Assembly (NCBI RefSeq): GCF_019396355.1
Contig: NZ_JAHKRK010000011.1
Coordinates: 1 to 64,000, forward strand
Direction of reading: 5' to 3'
DNA length: 64,000 bases
From: Pseudonocardia nigra
Lineage (GTDB): Bacteria; Actinomycetota; Actinomycetes; Mycobacteriales; Pseudonocardiaceae
Below the pieces are notes generated by a model. That model did no database searches. It had not been told where the DNA came from and saw nothing but the letters and a program-made list of their open reading frames with translations. The position numbers and the translations under genes are program-made. Positions 1 to 64,000 of this stretch are shown piece after piece (the stretch's first letter is position 1; each line of letters begins with the position of its first letter).

Positions 1-108
1 CGGGAAGGCCCCCAGGCCTCAGACTTTGCTTCGGGCTAGACGCACCAATGCCAACCGAGCTCAGCCGGACCCGACCCGATTCTCATACCTCGTGGCGGCC
101 GAAGGCCA

Positions 109-134
109 TGGGGGACTTTGCTGCAACGTCCCCA
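109..134 (-). terminator. hairpin after DUF2537 gene
   Basis: A short hairpin with arms TGGGGAC and GTCCCCA lies just past the stop codon of the minus-strand membrane protein gene. Its loop carries TTTGCTGCAAC, also seen in the hairpin near 3.2 kb. It probably ends the trmH-DUF2537 transcript. No long T run follows. Confidence 0.4.
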
Positions 135-142
135 GGCGGGTC

Positions 143-697
143 TCAGCCCAGCAGGCCCAGGAGGAGCACCACCCATGCGGCCGCCAGCCCGGCGGCCGCG
201 CCCAGCGCGAGCCAGCGCCAGAACGGCATGCGCCGCATGAGGTAGAGCGACGGCGCCAGCCCGCACCCGATGAGCAGGTTCGCCGGCACCCAGAGCAGTC
301 CGAACGCCTCGGCGAACGCGTGGCACAGCACGATGTCACCCATCGCCACGAGCACCGCGAAGAACGCCGCGACGGTGAGCCCGGTGGCCCACGGCGTGGG
401 GCCCGGCGGGTTCGGCGCGAGCCGCGGGATCGGTCCCGTGACGCCGACGCTGATCGACTCCGTCGTCCCCGTCACGGGGTCGGTGAGGTCCACGGGCCTG
501 CCGAGCACGTCCGCCACCCGAGCGGCGAGCTGACGGCCCCGCCGCTGCAGCAACGCCTGCTCCTCCGGGCCGCCGGCCCGCGTCACGGTCGCCGCGAACG
601 CCCCCCACTCGCTCAGCGCGTCCTGCAGGTCCCCGGGCAGCGGCGGATCCCCGGGCCGGCGCTCGCCCACCACGACTCGTCCCCCAGCGACCTCCAT
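143..697 (-). CDS. DUF2537 family membrane protein
   Basis: A 184-residue protein with a soluble N-terminal half (about residues 1-100) and three hydrophobic segments in the C-terminal half (roughly 102-120, 125-150 and 160-182), so probably anchored in the cytoplasmic membrane by its C-terminus. Length and layout fit the actinobacterial DUF2537 family, whose function is unknown. The ATG lies 5 bases beyond the stop of the upstream methyltransferase gene, so the two are almost surely co-transcribed. In mycobacteria a membrane protein gene also sits next to a SpoU-type methyltransferase gene (from memory). The family call is by pattern recognition only. Confidence 0.7.
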   Translation of the reverse strand: MEVAGGRVVVGERRPGDPPLPGDLQDALSEWGAFAATVTRAGGPEEQALLQRRGRQLAARVADVLGRPVDLTDPVTGTTESISVGVTGPIPRLAPNPPGPTPWATGLTVAAFFAVLVAMGDIVLCHAFAEAFGLLWVPANLLIGCGLAPSLYLMRRMPFWRWLALGAAAGLAAAWVVLLLGLLG

Positions 698-702
698 CCG
701 GG

Positions 703-1515
703 TCAGCCTAGAGCGACTCCGACCGCATGGAAGGCCACGGCTGCCGCCGTGGCGACGTTCAGCGAGTCGACCCCGGACGCCATCGGGATCCGGACGCGCA
801 CGTCGGCGGCGGCCAGCGCCGCGTCCGTGAGCCCGGGCCCCTCCGCGCCCAGCAGCAGCGCCACCCGCTCCCCCGCCAGGCCCGACGACGCCAGTGGCGC
901 AGCGTCCGCCGCCGGCGTCAGCGCGGCCACCCGCAGCCCGGCGGCGCGCAGGACGTCCAGCGACGCCGGCCACGGGCCGGGGAGCTCGGCGAACGGCACC
1001 CGCAGGACGTGGCCCATCGACACCCGCACGCTGCGGCGGTAGAGCGGGTCGGAGCAGCGCGGACCGAGCAGCACGGCGTCCACACCGAGCGCGGCGGCGT
1101 TGCGGAACAGCGCCCCGAGGTTCTCGTGGTCGTTCACCCCCTCCAGCACCGCGACGACGCGCGCGTCGCGCACCAGCTCGGCAGGGTCCGGCGGCGCCGC
1201 GCGGTCCGCCACGGCCAGCACGCCCCGGTTCAGGTGGAACCCGACGACCTCCGCCATCGTCGCGGCGTCCGTCGCGTAGGCCGGAACGTCCAGCCCGGCC
1301 AGGTCGGGTGCGAGCTCGTCCAGCCGCCGCGGCACGCCCAGCAGCGACCGCACCGGGTACGGCGAGTCGAGCAACCGGCGCACCACGACGACCCCCTCGG
1401 CGATCACCAGCCCGCGCCCTCCGGGTCGGTCCGGGCGCCGGTCGGCGGTGGTGAGGTCGCGGTAGTCGTCGGCGCGCGGGTCGGCCGGTTCCGTGATCGG
1501 CGTGATGGTGGCCAC
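703..1515 (-). CDS. TrmH/SpoU family RNA 2'-O-methyltransferase
   Basis: Probable SAM-dependent RNA ribose methyltransferase of the SPOUT class, acting on rRNA or tRNA. Visible family motifs are the N-terminal substrate-binding region, the NHENLGALFRNAAALGVDAV stretch (motif 1), LLLGAEGPGL (motif 2) and the C-terminal IPMASGVDSLNVATAAAV (motif 3, part of the SAM-binding knot). I chose the GTG at 1515 because the family-like sequence starts there; an in-frame start at 1554 would add 13 arginine-rich residues. About 270 residues is normal. The exact RNA target cannot be told from sequence. It leads a two-gene unit with the DUF2537 gene. Confidence 0.85.
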   Translation of the reverse strand: MATITPITEPADPRADDYRDLTTADRRPDRPGGRGLVIAEGVVVVRRLLDSPYPVRSLLGVPRRLDELAPDLAGLDVPAYATDAATMAEVVGFHLNRGVLAVADRAAPPDPAELVRDARVVAVLEGVNDHENLGALFRNAAALGVDAVLLGPRCSDPLYRRSVRVSMGHVLRVPFAELPGPWPASLDVLRAAGLRVAALTPAADAAPLASSGLAGERVALLLGAEGPGLTDAALAAADVRVRIPMASGVDSLNVATAAAVAFHAVGVALG

Positions 1516-1655
1516 GGTTCGGCATCGTCGCAGGCCACCTCGCCGTGATCGCATCGGTCATCCGGTCGGCCGTAGCGGCGAGGTCACTGTTGTGTCACGG
1601 TGGACAACCGCCCGGGTTCCCGGGCGTGCCCGGGGGGCAGGGAGGCAGCGCAGGT

Positions 1656-3164
1656 ATGGGCCAGGACGTCGGCCGGACCACGTTCAGTCGGCGTGATCGG
1701 CAGCTCTACCGCGCGAAAGTGCAACGGTGCCTCGACGCCCTCGCGGTGATGCTGCGCGAGCACCCGTTCGCCCGCGACGAGCCGATGACCGGCATCGAGG
1801 TCGAGCTCAACCTCGTCGACCACGACCTCGCGCCCGCGCTGTCCGGCGCCGACGTCCTCGACGCCATCAACGGCACCGAGTTCCAGTCCGAGCTCGGTCG
1901 CTGGAACCTCGAGCTGAACCTCCCGCCGCGGCCGCTGCCGGGTGACCAGTGGCGGCACCTGGAGCTCCAGCTGCTCGACGAGCTCACGGTCGTCCGGTCC
2001 AAGGCCCTCGACTGCGGCTCCCAGCTCGCCGTCATCGGCATCCTGCCGACGCTGGAGCAGCGCCACCTCGTCGTCGACGCCCTGTCCCCCGATCGCCGCT
2101 ACTCCATGCTCAACGAGCAGATGCTCAGCGCCCGCGGGGAGCCCATCCGCCTCGACATCGCAGGCGACGACCCGTCGGGCCGCCACGGCGTCGGACCCGA
2201 GCACCTCACGGCCGACTTCGACTCGATCGCGCCCGAGGCGGCGTGCACGTCGATGCAGCTGCACCTGCAGGTGCACCCGGACGCGTTCGCCGGCTACTGG
2301 AACGCCGCGCAGTGCCTGGCCGGGGTGCAGCTCGCCGTCGGCGCGAACTCCCCGTTCCTGCTTGGGTCACGGCTGTGGGCCGAGACGCGCATCCCGCTGT
2401 TCGAGCAGTCCTGCGACGTCCGCACGCCCGAGCTGCGCAACCAGGGCGTCCGGCCGCGGGTGTGGTTCGGCGAACGCTGGATCACCTCGATCCTCGACCT
2501 GTTCTCGGAGAACGGGCGCTACTTCCCCGCGCTGATGCCGGTCACCGAGGACACCGACCCGATGGCCGAGCTCGAGGCGGGCGAGGTGCCGGGGCTCGAC
2601 GAGATGCGGCTGCACAACGGCACGATCTGGCGCTGGAACCGCCCGGTGTACGACGTGGCCGACGGCGTGCCGCACGTGCGCGTGGAGAACCGGGTGCTCC
2701 CGGCGGGACCGACCCCCGTGGACATGGTCGCCAACGCGCTGTTCTTCTACGGGCTGCTGCGTGTGCTCGTCGAGGCCGAGCGGCCGCTGTGGAGCTCGAT
2801 GTCGTTCGAGGCCGCCGAGGAGAACTTCACCACCGCGGCCCGGCACGGCATGGAGGGCCCGCTGTACTGGCCCGGTACCGGCTGGATCCGTCCCGACGAG
2901 CTCGTGCTGCGCAAGCTGCTGCCGCAGGCCGCCGAGGGCCTGGCCCGGTGGGGCGTGGCGAGCGAGGTCACCGACCGCTACCTGCCGATCATCGAGCAGC
3001 GCTGCGTCACCCGCCGCACCGGTGCCGCGTGGCAGCTCGACACCGTGGGCGCGCTCGAGGCCCGCGGCGCCGACCGACCCACCGCGCTGCGCGGCATGCT
3101 CGCGCGGTACCTGGAGTCGTCCGCGGCGAACGAGCCGGTGCACGACTGGCCCGTCCCCGGCTGA
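1656..3164 (+). CDS. glutamate-cysteine ligase family (GCS2-like) protein
   Basis: A 502-residue protein of the carboxylate-amine ligase/GCS2 superfamily, whose members join the gamma-carboxyl of glutamate to an amine with ATP. Family marks include GIEVELNLVD near residue 44, the NLELNLPP strand, the STSMQ-like segment CTSMQLHLQV, the AVGANSPFLLG loop and RVENRVLPAGPTP. The ATG at 1656 follows GGGAGGCAG at a good distance. Actinomycetes carry several such paralogues (gamma-glutamylcysteine formation for ergothioneine, F420 side chains, uncharacterised ones), so the substrate is open. It is transcribed divergently from trmH and stands alone. Confidence 0.75.
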   Translation: MGQDVGRTTFSRRDRQLYRAKVQRCLDALAVMLREHPFARDEPMTGIEVELNLVDHDLAPALSGADVLDAINGTEFQSELGRWNLELNLPPRPLPGDQWRHLELQLLDELTVVRSKALDCGSQLAVIGILPTLEQRHLVVDALSPDRRYSMLNEQMLSARGEPIRLDIAGDDPSGRHGVGPEHLTADFDSIAPEAACTSMQLHLQVHPDAFAGYWNAAQCLAGVQLAVGANSPFLLGSRLWAETRIPLFEQSCDVRTPELRNQGVRPRVWFGERWITSILDLFSENGRYFPALMPVTEDTDPMAELEAGEVPGLDEMRLHNGTIWRWNRPVYDVADGVPHVRVENRVLPAGPTPVDMVANALFFYGLLRVLVEAERPLWSSMSFEAAEENFTTAARHGMEGPLYWPGTGWIRPDELVLRKLLPQAAEGLARWGVASEVTDRYLPIIEQRCVTRRTGAAWQLDTVGALEARGADRPTALRGMLARYLESSAANEPVHDWPVPG

Positions 3165-3475
3165 GGTCCGCCGCTGCCACGGCAGATCGCCGCCGCACCC
3201 ACCTCCCACCCGTTGCAGTAAAGCCACTTTCCCGCCACGGCATTGCGTGAAAGTGGCTTTGCTGCAATCCGGACGGGCCCGGGCCGCGCGGGCCTCCGCG
3301 TTCACCATCGCAAACCCTCGTCCCGTTCCGCCCCGGAACCGGTGGGCGCACTCCTACAGTCGGTCCCGTTCCGCCGGTGGTCACGGCAGGTGATCGCCGG
3401 TCGGCGCTCCCGACCGTCGAGCGCCTGCAGCACGGGCTGCGGGCGCGATCCCGCGCGCCCGCAAACGGGGGACGC
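3165..3475. other. intergenic stretch before secretion-like operon
   Basis: About 310 bases without a convincing gene. It holds the terminator hairpin of the ligase gene at its start. The promoter of the next operon must lie in 3270-3470, but I see no clear -35/-10 pair. A strong purine-rich ribosome site, ACGGGGGAC, sits just before the ATG at 3476. Confidence 0.5.
3213..3267 (+). terminator. 19-bp stem hairpin terminator
   Basis: Arms 3213-3231 and 3249-3267 pair over 19 bp with one mismatch, around a 17-base loop. It sits about 50 bases after the ligase stop codon. The arm sequence (AAAGCCACTTTC) resembles hairpins at other gene ends in this window. Confidence 0.6.
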
Positions 3476-3547
3476 ATGCCCGAGCGACCCACCCAGTCCA
3501 CCCCGTCCGGCGTCCGCACGCCGCGGACCACCCCCCGCGCCAGGTGA
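3476..3547 (+). CDS. possible 23-residue leader peptide
   Basis: A tiny ORF (MPERPTQSTPSGVRTPRTTPRA and a final Arg) with a strong upstream ribosome site. Its TGA overlaps the GTG start of the next gene in a GTGA arrangement, the classic sign of translational coupling. The next gene has no good site of its own, which supports the idea that ribosomes reach it through this ORF. Rich in Pro, Thr and Arg; no family recognised. It could be a true leader or chance. Confidence 0.35.
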   Translation: MPERPTQSTPSGVRTPRTTPRAR

Positions 3548-4410
3548 CGGCCGTGGCCCGCTTCCGGCTCTTCGGCCGCGCCCCCGCACCGGACCCACCT
3601 TCCCCGCCGACCCCGCCGGCCTACGGGCCGCCGTACGGCCCCCCGCCGGGTTGGGGGCCGCCGCCGGTGGGCGCGGGTGCCCCGACGACAGCGCCGCCGG
3701 GATGGCCTGCGGCAGGCCCCGCCACACGTGCCGCCCGCCCGGCCGTCCCCCGCCCGGTCCCCACGGCCGACCCGCCCACCGACCCCCACGGCTTCCCCCC
3801 GATTCCCGGGCCCCGCAGCGCCGCGCCCACCCCTCCGTGGCCCCGGCCGCCGGCCCCCGCTCCCGAGCCGGCCGAGGCCGCAGCGCTCGCGGGGGCGTTC
3901 GCCGTCGACTACCTGTCGTGGGACGAGGACGATCCGGGCCGCCGCGGGCGCGTGCTGCTCGACTACCTGCCGGCTCCGGGGCGCGACCCCGACCGGCTGG
4001 GCTGGTCCGGGCGGGGCCGTCAACGCGCCGAGTTCGCGCTGCCCGGGCGGGTGCGACCCGACGGCGAGGGCCGCGTGCTCGTCGACGTCCGTGTGCGGGT
4101 CACGCCGTACCGGGCCGTCGGCGACCACGGACCCGAGCCCGCAGCCGCCACCGAACCCGAGCCCGGCATCGCGGGGATCCCGGCCGCTGCGCCCGCCCCC
4201 ACCGGACGGGGGTGGCGCAGCCTTGCGTCGTACTGGATCCGGCTCAGTGTGCCCGTGGTGCTGGAGAACGGGCGGCTGGTGGTCGACGCGTGGGAGGAGA
4301 CACTCGGTGAGGTCCCCGAGCCGCCCCCCGCCGGCCCACCGGCGCCCGACGACCACACGCTGGCCGACGACGACCCGCTCGCCGAGCCGCGCTCCGGGAC
4401 CGCATGGTGA
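3544..4410 (+). CDS. proline-rich protein, possibly TcpC/conjugation-like
   Basis: A 288-residue protein. Residues 1-115 are proline/glycine/alanine-rich (PPAYGPPYGPPPGWGPPP repeats), as in proteins that meet other proteins at the membrane. Residues 120-245 form a folded domain with alternating beta strands (VLVDVRVRVTPY; ASYWIRLSVPVVLENGRLVV) that resembles the second domain of TcpC-type conjugation proteins. The tail is acidic. It heads a run of five genes with overlaps or gaps of only a few bases, including a wall hydrolase and a single-span protein. I infer a secretion or DNA-transfer role; nothing in the sequence proves it. Confidence 0.5.
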   Translation: MTAVARFRLFGRAPAPDPPSPPTPPAYGPPYGPPPGWGPPPVGAGAPTTAPPGWPAAGPATRAARPAVPRPVPTADPPTDPHGFPPIPGPRSAAPTPPWPRPPAPAPEPAEAAALAGAFAVDYLSWDEDDPGRRGRVLLDYLPAPGRDPDRLGWSGRGRQRAEFALPGRVRPDGEGRVLVDVRVRVTPYRAVGDHGPEPAAATEPEPGIAGIPAAAPAPTGRGWRSLASYWIRLSVPVVLENGRLVVDAWEETLGEVPEPPPAGPPAPDDHTLADDDPLAEPRSGTAW

Positions 4411-5066
4411 GCCGCCCACGCACCCCCGTGATCGCCGGGCTGAGCGGTGACGCCGGCACCAGCACGCTCGCCGCGGCGCTGCACGCCCGCGACGCCGGGC
4501 CGCTCGACGGAGCCGCCGACGTCATCGCCTGCCGGGGCACCGATGCCGCGCTGCGGCAGGCGGCCGTCCTCGCGGGTGCGCCGACCGGCCCGCACCCCGT
4601 GCTCGCGGTCCTCCTCGAGCCCGGCCTGCCCACCGACGGCGTGGCGACCCGGCTGAGCGCCCTGCAGCCGCGCTTCGGAGCCGTCGTCACACTCCCGCAC
4701 GTCGGCCGCTGGCACGGTGCCCCTACCCCCTCCGAGGAGGCCGCCGCCGTGCTCGCACTGCCGGCCCACCACGTCACGCGGCCCCTTCGGGCCTACGCGG
4801 CCGCCCTCCGGCTGGTCGTGGCGGCCGTCGTCGGGTCCGGCCTGCCGGCCCGCAGCGCCCCGCCCACCCTGATCCGGCCGCGCCCCACGGCGCCGGCCCA
4901 CGCCCCGCGCGTCATCCGGCGGGCGGCTCCCGTCCGGCCCGCCCGGTTGCTCGGGCCGGCACCGGTCCGGGCGGAACCGCTGCTGCCCGCAGCACCCGAA
5001 CCCGACGACGACACGCTCGAGGCCGATCACCTGCGCTCGACGGCCGCGGCGGGACGAGCGGGGTGA
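4404..5066 (+). CDS. P-loop-like protein with deviant Walker A motif
   Basis: A 220-residue protein starting ATG within the last codons of the upstream gene (7-base overlap). The N-terminus IAGLSGDAGTSTLAAAL looks like a MinD/ParA-type P-loop, but the usual lysine position reads Thr (GDAGTST), so ATP binding is doubtful. A middle part, residues 70-110, has a sheet-helix pattern. The C-terminal 80 residues are rich in Pro, Ala and Arg and look disordered. Genes like this accompany conjugation-type operons in actinomycetes (from memory). Function unknown. Confidence 0.5.
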   Translation: MVSRPRTPVIAGLSGDAGTSTLAAALHARDAGPLDGAADVIACRGTDAALRQAAVLAGAPTGPHPVLAVLLEPGLPTDGVATRLSALQPRFGAVVTLPHVGRWHGAPTPSEEAAAVLALPAHHVTRPLRAYAAALRLVVAAVVGSGLPARSAPPTLIRPRPTAPAHAPRVIRRAAPVRPARLLGPAPVRAEPLLPAAPEPDDDTLEADHLRSTAAAGRAG

Positions 5067-5069
5067 CGC

Positions 5070-6206
5070 ATGCCCGGCCCGACCCTGCTGCGCAGCCCGC
5101 TCGCGATCGCGCTGGCCGCACTCACCGGTCTGCTGCTGCTCGGTGCCGCCCCTGCTCCGGTGCCGGACACCGTCTCGGGCGTCGACACCGCAGAGCTGCC
5201 CGCGCCTGCGCGCGACTCCCTGCCCCTGATCAGCGAGCTCACCGCGACCCACTGCCCCGAACTGCCGCCGCTGTGGGTGGTGGCCCAGGTGCAGGCGGAG
5301 TCCGGGTGGGACCCGGCCCTCGCCTCGCGGCGGGAGGGCGGGCCCGCGGGGCTCTACCAGTTCGGGCAGCGCAACTGGGTGGCCGCGGGCGGGCAGACCT
5401 GGACGTCGGACCCCCCGTCCGGCGACGCCGACGTCCTGTCCGCGGAGGCGCACCTGCGCGTCGCCGTGCCGTGGGTCTGCGCGAACCTGCGCGCCGTCAC
5501 GGCGCACCTGCAGGCCACGGGCAAGCCCACGACGCCGCTCGACGCCATGCTCGTCTGCCACATCGCCGGGTGCGGCCGCGTGACGGGCAGCGCCACCGGG
5601 ATCCCGGTGGCCGGCGAGGCGAGCTGCGGCGAGCGCTGCGCGGAGGTGGTCCGACGCTACGTGGCGGCGGTGCACTCCAACCTGGAGCGGTTCGCGGCGC
5701 CCGTGCCCGAACCGGCCGCGGCCACTCCGCCCGCCCTGGCCGCCCCCGCGGCCTGGACCGGGGGTGCCACCGGCTGCGAGCTGCCCGATCCCACCGGGGA
5801 CGGCTGCCTCACCGGGGCCACGCACCACGGGCTGGAAGCGGCCGGGGCCGCGTTCGGGGGATGGACCGACGGCCCGACGATCCGGTCGGCCGGGTGCTGG
5901 GACGAACACGCCTGGAACCCCCGCAGCGACCACTCCCGCGGCAAGGCGTGCGACCTGTTCCCCACGGCCCCGGGCACCTTCGCGGAGGGCGCCGACCTGG
6001 ACTCCGGGTGGCGCGTGGCCGAATGGTTCCGCAGCAACGCCGAACCGTTGCAGGTCAAGTACCTCATCTGGCAGGGCCGCTACTGGGACCCGGGCGTCGA
6101 GGACCAGGGCGGATGGGGCCGGCGGTACACGGGCGGCGGGGTCTACGACGTCCGCGACGCCACCGGCGGCCACTTCGACCACGTGCACGTGAGCTTCCGG
6201 GAGTGA
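5070..6206 (+). CDS. secreted transglycosylase/peptidase-like wall hydrolase
   Basis: A 378-residue exported protein. Residues 1-28 are a signal peptide or N-terminal anchor. Residues 62-200 form a lytic transglycosylase (SLT-like) domain: the catalytic Glu is probably E77 in AESGWDP, followed by GPAGLYQFG. A Pro/Ala linker leads to a C-terminal domain (about 225-378) with HSRGKACDLF and HFDHVHVSF, the His-Asp-His pattern of ARB_07466/M15-like peptidoglycan peptidases. Such two-domain enzymes open the cell wall for secretion or conjugation channels. The gene starts 3 bases after the previous stop, so it belongs to the same operon. Confidence 0.75.
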   Translation: MPGPTLLRSPLAIALAALTGLLLLGAAPAPVPDTVSGVDTAELPAPARDSLPLISELTATHCPELPPLWVVAQVQAESGWDPALASRREGGPAGLYQFGQRNWVAAGGQTWTSDPPSGDADVLSAEAHLRVAVPWVCANLRAVTAHLQATGKPTTPLDAMLVCHIAGCGRVTGSATGIPVAGEASCGERCAEVVRRYVAAVHSNLERFAAPVPEPAAATPPALAAPAAWTGGATGCELPDPTGDGCLTGATHHGLEAAGAAFGGWTDGPTIRSAGCWDEHAWNPRSDHSRGKACDLFPTAPGTFAEGADLDSGWRVAEWFRSNAEPLQVKYLIWQGRYWDPGVEDQGGWGRRYTGGGVYDVRDATGGHFDHVHVSFRE

Positions 6207-6210
6207 GGCC

Positions 6211-6819
6211 GTGAACCGCTCGAGACCCGTCGTCCCCGTCATCGCCGCCGCCGCGGCAGCGGCCATCACAGTGCTCGCGCTCGTGCTGGTCGGCGGCGCG
6301 ACCGGCGTCATACCGCCGTCGGGCGAACCGCCGCCAGGGGCCGCGCTCACCGACGAGGACCGGCGGGCGCTGGACGCCGTTCCCGTGGAGCGCGGCGCGC
6401 CGCCCGCCCCTGTGGACCCCGGGGTCGACCTCACCGACCCGGAGGCCGTCGCACGGGCCTACCTCGCCGTGGCGCACTCGGTCGGCGTCGAGGACGCGGG
6501 CCGCACGCACCTGCGCGCCGCGGGCTACGCGGTGCCGGGGAGCCCGCCCGCCACCGTCGGGGTGGTCGTGCTGGACCCGCCGCCCGCCGGGTCGCTGCGC
6601 ACCGCGACGGTCACGGCGCTCGAGCTGGTGGCCGCCGAGGCGGGCGACCGGCGGCGCGGCTACCGGGCCGAGCTCGGCACCGCGACCGGCCCGCCCGGCG
6701 CCGCCGCCGAGGTCACCCTCGTCGGTCGCGACGTGGTGCTGGCCCGCATGCCCGACGGCCGGTGGCTCGTCGCCGCCGACTCACCCGCAACCGCCGATCT
6801 CCCCGCCGGGGAGGACTGA
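6211..6819 (+). CDS. membrane-anchored extracytoplasmic protein, NTF2/VirB8-like
   Basis: A 202-residue protein with one N-terminal transmembrane helix (about residues 9-31) and an outside domain. After a Pro-rich stretch, TDPEAVARAYLAVAHS opens a domain of one long helix plus several beta strands, ending in DGRWLVAADSP. This plan fits the NTF2-like fold of small channel proteins such as VirB8/TcpC, an inference from shape only. The GTG start is 4 bases past the wall hydrolase stop. Operon position suggests it works with that hydrolase at the envelope. Confidence 0.5.
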   Translation: MNRSRPVVPVIAAAAAAAITVLALVLVGGATGVIPPSGEPPPGAALTDEDRRALDAVPVERGAPPAPVDPGVDLTDPEAVARAYLAVAHSVGVEDAGRTHLRAAGYAVPGSPPATVGVVVLDPPPAGSLRTATVTALELVAAEAGDRRRGYRAELGTATGPPGAAAEVTLVGRDVVLARMPDGRWLVAADSPATADLPAGED

Positions 6820-6838
6820 TGCGACAGGAGTGCCCGCC

Positions 6839-8416
6839 ATGATCTTCGAGGACCTCGAGGAGCTGCTCCGGAAGTACCTGTCGACGGGCATCGCCGTGGT
6901 GATCATCCTGGCGGGGCCCGGCACCGGTGCCGAGGACGGCGAGCCCGGAGCGCGGACGGAGCCGTCGGTCGAGGTGATCGAGCCGGGCGGCCGCACGCCG
7001 GAGGAACCGGATCCCACCGGGCGCACCGGTGCGGCCGGGACCGACCCCGACCGGCCGGAGCGGGACCGCGACCGCGCCGCGGACCCCGGACCGGCCGACC
7101 CGGAACCCACCGATCCGGAACCCGCCGAACCCGCCGACCGCGAGCCCCGGGATCGCGCACCGGCGGATCCGGAACCGGCCGACCCGGAACCGGGGGAACG
7201 CGAGGCCCGCGATCCCGAACCCGCCGACCCCGAGCCCGCCGACCGGGACGACGGTGCCGAGCGCGGCGGGCCGACCGGTGAGGACCGCGGGGACGACGAC
7301 GGACCGGGCGACGCGCGGGACACCGGTGACCGTGAGACCGCGGCCGACCGCGACACCGCCGACGGACCGGACGAGCACGAGCCGGGGGCCACCGACCGCT
7401 CCGGAGGCGACGCCGATCGCGACACGGACGAGCCCGACGCCTCCACCCGCAGCAACCGCACGGGCACCGCCGACACTGAGGACGGCAGCGGCGAGGACGG
7501 CAGCGGCGAGGGTGCGACCGCCGCCGAGCGGTACGGCTGGGGCACGCCCAACCGGGTCGACGACTTCTCCGGCGGCAGCGAGCAGTGGGACATCTACGAC
7601 GGGCCCGGGCATGCCGGCAAGGGCATCCGCTCGCCCGACGCCGTCTCGATCGAGGGCGGGATACTCACGATCACCGGTGACTCGTCGGGCACCACGGCCG
7701 GGATGGCCTGGAACCCGGGGCAGAAGTACGGCCGCTGGGAGGGGCGGGTCAAGGCGCCCGCCTCGGACCCGTCCTACAACGCCCTGCTGCTGCTCTGGGC
7801 GGACGCCGAGGACTTCCCCGTCGGCGGCGAGATCGACTTCATGGAGATGCTCGACCACACGCGCCAGACCACGGACATCTTCATCCACTACGGCGCCGAC
7901 AACTCGCAGGTGAACGGCCAGGTCGAGATTGACGGCACCGAGTGGCACAACTGGGCGGTGGAGTGGACGCCCGAGGCGATCACGGCCTACGTCGACGGCG
8001 AGGAGTGGTACCGCACCACCGACACGAGCATCTTCCCGCCGGGGCCGATGCACCTGTGCATCCAGCTCGACTGGTTCCCGGAGGGCGGCCCTCCGGAGGA
8101 GTCGGTGATGCATGTCGACTGGGTGAAGCAGTACTCCCTCGAGGACGGGGCGGCCGACGCCGGCAACGGGGACGGCGCCGACCGGGACGACGACCGGGAC
8201 GACACCGACCGGAACGAGGGCCGCGACGGCACTGACGGCGAGAACGGCGCCAAGGGCGAGGACGGCACTGACGGCGAGGACGCGAGCGCGACCGCCGAGG
8301 GACGCGACGGCGCCGACGGCGAGAGCCGCAACGAGGGCGACCGGGAGGATGACGAGCGGGAGGGCTCCGTGAACCCGATCCGCGAGGCCGTGCGCCGGAC
8401 GTTCTCCTGGGGCTGA
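6839..8416 (+). CDS. GH16-family glucanase-like protein with charged flanks
   Basis: A 525-residue protein in three parts. Residues 1-28 are an amphipathic/hydrophobic start rather than a clean signal peptide. Residues 35-225 are a highly acidic low-complexity region with repeats of ADPEP. Residues 230-440 are a glycoside hydrolase family 16 domain: the catalytic motif EIDFME has E331 (nucleophile), D333 and E336 (acid/base), and WHNWAVEWTPEAITAYVDG is typical. The tail (about 440-510) is again charged, with DGTDGE-type repeats. ATG 6839 is preferred over GTG 6830 because ACAGGAG precedes it at 8 bases. It lies 19 bases after the secretion-like genes. Likely cuts or remodels beta-glucan-type polysaccharide outside the cell. 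Confidence 0.75.
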   Translation: MIFEDLEELLRKYLSTGIAVVIILAGPGTGAEDGEPGARTEPSVEVIEPGGRTPEEPDPTGRTGAAGTDPDRPERDRDRAADPGPADPEPTDPEPAEPADREPRDRAPADPEPADPEPGEREARDPEPADPEPADRDDGAERGGPTGEDRGDDDGPGDARDTGDRETAADRDTADGPDEHEPGATDRSGGDADRDTDEPDASTRSNRTGTADTEDGSGEDGSGEGATAAERYGWGTPNRVDDFSGGSEQWDIYDGPGHAGKGIRSPDAVSIEGGILTITGDSSGTTAGMAWNPGQKYGRWEGRVKAPASDPSYNALLLLWADAEDFPVGGEIDFMEMLDHTRQTTDIFIHYGADNSQVNGQVEIDGTEWHNWAVEWTPEAITAYVDGEEWYRTTDTSIFPPGPMHLCIQLDWFPEGGPPEESVMHVDWVKQYSLEDGAADAGNGDGADRDDDRDDTDRNEGRDGTDGENGAKGEDGTDGEDASATAEGRDGADGESRNEGDREDDEREGSVNPIREAVRRTFSWG

Positions 8417-8435
8417 GCCGCGGTTGCGCACACGC

Positions 8436-8469
8436 ATCGGGGCCCAGGCCGGTCGGCCGGGGCCCCGAT
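8436..8469 (+). terminator. terminator after GH16 gene
   Basis: Arms ATCGGGGCC and GGCCCCGAT, with a second inner stem GGCC/GGCC, form a very stable hairpin 20 bases after the GH16 stop. It could work in both directions. Confidence 0.6.
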
Positions 8470-8491
8470 GGCGTTCCCGAACTGCCACGTC

Positions 8492-8521
8492 ATGCACCCG
8501 AGGGCGAACCCTCGGATGCAT
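8492..8521 (-). terminator. hairpin after MFS gene
   Basis: ATGCA plus CCGAGGG pairs with CCCTCGG plus TGCAT across a 4-base loop, with one mismatch pair. It lies 55 bases beyond the stop of the minus-strand MFS gene and probably ends that transcript. Confidence 0.55.
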
Positions 8522-8559
8522 TCCTCTGACGCGCCGCTCCCACCACGAAGCGACATCGC

Positions 8560-8578
8560 TGAGGTTAGCCTAACCTCT
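8560..8578. promoter_or_regulatory. IdeR/DtxR-type iron box
   Basis: The 17-base palindrome GAGGTTAGCCTAACCTC (8561-8577, 8-1-8, perfect) matches the IdeR/DtxR consensus TTAGGTTAGSCTAACCTAA at all but the outermost bases. It overlaps the stop codon of the MFS gene instead of lying before a start codon. No real gene follows on either strand within 140 bases: on the minus strand an ATG at 8556 opens only a shadow frame. Confidence 0.65.
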
Positions 8579-9840
8579 ACTTCCTCGGCAAGTCCTGGCT
8601 CACCCGCCGGTTGCGGCGCGCCAGCACCAGGCCCACCACCAGCACCGCAACCACGGTCACGCACCCGCCCAGCACCAGCGGCGCGCGGCCGCCCAGCCGC
8701 TCGGCCAGGAGACCGAGGAGCGGGGCTCCCACCGGCGTCCCGCCCAGGAACAGCAGCATGTACAGGCCCATCACCCGCCCGCGCATGCTGGGCTCCACCG
8801 ACATCTGCACGGTCGCGTTCGCCGCGGTGGTGAACGTCAGCGCCGCGAGCCCCACCGGCACCAGGACCGCGCCGGTCAGGGCGAACGTCGGCATCAGCCC
8901 GGTCGCGGTCTCGAGGATCGCGAGCGCCAGCGCCGACCCGGCGACCAGCCGCAGCCGGGGGCGTCCCCGGCGCCGCGCCGCGAGTGCCGCGCCCAGCACC
9001 GAGCCGACGGCCAGCAGCGTGGTGAGCAGGCCGTACGCCTCCGCGCCGAGCTCGAAGACGTTGCGGGCCAGCACCGGCAGGGCCAGCTGGAGGTTGGTGA
9101 GGGCGAACGTCGACACGAAGAACACCAGCGCCAGCGCGGCCACGAGGTCGGGCCGCCCGCGGACGTAGCGCAGCCCGGCCCGCAGCTGGCCCGGCGCCCG
9201 GGGCACCGGGACGATGCGCTTGCAGCCGCACCGGATCCATCCGGGCGAGGGCGATCACCACGCCGGCGAAGCTCACCGCGTTGATCAGGAAGACCCACCC
9301 GGTGCCGACGGCCACGATGAGCAGCCCGGCCACCGACGGCCCGACGATCCGCGCGAGGTTGAACGTCACCGCGTTCAGCGCCACGGCATTGCCGACCTGA
9401 CCGACGCCCACGAGCTCGGGCACGAACGCCTGGCGGACCGGCACGTCCAACGCCGAGAAGCAGCCGACCAGCAGGCACAGCAGGTAGACGTGCCACAGCG
9501 CCACCACGCCGGTGACGTCGGCCAGGCCCAGCGCGAGGGCGCACACCCCGAGCGCGACCTGGAGCGCGATGAGCATCCGGCGCTTGTCGACGCGATCGGC
9601 GAGCACCCCGCCCCAGAGCGAGAGCAGCAGTGTCGGGGAGAACTGGGGCGCGGCCGCCAGCCCCAGCGCGGCGGCGTTGCCACCGGACAGGTCCAGCACG
9701 AGCCAGTCCTGCGCCACGCGCTGCATCCAGGTGCCGACCAGCGAGACGACCTGACCGGAGGCGTAGCGCCGGTAGTTCGGCACCCGCAGCGAGGCGAACA
9801 TCCCGCCGCCGGTCGACGTGGTCTCCGGCGGCGCGCTCAC
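8577..9840 (-). pseudogene. MFS transporter, frameshifted as sequenced
   Basis: A drug/siderophore-type major facilitator permease broken into two frames. The first (from GTG 9840) covers helices 1-6, including the RVDKRRMLIA loop and VPVRQAFVPELVG, and runs to RMDPVRLQ. The family sequence resumes one base off as VPVPRAPGQLRAGLRYVRGRPD and continues to the stop at 8577 (helices 7-12). The slip lies at about 9205-9225 and needs one extra base or two missing bases. Joined, the protein would be about 420 residues. The start lies 19 bases after the NCS2 permease stop. A half iron-box TTAGGTTA (9847-9854, plus strand) precedes it, so an iron-related exporter (EntS-like) is possible. Confidence 0.75.
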
Positions 9841-9859
9841 TTTCCGTTAGGTTACACAA

Positions 9860-11296
9860 CTATCCCGCGAAGAGCGCCTGGAGCGGCCCGACCGCGAAGT
9901 AGCCGACGAACGCGACCGCCACCACCCACATCAGCGGATGGATGATCCGTGCCCGGCCCGTCGCCGCCGCGAGCACCACGTAGGCGACGAACCCGGCGCC
10001 GATCCCGTTGGCGATCGAGTATGTGAACGGCATGACGACGATCGTCAGGAAGGCGGGCAGCGCCACCCGGAACTCGGTGAAGTCAATGCCGGTGATCTGG
10101 CGCATCATCAGCGCGCCGACGATCACGAGCGCCGGGGCCGCCGCCTCGATCGGCACGATCGAGTACAGCGGAGTGAAGAACATCGCGAGCAGGAACAGCA
10201 CACCGGTGAGCACGTTCGCAAGGCCGGTGCGCGCCCCCTCGGCGATGCCGGACGCCGACTCGATGTAGACGGTGTTGGACGAGGCCGACCCCACACCGCC
10301 CGCCACGGCGCCCGCGCCCTCGACGATGAGCGCCTTCCCGACGCCCGGCAGCTGCCCGTTCTGGTCCACGAGCCCGGCCTGCTTGCCCAGCCCGGTCATC
10401 GTGCCCATCGCGTCGAAGAAGTTGGCGAGCACGAGGGTGAACACGAGCAGCGCGACGGTGATCAGGTCCAGCCGGGCGAACGCGCCGAGGGACACGGCCC
10501 CGACCAGGGAGAGGTCGGGCAGCCCGACGATGCTGTCGGGCAGCGTCGGCACCGCCAGCGACCAGCCCTTGGGGTTGGTGCCCGCCGACGGGCCGACCTG
10601 GGCGATCGCCTCGACGACGATCGCGATGATCGTGGTGACCACGACGCCGAGCAGGATCCCGGCCCGGACCCCGCGGGCCACCAGCAGGCCGGTGATCAGC
10701 AGCCCCACGACGAACACGAACGTGGGCCAGGACGCGATCGAGTTGCCGATGCCCAGGCCCACCGGCACCGTGGTGCCGGCCTCGTCGGCGATCCGGCGCA
10801 CGAACCCGGCATCGACCAGACCGATGAACGCGATGAACAGCCCGATGCCGACGGCGATCGCCGCCTTCAGGTCCGCCGGGACGGCATTGAACACCGCGGT
10901 GCGGAAACCCGTCACGGCCAGCAGCACGATGATCAGGCCGTCGATCACGACGAGGCCCATCGCCTCGGGCCAGGTCATCAGCGGCGCGAGCGTGACCGCC
11001 ACGAGCGTGTTGATCCCGAGGCCCGTCGCGATCGCGAACGGGTAGTTGGCGACGAGCCCGAACAGCAGCGTCATCACGCCGGCGACCAGCGCGGTGACGG
11101 CCGCGACCTGCGGGACGGTCAGGATGTTGCCCACGACGTCGGTCTTCGCACCCGGTCCCTCGGGGACGAAGCTGCCGAGGATCAGCGGGTTGAGCACGAT
11201 GATGTACGACATCGTCACGAACGTGACGAGCCCGCCGCGCATCTCGCGGCCGACCGTGGAGCCGCGCTCGGACACGCGGAAGAGACGCTCGATCAT
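9860..11296 (-). CDS. NCS2 family purine permease (AzgA-like)
   Basis: A 478-residue polytopic membrane protein with about 12-14 hydrophobic segments. The start TFVTMSYIIVLNPLILG, the FIAFIGLVDAGFV segment and NFFDAMGTMTGLG are hallmarks of the adenine/guanine/hypoxanthine permease branch of the NCS2 family (proton-coupled uptake). The ATG at 11296 follows GAGGAGG at a good distance. Base preference among purines cannot be read from sequence. The gene is divergent from the DUF2530 gene. I see no purine riboswitch in the 250-base upstream region. Confidence 0.85.
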   Translation of the reverse strand: MIERLFRVSERGSTVGREMRGGLVTFVTMSYIIVLNPLILGSFVPEGPGAKTDVVGNILTVPQVAAVTALVAGVMTLLFGLVANYPFAIATGLGINTLVAVTLAPLMTWPEAMGLVVIDGLIIVLLAVTGFRTAVFNAVPADLKAAIAVGIGLFIAFIGLVDAGFVRRIADEAGTTVPVGLGIGNSIASWPTFVFVVGLLITGLLVARGVRAGILLGVVVTTIIAIVVEAIAQVGPSAGTNPKGWSLAVPTLPDSIVGLPDLSLVGAVSLGAFARLDLITVALLVFTLVLANFFDAMGTMTGLGKQAGLVDQNGQLPGVGKALIVEGAGAVAGGVGSASSNTVYIESASGIAEGARTGLANVLTGVLFLLAMFFTPLYSIVPIEAAAPALVIVGALMMRQITGIDFTEFRVALPAFLTIVVMPFTYSIANGIGAGFVAYVVLAAATGRARIIHPLMWVVAVAFVGYFAVGPLQALFAG

Positions 11297-11547
11297 GACA
11301 CCTCCTCGCTGGCGCTCGTCGGCACCACGATCGTCGATGCTGTGCTTGTCGGTGATCTCGCAAGCTCGATCACGCCGCAGACACTAAGCCGTGTCCAGTT
11401 GATCAGCGCCGATGGGATTCGCGATGCGGAAGGGGTAGGACCCGTCGTACCTGGCACAACACAGCCAGTGGCCATCCGGGCACATGGACCGCGTTCGTGA
11501 CCCACCGGCCGCGGCCCCGTTGCGGCGTTCCGCCGTACGCTGGGCGC

Positions 11548-11799
11548 GTGGCCGATCCCCCACCGCTCCCCCGCGGGTTGAGCGACGTGCGCGCCGTCGT
11601 CGCCGTCGGCACGGCGCTGTGGCTGCTGGGCGCGGCAGCGCTGCTGGTGGCCTGGCTGGCCGGCCGGCAGCCGCTGGGCATCGGGTTCACCACGTGCGTG
11701 GCCGGGGCCGTGCTGGGCGCCATGGGCTGGGGCATCTTCTCCTGGCAGCGCACGGCCGCGCGGCGCGGCTCCCGGGCCGCGCAGCAGGGCCTGGAGTGA
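11548..11799 (+). CDS. DUF2530 family small membrane protein
   Basis: An 83-residue protein with two transmembrane helices (about residues 16-37 and 44-63) and a basic C-terminal tail, fitting the actinobacterial DUF2530 family. GTG 11548 gives the family length. Function unknown. In mycobacteria the DUF2530 gene lies a few genes from the SpoU methyltransferase (from memory), consistent with shared gene order here. Confidence 0.65.
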   Translation: MADPPPLPRGLSDVRAVVAVGTALWLLGAAALLVAWLAGRQPLGIGFTTCVAGAVLGAMGWGIFSWQRTAARRGSRAAQQGLE

Positions 11800-11829
11800 T
11801 CCGTACCCGCACTGAATAGGCTCGGACGC

Positions 11830-12567
11830 ATGACCGATCGACCCACCGCCGTCGTCACCGGGGCCAGCTCGGGCATCGGGGCGGCCACCGCCCGCGCGCT
11901 CGGCAAGGCCGGATTCCACGTGGTACTGGGTGCCCGTCGTGTCGACCGGTGCGCGGAGATCGCAGCCGAGATCGACGGCACCGCGCTGCGTCTGGACGTC
12001 ACCGACACCGAGTCCGTGGCCGCGTTCGCCGCGGCCGTGCCCGACTGCCGCCTGCTGGTGAACAACGCGGGCGGCGCGAAGGGGCTCGAGCCCGTGGCCA
12101 AGGCGGACGAGGACGCCTGGCGCTGGATGTACGAGACCAACGTGATCGGCACGCTGCGGGTGACGAAGGCGCTGCTCCCGGCACTGCTCGCCTCCGGTGA
12201 CGGGCACATCGTCACCGTCACCTCGATCGCCGCGCTGGAGGCCTACGACAACGGCGCCGGCTACACAGGCACCAAGCACGCGCAGGCGATGCTGCACCGC
12301 ACGCTGCGCGGCGAGCTGCTGGGGCAGCCGGTCCGGCTCACCGAGATCCTGCCCGGAATGGTGGAGACCGAGTTCTCGCTCGTCCGGTTCGCGGGCGACG
12401 CCGACCGGGCGGCCGGCGTCTACCACGGAATCACCCCGCTCATGGCCGACGACGTGGCCGACGTGATCGCGTTCGCCGCCACCCGTCCCTCGCACGTGAA
12501 CCTGGACCAGATCGTGCTGAAGCCGCGCGCCCAGGCCAACGCGATGCGGGCGCACCGGGAGCGCTGA
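11830..12567 (+). CDS. short-chain dehydrogenase/reductase
   Basis: A 245-residue classical SDR. It has the NAD(P) glycine motif TGASSGIG (10-17), NNAG (78-81), catalytic S132 and the Y145-x3-K149 pair in YTGTK. Basic residues after the second strand (GARRVDR) favour NADP(H). The sequence resembles the YdfG/serine-3-dehydrogenase branch (PGMVETEFS). Substrate unknown. It starts 30 bases after the DUF2530 gene and may share its transcript. Confidence 0.85.
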   Translation: MTDRPTAVVTGASSGIGAATARALGKAGFHVVLGARRVDRCAEIAAEIDGTALRLDVTDTESVAAFAAAVPDCRLLVNNAGGAKGLEPVAKADEDAWRWMYETNVIGTLRVTKALLPALLASGDGHIVTVTSIAALEAYDNGAGYTGTKHAQAMLHRTLRGELLGQPVRLTEILPGMVETEFSLVRFAGDADRAAGVYHGITPLMADDVADVIAFAATRPSHVNLDQIVLKPRAQANAMRAHRER

Positions 12568-12601
12568 GCCCGAGCCACTGCCGACGGCGGCGCACGGATC
12601 G

Positions 12602-12717
12602 CCCGACTCGCACACCCGTACAGCCCGACTCGCACACCCGTACAGCCCGACTCGCGGGCGGTGACGGGTCGCAGCGCGCGAGTCGGGGCCTGCGGGTGCG
12701 CGAGTCGCGGGCCCGGG
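12602..12717. repeat. 22-bp tandem repeat with inverted partial copies
   Basis: The unit CCCGACTCGCACACCCGTACAG occurs exactly twice (12602-12623, 12624-12645), starts a third time (12646-12655), and is followed by two inverted pieces carrying GCGAGTCG (near 12675 and 12702). The region can fold into alternative hairpins and lies between the SDR stop and the next promoter, so it may help termination. Not CRISPR: there are no spacers. Confidence 0.6.
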
Positions 12718-12728
12718 CCCGATCCCGC

Positions 12729-12772
12729 ATGTCGGACATGTCGTTGACGTCGGACGTCTTCACGATCAAGAT
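12729..12772 (+). promoter_or_regulatory. promoter with two FadR/GntR-type operators
   Basis: Two perfect 11-base palindromes, ATGTCGGACAT (12729-12739) and ACGTCGGACGT (12747-12757), have centres 18 bases apart, about 1.7 helical turns. Both fit the FadR-subfamily GntR operator pattern yGTM-N-KACr. A plausible promoter, TTGACG (12744-12749) and CAAGAT (12767-12772) with a 17-base spacer, overlaps the second site, which suits repression. The genes behind are an MFS transporter and an SMP-30 lactonase. No GntR gene is in the window. Confidence 0.55.
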
Positions 12773-12830
12773 GGGGCGGCAAGCGCATTCCGCTCGTCCT
12801 GGTCCGGTTCGCCGATGAGTGAGGTCCGAC

Positions 12831-14025
12831 GTGCCCGACGTGTCCAGCCCGGCGCGGAAGGCGTGGGTTCCGCGCGCCCATCCTCTGTCGTGGGCGACGC
12901 TGGCCGTCACCACGGGCGCGATACTGATGACCGCGGTGGACGGCGGGATCCTGCCCGCCGTCCTGCCGGCCATCCAGGAGGAGTTCCAGCTGAGCTCCGC
13001 GCAGGCGGGACTGGTCAACTCCGTGTTCTTCGGCGGCCTCATCGTCGGTGCGCTGCTGTTCGGGTGGATCTCCGATCGGATCGGCACCGGCTACCGGCGC
13101 ACGTGGACGTGGAACGTCGCGATGGCGCTCGGCATCCTCGGCGGCGCGCTGACGTTCGGGCTGGCGGGCAGCTTCGCCCGTCGGCGTCCACCACACCGGC
13201 TTCCCGCTGGGACAGTTCCTCACCGGGGCGCTCATCGCGGCGGTGCTCGGCGTGGCGGGCTGGCGCGAGGCGTTCCTCATCATCCCGCTGCTCGGCATCC
13301 CGATCATCGTCGCGCAGACCTTCCTGGGCACGCGGCGCAACCAGGCGAAGGTCTACGACTGGATCGACGCCCGCGGCCTCACCCGTCCGCTGCCGGAGTT
13401 GTCCACCCGCGTGTCGGGGAGCGCACTCGAGTCCGTCAAGGAGGCACTGAGCAGCGCGAACGTGCGCTGGTCCGTGGTCCTGATCTTCCTGTTCCTGTGG
13501 GCGGAAGCGGGCGCTGTCACCTTCCTGACCAAGCAGATGGTCGACCAGGGGATGAGCCTCGCGGAAGCGGCGCTGCTGTCCGGCGTCTCAGGGCTCACCG
13601 GCTGGATCGGGCAAGTCGTCTGGGGCGCCTGGTCCGACCACGCCGGCCGCAAGTTCGCGATCCGCTTCCTGGTGATCGGCTGGTCCGTCGCTCTGCTCGG
13701 GATGATCTTCATCGTGAGCCCGGCGAGCGCGTGGATCGTCCTGCTGGTGTGGGGGCTGTTCCGCAACGCCCCGTTCCCGGTGGTCTACGCGCTGCTCATC
13801 GACTCGGTGCCGAGATCGGCGGGCACGGCGATGGGCATCATGATCGGCCTGGCCCTCGGCGTGTCGGGGGTGCTCGCTGCCGCGGTGTCCGGCTGGATCA
13901 TCGATGAGGCCGGGTTCACCGTGCACTACGTCGTGCTCGCCGCGATCTGTCTGCTCGGCCTGGTCCCGCTCGCCAGGATGACCGAGACCGTGCCCGTCGG
14001 TGGGCGGAAGCAGGAGGACGCATGA
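12831..14025 (+). pseudogene. MFS transporter with internal deletion
   Basis: A sugar-acid-type major facilitator gene. GTG 12831 (after GAGGT) begins helices 1-3 (AILMTAVDGGILPAVLPAIQ; FGWISDRIG). At about 13176-13180, just after FGLAGSFA, the sequence jumps frame and continues as VGVHHTGFPLGQFLTGALIA to the stop at 14025. A normal member has roughly 35 more residues here, the helix 4-5 region with its RFLxGxGxG-like motif, so more than 100 bases and the frame are missing. The transporter should not work as written. The last bases overlap the lactonase ATG by four (ATGA). Confidence 0.7.
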
Positions 14026-14924
14026 CCGATCTGATCGCACCCGGCGCCACCCTGGAGAATGTGGCCTCCGGGGCCGTCTGGGCCGAGGGGCCGGTGTGGC
14101 TGCCGGCGCGCAGGGCGGTCCGGTTCAGCGACATCCCCAACAACCGCATCCTGGAGTACTCCGAGGACTCCGGCGAACTCGCCGTCTACCGTGACGACGC
14201 GGAGTTCACCAACGGGCGCACGCTCGACCTGGACGGCTCCGTGATCCAGTGCTCGCACGGCAGGCGCGCGGTGGAACGCGACCGCGACGGCGTCATCGAG
14301 GTCCTCGTGGACTCGTGGGCAGGGAAGCGGCTCAACTCGCCCAACGACGTCGTCGTCAAGAGCGACGGCACCATCTGGTTCACCGACCCGTCGTACGGCA
14401 TCAAGAAGCCGGGCGAGGGTCACCCCGGTGAGCTGGAGTACGGCGACCACTACGTGTTCCGCCTCGACCCCCGTGACGGCTCCCTGACCCCGGTCGTCAT
14501 CGATGTGGAGACGCCCAACGGTCTGGCGTTCTCCCCGGACGAGTCGCTGCTCTACGTCGCGGACTCGGCGATCTCACCACCGGACGGCCGGCGCGACCCC
14601 GCCCGGCCCGGCGGGCACTCGATCCACTGCTACGACGTCTTCGACGGGCGTCTCTGCAAGAACGGCCGTGAGTTCGCCGAGGTGGGCCCCGGCCTGCCGG
14701 ACGGGTTCCGGGTGGACGAGGCCGGTCGCATCTGGACGTCGAGCCTGGACGCGGTGCAGGTGTTCGCGCCCACGGGCGAACTCGTGGAGCGGATCCCGGT
14801 GCCGGAGAAGATCGCGAACGTATGTTTCGGCGGCGACGACGGCCGCACGCTCTACATCACGGCCACCTCCAGCCTCTACCGCATCCGCACCACGGTGCGG
14901 GACGCGGTGGCAGCCCGGACCTGA
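14022..14924 (+). CDS. SMP-30/gluconolactonase family protein
   Basis: A 300-residue six-bladed beta-propeller hydrolase. Likely metal ligands are E22 in AEGPVW, the Asn of SPNDVV, the Asn of VETPNGLAFS and the Asp of DGFRVDEAG, the family's Glu-Asn-Asn-Asp pattern. Members open sugar-acid lactones such as gluconolactone. The 4-base overlap with the transporter gene and the shared FadR-type operators suggest uptake and hydrolysis of one sugar-acid compound. Confidence 0.8.
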   Translation: MTDLIAPGATLENVASGAVWAEGPVWLPARRAVRFSDIPNNRILEYSEDSGELAVYRDDAEFTNGRTLDLDGSVIQCSHGRRAVERDRDGVIEVLVDSWAGKRLNSPNDVVVKSDGTIWFTDPSYGIKKPGEGHPGELEYGDHYVFRLDPRDGSLTPVVIDVETPNGLAFSPDESLLYVADSAISPPDGRRDPARPGGHSIHCYDVFDGRLCKNGREFAEVGPGLPDGFRVDEAGRIWTSSLDAVQVFAPTGELVERIPVPEKIANVCFGGDDGRTLYITATSSLYRIRTTVRDAVAART

Positions 14925-14926
14925 CG

Positions 14927-15139
14927 CTACGGGCCCGCCGTGTCCTCCGACCGGCGGTGCTCGTCGGCGCCGTCGGCGGGCCGGTTGCCCTCGGCGGCGC
15001 CGGCCACCCGGTCCTCGGAGTCGCGCAGGATCTCCGTGGCCTCGGTCCGCCGGTCCTCCCCGCCGTGCTCGGCCCGCCGTTCCTCGGGCAGCGGCTCGGC
15101 TCGGGTGGCGGTCTGCTCGCTGAGCTCGTCGGGACGCAT
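14927..15139 (-). CDS. small acidic conserved actinobacterial protein
   Basis: A 70-residue charged protein beginning MRPDELSEQTATRAEPLPEE. The RAEPLPEER motif, an ILRDSEDRV segment and a closing RRSEDT are familiar from short, widely conserved actinobacterial proteins of unknown function, thought to be mostly disordered. I chose the ATG at 15139 because the conserved part starts there. Convergent with the lactonase gene, 2 bases apart. Confidence 0.55.
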   Translation of the reverse strand: MRPDELSEQTATRAEPLPEERRAEHGGEDRRTEATEILRDSEDRVAGAAEGNRPADGADEHRRSEDTAGP

Positions 15140-15167
15140 GCCGCCGCGTACCCCGATGGGGCGACCG

Positions 15168-15776
15168 CTATCCGTCGAGCTCCACGAGTGCACCGGACAC
15201 CCGCCGCAGGACGGCGGTGATCCGGGGGTCGCCCGCCGAGACGGACTCGGCGAGGCCCATCCAACGCAGGGTGCCGCTCAAGGCGTCGGGGACCGGGTCG
15301 GACAGCGCCAACGACCGGAGCTCGGCCGCGGCGGGCAGCTCGGCGGCCGGGTGCGGCGTGGCGCCCCAGTCGATGAGGAAGGGCATGGGCCCGACCCGCG
15401 GCTCGGTCAGGCGCCAGTGCAGCTCTCGGCCGTCGGTGCGGCGCCGAGACATCGCGCGGACCGGGCCCACCGCGGCGCCCGCCCCGGCGACCAGCGCCTC
15501 GAACGTCTCCCCGACGCCCGGCCGGACGGCCCAGGCCACCAGCGTGGGCCCGGGCACGGCGTCCACGCCGAACGCGCGGCGCTCCACGTCCTGCGCGGGA
15601 TCCGGCCCGATGATCTCGAGGTACGCCCCGGGCCCGAGGCCGACGAGCGCGTTGCGCGTGCCCCAGCCCGGATGCGCTCCACCGGGCACGGCCGGTGCGC
15701 CGAGCCGCGCCGCGAGCCCCGGCAGCGCGGCGTCGAGGTCGGGCACGGCGAGCACGAGGTGGTCCAGTTCGGCCAT
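15168..15776 (-). CDS. VOC/glyoxalase-like domain protein
   Basis: A 202-residue protein starting MAELDHLVLAVPDLDAAL, the beta-alpha opening of a vicinal-oxygen-chelate domain, with GWGTRNALVGLGPGAYLEIIG completing the first half. It matches the longer 'glyoxalase-like' type (about 200 residues). A metal-dependent enzyme or binding role is possible; no substrate can be inferred. It lies 8 bases downstream of the L,D-transpeptidase stop and is probably co-transcribed. Confidence 0.7.
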   Translation of the reverse strand: MAELDHLVLAVPDLDAALPGLAARLGAPAVPGGAHPGWGTRNALVGLGPGAYLEIIGPDPAQDVERRAFGVDAVPGPTLVAWAVRPGVGETFEALVAGAGAAVGPVRAMSRRRTDGRELHWRLTEPRVGPMPFLIDWGATPHPAAELPAAAELRSLALSDPVPDALSGTLRWMGLAESVSAGDPRITAVLRRVSGALVELDG

Positions 15777-15784
15777 GCGTGGTC

Positions 15785-16948
15785 CTACAGCGCCGACAGG
15801 GTCTGCCACTGCTCCCAGGACAGCGTCCAGTCCCAGATGTCGCCGTCCTGCGCGGACAGCGCGATCGGGGTGCCGGTGACCTCCACCGGGTCGCCGTAGA
15901 GCGCCGTGTCGTAGTAGGCCTTGGCGTTCTCGGTGGAGAGGTTGATGCAGCCGTGGGTGACGTTGGAGTTGCCCTGCGCGTCGACCGACGCCGGGTTGGC
16001 GTGGATGAACTCGCCGTTGTTGCTGATCCGGACCGACCACTTCGACACCACGTCGTAGTCGTACCGCTCGCTCACCATCCGCTTGTCGGTGAACTTCTCG
16101 GTGACGACGTGGATGCCGGAGCGCGTGTTGCGGTTCGGGTCGGTCGCGAGGCCGTAGCTGGCCGGGTAGTCGGCCACCTGCTGCCCGTCGCGCATCACGA
16201 TCATGCGGTGCGTGGTGACGTCGGCCTTCACGATCTGTGCGCGGCCGATCTCGAACGTGGTGGACAGGTCCGCGACCCCGTAGGCACCGCCGCCGTAGGG
16301 CACCCCGTAGAGGTTCGCCTGCACCGTCACCGTGGTGTAGGCGGGCCAGTACTCCTTCGGCCGCCAGTGCACGCGCGACCCGCCGTTCTCGTCGGGCAGC
16401 CAGCCCCAGGCGCCCTCGACCGGCACCGACGTGGTGACCGAGAGGTTCCGCTCCACGGCGGCGCGGTCCTCGACGTGTGCGTCGAACTGGATCTCGATGG
16501 GCGCCGCGATGCCCACGGTGCGGCCGTCGATGTTGAGGATGCCGCGCACCGTGTCGGTGGGCGCCACCGTGGTGAACGAGCCCTCCAGTGGCACGGCGGC
16601 GCCGTCGCCGCCGGTGGCGGTGCCGCTCCAGGTGTAGGAGCTGCCGTACCCGAGCGGCTCGCTGGTGCTCCAGCTCGTACGGTCGGCGTTCAGGGCACCG
16701 GCCACGGGCTCGCCGTCGGCGTTGGTGAGCGTGACGGTGTCGAACGTGCCGTCCTGCACCGTGACGGTGACGGGCGACCGCGGGTCGACCTCCGTGGCGC
16801 CGGCGGCCGGTGCGTACGCGACCGTGGCCGACGGGGCCAGTATCGATGGTGTCGTGCGCGGCGCCGCCTCGTTCGACGCGGTGGCGGCCGTGACCACCCC
16901 CAGCGAGCCGACCACCATCACGGCCAGGATCAGCAGGATCCTTCGCAT
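15785..16948 (-). CDS. L,D-transpeptidase (LprQ/LdtMt5-like position)
   Basis: A 387-residue exported enzyme that makes 3-3 (mDap-mDap) cross-links in peptidoglycan. It has a signal peptide (about residues 1-25, ending TAATASNEA), two Ig-like domains (about 45-125 and 130-245), then the YkuD catalytic domain. H332 and C334 in THGCINLS are the active-site pair. There is no lipobox Cys, unlike mycobacterial LprQ. ATG 16948 follows GGGGGGACGACG. Located directly after murB, as lprQ is in mycobacteria, so it is probably the positional equivalent of LdtMt5. Confidence 0.85.
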   Translation of the reverse strand: MRRILLILAVMVVGSLGVVTAATASNEAAPRTTPSILAPSATVAYAPAAGATEVDPRSPVTVTVQDGTFDTVTLTNADGEPVAGALNADRTSWSTSEPLGYGSSYTWSGTATGGDGAAVPLEGSFTTVAPTDTVRGILNIDGRTVGIAAPIEIQFDAHVEDRAAVERNLSVTTSVPVEGAWGWLPDENGGSRVHWRPKEYWPAYTTVTVQANLYGVPYGGGAYGVADLSTTFEIGRAQIVKADVTTHRMIVMRDGQQVADYPASYGLATDPNRNTRSGIHVVTEKFTDKRMVSERYDYDVVSKWSVRISNNGEFIHANPASVDAQGNSNVTHGCINLSTENAKAYYDTALYGDPVEVTGTPIALSAQDGDIWDWTLSWEQWQTLSAL

Positions 16949-17044
16949 CGTCGTCCCCCCAAAGCACTTTCCCCACGATGAGAGACGTCCGAACGCCGTT
17001 CCAGGTTGCCTCACCGCGGTCCCCCGAACGAGGCTACGCGTCGC

Positions 17045-18082
17045 TCACAGAGTGCAACCGACGAGCACCGGCTCGGGGACCAGCTCGATCCCGTAACGGT
17101 TGCGCACCCCGTCGCGCACCTCGCGCGCGAGCGCGACCAGGTCGGCCGCGGTGCCGTCGCCGCGGTTGGTGAGCGCCAGCACGTGCTTGTCCGAGAGGGC
17201 CACCCGCCCGCCGGGGCCGGGGTGACCACGGCGGAAGCCCGCGTGCTCGATCAGCCAGGCCGCCGGGACCTTCACCATGCCGTCGCCCGCCGGGAAGCGT
17301 GGTGCGCCGGCCGGGGCGCGGTCGGCGGCGAGCACGGGATTGGTGAAGAACGACCCGGCGCTCCAGGTGTCGAGGTCGGCGGCGTCGAGCACCATGCCCT
17401 TGCCGCGCCGCAGCCCGAGCACGGCCTCCCTTGCGGCCGCGGTGGGCACGCGGGCCCCTGGCTCGACGCCGAGCGCCCTGGCGAGCTCCGGGTAGCGGAC
17501 GGGGGCGCTCGCGCCGTCACCGGGCAGGGCGAACCGGACGCGCAGCACCGCCGCGTCGTCACGGCCCTTGAGGACGCTGGTGCGGTAGGCCAGCCCGAGC
17601 TCCGCAGCGGGGACGTGCTCGCGGACCACGCCGGCGCGCCGGTCGTACAGGTCGACGTCGACGAGCAGCTCGGCGACCTCGACGGCGTACGCCCCGACGT
17701 TCTGCACCGGCGTGGCGCCGGTGCGGCCGGGGATGCCGGAAAGGCACTCCAGCCCGCCCAGCCCGTCGGCGACGCAGGCGGCGACGACGTCATCCCAGTC
17801 CTCGCCGGCCCCCACGGTGAGCAGCACCGACCCGTCGGCGCGGCGCTGCACCGTGCGCCCGGTGTTCGCGACGTGCACGACGGTGCCGGGCCAGCCCTCG
17901 TCGGCGACCACGACGTTCGAGCCGCCGCCGAGCAGCAGCAGCGGCTCGCCTGCGGCGTCGGCCGCCCGGACGGCGTCGACGACCGCGTCGGCGGAGGTCG
18001 CCTCGACCAGCGTGGCCGCGCGTCCACCGATCCGCAGGGTGGTCAGCGGGGCGAGCCGCGCGGCTGTGTCAGATACCGGCAC
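17045..18082 (-). CDS. murB: UDP-N-acetylmuramate dehydrogenase MurB
   Basis: A 345-residue FAD enzyme that reduces UDP-GlcNAc-enolpyruvate to UDP-MurNAc with NADPH, the second step of peptidoglycan precursor synthesis. FAD-binding motifs [15 protein letters not shown] and [19 protein letters not shown] are present, with catalytic-region YRTSVLKG and [10 protein letters not shown]; the Ser of AGSFF is the proton donor. It is a type I MurB of actinobacterial length. GTG 18082 lies 24 bases from the divergent DUF2505 start. Confidence 0.93.
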
Positions 18083-18106
18083 GGGGGCCAACGGTAGCCT
18101 CCGACC

Positions 18107-18613
18107 ATGCCGCGCCCGATCGACTACCGGTCCACCTCGCAGTACCGCGCCGACGACGTCTACGCGACGATGGTGGACCCCGAGTACCTGCGCGCCCGGC
18201 TCGCCCGGCTCGGCGGACCCCGCGCCGAGCTGCTCGAGCACAGCGCGTACGCCGACGGCGCCCGCTACCGGCTGCAGCACGGCCTGGACGCGAAGGACAT
18301 GCCGTCGACGGTCCGCAGCATGCTGCCGGGCGACCTCACGATCGAGCGCGCCGAGAGCTGGGTGCGGGAGGAGTCCGGCCGCTACGCGGGCGAGGTGCAG
18401 GTGACGATCCACGGCACCCCCGCGTCGGCGGTGGGCGGGATGCGGCTGCACGACGCCGACGGCGGGGACAGCGAGCTGCTCGTGCACGCCGAGGTCACGG
18501 TGAAGGTGCCGCTGATCGGTGGGAAGATCGAGGGGATCGTGGCGGAGCAGGTGGAGAGCCTGCTCGCCGCCGAGACAGGGTTCACGCTGGAGTGGCTCGC
18601 CGAGCGCAGCTGA
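18107..18613 (+). CDS. DUF2505 family protein
   Basis: A 168-residue protein with a START/polyketide-cyclase-like layout: N-terminal strand-helix ([22 protein letters not shown]), a long curved sheet, and a C-terminal helix ([24 protein letters not shown]). This fits DUF2505, for which a hydrophobic ligand cavity is likely but no ligand is known. Divergent from murB, as in mycobacteria (from memory). Confidence 0.75.
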
Positions 18614-18634
18614 GCCCCTGAGAGCATTCAGCGC

Positions 18635-19519
18635 GTGGACCGCCCCGCCGAGCAGCGCTACGTCATCACCCTGAGCTGCCCCGACACCATCGGCATCGTC
18701 GCCCGCATCGCCGGCTTCCTCGCCGACGCGGGCGGCTGGATCGTCGAGGCCGGCTACCACTCCGACCCCGACACGGGCTGGTTCTTCACCCGCCAGGTGG
18801 TGCGCGCCGACTCGCTGCCGTTCGACGCCGACGAGCTGCGCGCCCGCTTCGCCGAGGTGGCGGCCGAGCTGGGCGGCGAGGCCGACTGGACCGTCACCGA
18901 CACAGCGGTGCCCAAGCGGGCGGTGGTGCTGGTGACCAAGGAGCCGCACTGCCTGCACGACCTGCTCGGACGGGTCGCCGCGGGCGAGCTCCCCGTGCAG
19001 CTCGACGCCGTGATCGGCAACCGCGCCGAGCTCGGCGACCTCGTGCGGGCCCACGGGGTGCCGTTCCACCACGTCGCGTTCCCGCCGCCGGGCAGCGACG
19101 CACCCAAGGCCGCGGCGTTCGAGGAACTGCGCGCCCTGGTCGACCAGCACGACCCGGACGCGATCGTGCTCGCCCGGTTCATGCAGATCCTCCCGCCCGA
19201 GCTGTGCCGGGCGTGGGCGGGCCGGGCGCTGAACATCCACCACAGCTTCCTGCCCTCGTTCGTGGGCGCCCGGCCCTATCACCAGGCGCACGCCCGGGGC
19301 GTCAAGCTGGTCGGGGCGACCTGCCACTACGTGACGCCCGACCTCGACGCCGGGCCGATCGTCGAGCAGGACGTGATCCGGGTGGACCACGGCGACACCA
19401 CCGCCGACATGGTCCGCCGCGGCCGCGACATCGAACGCCTCGTGCTCGCCCGCGGCCTGCGCTGGCACCTGGAGGACCGGGTGCTCGTACACGGCAACAA
19501 GACGGTCGTCTTCCGCTGA
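18635..19519 (+). CDS. purU: formyltetrahydrofolate deformylase PurU
   Basis: A 294-residue cytoplasmic enzyme that hydrolyses 10-formyl-THF to THF and formate, balancing one-carbon pools. Residues 5-80 are an ACT regulatory domain ([17 protein letters not shown]); residues 90-294 are the formyltransferase-fold domain with [20 protein letters not shown] (Asn-His of the catalytic triad) and [15 protein letters not shown] (catalytic Asp). GTG start, 21 bases after the DUF2505 gene. Confidence 0.92.
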
Positions 19520-19535
19520 CCCTGCACCGAAGTGT

Positions 19536-19584
19536 CAGGAAAGCCACGTTCCTGCCATTCAACGCCAGGAACGTGTCTTTCCTG
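19536..19584. terminator. 19-bp stem convergent terminator
   Basis: Arms 19536-19554 and 19566-19584 pair with one mismatch over an 11-base loop. It sits between the convergent purU and oxidoreductase genes and can serve both. Confidence 0.65.
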
Positions 19585-19611
19585 CCATCACGGGACCGGC
19601 GCGGCCGCTGC

Positions 19612-20022
19612 TCAATGCCCGCGCACCCGGCGTGGACGGAACCGCAGCGCCACGGCGTAGGTCTCCGCGAACTTCTCCGCGGTTCCCCACCCGTCCTCGA
19701 TCCGGTCGCCGTACTTGTCCAGGTAGGCCGGGTTCTCGTGCACGGGTGGCTCGTCCGGGTGCTCCTCGACCTCTCCGGTGAGCACCACGATGTCGCCGTC
19801 GAGGTGCAGGGCCACGCGCGGGTTCGCGCGCAGGTGGGCGAGCCGCTTCGCCTTGTGGTCGCTGTAGACCAGCGCCGACTCCCCGTCCCACAGGAACCAG
19901 ATCGGGGCGGGCTGGGGCGTGCCGGTGCCGTCGACCAACGTCAACCAGGCGACGAGCTCCTCCCGCAGTCGCCGGGCCACGCGGGCCCCGAACTCGGTGG
20001 TGGGATCGGGCAGGACGGACAT
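19612..20022 (-). CDS. PPOX-class F420-dependent oxidoreductase family protein
   Basis: A 136-residue single-domain split-barrel protein of the pyridoxamine-phosphate-oxidase-like fold. APIWFLWDGESALVYSDHKAKRLAHLRANPRVALHLDG is typical of F420-dependent members (TIGR03667-like). These reduce substrates with F420H2, but the substrate is unknown. ATG 20022 is preferred to the longer frame start because GAGGAG precedes it at 7 bases. Confidence 0.8.
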   Translation of the reverse strand: MSVLPDPTTEFGARVARRLREELVAWLTLVDGTGTPQPAPIWFLWDGESALVYSDHKAKRLAHLRANPRVALHLDGDIVVLTGEVEEHPDEPPVHENPAYLDKYGDRIEDGWGTAEKFAETYAVALRFRPRRVRGH

Positions 20023-20141
20023 GACGGTCTCCTCGTCGATCGGATGCACCCCACAAGCACGGCGGGCGCGGGGATCTTCCCTCCACGTGGTTCTTGGGCA
20101 TCTTCTTGACCGGCGTCGCTCGGAATGCCTAACGTCAGCTC

Positions 20142-21527
20142 GTGCTGAACGTCACACGCGCGCTCGCGGGCGCCGTCCTCGCCACCGTCGTGCTCGCGGG
20201 CACGGCCACGGCGTCGCCGACCGACACCCCGTACCGGCGGCTGAGCGGCTCGCTCGACTCCGGGGCGAGCTGGATCGCCGACGTCCCGGCGGACTGGAAC
20301 GGGGTGCTCCTGCTGTTCGGCCACGGCTACCGGCCGCCCGGCGGCGACAACCCGGCGCAGAACGCGCCCGACCCGGACACTGCCGCCGCCTTGCTCGACC
20401 GCGGCTACGCGCTGGCCGGGTCGTCCTACGCCACCGCGGGCTGGACCCTGGACACCGCGGCCGACGACCAGCTCGCCACGCTCGCCGCCGTCACCGCTGA
20501 GCTGGGCGAACCCCGCCGGACCATCGCCGTCGGCCAGTCCATGGGCGGGCTCGTGACCGCGCAGATCGCCGAGCGCGACGATTCGGGCGTGGACGCGGCG
20601 CTGGCCCTCTGCGGGCTGGTTGCGGGCGGCGTCGGGCTCCTGGACTTCCAGCTCGACGGTGCGCACGCGCTGGCGCAGCTGCTCCTGCCGGGCGAGGAGG
20701 TGCCACTGGCGGGCTTCGCCGACGCGGCGCAGGTCCACCAGGTGACCGCGCGGCTGCTGGAGGCGATCGAGTCGGCACGGCACACGCCGCAGGGGCGGGC
20801 GCGGGTCGCGCTCGCCGCCGCGCTGTTCCACCTGCCCACCTGGCACGGCGACGGGGCGCCACCCGAGGACCCGGCGGGCCGCGCGGAGGCGCAGGTGCTG
20901 GGGATGATCGAGACGCTGCCGTTCATCCTCCCGGCCCGCCTCGACATCGAGTCGCGGGCGGGCGGCAACGCCTCCACCAACGTGGGCGTCGACTACCGCG
21001 CGCTGCTGCAGCCCTCGGCGACGAAGGACCTGGTGGGCACGCTGTACCGGGAGGCGGGCCTCGACCTGCACACCGATCTCGACCGACTCACCGCGACGGC
21101 GGCGACCTCGGCCGACCCCGCGGCCCGGGAGTGGCTCACCCGCACCTCGACGATCACCGGCGAGCTCGACGTGCCGGTCCTGACGGTCCACACCGTCGCC
21201 GATGCGCTCGTGCCGGTGCAGTTCGAGGACGACTACGCCGACCGCGTGCGCACGGCGGGCGAGAAGGCCGACCTGCGCACCGCGTTCGTCGACCGCACCG
21301 GGCACTGCACGTTCACGCCGGCGGAGGTCGTCGCGGCCGTCGAGGCAGTCGTGGCCCGGGTGGAGACCGGCCGTTGGGGCGGGTCGGCCACCACCGTGCG
21401 CTGCGCCGGGCGGGCGCCGAGAGCGGCCTCGGCGCGGCCGAGTTCGTCCACCACCGGCCGGGCGAGTTCCTCGGCGAGGAGGGCCGCTGACGAGAGCGCG
21501 AACGGCACTTTCGCTCAAACCTGTTGA
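20142..21527 (+). CDS. secreted alpha/beta hydrolase, C-terminal frameshift
   Basis: A 461-residue frame as read, with signal peptide (1-24, ending ATASPTD). The alpha/beta fold shows the oxyanion region LLLFGHGY, nucleophile elbow GQSMGG, VLTVHTVADALVP (acid region) and GHCTF (catalytic His). Near 21385-21400 the frame seems to slip: one frame over, the sequence runs ALRRAGAESGLGAAEFVHHR and stops at 21490, just before the terminator. The frame as read instead runs on through the terminator hairpin to 21527. The real protein is probably about 449 residues ending at 21490. Related secreted hydrolases are annotated as lipases or esterases. Confidence 0.75.
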   Translation: MLNVTRALAGAVLATVVLAGTATASPTDTPYRRLSGSLDSGASWIADVPADWNGVLLLFGHGYRPPGGDNPAQNAPDPDTAAALLDRGYALAGSSYATAGWTLDTAADDQLATLAAVTAELGEPRRTIAVGQSMGGLVTAQIAERDDSGVDAALALCGLVAGGVGLLDFQLDGAHALAQLLLPGEEVPLAGFADAAQVHQVTARLLEAIESARHTPQGRARVALAAALFHLPTWHGDGAPPEDPAGRAEAQVLGMIETLPFILPARLDIESRAGGNASTNVGVDYRALLQPSATKDLVGTLYREAGLDLHTDLDRLTATAATSADPAAREWLTRTSTITGELDVPVLTVHTVADALVPVQFEDDYADRVRTAGEKADLRTAFVDRTGHCTFTPAEVVAAVEAVVARVETGRWGGSATTVRCAGRAPRAASARPSSSTTGRASSSARRAADESANGTFAQTC

Positions 21528-21546
21528 ACGAAAGTGCCGTTCGCGC
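21496..21546. terminator. 18-bp perfect stem convergent terminator
   Basis: Arms 21496-21513 and 21529-21546 (GCGCGAACGGCACTTTCG and its complement) pair perfectly over a 15-base loop, between the convergent hydrolase and lon genes. Confidence 0.7.
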
Positions 21547-21552
21547 AATGGG

Positions 21553-23892
<2,340 letters not shown>

Positions 23893-23900
23893 GCCCTGCC

Positions 23901-23937
23901 CAACGCTTACAGCGTTGAAGGCATTCCAGCGTTCAAG
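23901..23937 (-). promoter_or_regulatory. operator-like repeats upstream of lon
   Basis: The perfect 7-3-7 palindrome CAACGCTTACAGCGTTG (23901-23917) ends 9 bases before the lon start codon. Its right arm is also part of a direct repeat, AGCGTTGAAG (23911-23920) and AGCGTTCAAG (23928-23937), 17 bases apart. The arrangement suggests cooperative binding by a stress regulator such as a ClgR- or HspR-type protein, but it matches neither consensus cleanly. Confidence 0.45.
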
Positions 23938-24006
23938 TAAGTCCGCCAGGAGCGAACGCAGGAACATTGCGCCGGATCGACTCATCTCGACGGCACACAG
24001 CGAGTC

Positions 24007-24042
24007 GGGACGGCACATGCCGCCGGCGGCGTGTGCCGTCCC
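24007..24042 (-). terminator. terminator after YbaK-like gene
   Basis: GGGACGGCACA...TGTGCCGTCCC with a GCC/GGC-rich inner stem forms an 18-bp-arm hairpin, 50 bases beyond the stop of the minus-strand YbaK-like gene and upstream of the lon promoter. Confidence 0.55.
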
Positions 24043-24091
24043 CAGTGGGTGTGTGCGGTGCGGCTCGACCCGGGCGACGCCGGGAGGACCG

Positions 24092-24643
24092 TCAGCGGGC
24101 GAGGCCCTCGATCACCTCGGCGCGGGGCAGGCGCGCGGCCAGCTCACCGGGCAGGGCCAGCTTCGACCCGCGGATCCCGCTGCCGATCACGACGGCGGGC
24201 GCGGCCGCCACGGCGGCGTCGACGAGCACCGGCCAGTCCTCGGGCAGCCCGACCGGCGTGACCCCGCCGTACTCCATGCCGCTGCGCGCGACGGCGTCGT
24301 CCATCGGCGCGAACGACGCCTTGCGGGCGTTCAGCCGCTTGCGGACGAGGCCGTTGACGTCGGCGCGGGTGGTGGCGAGCACCAGGCTGGCGGCATAGCG
24401 GGTGTCCTCGCCGCGGCGGCCTGCGACGACGACGCAGTTCGCGGAGCCGTCGAGCGGGGAGGAGTACGCGGCGCAGAACTCCGCGGTGTCGGCCAGGGCG
24501 GGATCGATCTCGGCGACGCCGACGAGCGCCGCGTCGGCGGGATCGAGCGCCTTGAGGGCCTGGGCGACGGGCTCGCCGAGCAGGTCGGGGCGGTCGAGCG
24601 CGGGGACGGCCCGCAGCGTGCCGAGGACGGACCAGTCGGTCAC
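24092..24643 (-). CDS. YbaK/ProX-type aminoacyl-tRNA deacylase family protein
   Basis: A 183-residue protein with the YbaK fold: ANCVVVAGRR strand, LVLATTRADVNGLVRKRLNARKASFAPMDDA (the R-K-ASF segment where family members have the catalytic Lys), and GMEYGGVTPVGLPEDWPVLVD (the GGxxPxG loop). Members hydrolyse mischarged tRNAs such as Cys-tRNA-Pro. Here the substrate is unknown. GTG 24643 overlaps the DUF2516 stop by four bases (GTGA), so the two genes are translationally coupled. Confidence 0.75.
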   Translation of the reverse strand: MTDWSVLGTLRAVPALDRPDLLGEPVAQALKALDPADAALVGVAEIDPALADTAEFCAAYSSPLDGSANCVVVAGRRGEDTRYAASLVLATTRADVNGLVRKRLNARKASFAPMDDAVARSGMEYGGVTPVGLPEDWPVLVDAAVAAAPAVVIGSGIRGSKLALPGELAARLPRAEVIEGLAR

Positions 24644-24951
24644 CAGCGCTGGCCACCGCCCTGCACGCGGACCACGGCCGGCTTGACGTCGACGATGTAG
24701 ACGAGCACGGCGACGAGCGCGGCCAGCCAGAACAGTGCTCCGCTGCTCCCGGGGCCGCCCTGGAAGACGACGAGCACCAGCACGCTCGCCCCGGTGATGC
24801 CGAGCCAGGCGGGCTTGGTGAGCTTGTCGACCGCGGTGAACGCGTCGGCGCGCTGCAGGAGTGCATGGACGAAGGCATAGCCACCGACGGGGATGGCCAG
24901 CAGCCACACCGCCCACAGGACCCAGGCGTCGAGGTCGTACAGCAGGCTCAC
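24640..24951 (-). CDS. DUF2516 family membrane protein
   Basis: A 103-residue protein with three transmembrane segments (about 8-30, 43-60 and 67-88) and a short basic tail, matching DUF2516. In mycobacteria this family lies beside hbhA (from memory), as here. Function unknown; association with the HbhA envelope locus is an inference. Confidence 0.7.
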   Translation of the reverse strand: MSLLYDLDAWVLWAVWLLAIPVGGYAFVHALLQRADAFTAVDKLTKPAWLGITGASVLVLVVFQGGPGSSGALFWLAALVAVLVYIVDVKPAVVRVQGGGQRW

Positions 24952-25129
24952 ATCACGCAGACTACGCGGGGGCGCCCCCTGCGCGCACATGCCCAGTGGC
25001 GAACTCGACCGGCTGGGAGCACGACAGTGCCCCCGAGGCGCGGGAGACCTCGGGGGCACTGAGCGGAGCTTGGAGCGAACGGACGGCACCGCAAGGTGCA
25101 GCGAACGCGGCGGCGGCGCCGCGGCGCGC

Positions 25130-25930
25130 TCAGCTGCCGGACTTGGCGTCGCTCGCCGCGCCGGTGCGGCGGGTGGCCGGCTTGCGCGCGGCCGTCTTCG
25201 GCGTGGCCTTCGGCGCGGGCTTCGCCGCGGACTTGGGCTCGCTCTTGGGCTCGGGCTTCGGCGCCGTGCGGTTGGCGGCCTTCCGCGTGGCGCTGCGGGT
25301 GTCGCGGGCGACCTCGGTGCCGGCCTCGTCGATCGTCGCCGCGGTGTCGGCACCGGCCTTGGCGACGGTCTTCGAGGCGTCCTTGCTCACCTCGGTGACG
25401 GTCTCGGCGGCCTGCCCGGTGAAGCGCTGCGTGGCGCGCGCGAACCGCTCGCCGGTGGATCGGGTCTGCCGGCTCACCGTGCCGAGCGCCTTCTCCGCGG
25501 CGTCGTGGGCGTCGTCCACCAGGTCGTCGACGCGGGCGTCGAGCTTGTCGGTGTAGGACTCGATCGTGCGCAGGGTCTGCTTGAACTGCGGCTGCTTACG
25601 GATCCGGCCCCAGGTCTTCGCGCCGTGGTCGGCGAAACCCGTGTAGGCCTGCTCGGCCTGGTCCCGCAGGTCGGCGACGGCCTTGCGGAGCTCGTCAGCG
25701 TTGAGCCGCTGCGGCAGCGTGGCGACGCGGTCCTGCACGTCCTCGGCCTGGGCGTTGACGCGCGCCCGGGTGGCGGTGACGGCGTTCGCGACGGCGGCGA
25801 CGGCGAGGTCGCCGGCACCCAGCACGGCCAGCAGCGGGGTGCGCGCGGCCTCGGCCCGCTCGGCGGCGTTCTTGGCGGCCTGCTCGCGGAGCTTGCGGAC
25901 GTCCGCGGCGGTGGGCAGCGACACAGCCAT
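25130..25930 (-). CDS. heparin-binding hemagglutinin (HbhA)-like protein
   Basis: A 266-residue protein. The N-terminal 30-190 residues are strongly helical and coiled-coil-like, with many Ala/Glu/Arg heptads; the C-terminal 65 residues are Lys/Ala/Pro repeats (KPEPKSEPKSAAKPAPKA), the mark of HbhA, where this tail binds heparan sulfate or anionic polymers. A short hydrophobic stretch (LLAVLGAGDLAVAAVANAV) lies near residue 35. In non-pathogens this family is linked to aggregation, lipid inclusions or envelope organisation. Gene order XRE-HbhA-DUF2516 is as in mycobacteria. Confidence 0.8.
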   Translation of the reverse strand: MAVSLPTAADVRKLREQAAKNAAERAEAARTPLLAVLGAGDLAVAAVANAVTATRARVNAQAEDVQDRVATLPQRLNADELRKAVADLRDQAEQAYTGFADHGAKTWGRIRKQPQFKQTLRTIESYTDKLDARVDDLVDDAHDAAEKALGTVSRQTRSTGERFARATQRFTGQAAETVTEVSKDASKTVAKAGADTAATIDEAGTEVARDTRSATRKAANRTAPKPEPKSEPKSAAKPAPKATPKTAARKPATRRTGAASDAKSGS

Positions 25931-25935
25931 GGTGA

Positions 25936-26412
25936 TCACTCCTGTTCTGGGGTGGGGCGGGGGGCGACGGCGTCGCTCTCCCGGCGGAAGGATTCGTAGA
26001 TGTCGAGGAGCACCTGCTTCTGGCGCTCGGTCAGGGCCGGGTCGGCGAGCACGGCGTCGGTGACGGCACCCGCCGGCTTCTCGTCGAGGATCCCGGCCTT
26101 CACGTACAGGGCCTCGGCAGAGATCCGCAGCCCCTTGGCGATCTGCTGGAGGATCTCGGCCGACGGCTTGCGCAGGCCCCGCTCGATCTGGCTGAGGTAG
26201 GGGTTGCTGACGCCGGCCGAGCGGGCCAGCTGGCGCAGCGAGACCTGCGCGCTCTCCCGCTGGCTGCGGATGTAGCCGCCGATGTCGTCGACGGCCTGGC
26301 CGACGGCGTGCCCGGCGTGCTCGACCACCTGGCCGACCTGTTCGACCGCGTGTCCGACCCGCTCTCCGGGGCCATCGCTCTTCGGCGGCTTCACCCCGTC
26401 CGGCTTCGACAT
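25936..26412 (-). CDS. XRE family transcriptional regulator
   Basis: A 158-residue protein. The N-terminal 40 residues are polar with a VGHAVEQVGQVVEHAG helix; residues 47-100 form a Cro/CI-type helix-turn-helix (SLRQLARSAGVSNPYLSQIERG, turn at AGVS). The C-terminus resembles the mycobacterial Rv0474 regulator. ATG 26412 follows GGAGGTGAG. It is 5 bases upstream of the HbhA-like gene, so it likely controls that operon and itself through the palindrome at 26464. Confidence 0.85.
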   Translation of the reverse strand: MSKPDGVKPPKSDGPGERVGHAVEQVGQVVEHAGHAVGQAVDDIGGYIRSQRESAQVSLRQLARSAGVSNPYLSQIERGLRKPSAEILQQIAKGLRISAEALYVKAGILDEKPAGAVTDAVLADPALTERQKQVLLDIYESFRRESDAVAPRPTPEQE

Positions 26413-26463
26413 CCACTCACCTCCGCCCTGTCGACTTCGACGGTACGCGCGGGTGCTAGCTGT

Positions 26464-26482
26464 TGCAAGCACCATGCTTGCG
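26464..26482. promoter_or_regulatory. palindromic operator upstream of XRE gene
   Basis: TGCAAGCACCATGCTTGCG contains GCAAGC and GCTTGC arms 5 bases apart (an extra TG/CA pair is interrupted by one base). It lies 52 bases upstream of the XRE start codon, a natural autoregulatory site. Confidence 0.45.
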
Positions 26483-26696
26483 CAGGTGGCGTGGCTCCGC
26501 CCACACCCGACCGGCGCATCGCGTCAGCGCGGAGCGGTCAGCGCCGGCGGCTCCACACCGGCCTGCCCGGGAGCGGCCGCGCCGGGCCCGGGGGCCGGGA
26601 CGGTGGCCGGGAGGTGACGGCGCCGACCACCGCCGGCACCACGAAGCGGAACACGCGGCCGAGCGTAGGGGCGCCCACCGACGTTCTCGTGGGGTT

Positions 26697-27419
26697 TCAG
26701 TGGCGCGCCCTCCGGCCCGGCAGCGCCACCGCCCGGCGGCCCAGCCACAGCGCGTGCCGGGCGCCGGCCGCGAGCCGGGCGGGCAGCGAGTCGACGGGCG
26801 GCGCGACGGCGGCGGGCCCTGCAGGCACGAGCCCGTGCGCGCGCAGGACGTCGAGCGCGGAGGCGGCGATGAAGCGGTGACCGCGGGCGTTCGGGTGCAG
26901 CCGGTCGATGCTGAGCATCCCGGCGGCACGTAGGGCCGGCGCGGCCGTGCCGTCCAGCACCCAGGCCCCGTGCCGCCGTGCCACCCGCTCGATGACGGCG
27001 TTCGCCCGCCCCGTTCGGCTGCGGACCGCTGCGCGGGCCGGACGCGGGAGCGGGAGACCCGCGGTGATGTCGTGCAGCGTCATCGTCAGCACTCCGCGGC
27101 TCGCGGCGGCGGAGAGCGTGCCGACCACGTGGTCGTAGTGCACCTCGAAGGCCGCCGCGTCGAACCGGCCGCACAGGACGTCGTTGACCCCGACCACGCA
27201 CGTGACGACGTCGGGGGCGAGCGCCACGGCGGCCTCGAGCTGGTCGCGGCGCACCGCGGCGACGGTGGCGCCGGTGCGGGCGAGGTTCGCGACCAGCACG
27301 AATCCTGCGTCCGCGGCCAGGTACGGGACCCACCCATGCAGCCGGCCACCCCGCGGATCCCCGACGCCCTCGCTGACGCTGTCCCCGACCGCGACCAACC
27401 GGGCACTAGTCAGATTCAT
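26697..27419 (-). CDS. SGNH/GDSL hydrolase
   Basis: A 240-residue cytoplasmic esterase-type enzyme. Block I VAVGDSVSEGVGD holds the catalytic Ser14, block II NLARTGATV the oxyanion Gly, block III VVGVNDVL the Asn, and block V DRLHPNARGH the Asp-x-x-His pair. The last 40 residues are an Arg/Ala-rich extension. It is divergent from a PadR regulator gene and its start codon lies inside a perfect palindrome, so PadR likely represses it. Substrate unknown. Confidence 0.85.
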   Translation of the reverse strand: MNLTSARLVAVGDSVSEGVGDPRGGRLHGWVPYLAADAGFVLVANLARTGATVAAVRRDQLEAAVALAPDVVTCVVGVNDVLCGRFDAAAFEVHYDHVVGTLSAAASRGVLTMTLHDITAGLPLPRPARAAVRSRTGRANAVIERVARRHGAWVLDGTAAPALRAAGMLSIDRLHPNARGHRFIAASALDVLRAHGLVPAGPAAVAPPVDSLPARLAAGARHALWLGRRAVALPGRRARH

Positions 27420-27426
27420 GACTAGT
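27405..27426. promoter_or_regulatory. perfect 22-bp palindrome, likely PadR operator
   Basis: ACTAGTCA-GATTCA-TGACTAGT is an exact 8-6-8 inverted repeat. It covers the start codon of the SGNH hydrolase gene (27417-27419) and lies 40 bases before the padR-like gene start. Its position between divergent genes fits PadR control of both. Confidence 0.65.
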
Positions 27427-27466
27427 AACGTATCGGACTACTCCTGCTGATGGCTATGGTCGCCGC

Positions 27467-28057
27467 ATGTCGTTGCGGTACGCGGTACTGGCCGCGCTCG
27501 TGCACGGAGAGGCCACCGGCTACGAGCTGGCCAAGCGGTTCGACGCCGGCGTGGCGAACTTCTGGCACGCGCGTCCTCAGCAGATCTACGCCGAGCTGAC
27601 GCGGCTGCACGAGTCGGAGCTCGTGCGGGCCACCGAGGTGCCGCAGCGCAACCGCCCCACGAAACGGGTGTTCGCGCTCACCGACGCCGGGGTCGCCGAG
27701 CTGGTCGCGTTCGCCGCGGCGCCGAAGCAGCCCACCGCGCTGCGGGACGAGCTGATGGTCGCGGTCCAGGCCGCCGACGTGGTGGACCCGGACGTCCTGG
27801 TCGAGGCCCTGGACCGGCAGGCCGAGCGCGCCCGGCGGAAGCTCGCACACTTCCGCGACGTGGAACGCTCGATCCTGAGCGGGCGCACCGAGGAGGAGTT
27901 CGTGCGCACCACCCGTCACCTCGGCCCGTACCTCACCTGTCGCGCCGGGATCCGGCTCGAGACCGAGACCGCGCAGTGGTGCGCGTGGGCGATCGAGCTG
28001 CTGCGGGCGAGGCAGGGCCGGGATCAGGCGCCGAAGGCGAACTGCCCCACCGCGTAG
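27467..28057 (+). CDS. PadR family transcriptional regulator
   Basis: A 196-residue regulator. Residues 3-85 form the PadR winged helix (YAVLAALVHGEATGYELAKRFDAGVANFWHARPQQIYAELTRLHESELV), and residues 95-180 form the C-terminal helical dimerisation domain (Vir_act_alpha_C-like) that often senses an aromatic or hydrophobic ligand. Divergent from the SGNH hydrolase with a 47-base gap carrying the palindrome. Convergent with and overlapping (34 bases) the end of the DUF445 gene. Confidence 0.88.
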   Translation: MSLRYAVLAALVHGEATGYELAKRFDAGVANFWHARPQQIYAELTRLHESELVRATEVPQRNRPTKRVFALTDAGVAELVAFAAAPKQPTALRDELMVAVQAADVVDPDVLVEALDRQAERARRKLAHFRDVERSILSGRTEEEFVRTTRHLGPYLTCRAGIRLETETAQWCAWAIELLRARQGRDQAPKANCPTA

Positions 28058-29391
28058 ATGACGAACCCGGCCAGCGCACCGACCACCGTGCCGTTGATCC
28101 GGATGAACTGCAGGTCGCGCCCCACCTGCAACTCGATCTTCCGCGACGTCTCCTCCGCGTCCCACCGCTCCACGGTGTCGGTGATCAGCGTCGTGATCTC
28201 GTGGCGGTAGTGCCGCACGACGTAGCCTGCGGCGTCGGCGAGCCAGCCCTCGATCTTGCCGCGCAGCTCGGCGTCGGTGTTCAGCCGGTTCCCGAACGCC
28301 ACCAGCCCGTCGCGGACCCGGGTGCGCAGCGCGCTCGACGGGTCGGCGGCGGCGTCGAGGATCAGACCCTTGACCGTGCCCCAGGCCTGGCCGATGAACC
28401 GCTGCACGTCGGGGTGCGCCACGATCTGGTGCTTGATCCGCTCGGCGCGCTCGATGGTGTCCGGGTCGTTCTGCAGGTCCGCGGCGAACTCGACGAGGAA
28501 CGTGTCGACGGCCTTGCGCAGCGGGTGCTCGGGGTCGGTCTTGACCGCCCACGCGAAGTTCTGCACCTCGAGGAACACCCGGTCGGCGATGAGGTCGTCG
28601 ACGAACCGCGGCGACCAGGTGGGCGCCCGGTCGTGCACGATCCGCAGCACCGTGTCGTGGTTGGCGGTGACCCAGTCGTAGGCGCGGTCGCAGACGAGGT
28701 CGACGAGCCGGTGGTGCGACCCGTCGGCCAGCACGCCCTGCAGGACCGTGCCCAGGGGCGGGCCGATCGGCCGCTCCATCAGCTTGCGGACGAGGACCTG
28801 CTCGATCACCTCCTGCACGTCGTCGTCGCGCAGGACGGTGACGATGCCGCGGGCGGCCGTGGCGAGCTCGGCGGTGACGCGGTCGGCGTTGGCCTCCTGC
28901 CCGATCCAGGCACCGACGCGGGACGACACCTCGACGCGCGCGAGCTTGTCGCGCACCACGTCCTCGGCCAGGAAGTTCTCGCCGACGAAGTCGCCGAGGC
29001 TGTCGCCCAGCACGTCCTTCTTCGTCGGGATGATCGCGGTGTGCGGGATGGGCAGCCCGAGCGGCCGCCGGAACAGCGCCGTGACGGCGAACCAGTCGGC
29101 GAGGGCGCCGACCATCCCCGCCTCGGCCATCGCGCGCACGTAGCCGACCCACGTCGGCCCGTCGTTGACCTCCCACCAGCGCGCCAGCAGGAACACGACG
29201 GTGGCGGCCACCAGCAGACCCGTGGCCAGCGTCTTCATCCGACGCAGATCGCGCTGCCGCGTGGCGGCGTCGATCCGGCCGAACCCGAGGCCGACCTCCA
29301 CCACCGGCCGGGTACGCGTCCGTCCGGTACCGGTGGTCGTTCCACCACCCGGGGCGGACGCGTCCGTTCGGGGGGATTGCGAGATCTGCAC
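28024..29391 (-). CDS. DUF445 family membrane protein
   Basis: A 455-residue protein. After a Pro/Thr-rich cytoplasmic start, a helix (TLATGLLVAATVVFLLA) and ALADWFAVTALFRRPLGLPIPHTAIIP form the DUF445 signature; a long helical middle follows, and a final transmembrane helix (TVVGALAGFVIYAVGQFAF) ends the protein. Role unknown; a membrane-bound long-helix organiser is the usual guess. GTG 29391 keeps family length; a methionine 49 residues in is an alternative. Confidence 0.8.
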   Translation of the reverse strand: MQISQSPRTDASAPGGGTTTGTGRTRTRPVVEVGLGFGRIDAATRQRDLRRMKTLATGLLVAATVVFLLARWWEVNDGPTWVGYVRAMAEAGMVGALADWFAVTALFRRPLGLPIPHTAIIPTKKDVLGDSLGDFVGENFLAEDVVRDKLARVEVSSRVGAWIGQEANADRVTAELATAARGIVTVLRDDDVQEVIEQVLVRKLMERPIGPPLGTVLQGVLADGSHHRLVDLVCDRAYDWVTANHDTVLRIVHDRAPTWSPRFVDDLIADRVFLEVQNFAWAVKTDPEHPLRKAVDTFLVEFAADLQNDPDTIERAERIKHQIVAHPDVQRFIGQAWGTVKGLILDAAADPSSALRTRVRDGLVAFGNRLNTDAELRGKIEGWLADAAGYVVRHYRHEITTLITDTVERWDAEETSRKIELQVGRDLQFIRINGTVVGALAGFVIYAVGQFAFGA

Positions 29392-29777
29392 GAACCCATA
29401 GTGCCCGCTGATGCGTATCCCCGGTGTCCGGATCGTCCGTCCGCCGCGTCCGCCGTCGCCCCACGGCGGGTTCGGCGCGAACGGGTCCGGACCCCGGCGC
29501 CCGATTGCCGGTGGCCCGAGGGCCGCTCCGGTCGGGAGCAGTGCTTCCGGGGTGTGCTGCCCCCACGCCACGGAGGCACTCGGCCCCCGCGGCGCCGGGC
29601 ATGGGACTGGCCGGGGCCGATGGTTTTCCACCGACCCCGGCCACGTTCGTGGTGCGGCCGCGCAGCGAGGGAGGAACCTCCCCCGGGCGCCGCACCACCG
29701 GCGCTCCCCCGGGACCCCGGCGCGGCGCGACGAGCCGCGGCAACGGGGCGAGCCGAGGGGGCCGGCTCGCGGTCCGG
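29392..29777. other. gene-free stretch
   Basis: 386 bases between the DUF445 start and the prim-pol-like gene stop, both on the minus strand. I see no coding pattern, strong hairpin or clear operator. The DUF445 promoter must lie in its left part. Confidence 0.4.
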
Positions 29778-30296
29778 CTAGAACCGCATGCCGACGGCGA
29801 CGGCACCGGCGGGCCGCTGGGCGCCCGGGTGCAGCTCGCGGTCGGCCTGCCACCGAACGGCGTCGGCGGCGGTGTGGACGATCAGGTCCGCCTCGGGCAC
29901 CCGGTAGCCGACGAGCGCCGGGTTGACCCGCCAGTGCACCCACCCGTCCGGCAGCTCCGACGGCGGCGCGAGCACCGCGGCGCCGTCGGTGTGCAGCACC
30001 ACACCGTCGGTCTCCCGCAGCTCGGCGGGCAGCTGCGCACCGGGCGTGATCGGGAACCACCACTCGCCCGTGGGAGTGGCGGCCACCGGGACGACGGACC
30101 CCGCGTCCCGCAGCTGCGCGCACACCTGCCTGCCGCACGCCGCCGGCACCTCGAGTACGTCGAGCGCGGTGCCGGTGACCAGCAGAAGTGATGTGGTGGA
30201 CGACGCGACCACGGGCCACCCGTGATCGTCGAACTCCCGCGCCGCTGCGCGCAGCTCCGCGCCGTACACCGCGCGGTAGCTGTTCCAGCCCGGCAT
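29778..30296 (-). CDS. small prim-pol-like (bifunctional primase/polymerase N-terminal) protein
   Basis: A 172-residue protein. The sequence DDHGWPVV, LDVLEVPAACGRQV, EWWFPITPG and VLAPPSELPDGWVHWRVNP recalls the short actinobacterial relatives of the archaeo-eukaryotic-primase (prim-pol) N-terminal domain. The catalytic acidic pair of true prim-pols is not obvious, so it may be an inactive, regulatory branch. It stands alone with no replication or mobile genes nearby. The family call is from memory and moderate. Confidence 0.45.
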   Translation of the reverse strand: MPGWNSYRAVYGAELRAAAREFDDHGWPVVASSTTSLLLVTGTALDVLEVPAACGRQVCAQLRDAGSVVPVAATPTGEWWFPITPGAQLPAELRETDGVVLHTDGAAVLAPPSELPDGWVHWRVNPALVGYRVPEADLIVHTAADAVRWQADRELHPGAQRPAGAVAVGMRF

Positions 30297-30801
30297 CTCC
30301 GACCTCCGATAACTGCTCTCCAGCCGCCGCTGCTCGGCGTGTCTGTGTGAGGCTCAACACTGAGCATGACGGGTCGGGAACGGGTCGGGGAGCCTCCAGC
30401 GACGACCGAGCGGGACGCCGAGACAAGCGGGCCGTGCGCCGGTGGGCGGTCCGGTCGTCGCCGGTGAACGGCGGGTGACCGGCTCGTGACCGGGGACCGG
30501 CGGCTCCTCGCGCCCGATCCCCCGTGCGCCACCGCCCGGCCGTCGTCGACCAACGGCTGAAACGATGGGCGAGGCTGCTGGTCACCAAGGCCAGGGGCCA
30601 CCGGGGAAGCCCACTCGTCGCTCGGGCCGATCCGCCGCCGCCATGGTCGCCGCACGACCGGCGTGAGATGCGCATCCGCGCGCTGGACGGTGCAAGAACG
30701 ACATCTCGCCCGGGCACGGCCGCCATGATCGCCGCGAGATTGCATCACCCGGGCCTGGAACGTCCGGGGGGCGCCGCCCGCGCCCACCTCAACGCTGAAA
30801 A
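30297..30801. other. gene-free stretch with small palindrome
   Basis: About 500 bases between the prim-pol-like gene start and the csp terminator. GCTCA-ACAC-TGAGC (30352-30365) is an exact 5-4-5 palindrome 55 bases upstream of the prim-pol-like gene and could be an operator. GTGACCGG is repeated at about 30475 and 30486. No gene is supported in either strand. Confidence 0.4.
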
Positions 30802-30843
30802 ACGCCGGTGCCGGCGCCCCCGAGAGGGGACGCCGGCACCGGG
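30802..30843 (-). terminator. strong intrinsic terminator of csp gene
   Basis: A GC-rich stem (GCCGGTGCCGGCG-like arms, then CCCC/GGGG) is followed on the minus strand by TTTTT. It is the clearest rho-independent terminator in the window, 23 bases past the cold-shock gene stop. Confidence 0.75.
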
Positions 30844-30865
30844 ACGTGCTGTGTGCGGGGCTCGA

Positions 30866-31069
30866 TCAGAGCGGGCGCACCGTGTCGGCCTGCGGACCCT
30901 TGGCGCCCTGGCTCGCCTCGAAGGTGACGCGCTGGTTCTCCTCGAGGGTGCGGAAGCCGTCCGACTGGATGGCCGAGTAGTGGACGAAGACGTCCGGACC
31001 GTTGTCGTCGGTGGCGATGAAGCCGAAGCCCTTCTCGGCGTTGAACCACTTGACGGTGCCCTGCGGCAT
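30866..31069 (-). CDS. cold-shock protein (CspA family)
   Basis: A 67-residue OB-fold RNA/DNA chaperone. It has the family start [18 protein letters not shown] (RNP1 KGFGFI) and the RNP2-like DVFVHYSAI. It is one domain, the usual size for actinomycetes. The upstream 170 bases before the desaturase promoter could hold a long leader mRNA, common for this family. Adjacent to a fatty acid desaturase gene, which suggests a cold-response pair. Confidence 0.93.
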
Positions 31070-31402
31070 ACCTGTTCTCCATACGTGAAGCGGACCCTGA
31101 CGGCACTGTGCCGACCGGGGGCTGCACGGGAACACCGACGAACGCGGACGATCTCCTCGCACGCCTGTGAAGCCCACCGTCACTCTCCACGGACGCTTCA
31201 CAACGATCGAGGAAGACACGACTGCAACCGGTGCAGAACCTACCACGCGCGACCGCTCCACAACGGCCCGACGCGGCCCCGGATCCGAGCCCGGTGACCA
31301 CAGTGGCGTTGCCGTATCGTGACCTTCAGCTGCGAGCCGGGGCAGTTCGCCCGCCCGCCTCGGGCGTGTCCGCGGCCGCCCCTGTAGTCGAAGAAGGTGT
31401 CC
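31070..31402. other. divergent csp/desaturase promoter region
   Basis: 333 bases between divergent starts. It holds the csp leader and both promoters. The desaturase ribosome site (GAAGAAGG) lies just before 31403. I see no clear operator. Confidence 0.4.
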
Positions 31403-32356
31403 ATGGCCGCTGTCGTGCAGGATCGCCCACCCGTCGCCGCGCTCACCGACGGCCGCAAGTCGGCTGTCGAGCAGGCCCTGGTCGTCACGTTCATGATCGT
31501 CCCGCTGCTCGCGCTCGCCGCCGCGGTACCCCTCGCGTGGGGGTGGGGCCTGTCCTCGCTCGACGTGGGCCTCGCCGCGGCCATCTACGTCGTGAGCGGG
31601 CTCGGCGTCACGGTCGGCCTCCACCGGCACTTCACGCACGGCTCGTTCAAGGCCAACCGGCCGCTGCGGATCGCACTCGCCGTGGCGGGCAGCCTCGCCC
31701 TCCAGGGGAGCGTGGTCAGCTGGGTGGCCGACCACCGGCGCCACCACGCGTTCTCCGACAAGGAGGGCGACCCGCACTCACCGTGGCTCTTCGGTACCGG
31801 GCCGGTAACGATCGCCCGCGGCTTCTGGCACTCCCACATTGGGTGGCTGCTGGAGCGGGACCGCACCAACGCCCGGCGTTTCGCCCCGGACCTGCTCGCC
31901 GACCGCGACGTGGCGACCGTCGACCGCCTGTTCCTCGTGCTCACGGTCGCGAGCCTCGGGCTGCCCGCGCTGATCGGCGGTCTCGTCTCCTGGTCGCTGT
32001 GGGGCGCGCTGACCGCGCTCCTCTGGGCGGGCCTGGTGCGCGTAGCCCTGTTGCACCACGTGACGTGGTCGATCAACTCGATCTGCCACATGGTCGGCGA
32101 CCGTCCCTTCGCCGCCCGCGACCGCTCGGCCAACGTCTGGTGGCTGGCGGTGCTGTCGTTCGGCGAGTCGTGGCACAACCTGCACCACGCCGACCCGACG
32201 TGCGCGCGACATGGGGTCAAGCGCGGGCAGGTGGACATCTCCGCGGCAGTCATCCGCCTGTTCGAGAAGCTGGGGTGGGCCCACGCGGTGCGCTGGCCCG
32301 CGCCGCGCCGCCTGGAGCGGCTGAGCAGCCGTGCCGACACCCGCCGTGACCGTTAG
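31403..32356 (+). CDS. acyl-CoA/lipid desaturase (delta-9 type)
   Basis: A 317-residue integral membrane di-iron desaturase that inserts a double bond in fatty acyl chains to keep membranes fluid. The three His boxes are present: HRHFTH (about residue 75), HRRHH (about 112) and HNLHH (about 256). Four main transmembrane segments in two pairs. ATG 31403 has AAGAAGG at 6 bases; GTG 31397 has no room for a site. Divergent from the cold-shock gene. Confidence 0.9.
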
Positions 32357-32668
32357 GGCAGATCCGGCACACGCTCGGTGACCTGCACGAGCGGGAACGC
32401 CACGATGGTGAACTCCTACGCCCCTGGGTGACCGTACCGTCGAAAGTTTGATGACCCGTCGGCGTGGTCCACGGCGCGCCCGGGTGAGGCCCGGTCGCAG
32501 CACGCCGGTCGGGCGTCGCCCGCTCCGGTGGCGCATCCACGGAATCGTCACGCTCGGTCGTTTCCGCAGCGGTCGACGCGCATTCCCCGGATATCGGCGA
32601 CGTGGCGGGCTGATCAGACGGCACGCATCATTTCCGCGACCCTGCCCATCCATTTCCGGGAGGCTCGG
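32357..32668. other. gene-free stretch
   Basis: 312 bases between the desaturase stop and the secreted Pro/Ala-rich protein. An open frame crosses part of it, in phase with the next gene, but begins with arginine-rich sequence without a ribosome site. I see no terminator. Confidence 0.35.
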
Positions 32669-33505
32669 ATGCGGAGTCGGAAAGTCGCTCTTTCAATCGG
32701 CGCGGTGACCACCGGGGTGTTGCTGACCGGTCTCGGCACCACTGCCGCGCACGCGGCGCAACCGCCTCCGGAGACCGGCGTGGGCGCCGCGCAGGCCCCC
32801 GCCCTGCCCCAGAGCCCGTTGGACCAGCTGCTGCGCGACCTGATCATCAGCCTGCACACGCTGCTGCCCTCACTGCTCGGCGACCTCGTGGAACCCGCGG
32901 CCCCGGCGGCGCCGGGCGCGGCCACGCTGCCCGCCACCGGCGACGGGGTGGGGCAGCTCCCGGCGCCCGAGCCGCTCCCCGCGCCCGCCCCACCGGACCC
33001 CGGGGTGACGGTTCCCGCCCCCGGCGCGGTGCCGCCCGCACCGGGCGTGGGCGTGCCCGAGCCCGCGCTGCCCGCACCCGAGCCCGCGCTGCCCGCGCCG
33101 GATCCCGGCGTCGCCGCGCCCGACCCCGGCGCCGCCGTGCCGCAGCCGCCCCCCGTTGCACCCGGTGCCGCGGTTCCGGAGCCGGTGGCCACCGTGCCCG
33201 GCCCGGCCGCGCCCGCGGCAACCGTTCCCGGCCCGGCGGCCACCGTTCCCGAGCCCGCAGCGACCGTGCCCGACCCGGCAGCGACGGCTCCCGACCCGGC
33301 AGGTGCCGCCGCGGGTCCTGCCGACGCCGATGCCGCGCCCGTGGTCGTGGCGCCGGAACCGGCCGCATGCACGGACGCGGGCGCTCCACTCGAGGATCCG
33401 GATGTCGTCGCGGCGGGTCGGGTCGCCGCACCCACCGCTCACACGGCGGAACCGGGGGCGCTCGCCGATCCGTGCCTTTCCACGGCGACCGGTTCGGGGA
33501 ATTGA
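32669..33505 (+). CDS. secreted Pro/Ala-rich repeat protein
   Basis: A 278-residue exported protein. Residues 1-31 are a signal peptide (RKVALSIGAVTTGVLLTG...AHAAQ). A short amphipathic helix (LDQLLRDLIISLHTLLPSLLGDLV, about 50-73) follows. Residues 80-245 are degenerate Pro-Ala-Val repeats such as PAATVP and PEPALPA, expected to form an extended wall-spanning rod. Two Cys near the end may pair. No sorting signal. Function unknown; wall-spanning or mucin-like role inferred. ATG 32669 follows GGGAGG. Confidence 0.6.
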   Translation: MRSRKVALSIGAVTTGVLLTGLGTTAAHAAQPPPETGVGAAQAPALPQSPLDQLLRDLIISLHTLLPSLLGDLVEPAAPAAPGAATLPATGDGVGQLPAPEPLPAPAPPDPGVTVPAPGAVPPAPGVGVPEPALPAPEPALPAPDPGVAAPDPGAAVPQPPPVAPGAAVPEPVATVPGPAAPAATVPGPAATVPEPAATVPDPAATAPDPAGAAAGPADADAAPVVVAPEPAACTDAGAPLEDPDVVAAGRVAAPTAHTAEPGALADPCLSTATGSGN

Positions 33506-33663
33506 CGGGTAGTCGGAATTGCGCGGCGGAACGGACGGATCGGCCGGAGACCGGCCGGTCCGCTTCGCCCGTACGGACGCCGGGATGACGGCGCGTCACC
33601 GTCGAGCCGGCGCGCTCAGCTAGCCGGCCGGTAGCGGCGGCCACCGACAGACGAGTGGGTCGA

Positions 33664-35001
33664 TCAGGCGCGGCGGTACGGGCGGTGCGGCCTGCGGCCG
33701 CCTGCCGGCACCGGGTGCAGGCCCATCCGCACCGTGTTGCGCCCGGCGCGCTTGGCGGCGTACATCGCGGTGTCGGCGACCTCGAGGAGCTGGATGAGGT
33801 CGCTCCCGTCGGCGGGATGCGTCGCCCCGCCGATCGAGGCGGTGAGGTGGTGGATCACCTCGGGTCCGTCGGGTCCGACGATGTCCACGCGCAGCGCGGC
33901 GATGCGACGGCGGATCCGCTCGGCGACCGCGGCGGCCGCCGTCCTGCCGTCCTCGCCCTCGAGCCCGGAGAGCAGGACGACGAACTCCTCGCCACCGAAG
34001 CGGCCGACCACATCGTCGTCACGCACCTCCGCGCGGACCGCGGACGCCACCGCCGCGAGCACGTGGTCGCCCACGAGGTGCCCGTACCGGTCGTTGATGG
34101 CCTTGAAGTGATCGAGGTCCAGCACGAGCACGGTTGCGTGCCCTTCGACGCGTTCGGAGCGCCGCAGGGCACGGCCGGCGCGCAGGTGCCACGCCGCCGC
34201 GTTGAGCAGTCCTGTCTTGCTGTCGGTACTGGCCGCCTCCTCCAGCTGCCGCACGAGGACGGTGCGGTGCAGGACGATCAGCGGCGGGAGCACGAGCACC
34301 GCGTACGCGGAGCCGAACGACGCGACGGCCCCGGCGGCGAGTGCGCCCATCGAGAGCGTGGCGAACTCCAGGGCGGCCTCGTCGCCGCGGCGGAGCACCT
34401 GCACGAAGGTGGCGAGGTCGGGGTTCGGTCCGCTGAGCACGATGACGGTGACGACCAGCACCATGTTGATCGCGGCGTAGGTGAGCACCCCGAGCAGCAC
34501 GACGCCGAGCCCGGGGATGGTGGAGAACAGCTCGCCCTGGTCGACCAGCCCGGTGACTCCGGCGACGGCCTGCACGGCGAGCACGACGGTGGCCGTGGTG
34601 AACGCGGCGCGGTGCACCGGCACCCCGGAGCGCCGCCCGATCCGGGCCTGGAGATGCGCGTAGATGGCCACGACCACGGCGGTGGCCACCGGGCCGGGGA
34701 GCAGCGCCGCGGCCGCGAAGGTCCACACCGAGCTCAGGTCGATGTGCGGGTTGCCCTCGGACCGGTGCCGTATCCGTTCCACACCCAACGACGCCTCGGT
34801 GCTCAGGACGCCGGCGCCCGCCAGCACGGCCGCGATCGTCAGCCACTCCTGCGGCAGCACACCGATGCCGTTGCGCACGTCGAGCACGAGCGCGACCATC
34901 GCCGCCAGTTCGACCGCGAGGATGACCACCAGGACGGGCCGGGGAAGCGCCCAGATGGCCCAACGGCTGGTCCCGGTCGGACTATGCCGCGGCAGTTGCA
35001 T
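33664..35001 (-). CDS. membrane diguanylate cyclase (GGDEF)
   Basis: A 445-residue signalling enzyme that makes cyclic di-GMP. N-terminal residues 20-260 hold about six to eight transmembrane segments of a MASE-like sensor. The GGDEF domain (about 285-430) has the active-site GGEEF at 336-340 and, five residues before it, RDDD, which fits the inhibitory I-site RxxD. So it should be active and feedback-controlled. ATG 35001 has AAAGG 10 bases upstream; GTG 35028 is an alternative. No EAL or PilZ gene is near. Confidence 0.88.
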   Translation of the reverse strand: MQLPRHSPTGTSRWAIWALPRPVLVVILAVELAAMVALVLDVRNGIGVLPQEWLTIAAVLAGAGVLSTEASLGVERIRHRSEGNPHIDLSSVWTFAAAALLPGPVATAVVVAIYAHLQARIGRRSGVPVHRAAFTTATVVLAVQAVAGVTGLVDQGELFSTIPGLGVVLLGVLTYAAINMVLVVTVIVLSGPNPDLATFVQVLRRGDEAALEFATLSMGALAAGAVASFGSAYAVLVLPPLIVLHRTVLVRQLEEAASTDSKTGLLNAAAWHLRAGRALRRSERVEGHATVLVLDLDHFKAINDRYGHLVGDHVLAAVASAVRAEVRDDDVVGRFGGEEFVVLLSGLEGEDGRTAAAAVAERIRRRIAALRVDIVGPDGPEVIHHLTASIGGATHPADGSDLIQLLEVADTAMYAAKRAGRNTVRMGLHPVPAGGRRPHRPYRRA

Positions 35002-35421
35002 CCCCCTGGAACCTTTCAGCCGGGTCACTGTGACCGTCGCGTGTGTCCCCCATCCGGGCGGATCGTAGCCGGGCGGCGACCGAACGTCAGCGGCGAACGG
35101 TCACCGGAACCCCGCCGGGAGGCGGGCAACCGGACAGGACAGCGGGCTGGGGCACCACTCCGAGTCGGCGCAGGACGACAAACGTTGTCGATCAGGAGCC
35201 TATGCCCGCGGGCATTGGCCTCCAGCCCTGTGTGATGCCAGTCATAGCGCATCTGGTCCGTCCGCCGTCGCGGATCACGGGCGGGAGGTCTCTTCCGAAG
35301 GATCCGTCGCAACCCCCGAGCCCGTGATCAGCGCCGGGAGGGACGGACCGCGAGAAGCGCCCGGTCGAGGGATCGCGACGACCGGCGTCACGTTATCCTG
35401 ATCACCAGGAGAAGGAAGAGC
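35002..35421. other. upstream region of diguanylate cyclase gene
   Basis: About 420 bases. It holds the perfect 14-base palindrome ATGCCCGCGGGCAT (35202-35215) and small hairpins such as ACAAACGTTGT. I checked by eye for c-di-GMP, cobalamin and c-di-AMP riboswitch cores and found none. No gene is supported. Confidence 0.4.
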
Positions 35422-35453
35422 GTCGGCCCGCTCCGCAGAACGTGCGGGCCGAC
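35422..35453 (-). terminator. terminator of tRNA cluster
   Basis: GTCGGCCCGC and GCGGGCCGAC form a perfect 10-bp stem over a 12-base loop, just downstream of the tRNA-Phe gene, followed on the minus strand by pyrimidine-rich CTCTTCCTTCTCC. Confidence 0.65.
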
Positions 35454-35465
35454 CAGGAGGAAGGA

Positions 35466-35542
35466 TGGTGGCCAGGGGCGGGGTCGAACCGCCGACCTAC
35501 CGCTTTTCAGGCGGTCGCTCGTACCAACTGAGCTACCTGGCC
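35466..35542 (-). tRNA. tRNA-Phe (GAA)
   Basis: Cloverleaf with acceptor GGCCAGG/CCTGGCC, D arm GCTC...GAGC, anticodon loop CTGAAAA (anticodon GAA) on a CCGCC/GGCGG-type stem, T loop GGTTCGACCCC. The 3' CCA is encoded (35466-35468). Third gene in the transcript. Confidence 0.95.
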
Positions 35543-35569
35543 CAACCGGCGCAATGCCGGGTGGTGAAG

Positions 35570-35643
35570 CGACCCAGACGGGACTCGAACCCGCGACCTT
35601 CGCCGTGACAGGGCGACGCGCTAACCAACTGCGCCACTGGGCC
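35570..35643 (-). tRNA. tRNA-Asp (GTC)
   Basis: Acceptor GGCCCAG pairs with CTGGGTC (one G-U pair), anticodon loop CTGTCAC gives GTC, T loop GGTTCGAGTCC. Discriminator base G, as expected for tRNA-Asp. CCA is not encoded. Confidence 0.95.
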
Positions 35644-35676
35644 TTGCTGTTGTACTGCGGTCGTGCTGGTGGAGCG

Positions 35677-35749
35677 TACCCCCAACGGGATTCGAACCCG
35701 CGCTGCCGCCTTGAAAGGGCGGTGTCCTAGGCCGCTAGACGATGGGGGC
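35677..35749 (-). tRNA. tRNA-Glu (TTC)
   Basis: Acceptor GCCCCCA pairs with TGGGGGT (G-U at the end), anticodon loop CTTTCAA gives TTC, T loop GGTTCGAATCC. CCA is not encoded. It is the first gene of the Glu-Asp-Phe cluster common in actinomycetes; a TATGCT -10-like box lies upstream near 35800. Confidence 0.95.
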
Positions 35750-35904
35750 TTGGACCACCTCGGCGATCCCCGCCCGCAACGGCTTTCCGTTGGGAGCGAG
35801 AGAAGCATATGACATCGCTCCGACGCCCCACGCACGGGGGTCCCTTCGCCGTACGCCCGCCCCAGCCGCAGGTCACGGCCGGGGCGGAGGACCCGCAGAC
35901 TCCG

Positions 35905-36141
35905 CTAGCGGGTGACCGGGGGGGGCTGGTCCGGGTTGGCCGAGATCAGCCCGAGCATGTCGAGGAGCTGCCGGAGGTCCTCCGAGTCGGCCGAGTTGCG
36001 GGCGACGACGAGTCGCGCCCGGTGCAACTGGTCGTCCGACACGCGATACGCGTCGGCCGCCGTGCGCTGGTTGGGGATCGCGCCGCTCGACGCCATCCGT
36101 TCCTCGCCGAGCTCCCGCCGCGCGCTACCGATTCCACTCAC
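35905..36141 (-). CDS. small hypothetical protein
   Basis: A 78-residue polar protein. GTG 36141 follows GGGGAGG at 5 bases, a strong translation signal. The C-terminal half (DDQLHRARLVVARNSADSEDLRQLLDMLGLI) predicts two helices. No family recognised. It lies upstream of, and reads toward, the tRNA cluster, ending 155 bases from it. Confidence 0.55.
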   Translation of the reverse strand: MSGIGSARRELGEERMASSGAIPNQRTAADAYRVSDDQLHRARLVVARNSADSEDLRQLLDMLGLISANPDQPPPVTR

Positions 36142-36458
36142 CGACGCCTCCCCGTTCGGCCGCCACCACGTCCCGACCGAGCGGGGGCGCCGCCCGCGGG
36201 CGGCGTCGCCCCGCGAGAACCGGCGGCGTTCACCCGAGTCGGCTACCCCACCCCGAACCGGAACGCCCCGCAGCCACCCCCGTGGCCGTGACCGTGACGT
36301 TACCTAGCGAAGCCCTCCGACCGCACCCCTCTTAGCGGGTGAGGGTCCTGCCTTTCGGTGACGGAGCGAACACGGAGCGGTGCGACCCCGCGCGTGACGA
36401 GGCGGTTGCTGCCCGTACGGTGCCGCTGCCGGCACCGGCTCCAGGACTGGGAGGACAC
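36142..36458. other. divergent intergenic region
   Basis: 317 bases between divergent small genes. GGGAGGA at 36449-36455 serves the metal chaperone. I see no clear CsoR-type operator or coding pattern. Confidence 0.35.
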
Positions 36459-36680
36459 ATGTCCGTCGAGGCACCGTTCCGCACCGAGGTCACCGTCAGC
36501 GGGATGAGCTGCGAGCACTGCGCGCGGTCGGTGACCGAGGAGATCCGGGAGATCTCCGGGGTCAGCGCGGTCGAGATCGAGCTCGCCACCGGTGCCGTCG
36601 CGGTGCTCGCCGACCGGGCCGTGCAGCCCGCCGAGATCGCCGCCGCCATCGGCCCGGCCGGCTACGACCTCGCCGGCTGA
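36459..36680 (+). CDS. heavy-metal-associated (copper chaperone-like) protein
   Basis: A 73-residue HMA-domain protein with the metal-binding loop GMSCEHC (MxCxxC, residues 15-21) in a beta-alpha-beta-beta-alpha-beta fold. Likely carries Cu(I) to a P-type ATPase, but no such ATPase or CsoR is in the window. ATG 36459 follows GGGAGGA. Confidence 0.85.
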   Translation: MSVEAPFRTEVTVSGMSCEHCARSVTEEIREISGVSAVEIELATGAVAVLADRAVQPAEIAAAIGPAGYDLAG

Positions 36681-36723
36681 GGAGGGTGGGGCCCGCTCGG
36701 GCCCCGCTCCGTAGGCTGACGCC

Positions 36724-37098
36724 ATGGCCCCGTCCCGTGACCGCAGCCGCTCGCGCCACCGCGCGCCCGCCTCGGCGCAGGGCGCGCCGGACGATCCCGC
36801 CGACGTCGACCGCGACCTCGACTCCTACCTGGCCGCGCTGTCGCGCGACGACGGGGCCGCCACCGAGCTGACGGGCCGGTTCGGGTCCGCCCAGGTGTTC
36901 CAGCTGCGGCTGCCCGCGCTCCGGATCGAGCAGCTGCGCCGGATCGCCGCCGAGCGCGGCGTCTCGCCGGGCGCCCTGGCGGTGGACTGGGTCGTCGAAC
37001 GGCTGGACCGCGAGGACGCCCCCACCGGGCCCCTGCCCGTGGTCGAGGACGACGAGAACCCCATCCGTCGTGGGCTGCGCAAGCTCGGTCGCCGGTAG
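36724..37098 (+). CDS. hypothetical protein, possible ribbon-helix-helix
   Basis: A 124-residue protein. The first 30 residues are Arg/Ser/Ala-rich. Residues 60-95 (FQLRLPALRIEQLRRIAAERGVSPGALAVDWVVERLDRE) look like a strand followed by two helices, as in MetJ/Arc-type DNA-binding proteins. Starts 44 bases after the metal chaperone gene, so perhaps its co-transcribed partner; a metal-linked role is only a guess. Confidence 0.55.
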   Translation: MAPSRDRSRSRHRAPASAQGAPDDPADVDRDLDSYLAALSRDDGAATELTGRFGSAQVFQLRLPALRIEQLRRIAAERGVSPGALAVDWVVERLDREDAPTGPLPVVEDDENPIRRGLRKLGRR

Positions 37099-37284
37099 CG
37101 GGGGCCTCAGCCCGCGCTGATGTCGCGCCTGGCCGGCCCGGCGAGCCCCACCGCCCCGAGCGCGACGGCGACGGCGACGGCCTGCTCATCGTCCATCTCC
37201 TCGCCGGGCCGCGCCCCCGGCGGACAGGCCCTCACGAGCAGGTACGGGACGGCCGCGAACCCATCGGTCCCGGGCCGACCTCCG

Positions 37285-38706
37285 CTAGCGGTTCGCCACC
37301 ACGATCCGCGCCGGCGAGGTGTCGGCGAGGCACGGGCTCCCCGTGAGCAGCGCCGGGTCGACCGCGTCCGCCAGCGCCCGGTACCCTGCCGCGGACAGGT
37401 GCAGCCCGTCGCCCGAGTCGTAGGCCGGCGCGAGGCGGCCGGGATCGGCCGGGTCGGCCACGGCGGCGGCGAAGTCGAACACCCCGTCGGCGTGCTCGTG
37501 CCCGTGCGCACGCACCCAGGCGTTCACCGCCTCGCGCGCGGCCACCGCGGCGGGTGTGCCGTGCGCGCCGGTCGTCGACGGCGTGATCGTCGTGAGGAAC
37601 ACCCGCGCGCCCGCCCCGCGCGCGTGCTCGGCGAACCGCCGCAGCCCCGCGACGATCTCCTCGGCGCCCCGGCCCCTCGCGATGTCGTTCGTGCCGATGT
37701 GCAGCACGACGTCCGTGGCGCCGTGCGCGTCCAGGACGTCCCGGTCGAACCTGCGCAGCGGCGGCGGGCCGGTGACGGGCGGGTTCGTCCCGAGCAGCCG
37801 GTTGCCCGAGATGCCCGCGTTGAGCACGGCCATCGCGGTGGCCCCGCCCGCAGCGGTGAGCCGCTCGGCGAGCGCGTCGGACCACCGCTCGTCGGCGTCG
37901 ACGCCGCCGCCCACGCCGTCGGTGATCGAGTCGCCCACCGCGACGACGGCGTTCACCGGGCGCGGCGCCATCACGTCGACGCCGGTGAGCACGAGCCAGG
38001 AGTGCAGGGTCGTCTCGAAGGCCCGACCGGGGTCGGTGAGCGTGAAATCGCCCGGCCGGGACAGGTAGGAGGTCTGCAGGGCGACCGGGTGCTGCGTGAC
38101 GACCTCCGGTGCGACCGGGAGGAAGATGCTCACGGCGAGTGGCCGGCCGGCCTCCGCCACCAGGGGGACCGGGTCGCTCACCGCATCGGCACCGGCCGGG
38201 ACGACCACGGCCGCCCGGCCGCCGAACGTCACCGGCCGCGCCGTCCCGCGCAGCAGCCCGGAGCCGCCGTCCGAACGGGCCGCCGAGACCGCGCCGACGG
38301 CCAGCGGCCCCGAGCCGTAGGCGTTGGAGAGCCGCACCCGGACCTGCGAGCCGGTGGCCTGCGGCCGCACGACCATGCGCAGCGTGGCGCCATCCAGCGC
38401 TGGGTCGGCGGGAGCGGGCTGCGCGGCCGCCTGCCAGGCCGTGACCCAGGCGGGGCCGCACGGGTCCGGGGCGGGGACGTCGGCCCGGGCGCCGGCTCCC
38501 CCGGCGCCGGCCGTCCCGACGGCGAGGCCGAGGGCGCACAACACCGCGGTGACCACCGTGAGCGCGGCTGCCCGGCCCGGAAGGGGCCAGGGTCCACCCG
38601 ATCCGCCCACCCGCGCCCCCTCGCGAATCGGCGCGATCTTCGGCGCCCCGGCCCGGTCACCGCGCACAACACGCCTCGCATGAACCGGTAGTAGGCGAAC
38701 GGTCAC
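37285..38706 (-). CDS. secreted SGNH/GDSL hydrolase
   Basis: A 473-residue protein with a long N-terminus; a hydrophobic segment (AAALTVVTAVLCALGLAVG, about residues 46-64) acts as signal peptide, so the true start may be downstream of the GTG at 38706. A beta-sandwich accessory domain (about 85-240) precedes the SGNH domain: GDSITDGVG (catalytic Ser), NAGISGNRLL, GTNDIARG and DGLHLSAAGY (Asp-His). It resembles the larger secreted esterases of the Rv0518 type. Cell-envelope or polysaccharide ester substrate likely. Confidence 0.8.
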   Translation of the reverse strand: MTVRLLPVHARRVVRGDRAGAPKIAPIREGARVGGSGGPWPLPGRAAALTVVTAVLCALGLAVGTAGAGGAGARADVPAPDPCGPAWVTAWQAAAQPAPADPALDGATLRMVVRPQATGSQVRVRLSNAYGSGPLAVGAVSAARSDGGSGLLRGTARPVTFGGRAAVVVPAGADAVSDPVPLVAEAGRPLAVSIFLPVAPEVVTQHPVALQTSYLSRPGDFTLTDPGRAFETTLHSWLVLTGVDVMAPRPVNAVVAVGDSITDGVGGGVDADERWSDALAERLTAAGGATAMAVLNAGISGNRLLGTNPPVTGPPPLRRFDRDVLDAHGATDVVLHIGTNDIARGRGAEEIVAGLRRFAEHARGAGARVFLTTITPSTTGAHGTPAAVAAREAVNAWVRAHGHEHADGVFDFAAAVADPADPGRLAPAYDSGDGLHLSAAGYRALADAVDPALLTGSPCLADTSPARIVVANR

Positions 38707-38763
38707 GGAAAGTGGAACGAGGCGCGAGCCGTCCAGGACGTCCGGCCGAACGGGTGATTACGC

Positions 38764-38776
38764 TACGTTGCGTAGA
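38764..38776. promoter_or_regulatory. small palindrome upstream of acyl-CoA ligase
   Basis: CTACGTTGCGTAG is an exact 5-3-5 palindrome about 155 bases before the ligase start and close to the divergent SGNH gene. A weak operator candidate only. Confidence 0.25.
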
Positions 38777-38931
38777 TTTTCACGCTGTGCGATCACTCGC
38801 TCAGGGGTCACCGGGCCGAGGGAGATCGATCACTCGCGTCGGCGGGCTGCCCTCCCTCCCAGCCACGGCCTACTGTCACCACGGGACGTCCCGGCCCCGG
38901 CCGGGCAGGAACGAGGGCGAGGAGGCCATCG

Positions 38932-40809
38932 GTGGGTGCGTACGAGGACGTCTTCCGGGCCAGCACCGAGGACCCGGAGGCGTTCTGGCTCGATGCGGCG
39001 CAGGCGATCGACTGGCACGTGGCCCCGACGCGCGCGCTCGACGTCTCCCGGCCGCCGTTCTACCGCTGGTTCCCCGACGGGGAGCTGAACGTCTGCCACA
39101 ACGCGCTGGACCGGCACGTCGACGCCGGCCGCGGCGAGCAGGCCGCCCTGATCTACGACTCCCCCGTCACGGATACGCAGCGGACCTACACCTACGCACA
39201 CCTGCGGGACGAGGTGGCGCGGTTCGCCGGTGTCCTCGCCGGCCTCGGCGTGGGCCGGGGCGACCGGGTCGTGATCTACATGCCGATGGTGCCGGAGGCC
39301 GCGATCGCCATGCTGGCGTGCGCGCGGATCGGGGCCGTGCACTCGGTGGTCTTCGGCGGGTTCGCGCCGAAGGAGCTCGCCGTGCGGATCGACGACGCCG
39401 CGCCGCGCGTGGTCGTCTCCGCGTCGTGCGGCATCGAGGGCAAGCGCGTCATCGAGTACAAGCCCCTGCTCGATCAGGCGATCGAGCTCGCGGCGCACGC
39501 GCCCGCCAAGCGCGTGATCCTGCAGCGGCCGCAGGCCGAGGCGACGCTGGGCCCCGACGACGTCGACTGGGCGGAGGCGACGGCGGCGGCCGAGCCCGCC
39601 GAGTGCGTGCCGGTCAAGGCCACCGACCCGCTGTACATCCTCTACACCTCCGGGACCACGGGGAAGCCGAAGGGCGTGGTGCGCGACGGCGGCGGGCACG
39701 CCGTGGCGCTGCGCTGGTCCATGCCGAACGTCTACGACGTCGGCCCCGGGGAGACGATCTTCACCGCGTCCGACGTCGGCTGGGTCGTCGGGCACTCCTA
39801 CATCGTCTACGCGCCGCTGCTCACCGGCGCCACGACCGTGCTCTACGAGGGCAAGCCGGTCGGCACGCCGGACGCCGGGCAGTTCTGGCGGGTGGTCGCC
39901 GAACACGGCGTCAAGAGCCTGTTCACCGCGCCCACCGCGTTCCGGGCGATCAAGAAGGAGGACCCGGACGGCGAGTTCACGCGCAAGTACGACATCTCCG
40001 GGCTGCACTACCTGTTCCTCGCCGGGGAGCGGCTCGACCCGGAGACCTACCGCTGGGCCGCCGACCTGCTCGGCATCCCGGTGATCGACCACTGGTGGCA
40101 GACCGAGACGGGCTGGCCGATCGTCGCCAACCCCGCAGGCATCGAGCTGCTTCCGATCAAGCCCGGTTCACCGACCCGGCCGCTGCCGGGGTGGGACGTG
40201 CAGGTGCTCGACACGTCGGGGACGCCGGTCGAGCCGGGCACCGACGGCGCGATCGTCGTGAAGCTGCCGATGCCACCGGGGTCGCTGCCGACGCTGTGGA
40301 ACGACGACGAGCGGTTCGTGCAGTCGTACATGTCCGCGTTCGAGGGCTACTACCTCACCGGCGACGGCGGCCGGCTCGACGAGGACGGCTACGTGTTCGT
40401 CATGGGCCGCACCGACGACGTGATCAATGTGGCCGGGCACCGGCTCTCCACCGGCGGCATGGAGGAGGTGCTCGCTTCCCACGCGGACGTCGCCGAATGC
40501 GCGGTGATCGGGGTGGCCGACGTGCTGAAGGGGCAGGTCCCGCGCGGGTTCGTCGTGCTCAAGGCCGGGGTGCAGCGCGACGAGGACGAGCTGCGGGCCG
40601 AGCTCGTGCAGTTGGTGCGCGACCAGGTCGGGGCCGTCGCGAGCCTCAAGGACGTGGCGGTCGTCGCGGGGCTGCCGAAGACCCGCTCCGGGAAGATCCT
40701 GCGCAAGACGATGCGTGGGATCGCCGACGGGGCGGACGAGCCGGTGCCCTCCACGATCGACGATCCGGCGGTGCTCGACGCGCTGCGCCCGGTGCTGCGC
40801 CGGAGCTGA
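38932..40809 (+). CDS. propionyl-CoA synthetase-like acyl-CoA ligase (PrpE type)
   Basis: A 625-residue ANL-superfamily enzyme that activates a short fatty acid (probably propionate, possibly acetate) via an acyl-AMP. The N-terminal domain shows VVFGGFAPKELAVRIDDA, the P-loop YTSGTTGKPKG (about 236-246), and WWQTETGWPI; the hinge follows at GRTDDVINVAGHRLSTGGMEE; the C-terminal domain ends with the adenylation Lys in RSGKILRK, a possible acetylation switch. WWQTE-G with Val in the pocket resembles PrpE/Acs-like enzymes. GTG 38932 follows GAGGAGG. A strong terminator follows. Confidence 0.85.
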   Translation: MGAYEDVFRASTEDPEAFWLDAAQAIDWHVAPTRALDVSRPPFYRWFPDGELNVCHNALDRHVDAGRGEQAALIYDSPVTDTQRTYTYAHLRDEVARFAGVLAGLGVGRGDRVVIYMPMVPEAAIAMLACARIGAVHSVVFGGFAPKELAVRIDDAAPRVVVSASCGIEGKRVIEYKPLLDQAIELAAHAPAKRVILQRPQAEATLGPDDVDWAEATAAAEPAECVPVKATDPLYILYTSGTTGKPKGVVRDGGGHAVALRWSMPNVYDVGPGETIFTASDVGWVVGHSYIVYAPLLTGATTVLYEGKPVGTPDAGQFWRVVAEHGVKSLFTAPTAFRAIKKEDPDGEFTRKYDISGLHYLFLAGERLDPETYRWAADLLGIPVIDHWWQTETGWPIVANPAGIELLPIKPGSPTRPLPGWDVQVLDTSGTPVEPGTDGAIVVKLPMPPGSLPTLWNDDERFVQSYMSAFEGYYLTGDGGRLDEDGYVFVMGRTDDVINVAGHRLSTGGMEEVLASHADVAECAVIGVADVLKGQVPRGFVVLKAGVQRDEDELRAELVQLVRDQVGAVASLKDVAVVAGLPKTRSGKILRKTMRGIADGADEPVPSTIDDPAVLDALRPVLRRS

Positions 40810-40819
40810 CCGAACCCGT

Positions 40820-40866
40820 ACGAACGGCGCGGCCGTCGGATCCCTCCCGACGGACGCGCCGTTCGT
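40820..40866 (+). terminator. terminator after acyl-CoA ligase gene
   Basis: ACGAACGGCGCG pairs with CGCGCCGTTCGT outside an inner CCGTCGG/CCGACGG stem, 10 bases after the stop. Confidence 0.7.
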
Positions 40867-41005
40867 CGGTCCGGGATGCGGCCGGACGGAGCAACTTGTG
40901 CTCGGGCGGTAACGCACCGTGCGACCGGGGAGAAAGGACGGGGTGCAGGCCGGCGCTCCCCACGACGGCCCGCTCCCCGGAACCACCCCGGAAGGACGCT
41001 CCCCC

Positions 41006-41557
41006 ATGCTCGTCTCCCGTCGCGCCCGCGTGGCGGCGCTCGTCGCCGCGCTGACCACCGCACTGTGCGCGGGGCTCACCGCCACCGCCGCCGCGCAGGA
41101 CGTCAACTGCAGTGCTTTCGAGTTCCAGGAGGACGCCCAGGCCTTCTTCGACAACCTGCCGGGTGACCCGCACGAGCTCGACGACAACGACGACGGCGTC
41201 CCCTGCGAGTCCCTGCCCCGCCGCGGCACGCCGGCCACCACGGTGACACCCACCGCCGAACCCGAGTCGGAGAGCACCCCCGAGACGCCGACGACGACCC
41301 CGCCCGCGGCACCCACGACGACAGCCACCCCCACCACCGCGGCGGCCCCTGCCGACGACGACGTCGACCGGGACTGCGCCGACTTCGCCACCCAGGCCGA
41401 CGCGCAGGCCGCCCTCACGAGCCGGATCGGCGACCCCGAGCGGCTGGACGCCGACGACGACGGCGTCGCCTGCGAGCAGCACTTCGGCACCGAGGACCGC
41501 CAGGTCGCGGTGTTCCCGCTGGGCGGTGTGGCGACCGGAGGGACGCCCGTCCGGTGA
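41006..41557 (+). CDS. secreted protein with two excalibur calcium-binding domains
   Basis: A 183-residue exported protein. Signal peptide 1-30 (ending TATAAAQD). Two excalibur repeats, DVNCSAFEFQEDAQAFFD...DDNDDGVPCE (about 32-68) and DRDCADFATQADAQAALTS...DADDDGVACEQ (about 123-160), each with a DxDxDGxxCE calcium loop and a Cys pair. A Thr/Pro linker joins them. The tail QVAVFPLGGVATGGTPVR looks like the PxGGVxTGG signal of class F sortase substrates but lacks a following membrane span. The sortase gene overlaps its stop. Confidence 0.8.
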   Translation: MLVSRRARVAALVAALTTALCAGLTATAAAQDVNCSAFEFQEDAQAFFDNLPGDPHELDDNDDGVPCESLPRRGTPATTVTPTAEPESESTPETPTTTPPAAPTTTATPTTAAAPADDDVDRDCADFATQADAQAALTSRIGDPERLDADDDGVACEQHFGTEDRQVAVFPLGGVATGGTPVR

Positions 41558-42180
41558 CGCACGCCCGCATCCGGCAGGGTCTCCTGCTGGCGGCGGTGAC
41601 GGCGGTGCTCGCGGGCTGCGGTTCCCCGCAGCAGGCACCCGCAGTCGCCCCGGCCGCGGCTCCCGCCGCCCCCGTCGCCCACACGCCCGCGCCCTCGGAG
41701 CAGGCCGCCGCCCCGGTGGCGGCGCTCGCCCCGGCGGAGCCCGTGAACCTCGCCGTGTCCGCCATCGGGGTGGACACCGGCCCGCTGCTCGCCCTCGGCA
41801 TCGACCCGGAGGGCGCCCTCGAGGTGCCGCCGGACGCACTGACGGCCGGCTGGTTCACGCTCGGCCCGACCCCCGGGGCGACGGGCCCGGCCGTGATCGC
41901 GGCACACGTCGACTACGCGGGCGTGCCGGGCGTGTTCTCCCGGCTCCACGAGCTCGCCCCCGGCGACGAGGTGCGGGTGCGCCGCGCCGACGGCACCGAG
42001 GCGGTCTTCGCCACCTACCGGGTGGACCGCTACGCCAAGGCCGACTTCCCGACCGAGCGGGTGTACGGCGACACCGACGGCCCCGAACTGCGGCTGATCA
42101 CCTGCGGCGGCGCGTTCGACCGCGGCACGGGGCAGTACGCGGACAACGTCGTGGCCTACGCACGCCTGGTCGCCGCCTGA
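41554..42180 (+). CDS. class F sortase (lipoprotein form)
   Basis: A 208-residue cysteine transpeptidase for attaching or processing surface proteins. The signal sequence ends in a lipobox LAGC (C22), so it may be lipid-anchored, unusual for sortases, which mostly keep a transmembrane helix. The Pro/Ala linker (25-62) precedes the beta-barrel catalytic domain with H118 (AAHVDY), C184 (LITCGG) and probably R190. It starts by GTGA overlap with the excalibur protein gene, suggesting enzyme and substrate. Confidence 0.85.
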   Translation: MTHARIRQGLLLAAVTAVLAGCGSPQQAPAVAPAAAPAAPVAHTPAPSEQAAAPVAALAPAEPVNLAVSAIGVDTGPLLALGIDPEGALEVPPDALTAGWFTLGPTPGATGPAVIAAHVDYAGVPGVFSRLHELAPGDEVRVRRADGTEAVFATYRVDRYAKADFPTERVYGDTDGPELRLITCGGAFDRGTGQYADNVVAYARLVAA

Positions 42181-42242
42181 GCACCTCGGGAGTAAGGGCG
42201 TCCTGACTGCCGCCGGCGCGCGTCGGGGTGCACGATGGGGGC

Positions 42243-42434
42243 ATGAAGGTCGTGGTCGACTTCGATTTGTGTGAGTCCAACGCCGTTTGCATGGGCATCG
42301 CGCCGGAGGTCTTCGAGGTGCGGGAGGACGACTTCCTCTACATCCTCGACGAGAACCCGCCGGAGTCGATGCGCCCGAAGCTGGAGGAGGCCGTGCGGGG
42401 CTGCCCCCGTGCGGCGATCCGGCTGGAGGACTGA
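42243..42434 (+). CDS. ferredoxin, probably 3Fe-4S
   Basis: A 63-residue ferredoxin with cluster Cys at 10, 16 and 54 (C-x5-C ... CP). The second position of a 4Fe-4S motif is not Cys (residue 13 is Asn), so a 3Fe-4S centre is expected, as in partners of actinomycete cytochromes P450. No P450 or reductase gene is in the window. ATG 42243 is preferred over GTG 42228, which would add five residues. Confidence 0.88.
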   Translation: MKVVVDFDLCESNAVCMGIAPEVFEVREDDFLYILDENPPESMRPKLEEAVRGCPRAAIRLED

Positions 42435-42696
42435 CCCGACGCGCCATCGCGGCGAGCCGGCACGTGGCGCTGGACCAGCGCGCGCACGCACCCACCCGCG
42501 TCGACGCGCCCCTACTCCGCCCATGCCCCCCGTCGACGAGGGGCACCGGCCGACACGGGGCGCACGGACCGGAGAACATCAGCGGCGTCGATCACCTCGG
42601 CGAACGGGGAGGACATGATCGCAGTGTCGCCATCGCCACTGTGCGCGTCGCCCGATATCCGCCTCCCCGTCGTCGGAGGCGCTTAGCATTGCTCAA

Positions 42697-43866
42697 ATGG
42701 CAGGTGCGGTGCGGGCGGCGGTCGGGGCGGTCACGACCACCACGGCCGCGGTGCTCCCGGTCTTCCTCACCGGCGCGCTGACGGTGCAGATCTCCGCCGA
42801 GCTGGGCTTCGACACGGCCGGCATCGGGCTCGTGGTCGCGCTCTACTTCGGGATCAGCGCGCTCGCGTCGTTGCCGTGCGGCCGGCTCGTCGAGCGGTTC
42901 GGCTCGGGTCCCACCAGCCGGGCCGCGATCGTCGGGGTGGCCGCCACGATGGCCGCGATCGCGCTGTTCGCCGACTCCGCCGCCGTCCTCGTGGCGATCC
43001 TGCTGTGCAGCGCGTGGTGCAACGTCCTCGGGCAGCTGTCGTCGAACCTGACGCTCGCGCGGTACGTCCCGGCGGAGCGCCTCGGCCTGTCGTTCGGCAT
43101 CAAGCAGGCCGCGATCCCGCTGGCCACACTGCTGGCCGGGATCGCGGTGCCCGCCGTCGCCCTGACCGTCGGGTGGCGCTGGGCATACGGCATCGGTGCA
43201 GTACTCGCGCTGTGCGCGCTGCTCGTCGCCCCGCCGAACGCACCGGGCAGGCGCCGGGCCGCGGCGGCGCCCGGGGAACGCGCCACCGCGGCGCTGGCCG
43301 TGATCGCGGTCGCCGCCGGGCTCGGCGCGGCCGCGGCGAACGCGCTGGGCATCTTCCTCGTCGTCTCGGCCGTGGAACGGGGCATCGCCCCGGGGCTCGC
43401 CGGCCTGGTCCTGACGATGGGCAGCGTGGTCGGGCTGACGGTGCGGCTGGTCAGCGGCTGGCTCGCGGACCGGCGCAGCGGCCGGCACGTGGCGGTCGTG
43501 GCCGGCAGCCTGCTGCTCGGAGCGGGCGGGCTGGCCCTGCTCGCCGTGCCCGGCACGCCGGCGCTGGTGATCGGCACGATCCTGGGCTTCGGGCTCGGGT
43601 GGTCGTGGCCGGGGCTGCTGCAGTTCGCGGTGGTCCGGCTGAACCCGTCGGCGCCCGCTGCGGCGTCGTCGATCGCGCAGATGGGCGTGTACGCGGGCGG
43701 TTTCGTCGGGCCGGTCGGGTTCGGGTTCGTCGCCACCCACGGCTCGTTCGCGACGGCATGGCTGGTCGGCGCCGTCACGATGCTCGCGGCGGCGGCGCTG
43801 ATGGTGGTGGGCAGGCGGATGCTCGTGGCGCACCGGACGGCCAGGACGGCCTCGGCGCCCGCCTGA
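42697..43866 (+). CDS. MFS transporter
   Basis: A 389-residue, 12-helix major facilitator permease. The loop 2-3 motif appears as GRLVERFGSG, with VSGWLADRRSGRHV as its second-half copy. The CynX/NarK-like or oxalate-formate branch is possible. It lies convergent with cinA-like gene. Substrate unknown. A 260-base upstream gap holds no gene but gives room for a promoter. Confidence 0.82.
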   Translation: MAGAVRAAVGAVTTTTAAVLPVFLTGALTVQISAELGFDTAGIGLVVALYFGISALASLPCGRLVERFGSGPTSRAAIVGVAATMAAIALFADSAAVLVAILLCSAWCNVLGQLSSNLTLARYVPAERLGLSFGIKQAAIPLATLLAGIAVPAVALTVGWRWAYGIGAVLALCALLVAPPNAPGRRRAAAAPGERATAALAVIAVAAGLGAAAANALGIFLVVSAVERGIAPGLAGLVLTMGSVVGLTVRLVSGWLADRRSGRHVAVVAGSLLLGAGGLALLAVPGTPALVIGTILGFGLGWSWPGLLQFAVVRLNPSAPAAASSIAQMGVYAGGFVGPVGFGFVATHGSFATAWLVGAVTMLAAAALMVVGRRMLVAHRTARTASAPA

Positions 43867-43937
43867 GCCGCGCCCCGAGTGACCGAAAGGGTGCTCCGGA
43901 CACACCCCTGGGTCGGCCGGTGGTCCCCGGGGCCCGC

Positions 43938-44435
43938 TCAGTCGCCGCGCTCCCCGCGCAGCTCCGTCACCAGCATCTCCAGCGCAGCCTCCGCCGCCGC
44001 CTCGCAGATCGCGGCCGGGTCGTCGCCGTCGAGCTGCAGGTGCCGCACGCGCTGCTCCGCGCCGTCGTCGACGGCGATGAAGACGGTTCCGGGTTCCTGC
44101 CCGTCCTGGGACGACGGCCCGCCGGCGCCGGTCGCGGCGACGGCGACGTCCGCGCCCAGCAGCTTGCGCGCGCCCGCGGCCATCGCCCGCGCCGCATCGG
44201 CGCTGACCACCGGGCCCTCGGGCACCCCGAGCACCGCGTGCTTGACCTCGCTGGCGTAGGCCACGAGCGAGCCGCGGAACCACTCGCTCGACGCCTCGGC
44301 GGCCGCCAGCGGACTCGCGACCATCCCGCCGGTGAGCGACTCCGCCGCCCCGATCGTGATGCCCCGGTCCCTGGCCAACTCGGCCACCTGCGCCGCGAGG
44401 CGGTCGCGCGGGGCCGTCTGCTCGTCCTGGTCCAC
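43938..44435 (-). CDS. CinA C-terminal family protein (nicotinamide-nucleotide amidase type)
   Basis: A 165-residue stand-alone CinA C-terminal domain (PncC), which deamidates NMN to NaMN in NAD salvage. Family motifs are AAESLTGGMVA, GSLVAYASEVKHAVLGV and ATGAGGPSSQDGQEPGTVFIAV. GTG 44435 gives the usual length; a TTG at 44468 overlapping the DUF72 stop would add 11 residues. It follows the DUF72 gene directly on the minus strand and is likely co-transcribed. Confidence 0.82.
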   Translation of the reverse strand: MDQDEQTAPRDRLAAQVAELARDRGITIGAAESLTGGMVASPLAAAEASSEWFRGSLVAYASEVKHAVLGVPEGPVVSADAARAMAAGARKLLGADVAVAATGAGGPSSQDGQEPGTVFIAVDDGAEQRVRHLQLDGDDPAAICEAAAEAALEMLVTELRGERGD

Positions 44436-44464
44436 GCTGGGCTGTACCCCCGACCGGGCGGCGA

Positions 44465-45334
44465 TCAACCGTGCAGCCGCCGCGCGAGGCCGATCGCGTC
44501 GAACGGGGCGTGCACCTTGGCGTCATTGTCGAAGTAGACGTACACGTCGCGCCCCTCCGGCCGCGGCGGCGCGGCGGCGGCGACGGTGTGCTCGCCGGTG
44601 GGCGCCTCCTCGGCCCGCCATGCCCGCACCTTCGCCGCCCACGCGTCGAGCCCCTCGGGCGTGTAGCCGCTGGTGTAGAGCTCGGCGTCGCCGTGCAGGC
44701 GGACGTAGACGAAGTCGCTGGTCACGTCCTCCAGGTGCGGCCAGGTGCCGGCGGTGTCCGCGACGACCAGCGCCACGTCGTGCTCCCGCAACAGCTCGAC
44801 GAACGCCGCGGTGCAGAAGCTGGGGTGGCGCACCTCGAGGGCGTGCCGCAGCGGGCGGTCCGCGTCGGTGGCGGTGTACGCCCGACCGTCGAGACGTTCG
44901 TCGTGGCCGGTCGCGAGCTCGGCGGCAGCGCCGGTGCTGCGCGGCAGCATCGCGAGGAACCCCCCGATCCGCGCCGGGTCGAACCGCAGGCGCGGCGGGA
45001 GCTGCCACAGCAGCGGACCGAGCTTCGGCCCGAGCGCGAGGACCCCGGAGGCGAGGAAGTTGGCCAGCGGTGTCCCCACGTCGCGCAGCTGCTTGAGATG
45101 GGTGATGAAGCGGCCGCCCTTGACGGCGAACAGGAAGTCGTCGGGCGTCTCCGCGGCCCACGCCCGGTAGCTCTCCGGCCGCTGGAGCGAGTAGAAGGAA
45201 CCGTTGATCTCGATGCTGGTGACCTGCCGCGACAGGTGTTCCAGCTCCCGCCGCTGCGCCAGCCCGGGCGGGTAGAACGTGCCGCGCCACGGCGGGTAGC
45301 GCCAGCCCGATGTCCCGACCCACGCCCGTGCCAC
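44465..45334 (-). CDS. DUF72 family protein
   Basis: A 289-residue TIM-barrel-like protein with the DUF72 marks VGTSGWRYPPWRGTFYP at the start, EINGSFYSLQRPESYRAWAAETPDDFLFAVKG, EVRHPSF and FVYVRLHGDAELYTSGYT. Activity unknown, though a nuclease or sugar-processing role has been proposed. GTG 45334 is 36 bases from the divergent SDR start. Its Arg at VRLHG and YFDNDAKVHAPFDA end are intact. Confidence 0.85.
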   Translation of the reverse strand: MARAWVGTSGWRYPPWRGTFYPPGLAQRRELEHLSRQVTSIEINGSFYSLQRPESYRAWAAETPDDFLFAVKGGRFITHLKQLRDVGTPLANFLASGVLALGPKLGPLLWQLPPRLRFDPARIGGFLAMLPRSTGAAAELATGHDERLDGRAYTATDADRPLRHALEVRHPSFCTAAFVELLREHDVALVVADTAGTWPHLEDVTSDFVYVRLHGDAELYTSGYTPEGLDAWAAKVRAWRAEEAPTGEHTVAAAAPPRPEGRDVYVYFDNDAKVHAPFDAIGLARRLHG

Positions 45335-45370
45335 TGCGCGAGCATCGCACCGGAGAGGCAGGATGGCCGG

Positions 45371-46051
45371 GTGGACGCAGTGATCGTGACGGGCGCGGCC
45401 GGCGCCCTCGGCCACGCCGTGGTGGCGGACTTCCGGGAGGCGGGCCGGCCCGTGGTGGCGTTGGACCTGCCCGGTGACCGGCTCTCCGCGCTCGCCGACC
45501 AGGACGGGGTGCACGCCGTGCCCGTCGACCTCGCCCGCCGGGCTGCGGTGCACGCGGCGTTCGCCGAGATCGACGCCCTGCCGGTGACCCCGACCGCACT
45601 CGTCGGGCTGGCCGGCGGCTTCACGCCCGGGAAGCTCGCCGACGTCGACGAGGAGCAGCTCGACGCGCTCTGGCGCTCCAACTTCGGCTCCGCCCTGTGG
45701 ACGGCGCAGGCGGCCGCCCCGCGGCTGGCCGCGGCAGGCGGCGGCGCGATCGTCACCGTCGGGTCGAAGACGGCGGTAACGGGCCCGGCCCCGGTCGCAC
45801 ACGCCACGAGCAAGGCCGCTGTCGTCCGGCTCACCGCGCTGCTGGCCGACGAGCTGCGCGCGGAGAGGATCCGGGTCAACGCTGTGCTGCCGTCCACGAT
45901 CGACACGCCGGCGAACCGCAGCTGGATGTCACCGGAGCAGGCCGCCCGCGCCGTCGCCCCGGCGGCGATCGCCAAGGTGATCGCGTTTCTCTGCGGCCCG
46001 GACGCCGCCCCGATCAGCGGCGCGACGATCCCGGTGTACGGCGATGCTTGA
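45371..46051 (+). CDS. short-chain dehydrogenase/reductase
   Basis: A 226-residue SDR. The glycine motif reads TGAAGALG (7-14). The usual NNAG is replaced by GLAGG, and the usual Tyr-x3-Lys pair reads HATSK, with His where the catalytic Tyr is expected. The catalytic Ser is present (VGSKTAV). So catalysis may be weakened or changed. It overlaps the next gene by 8 bases. GTG 45371 follows AGGATGG. Confidence 0.75.
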   Translation: MDAVIVTGAAGALGHAVVADFREAGRPVVALDLPGDRLSALADQDGVHAVPVDLARRAAVHAAFAEIDALPVTPTALVGLAGGFTPGKLADVDEEQLDALWRSNFGSALWTAQAAAPRLAAAGGGAIVTVGSKTAVTGPAPVAHATSKAAVVRLTALLADELRAERIRVNAVLPSTIDTPANRSWMSPEQAARAVAPAAIAKVIAFLCGPDAAPISGATIPVYGDA

Positions 46052-46865
46052 CCTGCGAGCCGCCGCAGGAGCGGTACTGGACTGGCCGGTCGGGCACGCC
46101 GCATCCGCCGTCGTGGCGGCCGACGGCACCGTACTCGCCACCGCGGGCGAGCCGGACCGGGTGTTCCGGCTGGCGTCGGTGACCAAGCCGCTCGCGGCCT
46201 ACGCGCTGCTCGTCGCGGTGGAGGAGGGCGCCGTCGAATGGGACACCCCGGCGGGCCCGGAGGGATCCACCGTCCGCCACCTCGCGGCGCATACCTCGGG
46301 CCTGTCGTTCTCCGACGGGGTCGTGCAGGCCCAGCCCGGCGCGAAGCGGATCTACTCCAACGTCGGGTTCGAGGTGCTCGGCGAGACGGTCGCCGCCGCG
46401 GCCGGCATGCCCTTCGCGCAGTACCTCCACGAGGCCGTGCTCGTCCCGCTGGGGATGGAGGCCACCCGCCTCGAGGGCTCCCCCGCCGCCGCCGCCGTCT
46501 CCACCTGCGCCGACCTGGCCCGGTTCGCCGCCGAGCTGCAGGCGCCCACCCTCGTGCACCGGAACACCCTCGACGAGGCCACCACGGTCGCCTTCCCGGG
46601 CGTCGACGGCATCCTCCCCGGCTACGGGCGGCAGAAGCCGAACGATTGGGGCCTCGGGTTCGAGATCCGCGACGGCAAGTCCCCGCACTGGACCGGCGAG
46701 CACAGCTCACTGCGGACGTTCGGGCACTTCGGCCAGTCCGGGACGTTCCTGTGGGTCGACCCCGACGCCGGCGCGGCCTGCGTGGTGCTGACGGACCGCG
46801 ATTTCGGTCCCTGGGCGATAGAGGCGTGGCCGGCGTTCACCGACGGGGTACTGGCGGCGCTGTAG
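46044..46865 (+). CDS. serine hydrolase (class C beta-lactamase-like)
   Basis: A 273-residue protein with the penicillin-binding fold: SVTK (S-x-x-K, about residues 45-48), YSNVG (Y-x-N, about 104) and HFGQSG (the third box). No signal peptide, so it probably works in the cytoplasm as an esterase or peptidase, not in resistance. It overlaps the SDR gene and is surely in one operon with it. Confidence 0.82.
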   Translation: MLDLRAAAGAVLDWPVGHAASAVVAADGTVLATAGEPDRVFRLASVTKPLAAYALLVAVEEGAVEWDTPAGPEGSTVRHLAAHTSGLSFSDGVVQAQPGAKRIYSNVGFEVLGETVAAAAGMPFAQYLHEAVLVPLGMEATRLEGSPAAAAVSTCADLARFAAELQAPTLVHRNTLDEATTVAFPGVDGILPGYGRQKPNDWGLGFEIRDGKSPHWTGEHSSLRTFGHFGQSGTFLWVDPDAGAACVVLTDRDFGPWAIEAWPAFTDGVLAAL

Positions 46866-46893
46866 CCCCGATGCGGCGCGGTCCGGAGTGGCA

Positions 46894-46938
46894 GCAAGGT
46901 GGCGATACTGCCACTGGGCGACAGCATCGCCACCTTGC
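46894..46938. terminator. 17-bp stem convergent terminator
   Basis: Arms 46894-46910 and 46922-46938 (GCAAGGTGGCGATACTG with one mismatch) form a hairpin between convergent genes. The arm is the same sequence as in the hairpin at 56195-56243. Confidence 0.65.
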
Positions 46939-46967
46939 TCGCACCGGGCCGGGGCCACAGCGGCGGC

Positions 46968-47747
46968 TCACCTGGCGGCGGTGTCCCCCGCGGTGAAGCG
47001 CGCCTCCAACGTGCCCAGCGCGCCGAAGTCCGCGACCACCGTGTCGCCCGGGGCGAACGGTGTCGGGCCGACGAGTGCGCCGCTCAGCACCAGGTCGCCC
47101 GCCTCGAGCCGCTCGCCCCGCCGGTGCAGGTCGGCGCACAGCAAGGCGACGGCCCGGGCCGGGTCCCCGAGCACGTTGCCCGCGTCGCCGGTGACCGTCG
47201 CGTCCCCGATCCGCGCGGTGACCCGCAGCCCGGGCAGGTCGGGGGCGGCCGGGTCGGCCTCGGCGCCGAGGATCACGCCCGCCGCGCTCACGTCGTCGGC
47301 GACCAGCGCGCCGACGCTCGCCGGCCCGCCCTCCCACCTGCTGTCGACGACCTCGAGCGCGAGGGCGAGGTGCTTCGTGGCCGCCAGCACGTCCGACGGC
47401 GTCAGGTCTGCGCCCTGCAGCGGCGCGGCCAGCACGAACGCGACCTCCACCTCCACCCGTGGCGCCACGAGCCCCGCGCAGTCGAACGGGGCACCGGCCG
47501 GCACGACCGTCGACGCCATCAGGTAGCCGGCGACCGGCTCCTCCGCCCCGATCGCCTGCTGCGCCGCCGCCGACGTCACCCCCACCTTCCGACCGGCGAG
47601 CCGGTCGCCCGCGGCGATCCGCAGCGCGCGCCCGGCGTCCTGGACGCCGTGCCCGGTCTCGATGTCGAACTCCGCGGCCTCGGTCCTGTCGAGCCGGGTG
47701 CCGTCGGTCTGGGCGGCCCGCAGCCGCTCCGCAAGGTCGTCGATCAC
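46968..47747 (-). CDS. 2-keto-4-pentenoate hydratase/fumarylacetoacetate hydrolase family
   Basis: A 259-residue enzyme of the FAH superfamily, MhpD/TesE branch, which hydrates 2-hydroxydienoates from ring cleavage. Seen are AGRKVGVTSAAAQQAIG, PRVEVEVAFVL (metal-binding Glu pair), LALEVVDSRW (Glu, Asp) and GDLVLSGALVGPTPFAPGDTV. Typical length. GTG start. No other aromatic-catabolism gene is beside it, so the substrate is open. Upstream lies the repeat-rich region. Confidence 0.85.
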   Translation of the reverse strand: MIDDLAERLRAAQTDGTRLDRTEAAEFDIETGHGVQDAGRALRIAAGDRLAGRKVGVTSAAAQQAIGAEEPVAGYLMASTVVPAGAPFDCAGLVAPRVEVEVAFVLAAPLQGADLTPSDVLAATKHLALALEVVDSRWEGGPASVGALVADDVSAAGVILGAEADPAAPDLPGLRVTARIGDATVTGDAGNVLGDPARAVALLCADLHRRGERLEAGDLVLSGALVGPTPFAPGDTVVADFGALGTLEARFTAGDTAAR

Positions 47748-47759
47748 GGCTCGACCCTA

Positions 47760-47840
47760 GGGCGTGTCTGGCGGACCGTGGATCGCGCTCTCGGCGCCCA
47801 GATCACCGAGCCCATCGACCCAGATCCACCAGACACGCCC
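47760..47840. mobile_element. 81-bp MITE-like element
   Basis: The element is bounded by perfect 12-base inverted ends GGGCGTGTCTGG and CCAGACACGCCC, and the similarity continues inward (GGATC/GATCC). There is no transposase. Size and ends fit a miniature inverted-repeat element or the joined ends of a lost insertion sequence. A target duplication is not obvious. Confidence 0.5.
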
Positions 47841-47849
47841 TGGGCCGCG

Positions 47850-48190
47850 CCCGGGAATGAACCCGTCGCTTCCCCCGTTGAAGCGGCTGTCCGAGCCGGG
47901 CGACCTGTGTCCCCGGGTCTCACATGACAAGCGCCGCCGCGGACGATCGTTCGGCTGAAACCGCGGTGTGCCACTCGCCGCGAGGCGACCAGCGCCCGGT
48001 TCGGACAACTGCCTCTCGGTCCCGGGAACAATCCGCGGGGCCGGGGGGTTGGAAGGACTGTCCGAGCCGGGCGACCTGTGTCCCCGGGTCTCAATTACAA
48101 GAGCCGCCGCGGAATACCGTTCGGCTGGAGCTGCGGTGTGCCACTCGCCGCGAGGCGACCAGCGCCCGGCTCGGATACCCTCACCGACCT
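47850..48190 (+). repeat. two tandem ~171-bp units with inverted-ended cores
   Basis: Unit 1 begins at 47850 and unit 2 at 48021, both with CCCGGGAA. The cores 47890-48005 and 48061-48175 are about 90 percent identical by eye. Each core starts TCCGAGCCGGGCG and ends in its inverse (CGCCCGGCTCGGA in the second, one mismatch in the first). The left 40 bases of each unit have diverged more. Confidence 0.65.
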
Positions 48191-48316
48191 GCTGCGTCCG
48201 GCGCCTTCCCACCGCCGTCCGACGTGGCCGCCCGGGCGGCGCTGTTCCCGACAGCGCCGCCCCCACCACCCCCATCACTTCCACAGAGCACCCGAGGCAC
48301 GAGGACGGCCACAGCC

Positions 48317-48577
48317 ATGAAGGGCGACCGAGTCGAGATCGTCATCGACGCCGGCAGCGGCACCACCCGCACCTACGAGATCACCGCCACCCGCGCCGGG
48401 CGGCGCGTGGGCATCACGCACTCGCGCGGCGTCGTCGAGGTCAGCGAGACCACCCGTGGCGGCAGCACCGTGCGGACGGCCCGCTTCCTCGCCAACCGGG
48501 TGCTGGCCCTCGTCGAGCACCCGGCGGCCGACGACGCGGTCGCCGACGAGATCACACCCACCCTGCGGTCGGTCTGA
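48317..48577 (+). CDS. small hypothetical protein
   Basis: An 86-residue protein starting MKGDRVEIVIDAGSGTTRTYEIT, with four predicted beta strands (VEIVID; TYEITAT; RVGITHS; VVEVSETT) and a C-terminal helix (TARFLANRVLALVEHP). Fits a small sheet domain with a capping helix. No family recognised. Starts 30 bases before hrpA and is probably co-transcribed with it. Confidence 0.6.
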   Translation: MKGDRVEIVIDAGSGTTRTYEITATRAGRRVGITHSRGVVEVSETTRGGSTVRTARFLANRVLALVEHPAADDAVADEITPTLRSV

Positions 48578-48606
48578 CCGCCGTTCCCAGGCAGACTGGT
48601 CGGACG

Positions 48607-51600
48607 ATGTCCTCTCCCGCGGCCCGAGCCACTGACACGCGCCCCGCGCCGGCCGACCCGTCCACCGTCCCTGCCCGGGACGGCCGCGGCGACCCCGGCG
48701 GACAGCGAGGCTCCCGCAAGCCGCGGCGCCGCAGGCCGCGATCGCGCCAGGCGGAGGTGCCGGGCGCCCGCGAGGACGAGGCCCCGCTCCCGTCGTTCGC
48801 CGGTGCCGACGCCGACGTCGCCGAGCTGGCACAGCGCCTTCCGCACCTGCCGCTGCGCGACGAGCACCGGCTCGCCCGCCGCCTCGACACCGCCCGCCGC
48901 ACCCGCGACGGCGCCGCGCGCGGCAAGGCCCTCGCGAGCATCGCCGCCGCCGCCGACACCGGCGAGCGGCGCGTCGCCGCGCGGCGCGCCGCCGTCCCCG
49001 CGATCTCCTACCCCGAGGCGCTGCCCGTCAGCGCCAGGCGCGAGGACATCGCCGCCGCGATCCGCGACCACCAGGTCGTGATCGTCGCCGGCGAGACCGG
49101 CTCCGGTAAGACCACGCAGATCCCCAAGATCTGCCTCGAGCTGGGCCGTGGCGTCCGCGGCACCATCGGGCACACCCAGCCGCGGCGGCTCGCCGCCCGC
49201 ACCGTGGCGTCCCGCATCGCCGACGAGCTCGGCACGGAGCTGGGCGACGTCGTGGGCTGGAAGGTCCGATTCACCGACCAGGTCGGCGACAACACACTGG
49301 TCAAGCTGATGACCGACGGCATCCTGCTCGCCGAGCTCACCGGCGACCGGATGCTGCGCCAGTACGACACGCTGATCATCGACGAGGCCCACGAGCGCAG
49401 CCTCAACATCGACTTCATCCTTGGTTACCTCACCCGGCTGCTGCCGAAGCGCCCCGATCTCAAGGTCGTCATCACCTCGGCGACGATCGACCCCGAGCGG
49501 TTCGCCGACCACTTCGCGCACGCCCTGGGCACCCCGGTGCCGATCGTCGAGGTCTCCGGGCGCAGCTACCCGGTGGAGATCCGCTACCGGCCGATTGTCG
49601 ATCTCGACGACCCGGACCACGACCCCGACCGCGACCAGCTCGACGCCATCGGCGACGCCGTGGCCGAGCTGCAGCGCGAGGGCGACGGCGACATCCTCGT
49701 GTTCCTCCCCGGCGAGCGCGAGATCCGCGACACCGCCGACGCATTGACCAAACGGAATTTCCCCCGCACGGAGGTACTGCCGCTCTACGCGCGGCTGTCC
49801 ACGGCCGAGCAGCAGCGGGTGTTCGCCCCACATCCGGGTCGCCGGGTGGTGCTGGCCACCAACGTCGCCGAAACGTCGCTGACCGTGCCCGGCATCCGCT
49901 ACGTCGTCGACCCGGGCACCGCGCGCATCTCCCGCTACTCGCGGCGGCTGAAGGTGCAGCGGCTGCCGATCGAGAAGGTCTCGCAGGCCAGTGCCAACCA
50001 GCGGGCGGGCCGGTGCGGCCGCGTCGCCGACGGCATCTGCATCCGCCTCTACAGCGAGGACGACTTCGACGCGCGCCCGGAGTTCACCGACCCCGAGATC
50101 CTGCGCACCAACCTGGCGTCGGTCATCCTGCAGATGATCTCCCTCGACCTCGGCGAGCTCACCGAGTTCCCGTTCGTCGAGCGGCCGGACGCCCGCGCCG
50201 TCGGCGACGGCCTCGCGCTGCTGCAGGAGCTGGGAGCGCTCGAGGGCAAGCACCGGCTCACGGCCGTCGGCCGCGCGCTCGCGTCGCTGCCCGTCGACCC
50301 GCGGCTGGGCCGCATGCTCGTGGAGGCCGACCGCACCGGCTGCCTGCGCGAGGTGCTCGTGATCACGGCCGCGCTGAGCGTCCAGGACCCGCGGGAGCGG
50401 CCCACGGAGCAACGCCAGGCCGCGGACGAGAAGCACGCGCGGTTCGCCGAGGACGGTTCCGACTTCCTCGCGTTCCTCAACCTATGGCGCTACGTCGGCG
50501 AGCAGCGCGAGGCGCTCACCGGCAACAGGTTCCGCCGGCTGCTGCGCGAGGAGTTCCTGCACTACCTGCGCATCCGCGAGTGGCAGGACCTGCACGCCCA
50601 GCTGCGCCAGGCTGCCCGCAACGCCGGAATGACGCCCAACGATTCCGATGCTCCTTCCACCCGCCCCGCCGGCTCCGCAGGCTCCGCCGGCTTCCATCCC
50701 CCGCAAGCCGACCGGGTCCACCAGGCGGTGCTGTCGGGTCTGCTGTCCCAGGTCGGGCTGCGTGAGGCCGAGACGCGCGAGTACCTCGGCGCGCGGGGCG
50801 CGAAGTTCATGATCTTCCCCGGCTCGGCGCTCGCGAAGAAGCAGCCGCGCTGGGTGATGGCCGGCGAGCTGGTGGAGACCTCGCGGCTGTTCGCCCGCAC
50901 CGTCGCCCGGATCAAGCCGGAGTGGATCGAGCCACTGGCCGGGCACCTGGTCAAGCGGACGTACTCCGAGCCGCACTGGTCGCGCAAGCGCGCCGCCGCC
51001 GTCGCGGTCGAGCGCGTGACGCTGCACGGGATCCCGATCGTCGTGGGCCGCAACGTCGACTACGGGCGGATCGACCCGGAGACCTCCCGTGAGCTGTTCA
51101 TCCGGCACGCGCTCGTCGAGGGCGACTGGGAGACCCGCCACCGGTTCTTCCACGCCAACCGCGAGCTGCTGGAGGACGTCGAGGAGCTGGAGCACCGCGC
51201 CCGGCGCCGCGACCTGGTGGTCGACGAGGAGACGCTGGTCGCGTTCTACGAGGAACGGATCCCGGCCGACGTCGTCTCCGGGCGGCACTTCGACTCGTGG
51301 TGGAAGAAGACCTCCCGCAAGCACCCGGACCTGCTCGACTTCACCGAGGAGATGGTCCGCACCGCGCAGGCCGCCGAGGTGAGCCGGGAGTCCTACCCCG
51401 ACCACGTCGAGGCGGGCGGACTGACGCTGCCGCTGTCGTACGCGTTCGAGCCGGGCGCGCGCACCGACGGCGTCACGGTGGACGTCCCGGTCGCCGCGCT
51501 GCACCAGATCGACCCCACCCCGTTCACGTGGCAGGTGCCGGGGCTGCGCGAGGAGCTCGTCACCGCGCTGATCCGCACGCTGCCCAAGCAGCTGCGCCGG

Positions 51601-52752
51601 TTGTTCTCCCCCGCCCCCGACCACGCCCGCGCCGTGCTCACCCGTATGCGGGCCGGGGACGAGCCGCTGCTCGACGGGCTGGAGCGCGAGCTGGGCCGGA
51701 TGCGCGGCGTCGACATCCCGCGCGAGGCGTGGGAGCTCGACCGGCTGCCCGAGCACCTCACCGTCACGTTCCGGGTGGTGGACGAGGCCGGCCGCGAGGT
51801 CGCCACCGGCACCGACCTGGAGGTGCTGCGCCGCAGGCTCGCCCCGAAGGTGCGCGAGGAGCTGGCCGCCGCGGGCGTCGACATCGAACGCACCGGGCTC
51901 GCCACCTGGTCGATCGACACGCTCCCCCGCGAGCACAACGTGCGGCGCGGCAGCCACGTCGTCACCGGCTACCCCGGGTTGATCGACCGCGGATCGAGCG
52001 CGGACGTCCGCGTGTTTCCGACGGCCACCGAGCGCGACCCGGCGCACCACCGCGGGGTCCGGCGGCTCCTGCTGCTCGGCACGCCGTCCCCACAGAAGCA
52101 GGTGCAGCGCGGCCTGGACAACGCCGCCAAGCTGGCGCTGTCGCGCAACCCGCACGGCTCGGTGGCCGCGCTGCTCGACGACTGCGTCACCTCGGCGGCC
52201 GACGCCCTGATTGCCGCGGCCGGCGGGCCGGCCTGGGACGAGCGGTCCTACGCCCGGCTGCGCAGGCTCTTCGCCGAGCGGCTGGCGTCCACCACGCTGC
52301 AGGTGCTGCAGGCCGTGCGCGGTGTGCTCACCGTGTGGCACCGCGTGCAGGCCCTGCTCAGCGATACGCGGGCACCGGCGTTCCGCGCGGGCGTCGCCGA
52401 CATCACCGCGCAGGTGGACGCGCTCGTCGGCCCCGGGTTCGCGGCGGCGGCGGGTGCGAAGCGGCTGGCCGACGTGGCGCGGTACCTGGAGGCCGTGGAG
52501 CGGCGGATCGAGAAGCTGCGCGTCGACCCGGCCCGCGACGCGGCCTGGACGGCCGAGGTGGGCGTGGTGGCCGACGAGTACGCGGCCGAGCTGGCCGCGC
52601 TCCCTCCGGGCGTGGAACCGTCGCCCGCTCTGCAGGAGATCCGCTGGATGATCGAGGAGCTGCGGGTGGGCCTGTACGCGCACCCGATGCGCACCCGGTA
52701 CCCGGTGTCGATCAAGCGGATCCAGCGGGCGATCGACGAGCTGCCGCGGTAG
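48607..52752 (+). CDS. hrpA: ATP-dependent RNA helicase HrpA
   Basis: A 1381-residue DEAH-box helicase that uses NTP to unwind RNA, involved in mRNA turnover or stalled-ribosome splitting in other bacteria. A charged N-terminal 60 residues, then RecA-like domain 1 (Walker A GETGSGKTTQIPK near 160, DEAHERSLN near 260, SAT near 297), domain 2 (RAGRCGRV near 466), winged helix and OB region, and the long HrpA-specific C-terminal domain (DUF3418-like). A low-complexity STRPAGSAGSAGF linker interrupts the middle near residue 690. Full length. Confidence 0.93.
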   Translation: MSSPAARATDTRPAPADPSTVPARDGRGDPGGQRGSRKPRRRRPRSRQAEVPGAREDEAPLPSFAGADADVAELAQRLPHLPLRDEHRLARRLDTARRTRDGAARGKALASIAAAADTGERRVAARRAAVPAISYPEALPVSARREDIAAAIRDHQVVIVAGETGSGKTTQIPKICLELGRGVRGTIGHTQPRRLAARTVASRIADELGTELGDVVGWKVRFTDQVGDNTLVKLMTDGILLAELTGDRMLRQYDTLIIDEAHERSLNIDFILGYLTRLLPKRPDLKVVITSATIDPERFADHFAHALGTPVPIVEVSGRSYPVEIRYRPIVDLDDPDHDPDRDQLDAIGDAVAELQREGDGDILVFLPGEREIRDTADALTKRNFPRTEVLPLYARLSTAEQQRVFAPHPGRRVVLATNVAETSLTVPGIRYVVDPGTARISRYSRRLKVQRLPIEKVSQASANQRAGRCGRVADGICIRLYSEDDFDARPEFTDPEILRTNLASVILQMISLDLGELTEFPFVERPDARAVGDGLALLQELGALEGKHRLTAVGRALASLPVDPRLGRMLVEADRTGCLREVLVITAALSVQDPRERPTEQRQAADEKHARFAEDGSDFLAFLNLWRYVGEQREALTGNRFRRLLREEFLHYLRIREWQDLHAQLRQAARNAGMTPNDSDAPSTRPAGSAGSAGFHPPQADRVHQAVLSGLLSQVGLREAETREYLGARGAKFMIFPGSALAKKQPRWVMAGELVETSRLFARTVARIKPEWIEPLAGHLVKRTYSEPHWSRKRAAAVAVERVTLHGIPIVVGRNVDYGRIDPETSRELFIRHALVEGDWETRHRFFHANRELLEDVEELEHRARRRDLVVDEETLVAFYEERIPADVVSGRHFDSWWKKTSRKHPDLLDFTEEMVRTAQAAEVSRESYPDHVEAGGLTLPLSYAFEPGARTDGVTVDVPVAALHQIDPTPFTWQVPGLREELVTALIRTLPKQLRRLFSPAPDHARAVLTRMRAGDEPLLDGLERELGRMRGVDIPREAWELDRLPEHLTVTFRVVDEAGREVATGTDLEVLRRRLAPKVREELAAAGVDIERTGLATWSIDTLPREHNVRRGSHVVTGYPGLIDRGSSADVRVFPTATERDPAHHRGVRRLLLLGTPSPQKQVQRGLDNAAKLALSRNPHGSVAALLDDCVTSAADALIAAAGGPAWDERSYARLRRLFAERLASTTLQVLQAVRGVLTVWHRVQALLSDTRAPAFRAGVADITAQVDALVGPGFAAAAGAKRLADVARYLEAVERRIEKLRVDPARDAAWTAEVGVVADEYAAELAALPPGVEPSPALQEIRWMIEELRVGLYAHPMRTRYPVSIKRIQRAIDELPR

Positions 52753-52804
52753 TACAGGCGTCGATCAGGGTGGCGCCCGGCCCGCCCAGGCCTAGACTTC
52801 ACCC

Positions 52805-55686
52805 GTGCTCACGCGGTCGCCGCTGGTCGGCCGGACGCTCGAGCGGGCGGGGCTGGAAGCCGCACTCGCGGACTGCCGGCGCGGCTGCGGTGGCCTGGTC
52901 CTGGTCAGCGGGGACGCCGGTGTGGGCAAGAGCCGGCTCGTCGCCGAGACACTCGCCGACTGGGCCGGATGTGTCCTCCGCGGCGCCGCCTCGGCCGGTG
53001 CGGGCGCCTACGCCCCGGTCGCAGAGGTCCTCCGCGCCGTGTCCGACCAGTTCGGCGATGCCGCGCTCGCCGACCACGCCAGGGCGCTGCTGCCCGAGCT
53101 GGCGACAGCGGGAAGCAGCGTCGATCGCCCGGCCCTGGTCGCGGCCGTCCGACGCACCCTGCGCGACATCGCGCGGCAGCAGCCGGCGGTGGTCGTGCTG
53201 GAGGACCTCCACTGGGCCAGTGCCGCCACCGCCGAGCTGGTGCCCGTACTCGCGTCCTCGCTGGCGGACGAGCCGGTGCTGCTGCTGGCCACTTACCGCA
53301 GTGAGGAGCTGCCGCGCGCGCACCCCGTCCGCCGGATGCGGACCGAGCTGCGGCGCAACGGCGGTTTCCATGAGTTCGCGCTCGCCCCGCTCACCGCCGA
53401 GGAGACGGGTGCGCTGCTCGCCGGGCTCGTCGATGGAACTCCCTCCGCAGGCTTCGTCGCGGCGGTGCACGACAGGGCGGCGGGGCTGCCGTTCTTCGTC
53501 GAGGAGCTCGTTGCCGCCCTGGTCGAGGCGGGCGCCCTGCGTGAGCGCGACGGCACGCTCGACCTCGACGACGCCGCCGTACTGCCGCTGCCCGACAGCG
53601 TGCTGGACGCGGTGCTGGTCCGCACGGCAGCCCTTCGACGCCGGCACGGCTCGGCGGTGGAGCTCGCCGCCGTGCTGGGTGTGCGGGTCGATCTCCCCGT
53701 GCTCGCCGATCTCGTCCCGCCGTCGGATGTCGACGAGCTGCTCGACGCCGGATTGCTCAGCGAACGGACGGCCTGCTCGGCGGTGTTTCGGCACGCGCTC
53801 GTCCGGGACGCGCTGTACCGCACCGTCCCCTGGGCGCGGCGGCGCGGTCATCACCGGCTGGTCGCCGAGCACCTCACCGCGCGCGGCGCGCCGCCCGAAG
53901 TGATCGCGGAGCACTGGTTGGCCGCACGCGAACCCGAGCGGGCGCGACCGCTGCTGCTCGCGGCCGCCGAACGCTGCTGCGCCGTGCACGCCTACCGGGA
54001 CGCCGCCGTCCTGGCCCAGCGGGCGCTCGCCATCTGGCCCGACGACGCCGAGCCGGACGAGCGAACGACGGTGCTCGAGTGTCTCGCGGACTGCGCCGAG
54101 CTGGGCGGGGAACTCGAGTCGGCCGTGGAGACCTGGACCACGGTCGCCCGGATCCGCCGGTCCGGTGGCGACATGGAGCGTGCCGGTCGGGCGCAGCGAC
54201 GACTCGCCAATGCCGCCGAGCTGCTCGGTGATCTGCCGGAAGCGGTCACGGCGCGGGAGGCGGCGGCCGAGGCGTTCGCGGCGGCGGGACTGCGCGGTGA
54301 CGCAGCGGCCGAACGCCTCACGCTGGCCGAGCAGCTGAAAGCCGCGGCGCACCTGTCGAAGGCATTGGAACAGGCCGTGGCCGCGACCGACGATGCCGCG
54401 GCGGCGGGCCGTACCGACGTCCAGGCACACGCCCTTGCCCTGCAGGCGCCATTCGCGCCGCGCTCGGAGACGGGCGCCGTGGGGTGGAACTCGCCCGGTC
54501 CGGACTCGAGCTCGCCCTGGCACGGCAGCTCACCGAAGTCGCCGGGGAGGCCTACTACGAGCTGGGCGAAGCCCTGGAGTACGCGGCCGACTACGCGGCG
54601 GCGGCCGACGCGTACGGCTCGGCCGTCGAGCTGTGCCGTACGCACGGTTTCACCGAGCTGGCGCAGGCGTGTTTCGTGTGCACGTCTCCGGTGGTGCGAC
54701 TGATGGGGGACTGGGACCGGGCGCTCGCGATCTGCAGCGAGGTCCTCGACGACGATCGGTCCTCGCCCCTGCACCGGATGGTCGCGCATGAGGAGTCGGG
54801 GTTGATAGGCGCACTTCGCGGCGACCGGCGGCGCGCTCGGGCGCCGCTGCGACATGCCGCCGCGTTCGGCCGCAGCAACGAGATCTTCGGCCTCGAGGTG
54901 GGCGCGACATGGGGCATGGCGATGGCCGCCGTCCTCGACGGTGACGAGGCGGGGGCGCGGCACGCTGTTTCGACGATGGTGGAGCGCTGCCTCGCGAAGG
55001 AGGAATGGCACTACGCGCTGCCCGCCCTTCGCTGGGCTGCGACGTATCTCGCCGAGCGCGGCGACCGCGAAGGCGTGGCGCGCTGCCACCGCCTGCTCGC
55101 GGGCGCGGCCACGCAGAACAGCACCGCCAAGGTGCTGTCGGCCCTCGCCCACGCGAGCGGCGAGCTGGGCGCGGCGTACGGCGACCCCGCGCAGGCGTCG
55201 ACCCAGTTCGGCCGGGCGGTGGACCTGCTGCACGGCATCACTGCACCGTTCGAGCGGGGGCTCTCCCAACTGCGCCGGGGCACGGCGTTGGCCGTGCAGG
55301 GGGACCGGAGCGCGGCGATCGAGACCATCACCAGCGCGTACCGGACGGCGCGGCACCTCGGGGCCAAGCCGCTCATGCGCAGCTGCGCGACCGCACTCGC
55401 ACAGATGGGCGAGCAGGTCGACCGGCGGCTGGGACGTCTCGCCGCCCGGTCGCTCGACCCCGCCGGCCTCACCCGCCGGGAGCGGGAGGTGCTGCGCCTG
55501 CTGGCAGGCGGGCGGACCAACCGCCAGATCGCCCAGGAACTGTTCCTCAGCACCCGCACCGTCGACATGCACGTGCGTAACCTCCTCGGGAAGCTCGGCT
55601 GCTCGTCACGGGTGGTGGGCGCTCGGCGCGCAGCCGAGCTCGGTCTGATCGATCTCCCCGCGCGACCGCCGGAAGTACGGCAATAG
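52805..55686 (+). pseudogene. LuxR-family ATPase regulator (LAL/MalT type), frameshifted
   Basis: A large regulator read in two frames. Frame one (52805 on) has Walker A GDAGVGKSRL, Walker B VVVLEDLHWAS and a helical mid-part with repeats. At about 54443-54450, after ALALQ, one base seems missing; the next frame continues naturally as GAIRAALGDGRRGVELARSG and runs to 55686. That part has TPR-like helices and ends with the LuxR helix-turn-helix (LTRREREVLRLLAGGRTNRQIAQELFLS...). Joined, it is about 960 residues, the normal LAL length. Either a one-base sequence error or a real break that removes DNA binding. Confidence 0.8.
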
Positions 55687-55779
55687 CGGCCGGAGAACAC
55701 GGCACGATGGCGGATGTTGCGCGTCGGCCGTCGGGCCACGCTCGGTTCTCCCATCGAGGACCGAGCCACTGGAGGAACG

Positions 55780-56169
55780 ATGGCCACCACAGCCGCCCAG
55801 CTCGTCGCCGACGCGAAGTCCCGGGTCGAGAACCTCACTCCCGATCAGGTGGCCGAGGAACACGCGCGTGCTGCGGTCCTCGTCGACCTGCGCGAGCCGG
55901 CGGAGCTGGCGAACGACGGCATGATCGACGGCGCGGTCCATGCCCCCCGGGGGATGCTGGAGTTCTGGGCGGACCCCAGCAGCCCCTATCACCGCTCCGA
56001 GTTCGACCCCACTCGGCGCACCATCCTCTACTGCGCGTCCGGCGGCCGCTCGGCGCTGGCCGCGGCCGTTCTCGCGCAGTTCGGGTACACCGACGTCGCC
56101 CACCTCGACGGCGGCATCAAGGCCTGGAAGCAGGCCGGGCGACCGGTCGTCCCTCCGGAGACCGAATGA
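55780..56169 (+). CDS. rhodanese-like sulfurtransferase domain protein
   Basis: A 129-residue single rhodanese domain. The active loop CASGGRS carries the catalytic Cys (about residue 87). DLREPAEL is the usual N-terminal motif. It probably moves sulfane sulfur; the target is unknown. ATG 55780 follows GGAGGA. A perfect hairpin follows the stop. Confidence 0.9.
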   Translation: MATTAAQLVADAKSRVENLTPDQVAEEHARAAVLVDLREPAELANDGMIDGAVHAPRGMLEFWADPSSPYHRSEFDPTRRTILYCASGGRSALAAAVLAQFGYTDVAHLDGGIKAWKQAGRPVVPPETE

Positions 56170-56194
56170 GGTGGCCTGACCCCGCCGCGCGTGC

Positions 56195-56243
56195 CAGCAA
56201 GGTGGCGATACTGCCGTCCAATGGCAGTATCGCCACCTTGCTG
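56195..56243 (+). terminator. 21-bp perfect stem terminator
   Basis: Arms 56195-56215 and 56223-56243 pair perfectly over a 7-base loop, just after the rhodanese gene. The core GCAAGGTGGCGATACTG is identical to the hairpin at 46894. Confidence 0.7.
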
Positions 56244-56293
56244 CCGTCCGGACCGGGTGCTTCCCGGCCCGGATCGGGTTAGGGTCCCGGATC

Positions 56294-57622
56294 ATGCGCG
56301 ACCCCGACGCGACCCGGCCGTCGCCCCCCGACGACAGCTTCCTCCGCTCCCTCACCGCCACCACGGCCCGCGCAGTGCGGCAGGCGGAGCCCGTCGGGTC
56401 GGCGCACCGCGGGGCGCCGGAGGAGCTGCGGGCCGCCGTGCAGCAGCGCGTCACCGAGCACGGCGACGAGCTGGTGGAGCTCAGCCACGACCTGCACGCG
56501 CACCCCGAGGAGGCGTTCGCCGAGCACCGGTCGGTGCGGACGGTCGTGGAGCTCCTGGAGCGGCACGGGCACTCCGCGCAGGTCGGCGTCGGCGGGCTGG
56601 AGACGTCGCTGATCGCCGGCAGCGGCTCCGGCGGGCCGCACATCGCGGTGCTCGCCGAGTACGACGCGCTGCCGGGGATCGGCCACGGCTGCGGCCACAA
56701 CATCATCTGTTCCACCGCGGTCGGTGCGTTCCTGGCGGCCGCCGACGTGCCGGAGCGGGTGGGCGGCCGGGTGTCGCTCATCGGCACCCCCGCCGAGGAG
56801 GGCGGCGGCGGCAAGGAGACGATGGCGCGGGCGGGCGTCTTCGACGACGTCGACGCGGTGATCATGCTGCACCCGTTCACCCACGACATCGCCCTGCATC
56901 CGTTCCTGGGTCGCCGTCAGCTCGAGATGGTGTTCCACGGGGTCGCCGCGCACGCGTCCGCCCAGCCGTTCATGGGCCGCAACGCGCTCGACGCGGCCGT
57001 CGCCGCCTACCAGGGCGTCGCGGCGCTGCGCCAGCACTTGCCCGGCAGCGACCGGGTGCACGGGATCTTCACCGACGGCGGGGCCCGTCCGAACGTCGTG
57101 CCCGAGCGGGCTGCGCTGCTGTTCTACCTCCGCTCCGCCGACCCCGCGACGCTGCGCGACCTCGCCGACCGGACGGCCGACATCGCCCGCGGCGCCGCCG
57201 CGATGCACGGCTGCACCGTTGAACTGCACTGGGACCGGCAGCCGCCCTACCTACCGATCCGCTTCAACACCGCCCTCGCCGGGCGCTGGGCGGTCAACCA
57301 GGAGCCCTGCGGGCGCACGCCGCTGCCGCTCGGGGTGGTGCCCGAGTTCCTCACCGGCTCCACCGACCTGGGCAACCTCAGCTACCGGATGCCCGCCATC
57401 CATCCCATGATCGCGGTGTCCGAGCCCACCGAGGCGCTGCACACCGTCGAGTTCGCCGCGGCGTCGGCGTCGCCCGCCGGTGACCGCGCGGTCCGGGACG
57501 GGACGCTCGGCCTGGCCCTCACCGCCGCCGACTACCTGGCCGACGCCGACCTGCGGGCCGCGGTGCACGCGGAGTTCGACGCGGCGGGCGGCCCGCTCGA
57601 CGTCCCCCGGTTCTTCGACTGA
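56294..57622 (+). CDS. M20 family amidohydrolase (AbgA/PM20D2-like)
   Basis: A 442-residue di-zinc hydrolase. Metal-site motifs are HDLHAHPE (about 62-69), EYDALPGIGHGCGHNI (Asp and His), PAEEGGGGK (catalytic Glu pair) and HPFTHD; a central dimerisation domain (about 215-325) follows. It resembles the p-aminobenzoyl-glutamate or dipeptide hydrolase branch. The AbgT-type transporter gene lies 40 bases downstream, which strengthens the idea of uptake and hydrolysis of p-aminobenzoyl-glutamate or similar folate breakdown products. Confidence 0.87.
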   Translation: MRDPDATRPSPPDDSFLRSLTATTARAVRQAEPVGSAHRGAPEELRAAVQQRVTEHGDELVELSHDLHAHPEEAFAEHRSVRTVVELLERHGHSAQVGVGGLETSLIAGSGSGGPHIAVLAEYDALPGIGHGCGHNIICSTAVGAFLAAADVPERVGGRVSLIGTPAEEGGGGKETMARAGVFDDVDAVIMLHPFTHDIALHPFLGRRQLEMVFHGVAAHASAQPFMGRNALDAAVAAYQGVAALRQHLPGSDRVHGIFTDGGARPNVVPERAALLFYLRSADPATLRDLADRTADIARGAAAMHGCTVELHWDRQPPYLPIRFNTALAGRWAVNQEPCGRTPLPLGVVPEFLTGSTDLGNLSYRMPAIHPMIAVSEPTEALHTVEFAAASASPAGDRAVRDGTLGLALTAADYLADADLRAAVHAEFDAAGGPLDVPRFFD

Positions 57623-57662
57623 ACGTACGACCCACCGCTCGCCGGATGCCTGGAGGTCGCCC

Positions 57663-59228
57663 GTGACCACGACCAGCTCAACCGACCGCAACCGGCTCGA
57701 TCGGGTGCTCGACTGGATCGAGCGGGTCGGCAACCGGCTTCCGGAGCCGTTCATCCTCTTCGCCCTGCTCACCCTCGTGGTGGCCGTGCTGTCCACGGTG
57801 ATGGCGGCGTTCGGGGTGAGCGTGCAGATCCCCGGCGAGAGCGAGGTCACGGCGATCCGCGGTGCGTTCACCGCGGAAGGCACGCAGTTCTTCTTCACGG
57901 GCCTCGCCGAGAACTTCATCGGCTTCCCGCCGCTGCAGACCGTCGTCACGATCATGCTCGCGGTCGGTCTCGCGGAACGGACGGGCATGCTGACCGCGCT
58001 CATCCGGCTGGCGTTCGCGAACGCGCCGCGGTCGCTGCTGCCCTACGCGGTCGGTTTCATCGGGGTGAGCGGCAACATCATGGCCGACTCCGCGTTCATC
58101 ATCATCCCGCCGCTGGCAGCCATCGTGTTCAAGGCGGCCGGCAGGCACCCGGTGGCGGGCCTGATCGGTGGCTTCGCGGCCGCGGGCGCGGGCTACTCGA
58201 CGTCGTTGCTCGTCACCAGCCTCGACGCGCTGTTCGCGGGGATCACCAACAGCGTCGCCGCGACACTGCCCGACGCGGGCACGCCGGTGACCGCCGTGTC
58301 GAACTACTTCTTCAACATCGTCTCGGCGGTGGTGCTCAGCCTCCTCGCCGGGTTCATCATCGCGAAGGTGGTGGAACCCGGACTGGTCCGGGCCGGGTTC
58401 CCGGCCGAGGAGGTCGAGCGCGACGACGACGGTGACGGCGAGCAGATACGCGCCGAGGTGACGCCCGCCGAGCGCCGGGGGCTCCGGGTGGCCGGTGTGG
58501 TGCTGCTCGTGCTGACCGCTGCGATCCTGGCACTGGCGCTGGTGCCCGGCTCGCCGTTGCGCAACGAGACCGGTGGCTACCTGCCGTCGTCGCCGCTGCT
58601 GAGCTCGGTCGTCACGCTGGTGTTCCTCGCGTTCTTCTGCCCCGCCCTGGCCTACGGGATCGCGGCGGGCACGATCCGCAGCGGCGCCGACGTGCCGATG
58701 CTGATGGGGCGGGCGCTGAAAGGGCTGTCCGGCTTCATCGTGCTGGCGTTCATCCTCGGCCAGTTCATCGCGCTGTTCAGCTGGACGAACATCGGGGCGT
58801 GGCTCGCGGTGACCGGCGCCCGGCTGCTGGAGAACATCGGCCTCACCGGCTACCCGGCGATCCTCGGGTTCATCGTGCTCGCCTCGATGCTCAACCTCTT
58901 CATCGTGTCCGGGTCGAGCCTGTGGACCCTGATGGCGAGCGTGTTCGTGCCGCTGTTCCTCCTGCTGGGCTACGAACCCGGGTTCACCCAGGCGGCGTTC
59001 CGGGTCGGCGACGCCGCCACCCAGGTGATGACCCCGCTCAACCCGTACATGATCGTGTTGCTGACGTTCGTGCGGCGCTACCAGCCCTCGGCGGGTCTCG
59101 GCACCGTGATCGCGAAGATGGTGCCGTTCGTGGTGCCGTTCTGGCTGGCCTGGGCGTTGATCCTCACGGTGTTCTACGCATTCGGGCTGCCGCTCGGCCC
59201 GGGCATGGACATCCGCGTCGGCCCCTGA
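57663..59228 (+). CDS. AbgT family transporter
   Basis: A 521-residue inner-membrane protein with about 11-13 transmembrane segments plus re-entrant hairpins. Motifs fit the AbgT family: PEPFILFALLTLVVAVLS, VGLAERTGMLTALIR, GNIMADSAFIIIPPLAA and STSLLVTSLDALFAGITN. Family members import p-aminobenzoyl-glutamate or export sulfonamides. GTG 57663 has GGAGGT at a suitable distance. Paired with the M20 hydrolase upstream. Confidence 0.9.
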   Translation: MTTTSSTDRNRLDRVLDWIERVGNRLPEPFILFALLTLVVAVLSTVMAAFGVSVQIPGESEVTAIRGAFTAEGTQFFFTGLAENFIGFPPLQTVVTIMLAVGLAERTGMLTALIRLAFANAPRSLLPYAVGFIGVSGNIMADSAFIIIPPLAAIVFKAAGRHPVAGLIGGFAAAGAGYSTSLLVTSLDALFAGITNSVAATLPDAGTPVTAVSNYFFNIVSAVVLSLLAGFIIAKVVEPGLVRAGFPAEEVERDDDGDGEQIRAEVTPAERRGLRVAGVVLLVLTAAILALALVPGSPLRNETGGYLPSSPLLSSVVTLVFLAFFCPALAYGIAAGTIRSGADVPMLMGRALKGLSGFIVLAFILGQFIALFSWTNIGAWLAVTGARLLENIGLTGYPAILGFIVLASMLNLFIVSGSSLWTLMASVFVPLFLLLGYEPGFTQAAFRVGDAATQVMTPLNPYMIVLLTFVRRYQPSAGLGTVIAKMVPFVVPFWLAWALILTVFYAFGLPLGPGMDIRVGP

Positions 59229-59243
59229 CCGAGGGGAATCCAC

Positions 59244-59304
59244 ACGGCACACACCGGGTACGGTCCGCACACACCGCCGGCGCCGTGTGCGGCCACTGTG
59301 CCGT
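59244..59304. terminator. nested hairpin, convergent terminator
   Basis: Outer arms ACGGCAC/GTGCCGT and inner arms CCGCACAC/GTGTGCGG form a nested structure between the AbgT gene and the TetR gene on the other strand. Confidence 0.5.
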
Positions 59305-59309
59305 CCTGG

Positions 59310-59894
59310 TCAGCCGGCGGCGACCACGCGGAACGCCAGGAGGCGCAGCCCGGCCGCGATCTCGGCCGACGCCAACCCGCGCTCCCGCTGGTACTGGAAC
59401 ACCTCGGCCGCGAGCGGGGCGAGCAACGCGTCCACCAGCACGTCCGGCCCGGGCACGGCGGCGTCCACCAGCAGGGCCCGCACGTGCGCGCGCCAGAACC
59501 CGTACGAGCCGACCTCGAACCTCGATGCGCCGGAGTCGGCGCCGAGCACCAGCGGCAGGTGGCGGTCCAGGTGTTCCACCATCGCCGCGTAGAAGGCCGC
59601 GAGCCGCTCGGCGGGCGGGGCACCGGGCCCGAGTGGCGGGTCGCCGCGCAGCAGCCGTTCCTGCAGGTCCCGCTCGTGCTCGTCGAGCAGGGCCACCGCG
59701 ATCGACCCGACGTCGGGGTAGCGCCGGTAGAGCGTGGCGCGCCCGACCCCCGCGGCCCTGGCGACGTCGTCCATCGTGACCGCCCGCGGGTCGCGGCTGC
59801 GGAAGAGCTCGGCCGCGGCCGCGAGCACTCGCGCCCGGTTGCGCGCCGCGTCGGCCCGTTCCCTGGACCGTTGCGGCGGGTCAATGGCGGTCAC
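59310..59894 (-). CDS. TetR family transcriptional regulator
   Basis: A 194-residue regulator. Residues 14-60 are the TetR helix-turn-helix (RARVLAAAAELFRSRDPRAVTMDDVARAAGVGRATLYRRYPD, turn at AAGVGRATLYR). The rest is the ligand-binding domain, whose ligand is unknown. GTG 59894 gives a normal start. It is the first recognisable gene right of the AbgT operon and may control it or the SMR exporter further on. Confidence 0.88.
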   Translation of the reverse strand: MTAIDPPQRSRERADAARNRARVLAAAAELFRSRDPRAVTMDDVARAAGVGRATLYRRYPDVGSIAVALLDEHERDLQERLLRGDPPLGPGAPPAERLAAFYAAMVEHLDRHLPLVLGADSGASRFEVGSYGFWRAHVRALLVDAAVPGPDVLVDALLAPLAAEVFQYQRERGLASAEIAAGLRLLAFRVVAAG

Positions 59895-59920
59895 CGCGCC
59901 GATGCTAGGTCGGCGTCCGG

Positions 59921-60403
59921 TCACCCCGTGCACACGGCCACGACGAGCAGCGCCACGATCACCTCGAGGAGCACCCGCGCGACGGGGCCGAGCACCAGTC
60001 ACGGCGCTCCTCGAGTCGAGATCTCCGCTGCCGAGCGCCGCCATGAGCGCGTAGCGAGCCTTGACCGACGTGAGCCCGCGGGCGCCGATCGCCCCGATCC
60101 CTCCGGCCGGTCCGTCGACGTCACCCAGCTCGTCGAGCCGCCGCCCGTCCGCCGGGAAGGTCGAGGAAGCCCACCGGGTCCGTCGGCGGCGAGCGTGACC
60201 CAGCGGGGCGGCGTGGATCTCGCCGTCCGCGCAGACCACCGCGCCCACCCCGCGGAGGGTCGCGGCGAGCGCGTCGGCGAGGTTGCGCGGACCGCCCGGG
60301 AACGGCGCGTCGCGGGGCCGGGCGGCGCCGGTGCACCCGACGGTGCCGCGGTGGGCGGCGGCACGAGCACGAGATCGGTGAGGAAGGCGGTCTCCTCCAC
60401 CAT
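59921..60403 (-). pseudogene. degenerate or frameshifted gene of unknown family
   Basis: No single frame makes a normal protein, but parts of all three minus frames look coding: MVEETAFLTDLVLVPPP (from ATG 60403), NLADALAATLRGVGAVVCADGEI, VGFLDLP, and LDELGDVDGPAGGIGAIGAR leading to ARYALMAALGSGDLDS. It ends in a membrane-like stretch (ARVLLEVIVALLVVAVCTG) stopping at 59921. At least three frame changes are needed. I do not recognise a family. Either decay or sequence errors. Confidence 0.4.
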
Positions 60404-60417
60404 GTCCAGCCCGTGGG

Positions 60418-60744
60418 CTATTTGGCGGTCGCCGCATGGGCGAGCACCACTCCGGCCATGATCAGCAGCACTGCCGCGATGCGCGTCGGTGTGACACGGT
60501 CGTGGTGCGCCACCACCCCGAGCAGCACCGCGCCGGCCGCCCCCATGCCCGTGAACACGACGTACGCGGTGCCGACCGGCACCCCCGCCAGCACCGCGCG
60601 GGCGAGCAGCCAGATCACGGCGATGCAGAGCGCGACGCCCAGCACGCTTGGCCAGAAGCGCGTGAGCCCCCGCGTCGGCGGGATGCTCTGCGCCCACGCG
60701 ATCTCCACGACCCCGGCCGCGAGAAGCCACACCCAGCCGCTCAC
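60418..60744 (-). CDS. SMR family multidrug exporter (QacE/SugE type)
   Basis: A 108-residue protein with four transmembrane helices. The essential Glu sits in helix 1 (GVVEIAWA, about residue 13), and GTAYVVFTGMGAAG is the dimer helix motif. It exports cationic drugs or guanidinium-like compounds as a proton antiporter. GTG 60744 follows GGGGGAG; the longer frame adds 13 residues. I cannot decide between the Gdx and Qac branches. Confidence 0.85.
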   Translation of the reverse strand: MSGWVWLLAAGVVEIAWAQSIPPTRGLTRFWPSVLGVALCIAVIWLLARAVLAGVPVGTAYVVFTGMGAAGAVLLGVVAHHDRVTPTRIAAVLLIMAGVVLAHAATAK

Positions 60745-60790
60745 CGTGCTCGCTCCCCCGGCCGGCGCGCCCACCCGCTCCACGACGGCC

Positions 60791-61453
60791 TCATGCCGCC
60801 GCGGGCGCGGTCAGCTCCGCGGCGAGCCGGTCGACCTCGGCCTCGGCCGCCGCCCGCGACGCCGCGTGCGCGTCCCTGCGGTCGGCCAGCCGCGGGTCGA
60901 CCAGCGCGTTGGTCAGCTCCGCGGAGACGAACACGGCGTCCGTGACGCCGAAGTGCCCGTCCAGGAAGTCCCGCAGGTAGCGGGCCTGGTGGTCGACCGG
61001 CTCCCGCGGGGTGCCCGGCCCGTACGCACCACCGCGGGCCGAGACCACCACGAAGCGCCGGCCCGCGAGCGACATCCGCGGGAACGTCACCTGGTCGATC
61101 CAGGCCTTCAAGGCGGCGGGGACCGAGAAGTTGTACATCGGTGTCGCGATCAGCACGACGTCGGCGGCGAGCAGCTCGTCGAGCAGCGGGGCGACGACCG
61201 CCCAGGCCGTGCGCTGCGCCGGGGTGTGCACGACCTCGACATACCGGGCGGGATCGTGATCCCCCGGCGGAGCAGCTCGTCGCAGACCTCCGTCCAGGCC
61301 TGCCCGATCGGCGGGACGGGGTCGGCGGCGAGGTCCCGGTAGGTGTAGCCGAGCGGGTGCGCGGCCCCGCCACCCGGCGGCGAACCGCGCGCCGAGGCGG
61401 CGGGAGAACGAGTCGGAGCGGGCACTGCTGTCGAGGTGCAGCAGGTGGGGCAC
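60791..61453 (-). CDS. FMN-dependent NADH-azoreductase-like flavoprotein, two compensating shifts
   Basis: A 220-residue frame starting MPHLLHLDSSARSDSFSRRLG, the AzoR flavodoxin opening. Motifs TPMYNFSVPAALKAWIDQV (FMN and dimer loop) and RGGAYGPGTP are intact. But residues about 31-63 are out of frame: another frame there reads AHPLGYTYRDLAADPVPPIG and TEVCDELLRRGI, normal for the family. Two opposite one-base shifts (near 61365 and 61262) restore the frame. As read the protein would carry about 33 wrong residues, which suggests two sequence errors in C/G runs. Confidence 0.75.
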   Translation of the reverse strand: MPHLLHLDSSARSDSFSRRLGARFAAGWRGRAPARLHLPGPRRRPRPADRAGLDGGLRRAAPPGDHDPARYVEVVHTPAQRTAWAVVAPLLDELLAADVVLIATPMYNFSVPAALKAWIDQVTFPRMSLAGRRFVVVSARGGAYGPGTPREPVDHQARYLRDFLDGHFGVTDAVFVSAELTNALVDPRLADRRDAHAASRAAAEAEVDRLAAELTAPAAA

Positions 61454-61520
61454 GGCGGCCTCCCGAAGTAGAAGTGGACAATGAGCCCACTTCTACCCTT
61501 CATGCGGACAGGCTGTCCAC

Positions 61521-62110
61521 TTACTGTCCGATCGCCTGCTGGGCCTCGAGCACGGGACGAGCTCGGCGGGCCTGGATCCGCAGTCGCTGCTGGGCGGCGG
61601 CAGCACCGATGGCGCACGCTGCGGACACCAAATACAGCCACCGGGCCACCCCGTCCTGGATGACGGCGTTTGCCCCTTGCACCAGTGCGATCGCCAGCCA
61701 CAGCCACACCAACCGACGTCGGCGCTCGATCTGCCGGGCAGCGCGCAGTGCGACATCGCGGTGTGCCGGAGTCACCGGTTCGGCTCGCCGGATCGACCGG
61801 AGGATCTTCTTGCGGTCGGGGTACGTCACGTCCCACAGTGCCGAGCGCTCGTACAGGGGCACCCCGCGACGCCGCATCAGCAGCAGGACGCCGACGGCCA
61901 CGGCGATCGACACCCCGACGCCGGTCCCGTGAGGATGACGAGCAGCCACCGGTCGTGGGGCGCGCCCCCTGCGATCAGTGCTGCCAGAAACCCCGCGCCG
62001 GCGCTACCGACCAGCCCGCCCCCGCCGAGGAACAGCAGCATCCACCGCCGCTCCCGACGCACGGCCGCCCTACTCGCCGAGTGGTCGTGCAGTTCCTCGT
62101 CTCCGCTCAC
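61521..62110 (-). pseudogene. membrane protein of unknown function, frameshifted
   Basis: Two frames join at about 61930: MSGDEELHDHSASRA...RRWMLLFLGGGGLVGSAGAG...LLVILTG, then TGVGVSIAVAVGVLLLMRRRGVP to the stop at 61521. Joined it has about five hydrophobic segments and a basic middle (YPDRKKILRSIRRAEP). GTG 62110 has a GGGGGG ribosome site. No family recognised. One base seems missing at the join in ACGGGACC. Confidence 0.55.
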
Positions 62111-62179
62111 GGTTCCCCCCACGACGATGATGGGGCGGAACGGGCAGGTCCGCAGAGCAGGGCGGCACAGCGGGCGGGG

Positions 62180-63166
62180 TCAGGGGTGCACCTGGATCTT
62201 CCGCCCGATCCCCTGCCGGAACTGCTCGAGCGCCTGCGGGTACTCGTCCAGCCCCATCCGGTGACTGATCATCACGTCCGGCCGGAGCACCCCGTCGGCG
62301 AACAGTTCGGCGGCCCGCTCGTAGCTGTGCAGCACGGCCATCGACCCGACGATCCGGATCTCCTTGTTGTAGATCCGGTACGGCGAGAACGACGCGGAGG
62401 CGTCCTCGTTCGCCACGCCGAACTGCTGGAACGTGCCGCCCGGTGCCACCCGGCCGAGCCCGTCCTCAATCGCGGCGACGACGCCGGTGCAGTCGATCAC
62501 GACCTCCCAGCCGCGGGGCCGGTCCAGCTCGTCGGCGCTCGTGACGGTGGCCGTGCAGCCCAGCTCCTTGGCCGTCTCCAGCCGGTTCGGGTTGAGGTCG
62601 ACCATGTCGACGGTGGCCGCGCCCGCCCGCTTGGCCAGCTCCATCATCATCAGGCCCATCGTCCCGGCCCCGTAGATGAGGTAGTGGTCGCCGAGCTGCG
62701 GCTCGAGGACGTCGAAGCCGCGCACGGCGCATGACAGCGGCTCGATCAGCGCGGCGTCGGCGGTCGAGACACCCTCGGGGAGCCGCACGCAGTTCGCCAC
62801 CGGTGCCACCGCGTACTCGGCGGCGCCTCCGGACACCGTCACCCCGATGGCGCCCCACCGCTCACACAGGTTGCCCCGCCCGCGGCGGCAGTAGTGGCAC
62901 TCGTGGCAGTACAGCGACGGGTCGACGGCCACGTGGTCGCCCACACGAAGTTCCGTGACGTCCGAGCCGAGCGCGACGACCTCGCCCGCGAACTCGTGCC
63001 CGGGCACGATCGGCAGGGTCGGGGCGAACTCGCCCTCGGCAATATGCAGATCGGTGCCGCAGATCCCGCACGCCGCAACGGCCACGACGACGTCCCGCGG
63101 CCCGGGGGCGGGGTCGGGCACCGTCTCGACGGTGACCGAATCCGTGCTGATGACGGCAGCCTTCAC
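62180..63166 (-). CDS. zinc-dependent alcohol/polyol dehydrogenase (MDR)
   Basis: A 328-residue medium-chain dehydrogenase, NAD(P)-linked. Catalytic zinc ligands: Cys of ACGICGTDLH, GHEF His-Glu. Structural zinc: the four Cys of CHECHYCRRGRGNLC. Rossmann fold YGAGTMGLMMMELAKRAGA, with Asp in MVDLNPNR favouring NAD. It resembles sorbitol/mannitol or threonine dehydrogenases. GTG 63166 overlaps the upstream permease stop by four bases, so it should process the transported sugar alcohol. Confidence 0.88.
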   Translation of the reverse strand: MKAAVISTDSVTVETVPDPAPGPRDVVVAVAACGICGTDLHIAEGEFAPTLPIVPGHEFAGEVVALGSDVTELRVGDHVAVDPSLYCHECHYCRRGRGNLCERWGAIGVTVSGGAAEYAVAPVANCVRLPEGVSTADAALIEPLSCAVRGFDVLEPQLGDHYLIYGAGTMGLMMMELAKRAGAATVDMVDLNPNRLETAKELGCTATVTSADELDRPRGWEVVIDCTGVVAAIEDGLGRVAPGGTFQQFGVANEDASASFSPYRIYNKEIRIVGSMAVLHSYERAAELFADGVLRPDVMISHRMGLDEYPQALEQFRQGIGRKIQVHP

Positions 63167-63999
63167 TTGATCGCTCCCAACGAGAGTCCTTGCACGAGCT
63201 TGTCCTGCGCCGCGAATCCGGCGATGAGCACCGGGAGCGACACCACCACCGCGGCCGCGCACACCTTCGCCAGGAACAGGCCCTGGCTGGTGACGAAGCT
63301 GGTGAGGAACACCGGCGCCGTCTGCGCGACGGTCGCGGTCAGCACCCGGGCGAACAGCAGTTCGTTCCAGCTGAAGATGAAGCAGATGAGCGAGGTGGCG
63401 GCGATGCCGGGCAGCACGATCGGCCCGACGATCGTACGCAGCGTCCGGCTCAGCCCGGCCCCGTCGATCGCGGCGGCCTCGAGGATCTCAAAGGGCACCT
63501 CGGCGAGGAACGAGCGCATCATCCACACCGCGATCGGCAGGTTCATCGCCGTGTAGAGCACGATGAGCAGCCAGATGTTGTCGAGCATCCCGATGCCCTG
63601 CGCGATCAGGTACACGGGCAGCAGGCCGGCGACGATCGGCAGCATCTTCGTGGACAGGAAGAAGAACAGCACGTCCGTCCACTTGCGCACCGGCCGGATC
63701 GACAGCGCATAGGCCGCCGGGATGGCCAGCAGCAGCACCAGCACCGTCGACAGGACGCTCGCGGTCAGCGAGTTCGCCAGCGGCGGCCACGGGCTCGCGC
63801 CCGACGCCGCCCCGAAGAAGTTCGCGTAGCCGTCGAGGGTGAGTGGCGCGAACAGCGACGGCGGGTTCGTCGCGGCGTCGGCCTCGCTGTGGAACGACGT
63901 CAGCACCATCCACAGCACCGGCAGCACGAACACGATGCCGATGAACCAGGCCAGGACGCCGAGCAGCATCCCCGACCGGTTGCGCCGGGGTGGGGCGAC
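63163..63999 (-). CDS. carbohydrate ABC transporter permease (partial at window edge)
   Basis: An inner-membrane permease of the MalG/polyol type with six transmembrane helices and the EAA loop EAAAIDGAGLSRTLRTIVGPIVLPG. The frame is still open at the window edge (VAPPRRNRSG before MLLG at 63969), so the true start may be outside. Family order suggests the second permease of a solute-binding/permease/permease operon. The linked dehydrogenase points to a polyol such as sorbitol or mannitol. Confidence 0.85.
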   Translation of the reverse strand, partial: VAPPRRNRSGMLLGVLAWFIGIVFVLPVLWMVLTSFHSEADAATNPPSLFAPLTLDGYANFFGAASGASPWPPLANSLTASVLSTVLVLLLAIPAAYALSIRPVRKWTDVLFFFLSTKMLPIVAGLLPVYLIAQGIGMLDNIWLLIVLYTAMNLPIAVWMMRSFLAEVPFEILEAAAIDGAGLSRTLRTIVGPIVLPGIAATSLICFIFSWNELLFARVLTATVAQTAPVFLTSFVTSQGLFLAKVCAAAVVVSLPVLIAGFAAQDKLVQGLSLGAIK

Positions 64000-64000
64000 G

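Follow-up and report, generated by a model that had tools for sequence, protein, structure and literature searches.

What would the outer parts of a type IV secretion system (T4SS) do at a chromosomal place where channel and motor are missing? The question is raised by an operon of the soil bacterium Pseudonocardia nigra near the start of the window, the stretch of 64,000 nucleotides analysed here. The initial annotation had read the operon as envelope-channel parts without ATPases, and suggested either a machine that opens the envelope or a leftover put to another purpose.

Composition of the operon

Five adjacent genes, A to E, occupy positions 3544-8416, all on the plus strand and overlapping or separated by at most 19 bases, which confirms the tight arrangement first described. 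An open frame of 24 codons (23 residues and a stop; 3476..3547, plus strand) is a leader ORF candidate, and its stop overlaps the GTG start of gene A at 3544. Scans of 3100-8700 for sigma-70 promoters and terminators returned nothing, a result that is weakly informative for this kind of organism. The A-B-C-D(-E) order is beyond chance, as it recurs in relatives next to the same neighbour genes; scattered copies of these genes were looked for in the genus, and the order was found conserved. A, B and D matched no family in PHROGs (E <= 0.01) or in Pfam and NCBIfam (E <= 1), and a Pfam scan of the five genes gave no relaxase match. The domain labels initially given to the operon were mostly borne out; A has no membrane anchor and B no Walker lysine.

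Gene A (3544 or 3553 to 4410, plus strand) encodes a proline-rich N-terminus and a TcpC/VirB8-type NTF2 domain. The best Foldseek match of its AF2 model (pLDDT 78, from a 53-row alignment) is PDB 3UB1 (E 3e-5, TM 0.50/0.37), whose PDB row reads NTF2-like conjugation protein and which we take to be TcpC of plasmid pCW3. The likeness to TcpC lies in the fold of this domain (by VIA, Z 13.3, rmsd 2.9, 115 aligned, 21% identity), but A lacks the span, and its match extends no further than residues 104-223 of the 3UB1 chain. No membrane span was found in A, where the highest 19-residue hydropathy is 0.82 in the window copy and at most 1.47 across 58 matches from the genus, versus 2.05 in L114, a T4SS operon of another family that contains an A-like gene with a span, VirB4 (AAA_10), an SLT+M23 protein and a VirD4 match. 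Pfam TpcC (PF12642) has no match in the P. nigra genome, and A itself has no Pfam match of any kind. The TcpC-like label thus holds for the fold and fails for the anchor and the Pfam family. A also has no export signal, which weighs against the envelope role preferred below.

Gene D (6211..6819, plus strand) combines a single N-terminal span (about residues 8-28) with a VirB8-type NTF2 domain, in agreement with the single-span NTF2-like protein first proposed, as judged by hydropathy, AF2 model (pLDDT 85.8) and VIA. By VIA the best match is DotI (Z 10.9) and the top 23 rows are all VirB8-family or related T4SS chains, with other NTF2 proteins about 2 Z lower; by Foldseek E-values other NTF2 proteins rank first. 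D shares the one span and NTF2-type domain of the VirB8 family (DotI, CagV, VirB8), but has no sequence-family match to it. An HMM of D matched 2 of 249 genomes of the order, namely P. nigra itself and one of the same genus.

Gene B (4404..5066, plus strand) encodes a P-loop-like protein with a low-complexity C-terminal tail, which we label MinD-like from its motif. The motif, which recurs in the copies of mobile clusters, upholds the P-loop-like label; B lacks the Walker A lysine when 7 mobile and 14 chromosomal copies are aligned, and since this lysine is missing, an ordinary ATPase is unlikely.

Gene C (5070..6206, plus strand) has a hydrophobic N-terminus, an SLT-like domain and a C-terminal hydrolase-type domain. 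The dual-domain wall hydrolase of the initial annotation is sustained in its second half, which matches PDB 9FLH (E 1.1e-6), which we read as a hydrolase, and which retains the motifs SDHxxGxACD ... DHVH in all 20 aligned sequences. The SLT match stays below the Pfam cut-off of 21.3 bits in both the window copy (10.9 bits) and its G032 orthologue (19.0 bits); the presumed catalytic residue of this domain, Glu77, is nearly invariant in the alignment of 20. C-type proteins were also seen in other genera, at 67 loci in Amycolatopsis, Prauserella and Lentzea.

The GH16 glycosidase assignment of gene E (6839..8416, plus strand) proved sound, with a match to PF00722 of 45 bits (cut-off 22, E 1.1e-11) and a catalytic motif of the ExDxxE type, EIDFME, that is kept in most first copies among the orthologues. 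The protein also matches beta-1,3-glucanases of the PDB (E 1.5e-6), carries DLEELLRKYLSTGIAVV at its N-terminus together with acidic and Arg-rich linkers, and is predicted to act as a beta-glucanase.

The operon in other Pseudonocardia genomes

The slot was compared in 58 of the 62 genomes of the genus (leaving out G006, G020, G028 and G288), with neighbour genes visible on one side or both in 57; the contig of G304 holds no flank. In G012 A is separated from its upstream neighbour by two genes; in G283, where that neighbour lies ~276 kb off, the match is confined to the downstream side. The comparison contradicts a remnant peculiar to one genome: A-B-C-D without the core is present in 30 of the 58 genomes, the window included, and the operon is inherited across the genus. 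The same genes beside the same neighbours enclose a TrbL-SCO6880-VirB4 core in some relatives, five genomes having a near-complete VirD4-less T4SS operon (A-B-tm-TrbL-SCO6880-VirB4-C-D) and one keeping the core in part. Further reduction is seen in genomes with only the C-terminal half of C (a strong match) and no D (8), with A-B only (4), with A alone or A plus a GH16 remnant (4), with B and D missing (1) and with nothing left (1); four (G007, G023, G035, G306) are incomplete or truncated by the end of a contig.

The claim of conjugation-type parts without channel ATPases holds at the slot. VirB4 has no HMM match within positions 1-20000 of the window, and the genome-wide search located a single VirB4, on contig C168. 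A SCO6880-family protein is absent from the window slot and present in the operon of 5 of 58 relatives, including G032 (P. bannensis; NF042935, 457 bits), and VirD4, searched with an HMM from 4 mobile copies, has no match in the stretches from the 58 genomes.

Core-less genomes outnumber those with the near-complete operon by 30 to 5, as expected if A-B-C-D(-E) came first and a few genomes later acquired the core between B and C. We regard this as very improbable, since all four early-branching genomes carry the core in the same order, the chromosomal core genes are monophyletic, and relatives of B and C flank the same core in mobile clusters. Chromosomal VirB4, SCO6880 and TrbL each form a clade separate from the mobile copies, and G032 is sister to the early-branching genomes in the chromosomal core gene trees. 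Descent of the operon from a chromosomal, VirD4-less T4SS of the SCO6880 type has good support from gene order, gene trees and intermediate forms.

If VirB4 was gained a single time, a hand count on the FastTree topology, in which several deep branches have support below 0.25, gives five losses. In an AU test of 44 rows versus 9, for which 12 of 65 rows had been dropped beforehand, a single clade of all main-clade rows except G032 and G013 was not rejected (p 0.146). Two losses of the core are safe, no more. G013 has lost SCO6880 and VirB4 and kept TrbL; the others have lost all core genes.

Selection and the preferred reading

Purifying selection acts on genes A, C, D and E, and B drifts. Between core-less genomes, dN/dS is 0.12-0.48 for A (15 pairs), 0.11-0.25 for C (12), 0.16-0.36 for D (9), 0.08-0.39 for GH16 (13) and 0.18-0.71 for B (14); the 17 pairs, close ones picked by eye, have members in common and are not independent, and the values cover the HMM-matched part only. 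The pairs G013/G032 and G012/G283 keep core genes and are excluded from these ranges, their respective values being 0.23 and 0.61 for A, 0.31 and 0.30 for C, and 0.27 and 0.54 for D.

These values bear on the view that the operon has little remaining function and is fading away as a relic, caught at stages that differ between species. A gradient of loss with A alone or an empty slot at its far end, the relaxed B and the GH16 remnants of 58-88 bits in three genomes all fit such slow decay, and the further losses in relatives may reflect it rather than a new job. The constraint on A, C, D and E, the C-terminal motifs of C in every aligned sequence, the GH16 motif in most first copies and the 43-74% identity of D to the window copy across 11 orthologues make it an unlikely account of the operon as a whole.

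We lean towards a domesticated T4SS operon that has lost its channel, kept its envelope-working parts and probably now does an envelope job of its own. Retention of the outer parts without channel and motor at one place suggests such a job, and the 'remnant turned to a new use' is the best fit to relatives that hold the same genes around the core. According to this reading, tm-TrbL-SCO6880-VirB4 would have been lost in most of the genus and the envelope-working part retained. The single-span VirB8-type scaffold D, the anchorless A and the P-loop relic B would retain or position a pair of enzymes at the cell surface: C, which would cut peptidoglycan through its two hydrolase-type domains, and E, whose hydrophobic N-terminus would tether or export it and which would cut a beta-glucan-like polymer. 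Together they may open the envelope, as first suggested, by loosening it locally, perhaps in hyphal fragmentation or sporulation, and no substrate would pass through any channel of this operon. The relaxed state of B, the many relatives with further losses, the lack of GH16 in the four early-branching full systems and the lack of A and GH16 in the eight other mobile clusters of the genus that were compared speak against this explanation.

Mobile relatives and known systems

The genome of P. nigra has one full SCO6880-type cluster, on contig C168, with VirB4, VirD4 and its own copies of B (C168:26391-26939, E 1.5e-27) and C; its VirB4 is 65% identical to the chromosomal VirB4 of G032, and the window copy of A is the sole A match in the genome. 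The operon could then supply VirB8-like and hydrolase parts in trans to resident conjugative elements such as this cluster. SCO6880, however, is undetectable genome-wide (E <= 0.001) in 10 of the 30 core-less A-B-C-D genomes, of which three are under 90% complete and one is the two-contig G001; all seven mobile clusters that were read through bring their own B and C, and the fixed chromosomal place is left unexplained. A helper role is thus improbable, and domestication for an envelope job remains the preferred reading.

The closest arrangement with GH16 is found on Pseudonocardia MOBF plasmids (e.g. pPA12743CP). An A-like gene upstream of GH16, a MinD gene and GH16 precede SCO6880-type transfer genes on all eight GH16-bearing plasmids, and an annotated transglycosylase immediately follows GH16 in four. 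The plasmids differ from the operon in having SCO6880 and VirB4 (6 of 8 stretches) and VirD4 (2), in a MinD that retains the Walker lysine where seen (L111), unlike B, and in lacking matches to B, C or D within the stretches compared. In other genera, GH16 was beside SCO6880 in none of 20 neighbourhoods, hand-picked from the 92 of 298 genomes above the SCO6880 cut-off. VirD4 was matched in 17 of these 20; because L239, L240 and L244 have no match within 20 kb, SCO6880 clusters without VirD4 may also exist outside Pseudonocardia.

It is conceivable, though we hold it tentatively, that the operon is a T4SS turned inside out, its scaffold and hydrolases acting as a stand-alone envelope cutter, and that GH16 is a T4SS part, plasmid-borne or chromosomal, which cuts a glucan of the mating envelope. 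GH16 would then be a so far unrecognised functional component in one kind of Pseudonocardia T4SS, and its recurrence hints that a glycan may be a barrier to DNA transfer in actinobacteria. In the library searched, no paper combined terms for GH16, type IV secretion and conjugation.

The nearest precedent is cmdABCDEF (SCO4126-4131) of Streptomyces coelicolor, a chromosomal operon related to conjugation genes, in which CmdB, CmdC and CmdD resemble SCO6878, SCO6880 and SCO6881; its mutants are described there as having a sporulation phenotype, and its deletion as leaving transfer of an SLP2-derived plasmid unchanged (PMC2782261). The full Pseudonocardia version in G032 shares the SCO6880 and SCO6881 families with cmd, and the cmdBCD-like genes (ATPase, SCO6880, SCO6881) present there are absent from the window slot. 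cmd kept the ATPase, SCO6880 and SCO6881-type genes, whereas what remains in the window is the opposite: scaffold and hydrolases, with GH16 in addition. Related species show many steps of this reverse path at one chromosomal place, so that which T4SS parts survive without the machine becomes testable.

Layout and predicted folds of the five-gene operon

The operon comprises five adjacent genes, A to E, on the + strand of contig C13 (3544-8416) of the 8.49-Mb, 601-contig source genome, with overlaps or gaps of up to 19 bases between them. They encode proteins of 288 aa (A, starting at 3544), 220 aa (B), 378 aa (C), 202 aa (D) and 525 aa (E). A Pfam search of the five proteins (E ≤ 1) assigns E to GH16 (E 1.1e-11, 45 bits against a cut-off of 22) and yields an SLT match below the cut-off for C, while the NCBIfam matches at E ≤ 1 all fall under their cut-offs. 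The EIDFME motif is kept in E, and many first-copy E orthologues, though not all, carry an acidic N-terminal segment followed by a short hydrophobic stretch. C combines an SLT-like half with a half matching PDB 9FLH (E 1.1e-6), whose variant entry 9FLN has an alanine in place of the first DHVH histidine. The P-loop-like motif of B lacks the lysine, as it does in seven aligned copies from mobile clusters.

The AlphaFold2 model of A (53-row alignment, pLDDT 78) has as its top Foldseek match 3UB1 (E 3e-5, TM 0.50/0.37), an NTF2-like plasmid conjugation protein that we take to be TcpC. In VIA, 115 residues of the two are aligned at 21% identity (Z 13.3, rmsd 2.9), and VirB8-family chains rank behind 3UB1 with Z near 10. 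No transmembrane stretch is found in A: on a 19-residue hydropathy scale the window copy scores 0.82 and the 58 genus hits no more than 1.47, against 2.05 for an A-like protein of L114, a T4SS operon from a different family. The D model (pLDDT 85.8) shows one span and an NTF2-type domain. VirB8-family or related T4SS chains occupy its first 23 VIA rows (DotI: Z 10.9, rmsd 3.9, 119 aligned), ahead of other NTF2 proteins at Z 8-9; by Foldseek E-value, plastid ARC6 and others lead.

The MFS transporter gene adjoining E (8577-9859, - strand) is read in two frames relative to a 422-aa orthologue (L043), the break near 9220 being either a frameshift or an assembly error. An iron-box-like palindrome, TGAGGTTAGCCTAACCTCT (8560-8578; found in none of 100 shuffles), lies between the convergent ends of the two genes, in front of neither, and has three mismatches to what we take to be the DtxR/IdeR consensus. 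The gap that separates the operon from the upstream gene contains a long inverted repeat, nearly perfect (3214-3267; TGCAGTAAAGCCACTTTC ... GAAAGTGGCTTTGCTGCA), whose arms have no other occurrence within the window.

The chromosomal locus across Pseudonocardia

The locus was examined in 58 of the 62 genus genomes, and the operon adjoins the same neighbours in relatives, with at least one side visible in 57 (the exception is G304). Five genomes have the full version, A-B-tm-TrbL-SCO6880-VirB4-C-D, in which the channel and motor core stands between B and C, and one has A-B-tm-TrbL-C-D on a contig that ends inside D. The core-less order A-B-C-D is found in 30 genomes, the window included, with GH16 present in 29. 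The others retain A-B and GH16 together with a strong match to C that is confined to its C-terminal half (8/58), A-B alone (4/58), A either by itself or with a GH16 remnant (4/58), A-C-GH16 (1/58) or none of the operon genes (1/58); four are incomplete or interrupted by contig ends. VirD4 has no match in the locus stretches of the 58 genomes. In the full version, the SCO6880-family protein (genome G032) matches NF042935 with 457 bits, the TrbL-like protein weakly matches SCO6881, and the VirB4-like ATPase has VirB4/HerA/TraG matches, all weak.

A tree of four flanking proteins places four genomes with the full system (P. spinosispora, P. eucalypti, P. acaciae and one MAG) on the first genus branch, and P. 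bannensis (G032, full) and P. acidicola (G013, partial) within the main clade. Chromosomal VirB4, SCO6880 and TrbL each form a single clade separate from mobile copies (12-13 sequences each), in which the G032 genes are sister to the early-branch copies. Gene order and trees support descent from a T4SS operon, and core loss is a simpler reading than the alternative. The number of losses is uncertain: the best tree gives five, counted by hand, and a near-single loss is not rejected by the AU test (p 0.146).

The retained genes are mostly kept by selection. Between close core-less pairs, dN/dS is 0.12-0.48 for A (15 pairs), 0.11-0.25 for C (12 pairs), 0.16-0.36 for D (9 pairs) and 0.08-0.39 for GH16 (13 pairs), and looser for B (0.18-0.71, 14 pairs), compared with 0.03-0.24 for three flanking genes. 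Contig C168 of the source genome carries one full mobile-type cluster (B-tm-g6-TrbL-SCO6880-VirB4-VirD4-s172-C), which the window operon could in principle serve; two more SCO6880 matches in this genome are under the cut-off, and the single match of A is the window copy. Across the genus, 20 of 62 genomes have no SCO6880 match at E ≤ 0.001, ten of which belong to the 30 with A-B-C-D; seven of the ten are at least 95% complete, and one consists of two contigs at 100%. Assembly gaps aside, the operon cannot serve an SCO6880-type machine in these ten.

GH16 on plasmids and in T4SS operons

The recurrence of a GH16 gene among T4SS operons of Pseudonocardia is unusual. A plasmid GH16 used as tblastn query retrieves 20 plasmid records, eight of them from Pseudonocardia and all eight typed as mobilizable, MOBF. 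On all eight, GH16 is preceded by an A-like gene that encodes no span (96-130 bits with the A HMM), and seven have MinD/ParA immediately 5' of GH16; on the eighth, L325, two hypothetical genes separate MinD/ParA from GH16 and integrase genes separate A from MinD. GH16 is followed by an annotated transglycosylase in four and by a long hypothetical gene in the other four. SCO6880 and VirB4 lie downstream in six of the eight stretches; that of L325 ends before this point, and that of L327 is short, though its plasmid, taken by length to be G002:C2, has an SCO6880 match at 238966. VirD4 is seen in two. L326, a ninth plasmid, carries A-MinD but no GH16.

The plasmid MinD genes resemble MinD/ParA-like genes located 3' of D in early-branching full systems, namely those at L089 (6342-7190) and L122 (2291-2464), with KGG.GKT seen in both, L090 (5437-6372), with a similar N-terminus, and L110 (13956-14960; Pfam CbiA, 7.5e-11). 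Upstream of the plasmid block, L324 and L325 carry genes for a sigma factor and a WD40-repeat protein, and L324, L328, L330 and L331 an HTH or transcriptional-regulator gene just before A in the opposite direction; these are perhaps control genes. In many relatives (L047, L048, L049, L055 and others), E is followed by another GH16 gene, a more distant one (about 140-180 bits), and a simple search for E-x-D-x-x-E finds nothing in most of these genes.

As a general T4SS rule, GH16 is countered by three groups: A and GH16 are both absent from eight mobile genus clusters (L037, L050-L054, L121, L126) and from all 20 SCO6880 neighbourhoods of other genera, and GH16 is not at the locus in four early-branching chromosomal systems. 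It is thus a feature of one plasmid type and of the main-clade chromosomal operon, which may either have gained E later or have kept a gene lost in the early branch.

Proposed role and comparison with the cmd operon

The layout, the selection and the retention without the SCO6880 core in ten genomes are observed, the domain folds are predicted, and the window operon is most likely a domesticated T4SS operon. D and A would keep the two enzymes, C and E, in place at the envelope, where C and E may cut wall and glucan polymers. It is unusual that scaffold and enzymes outlasted the channel. The nearest published case is cmdABCDEF of Streptomyces coelicolor, a chromosomal conjugation-like operon that sporulation requires but plasmid transfer does not, with CmdB, CmdC and CmdD similar to SCO6878, SCO6880 and SCO6881 (PMC2782261). 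These three resemble the very part that the window operon has lost, which makes the latter the complement of cmd rather than a member of it.
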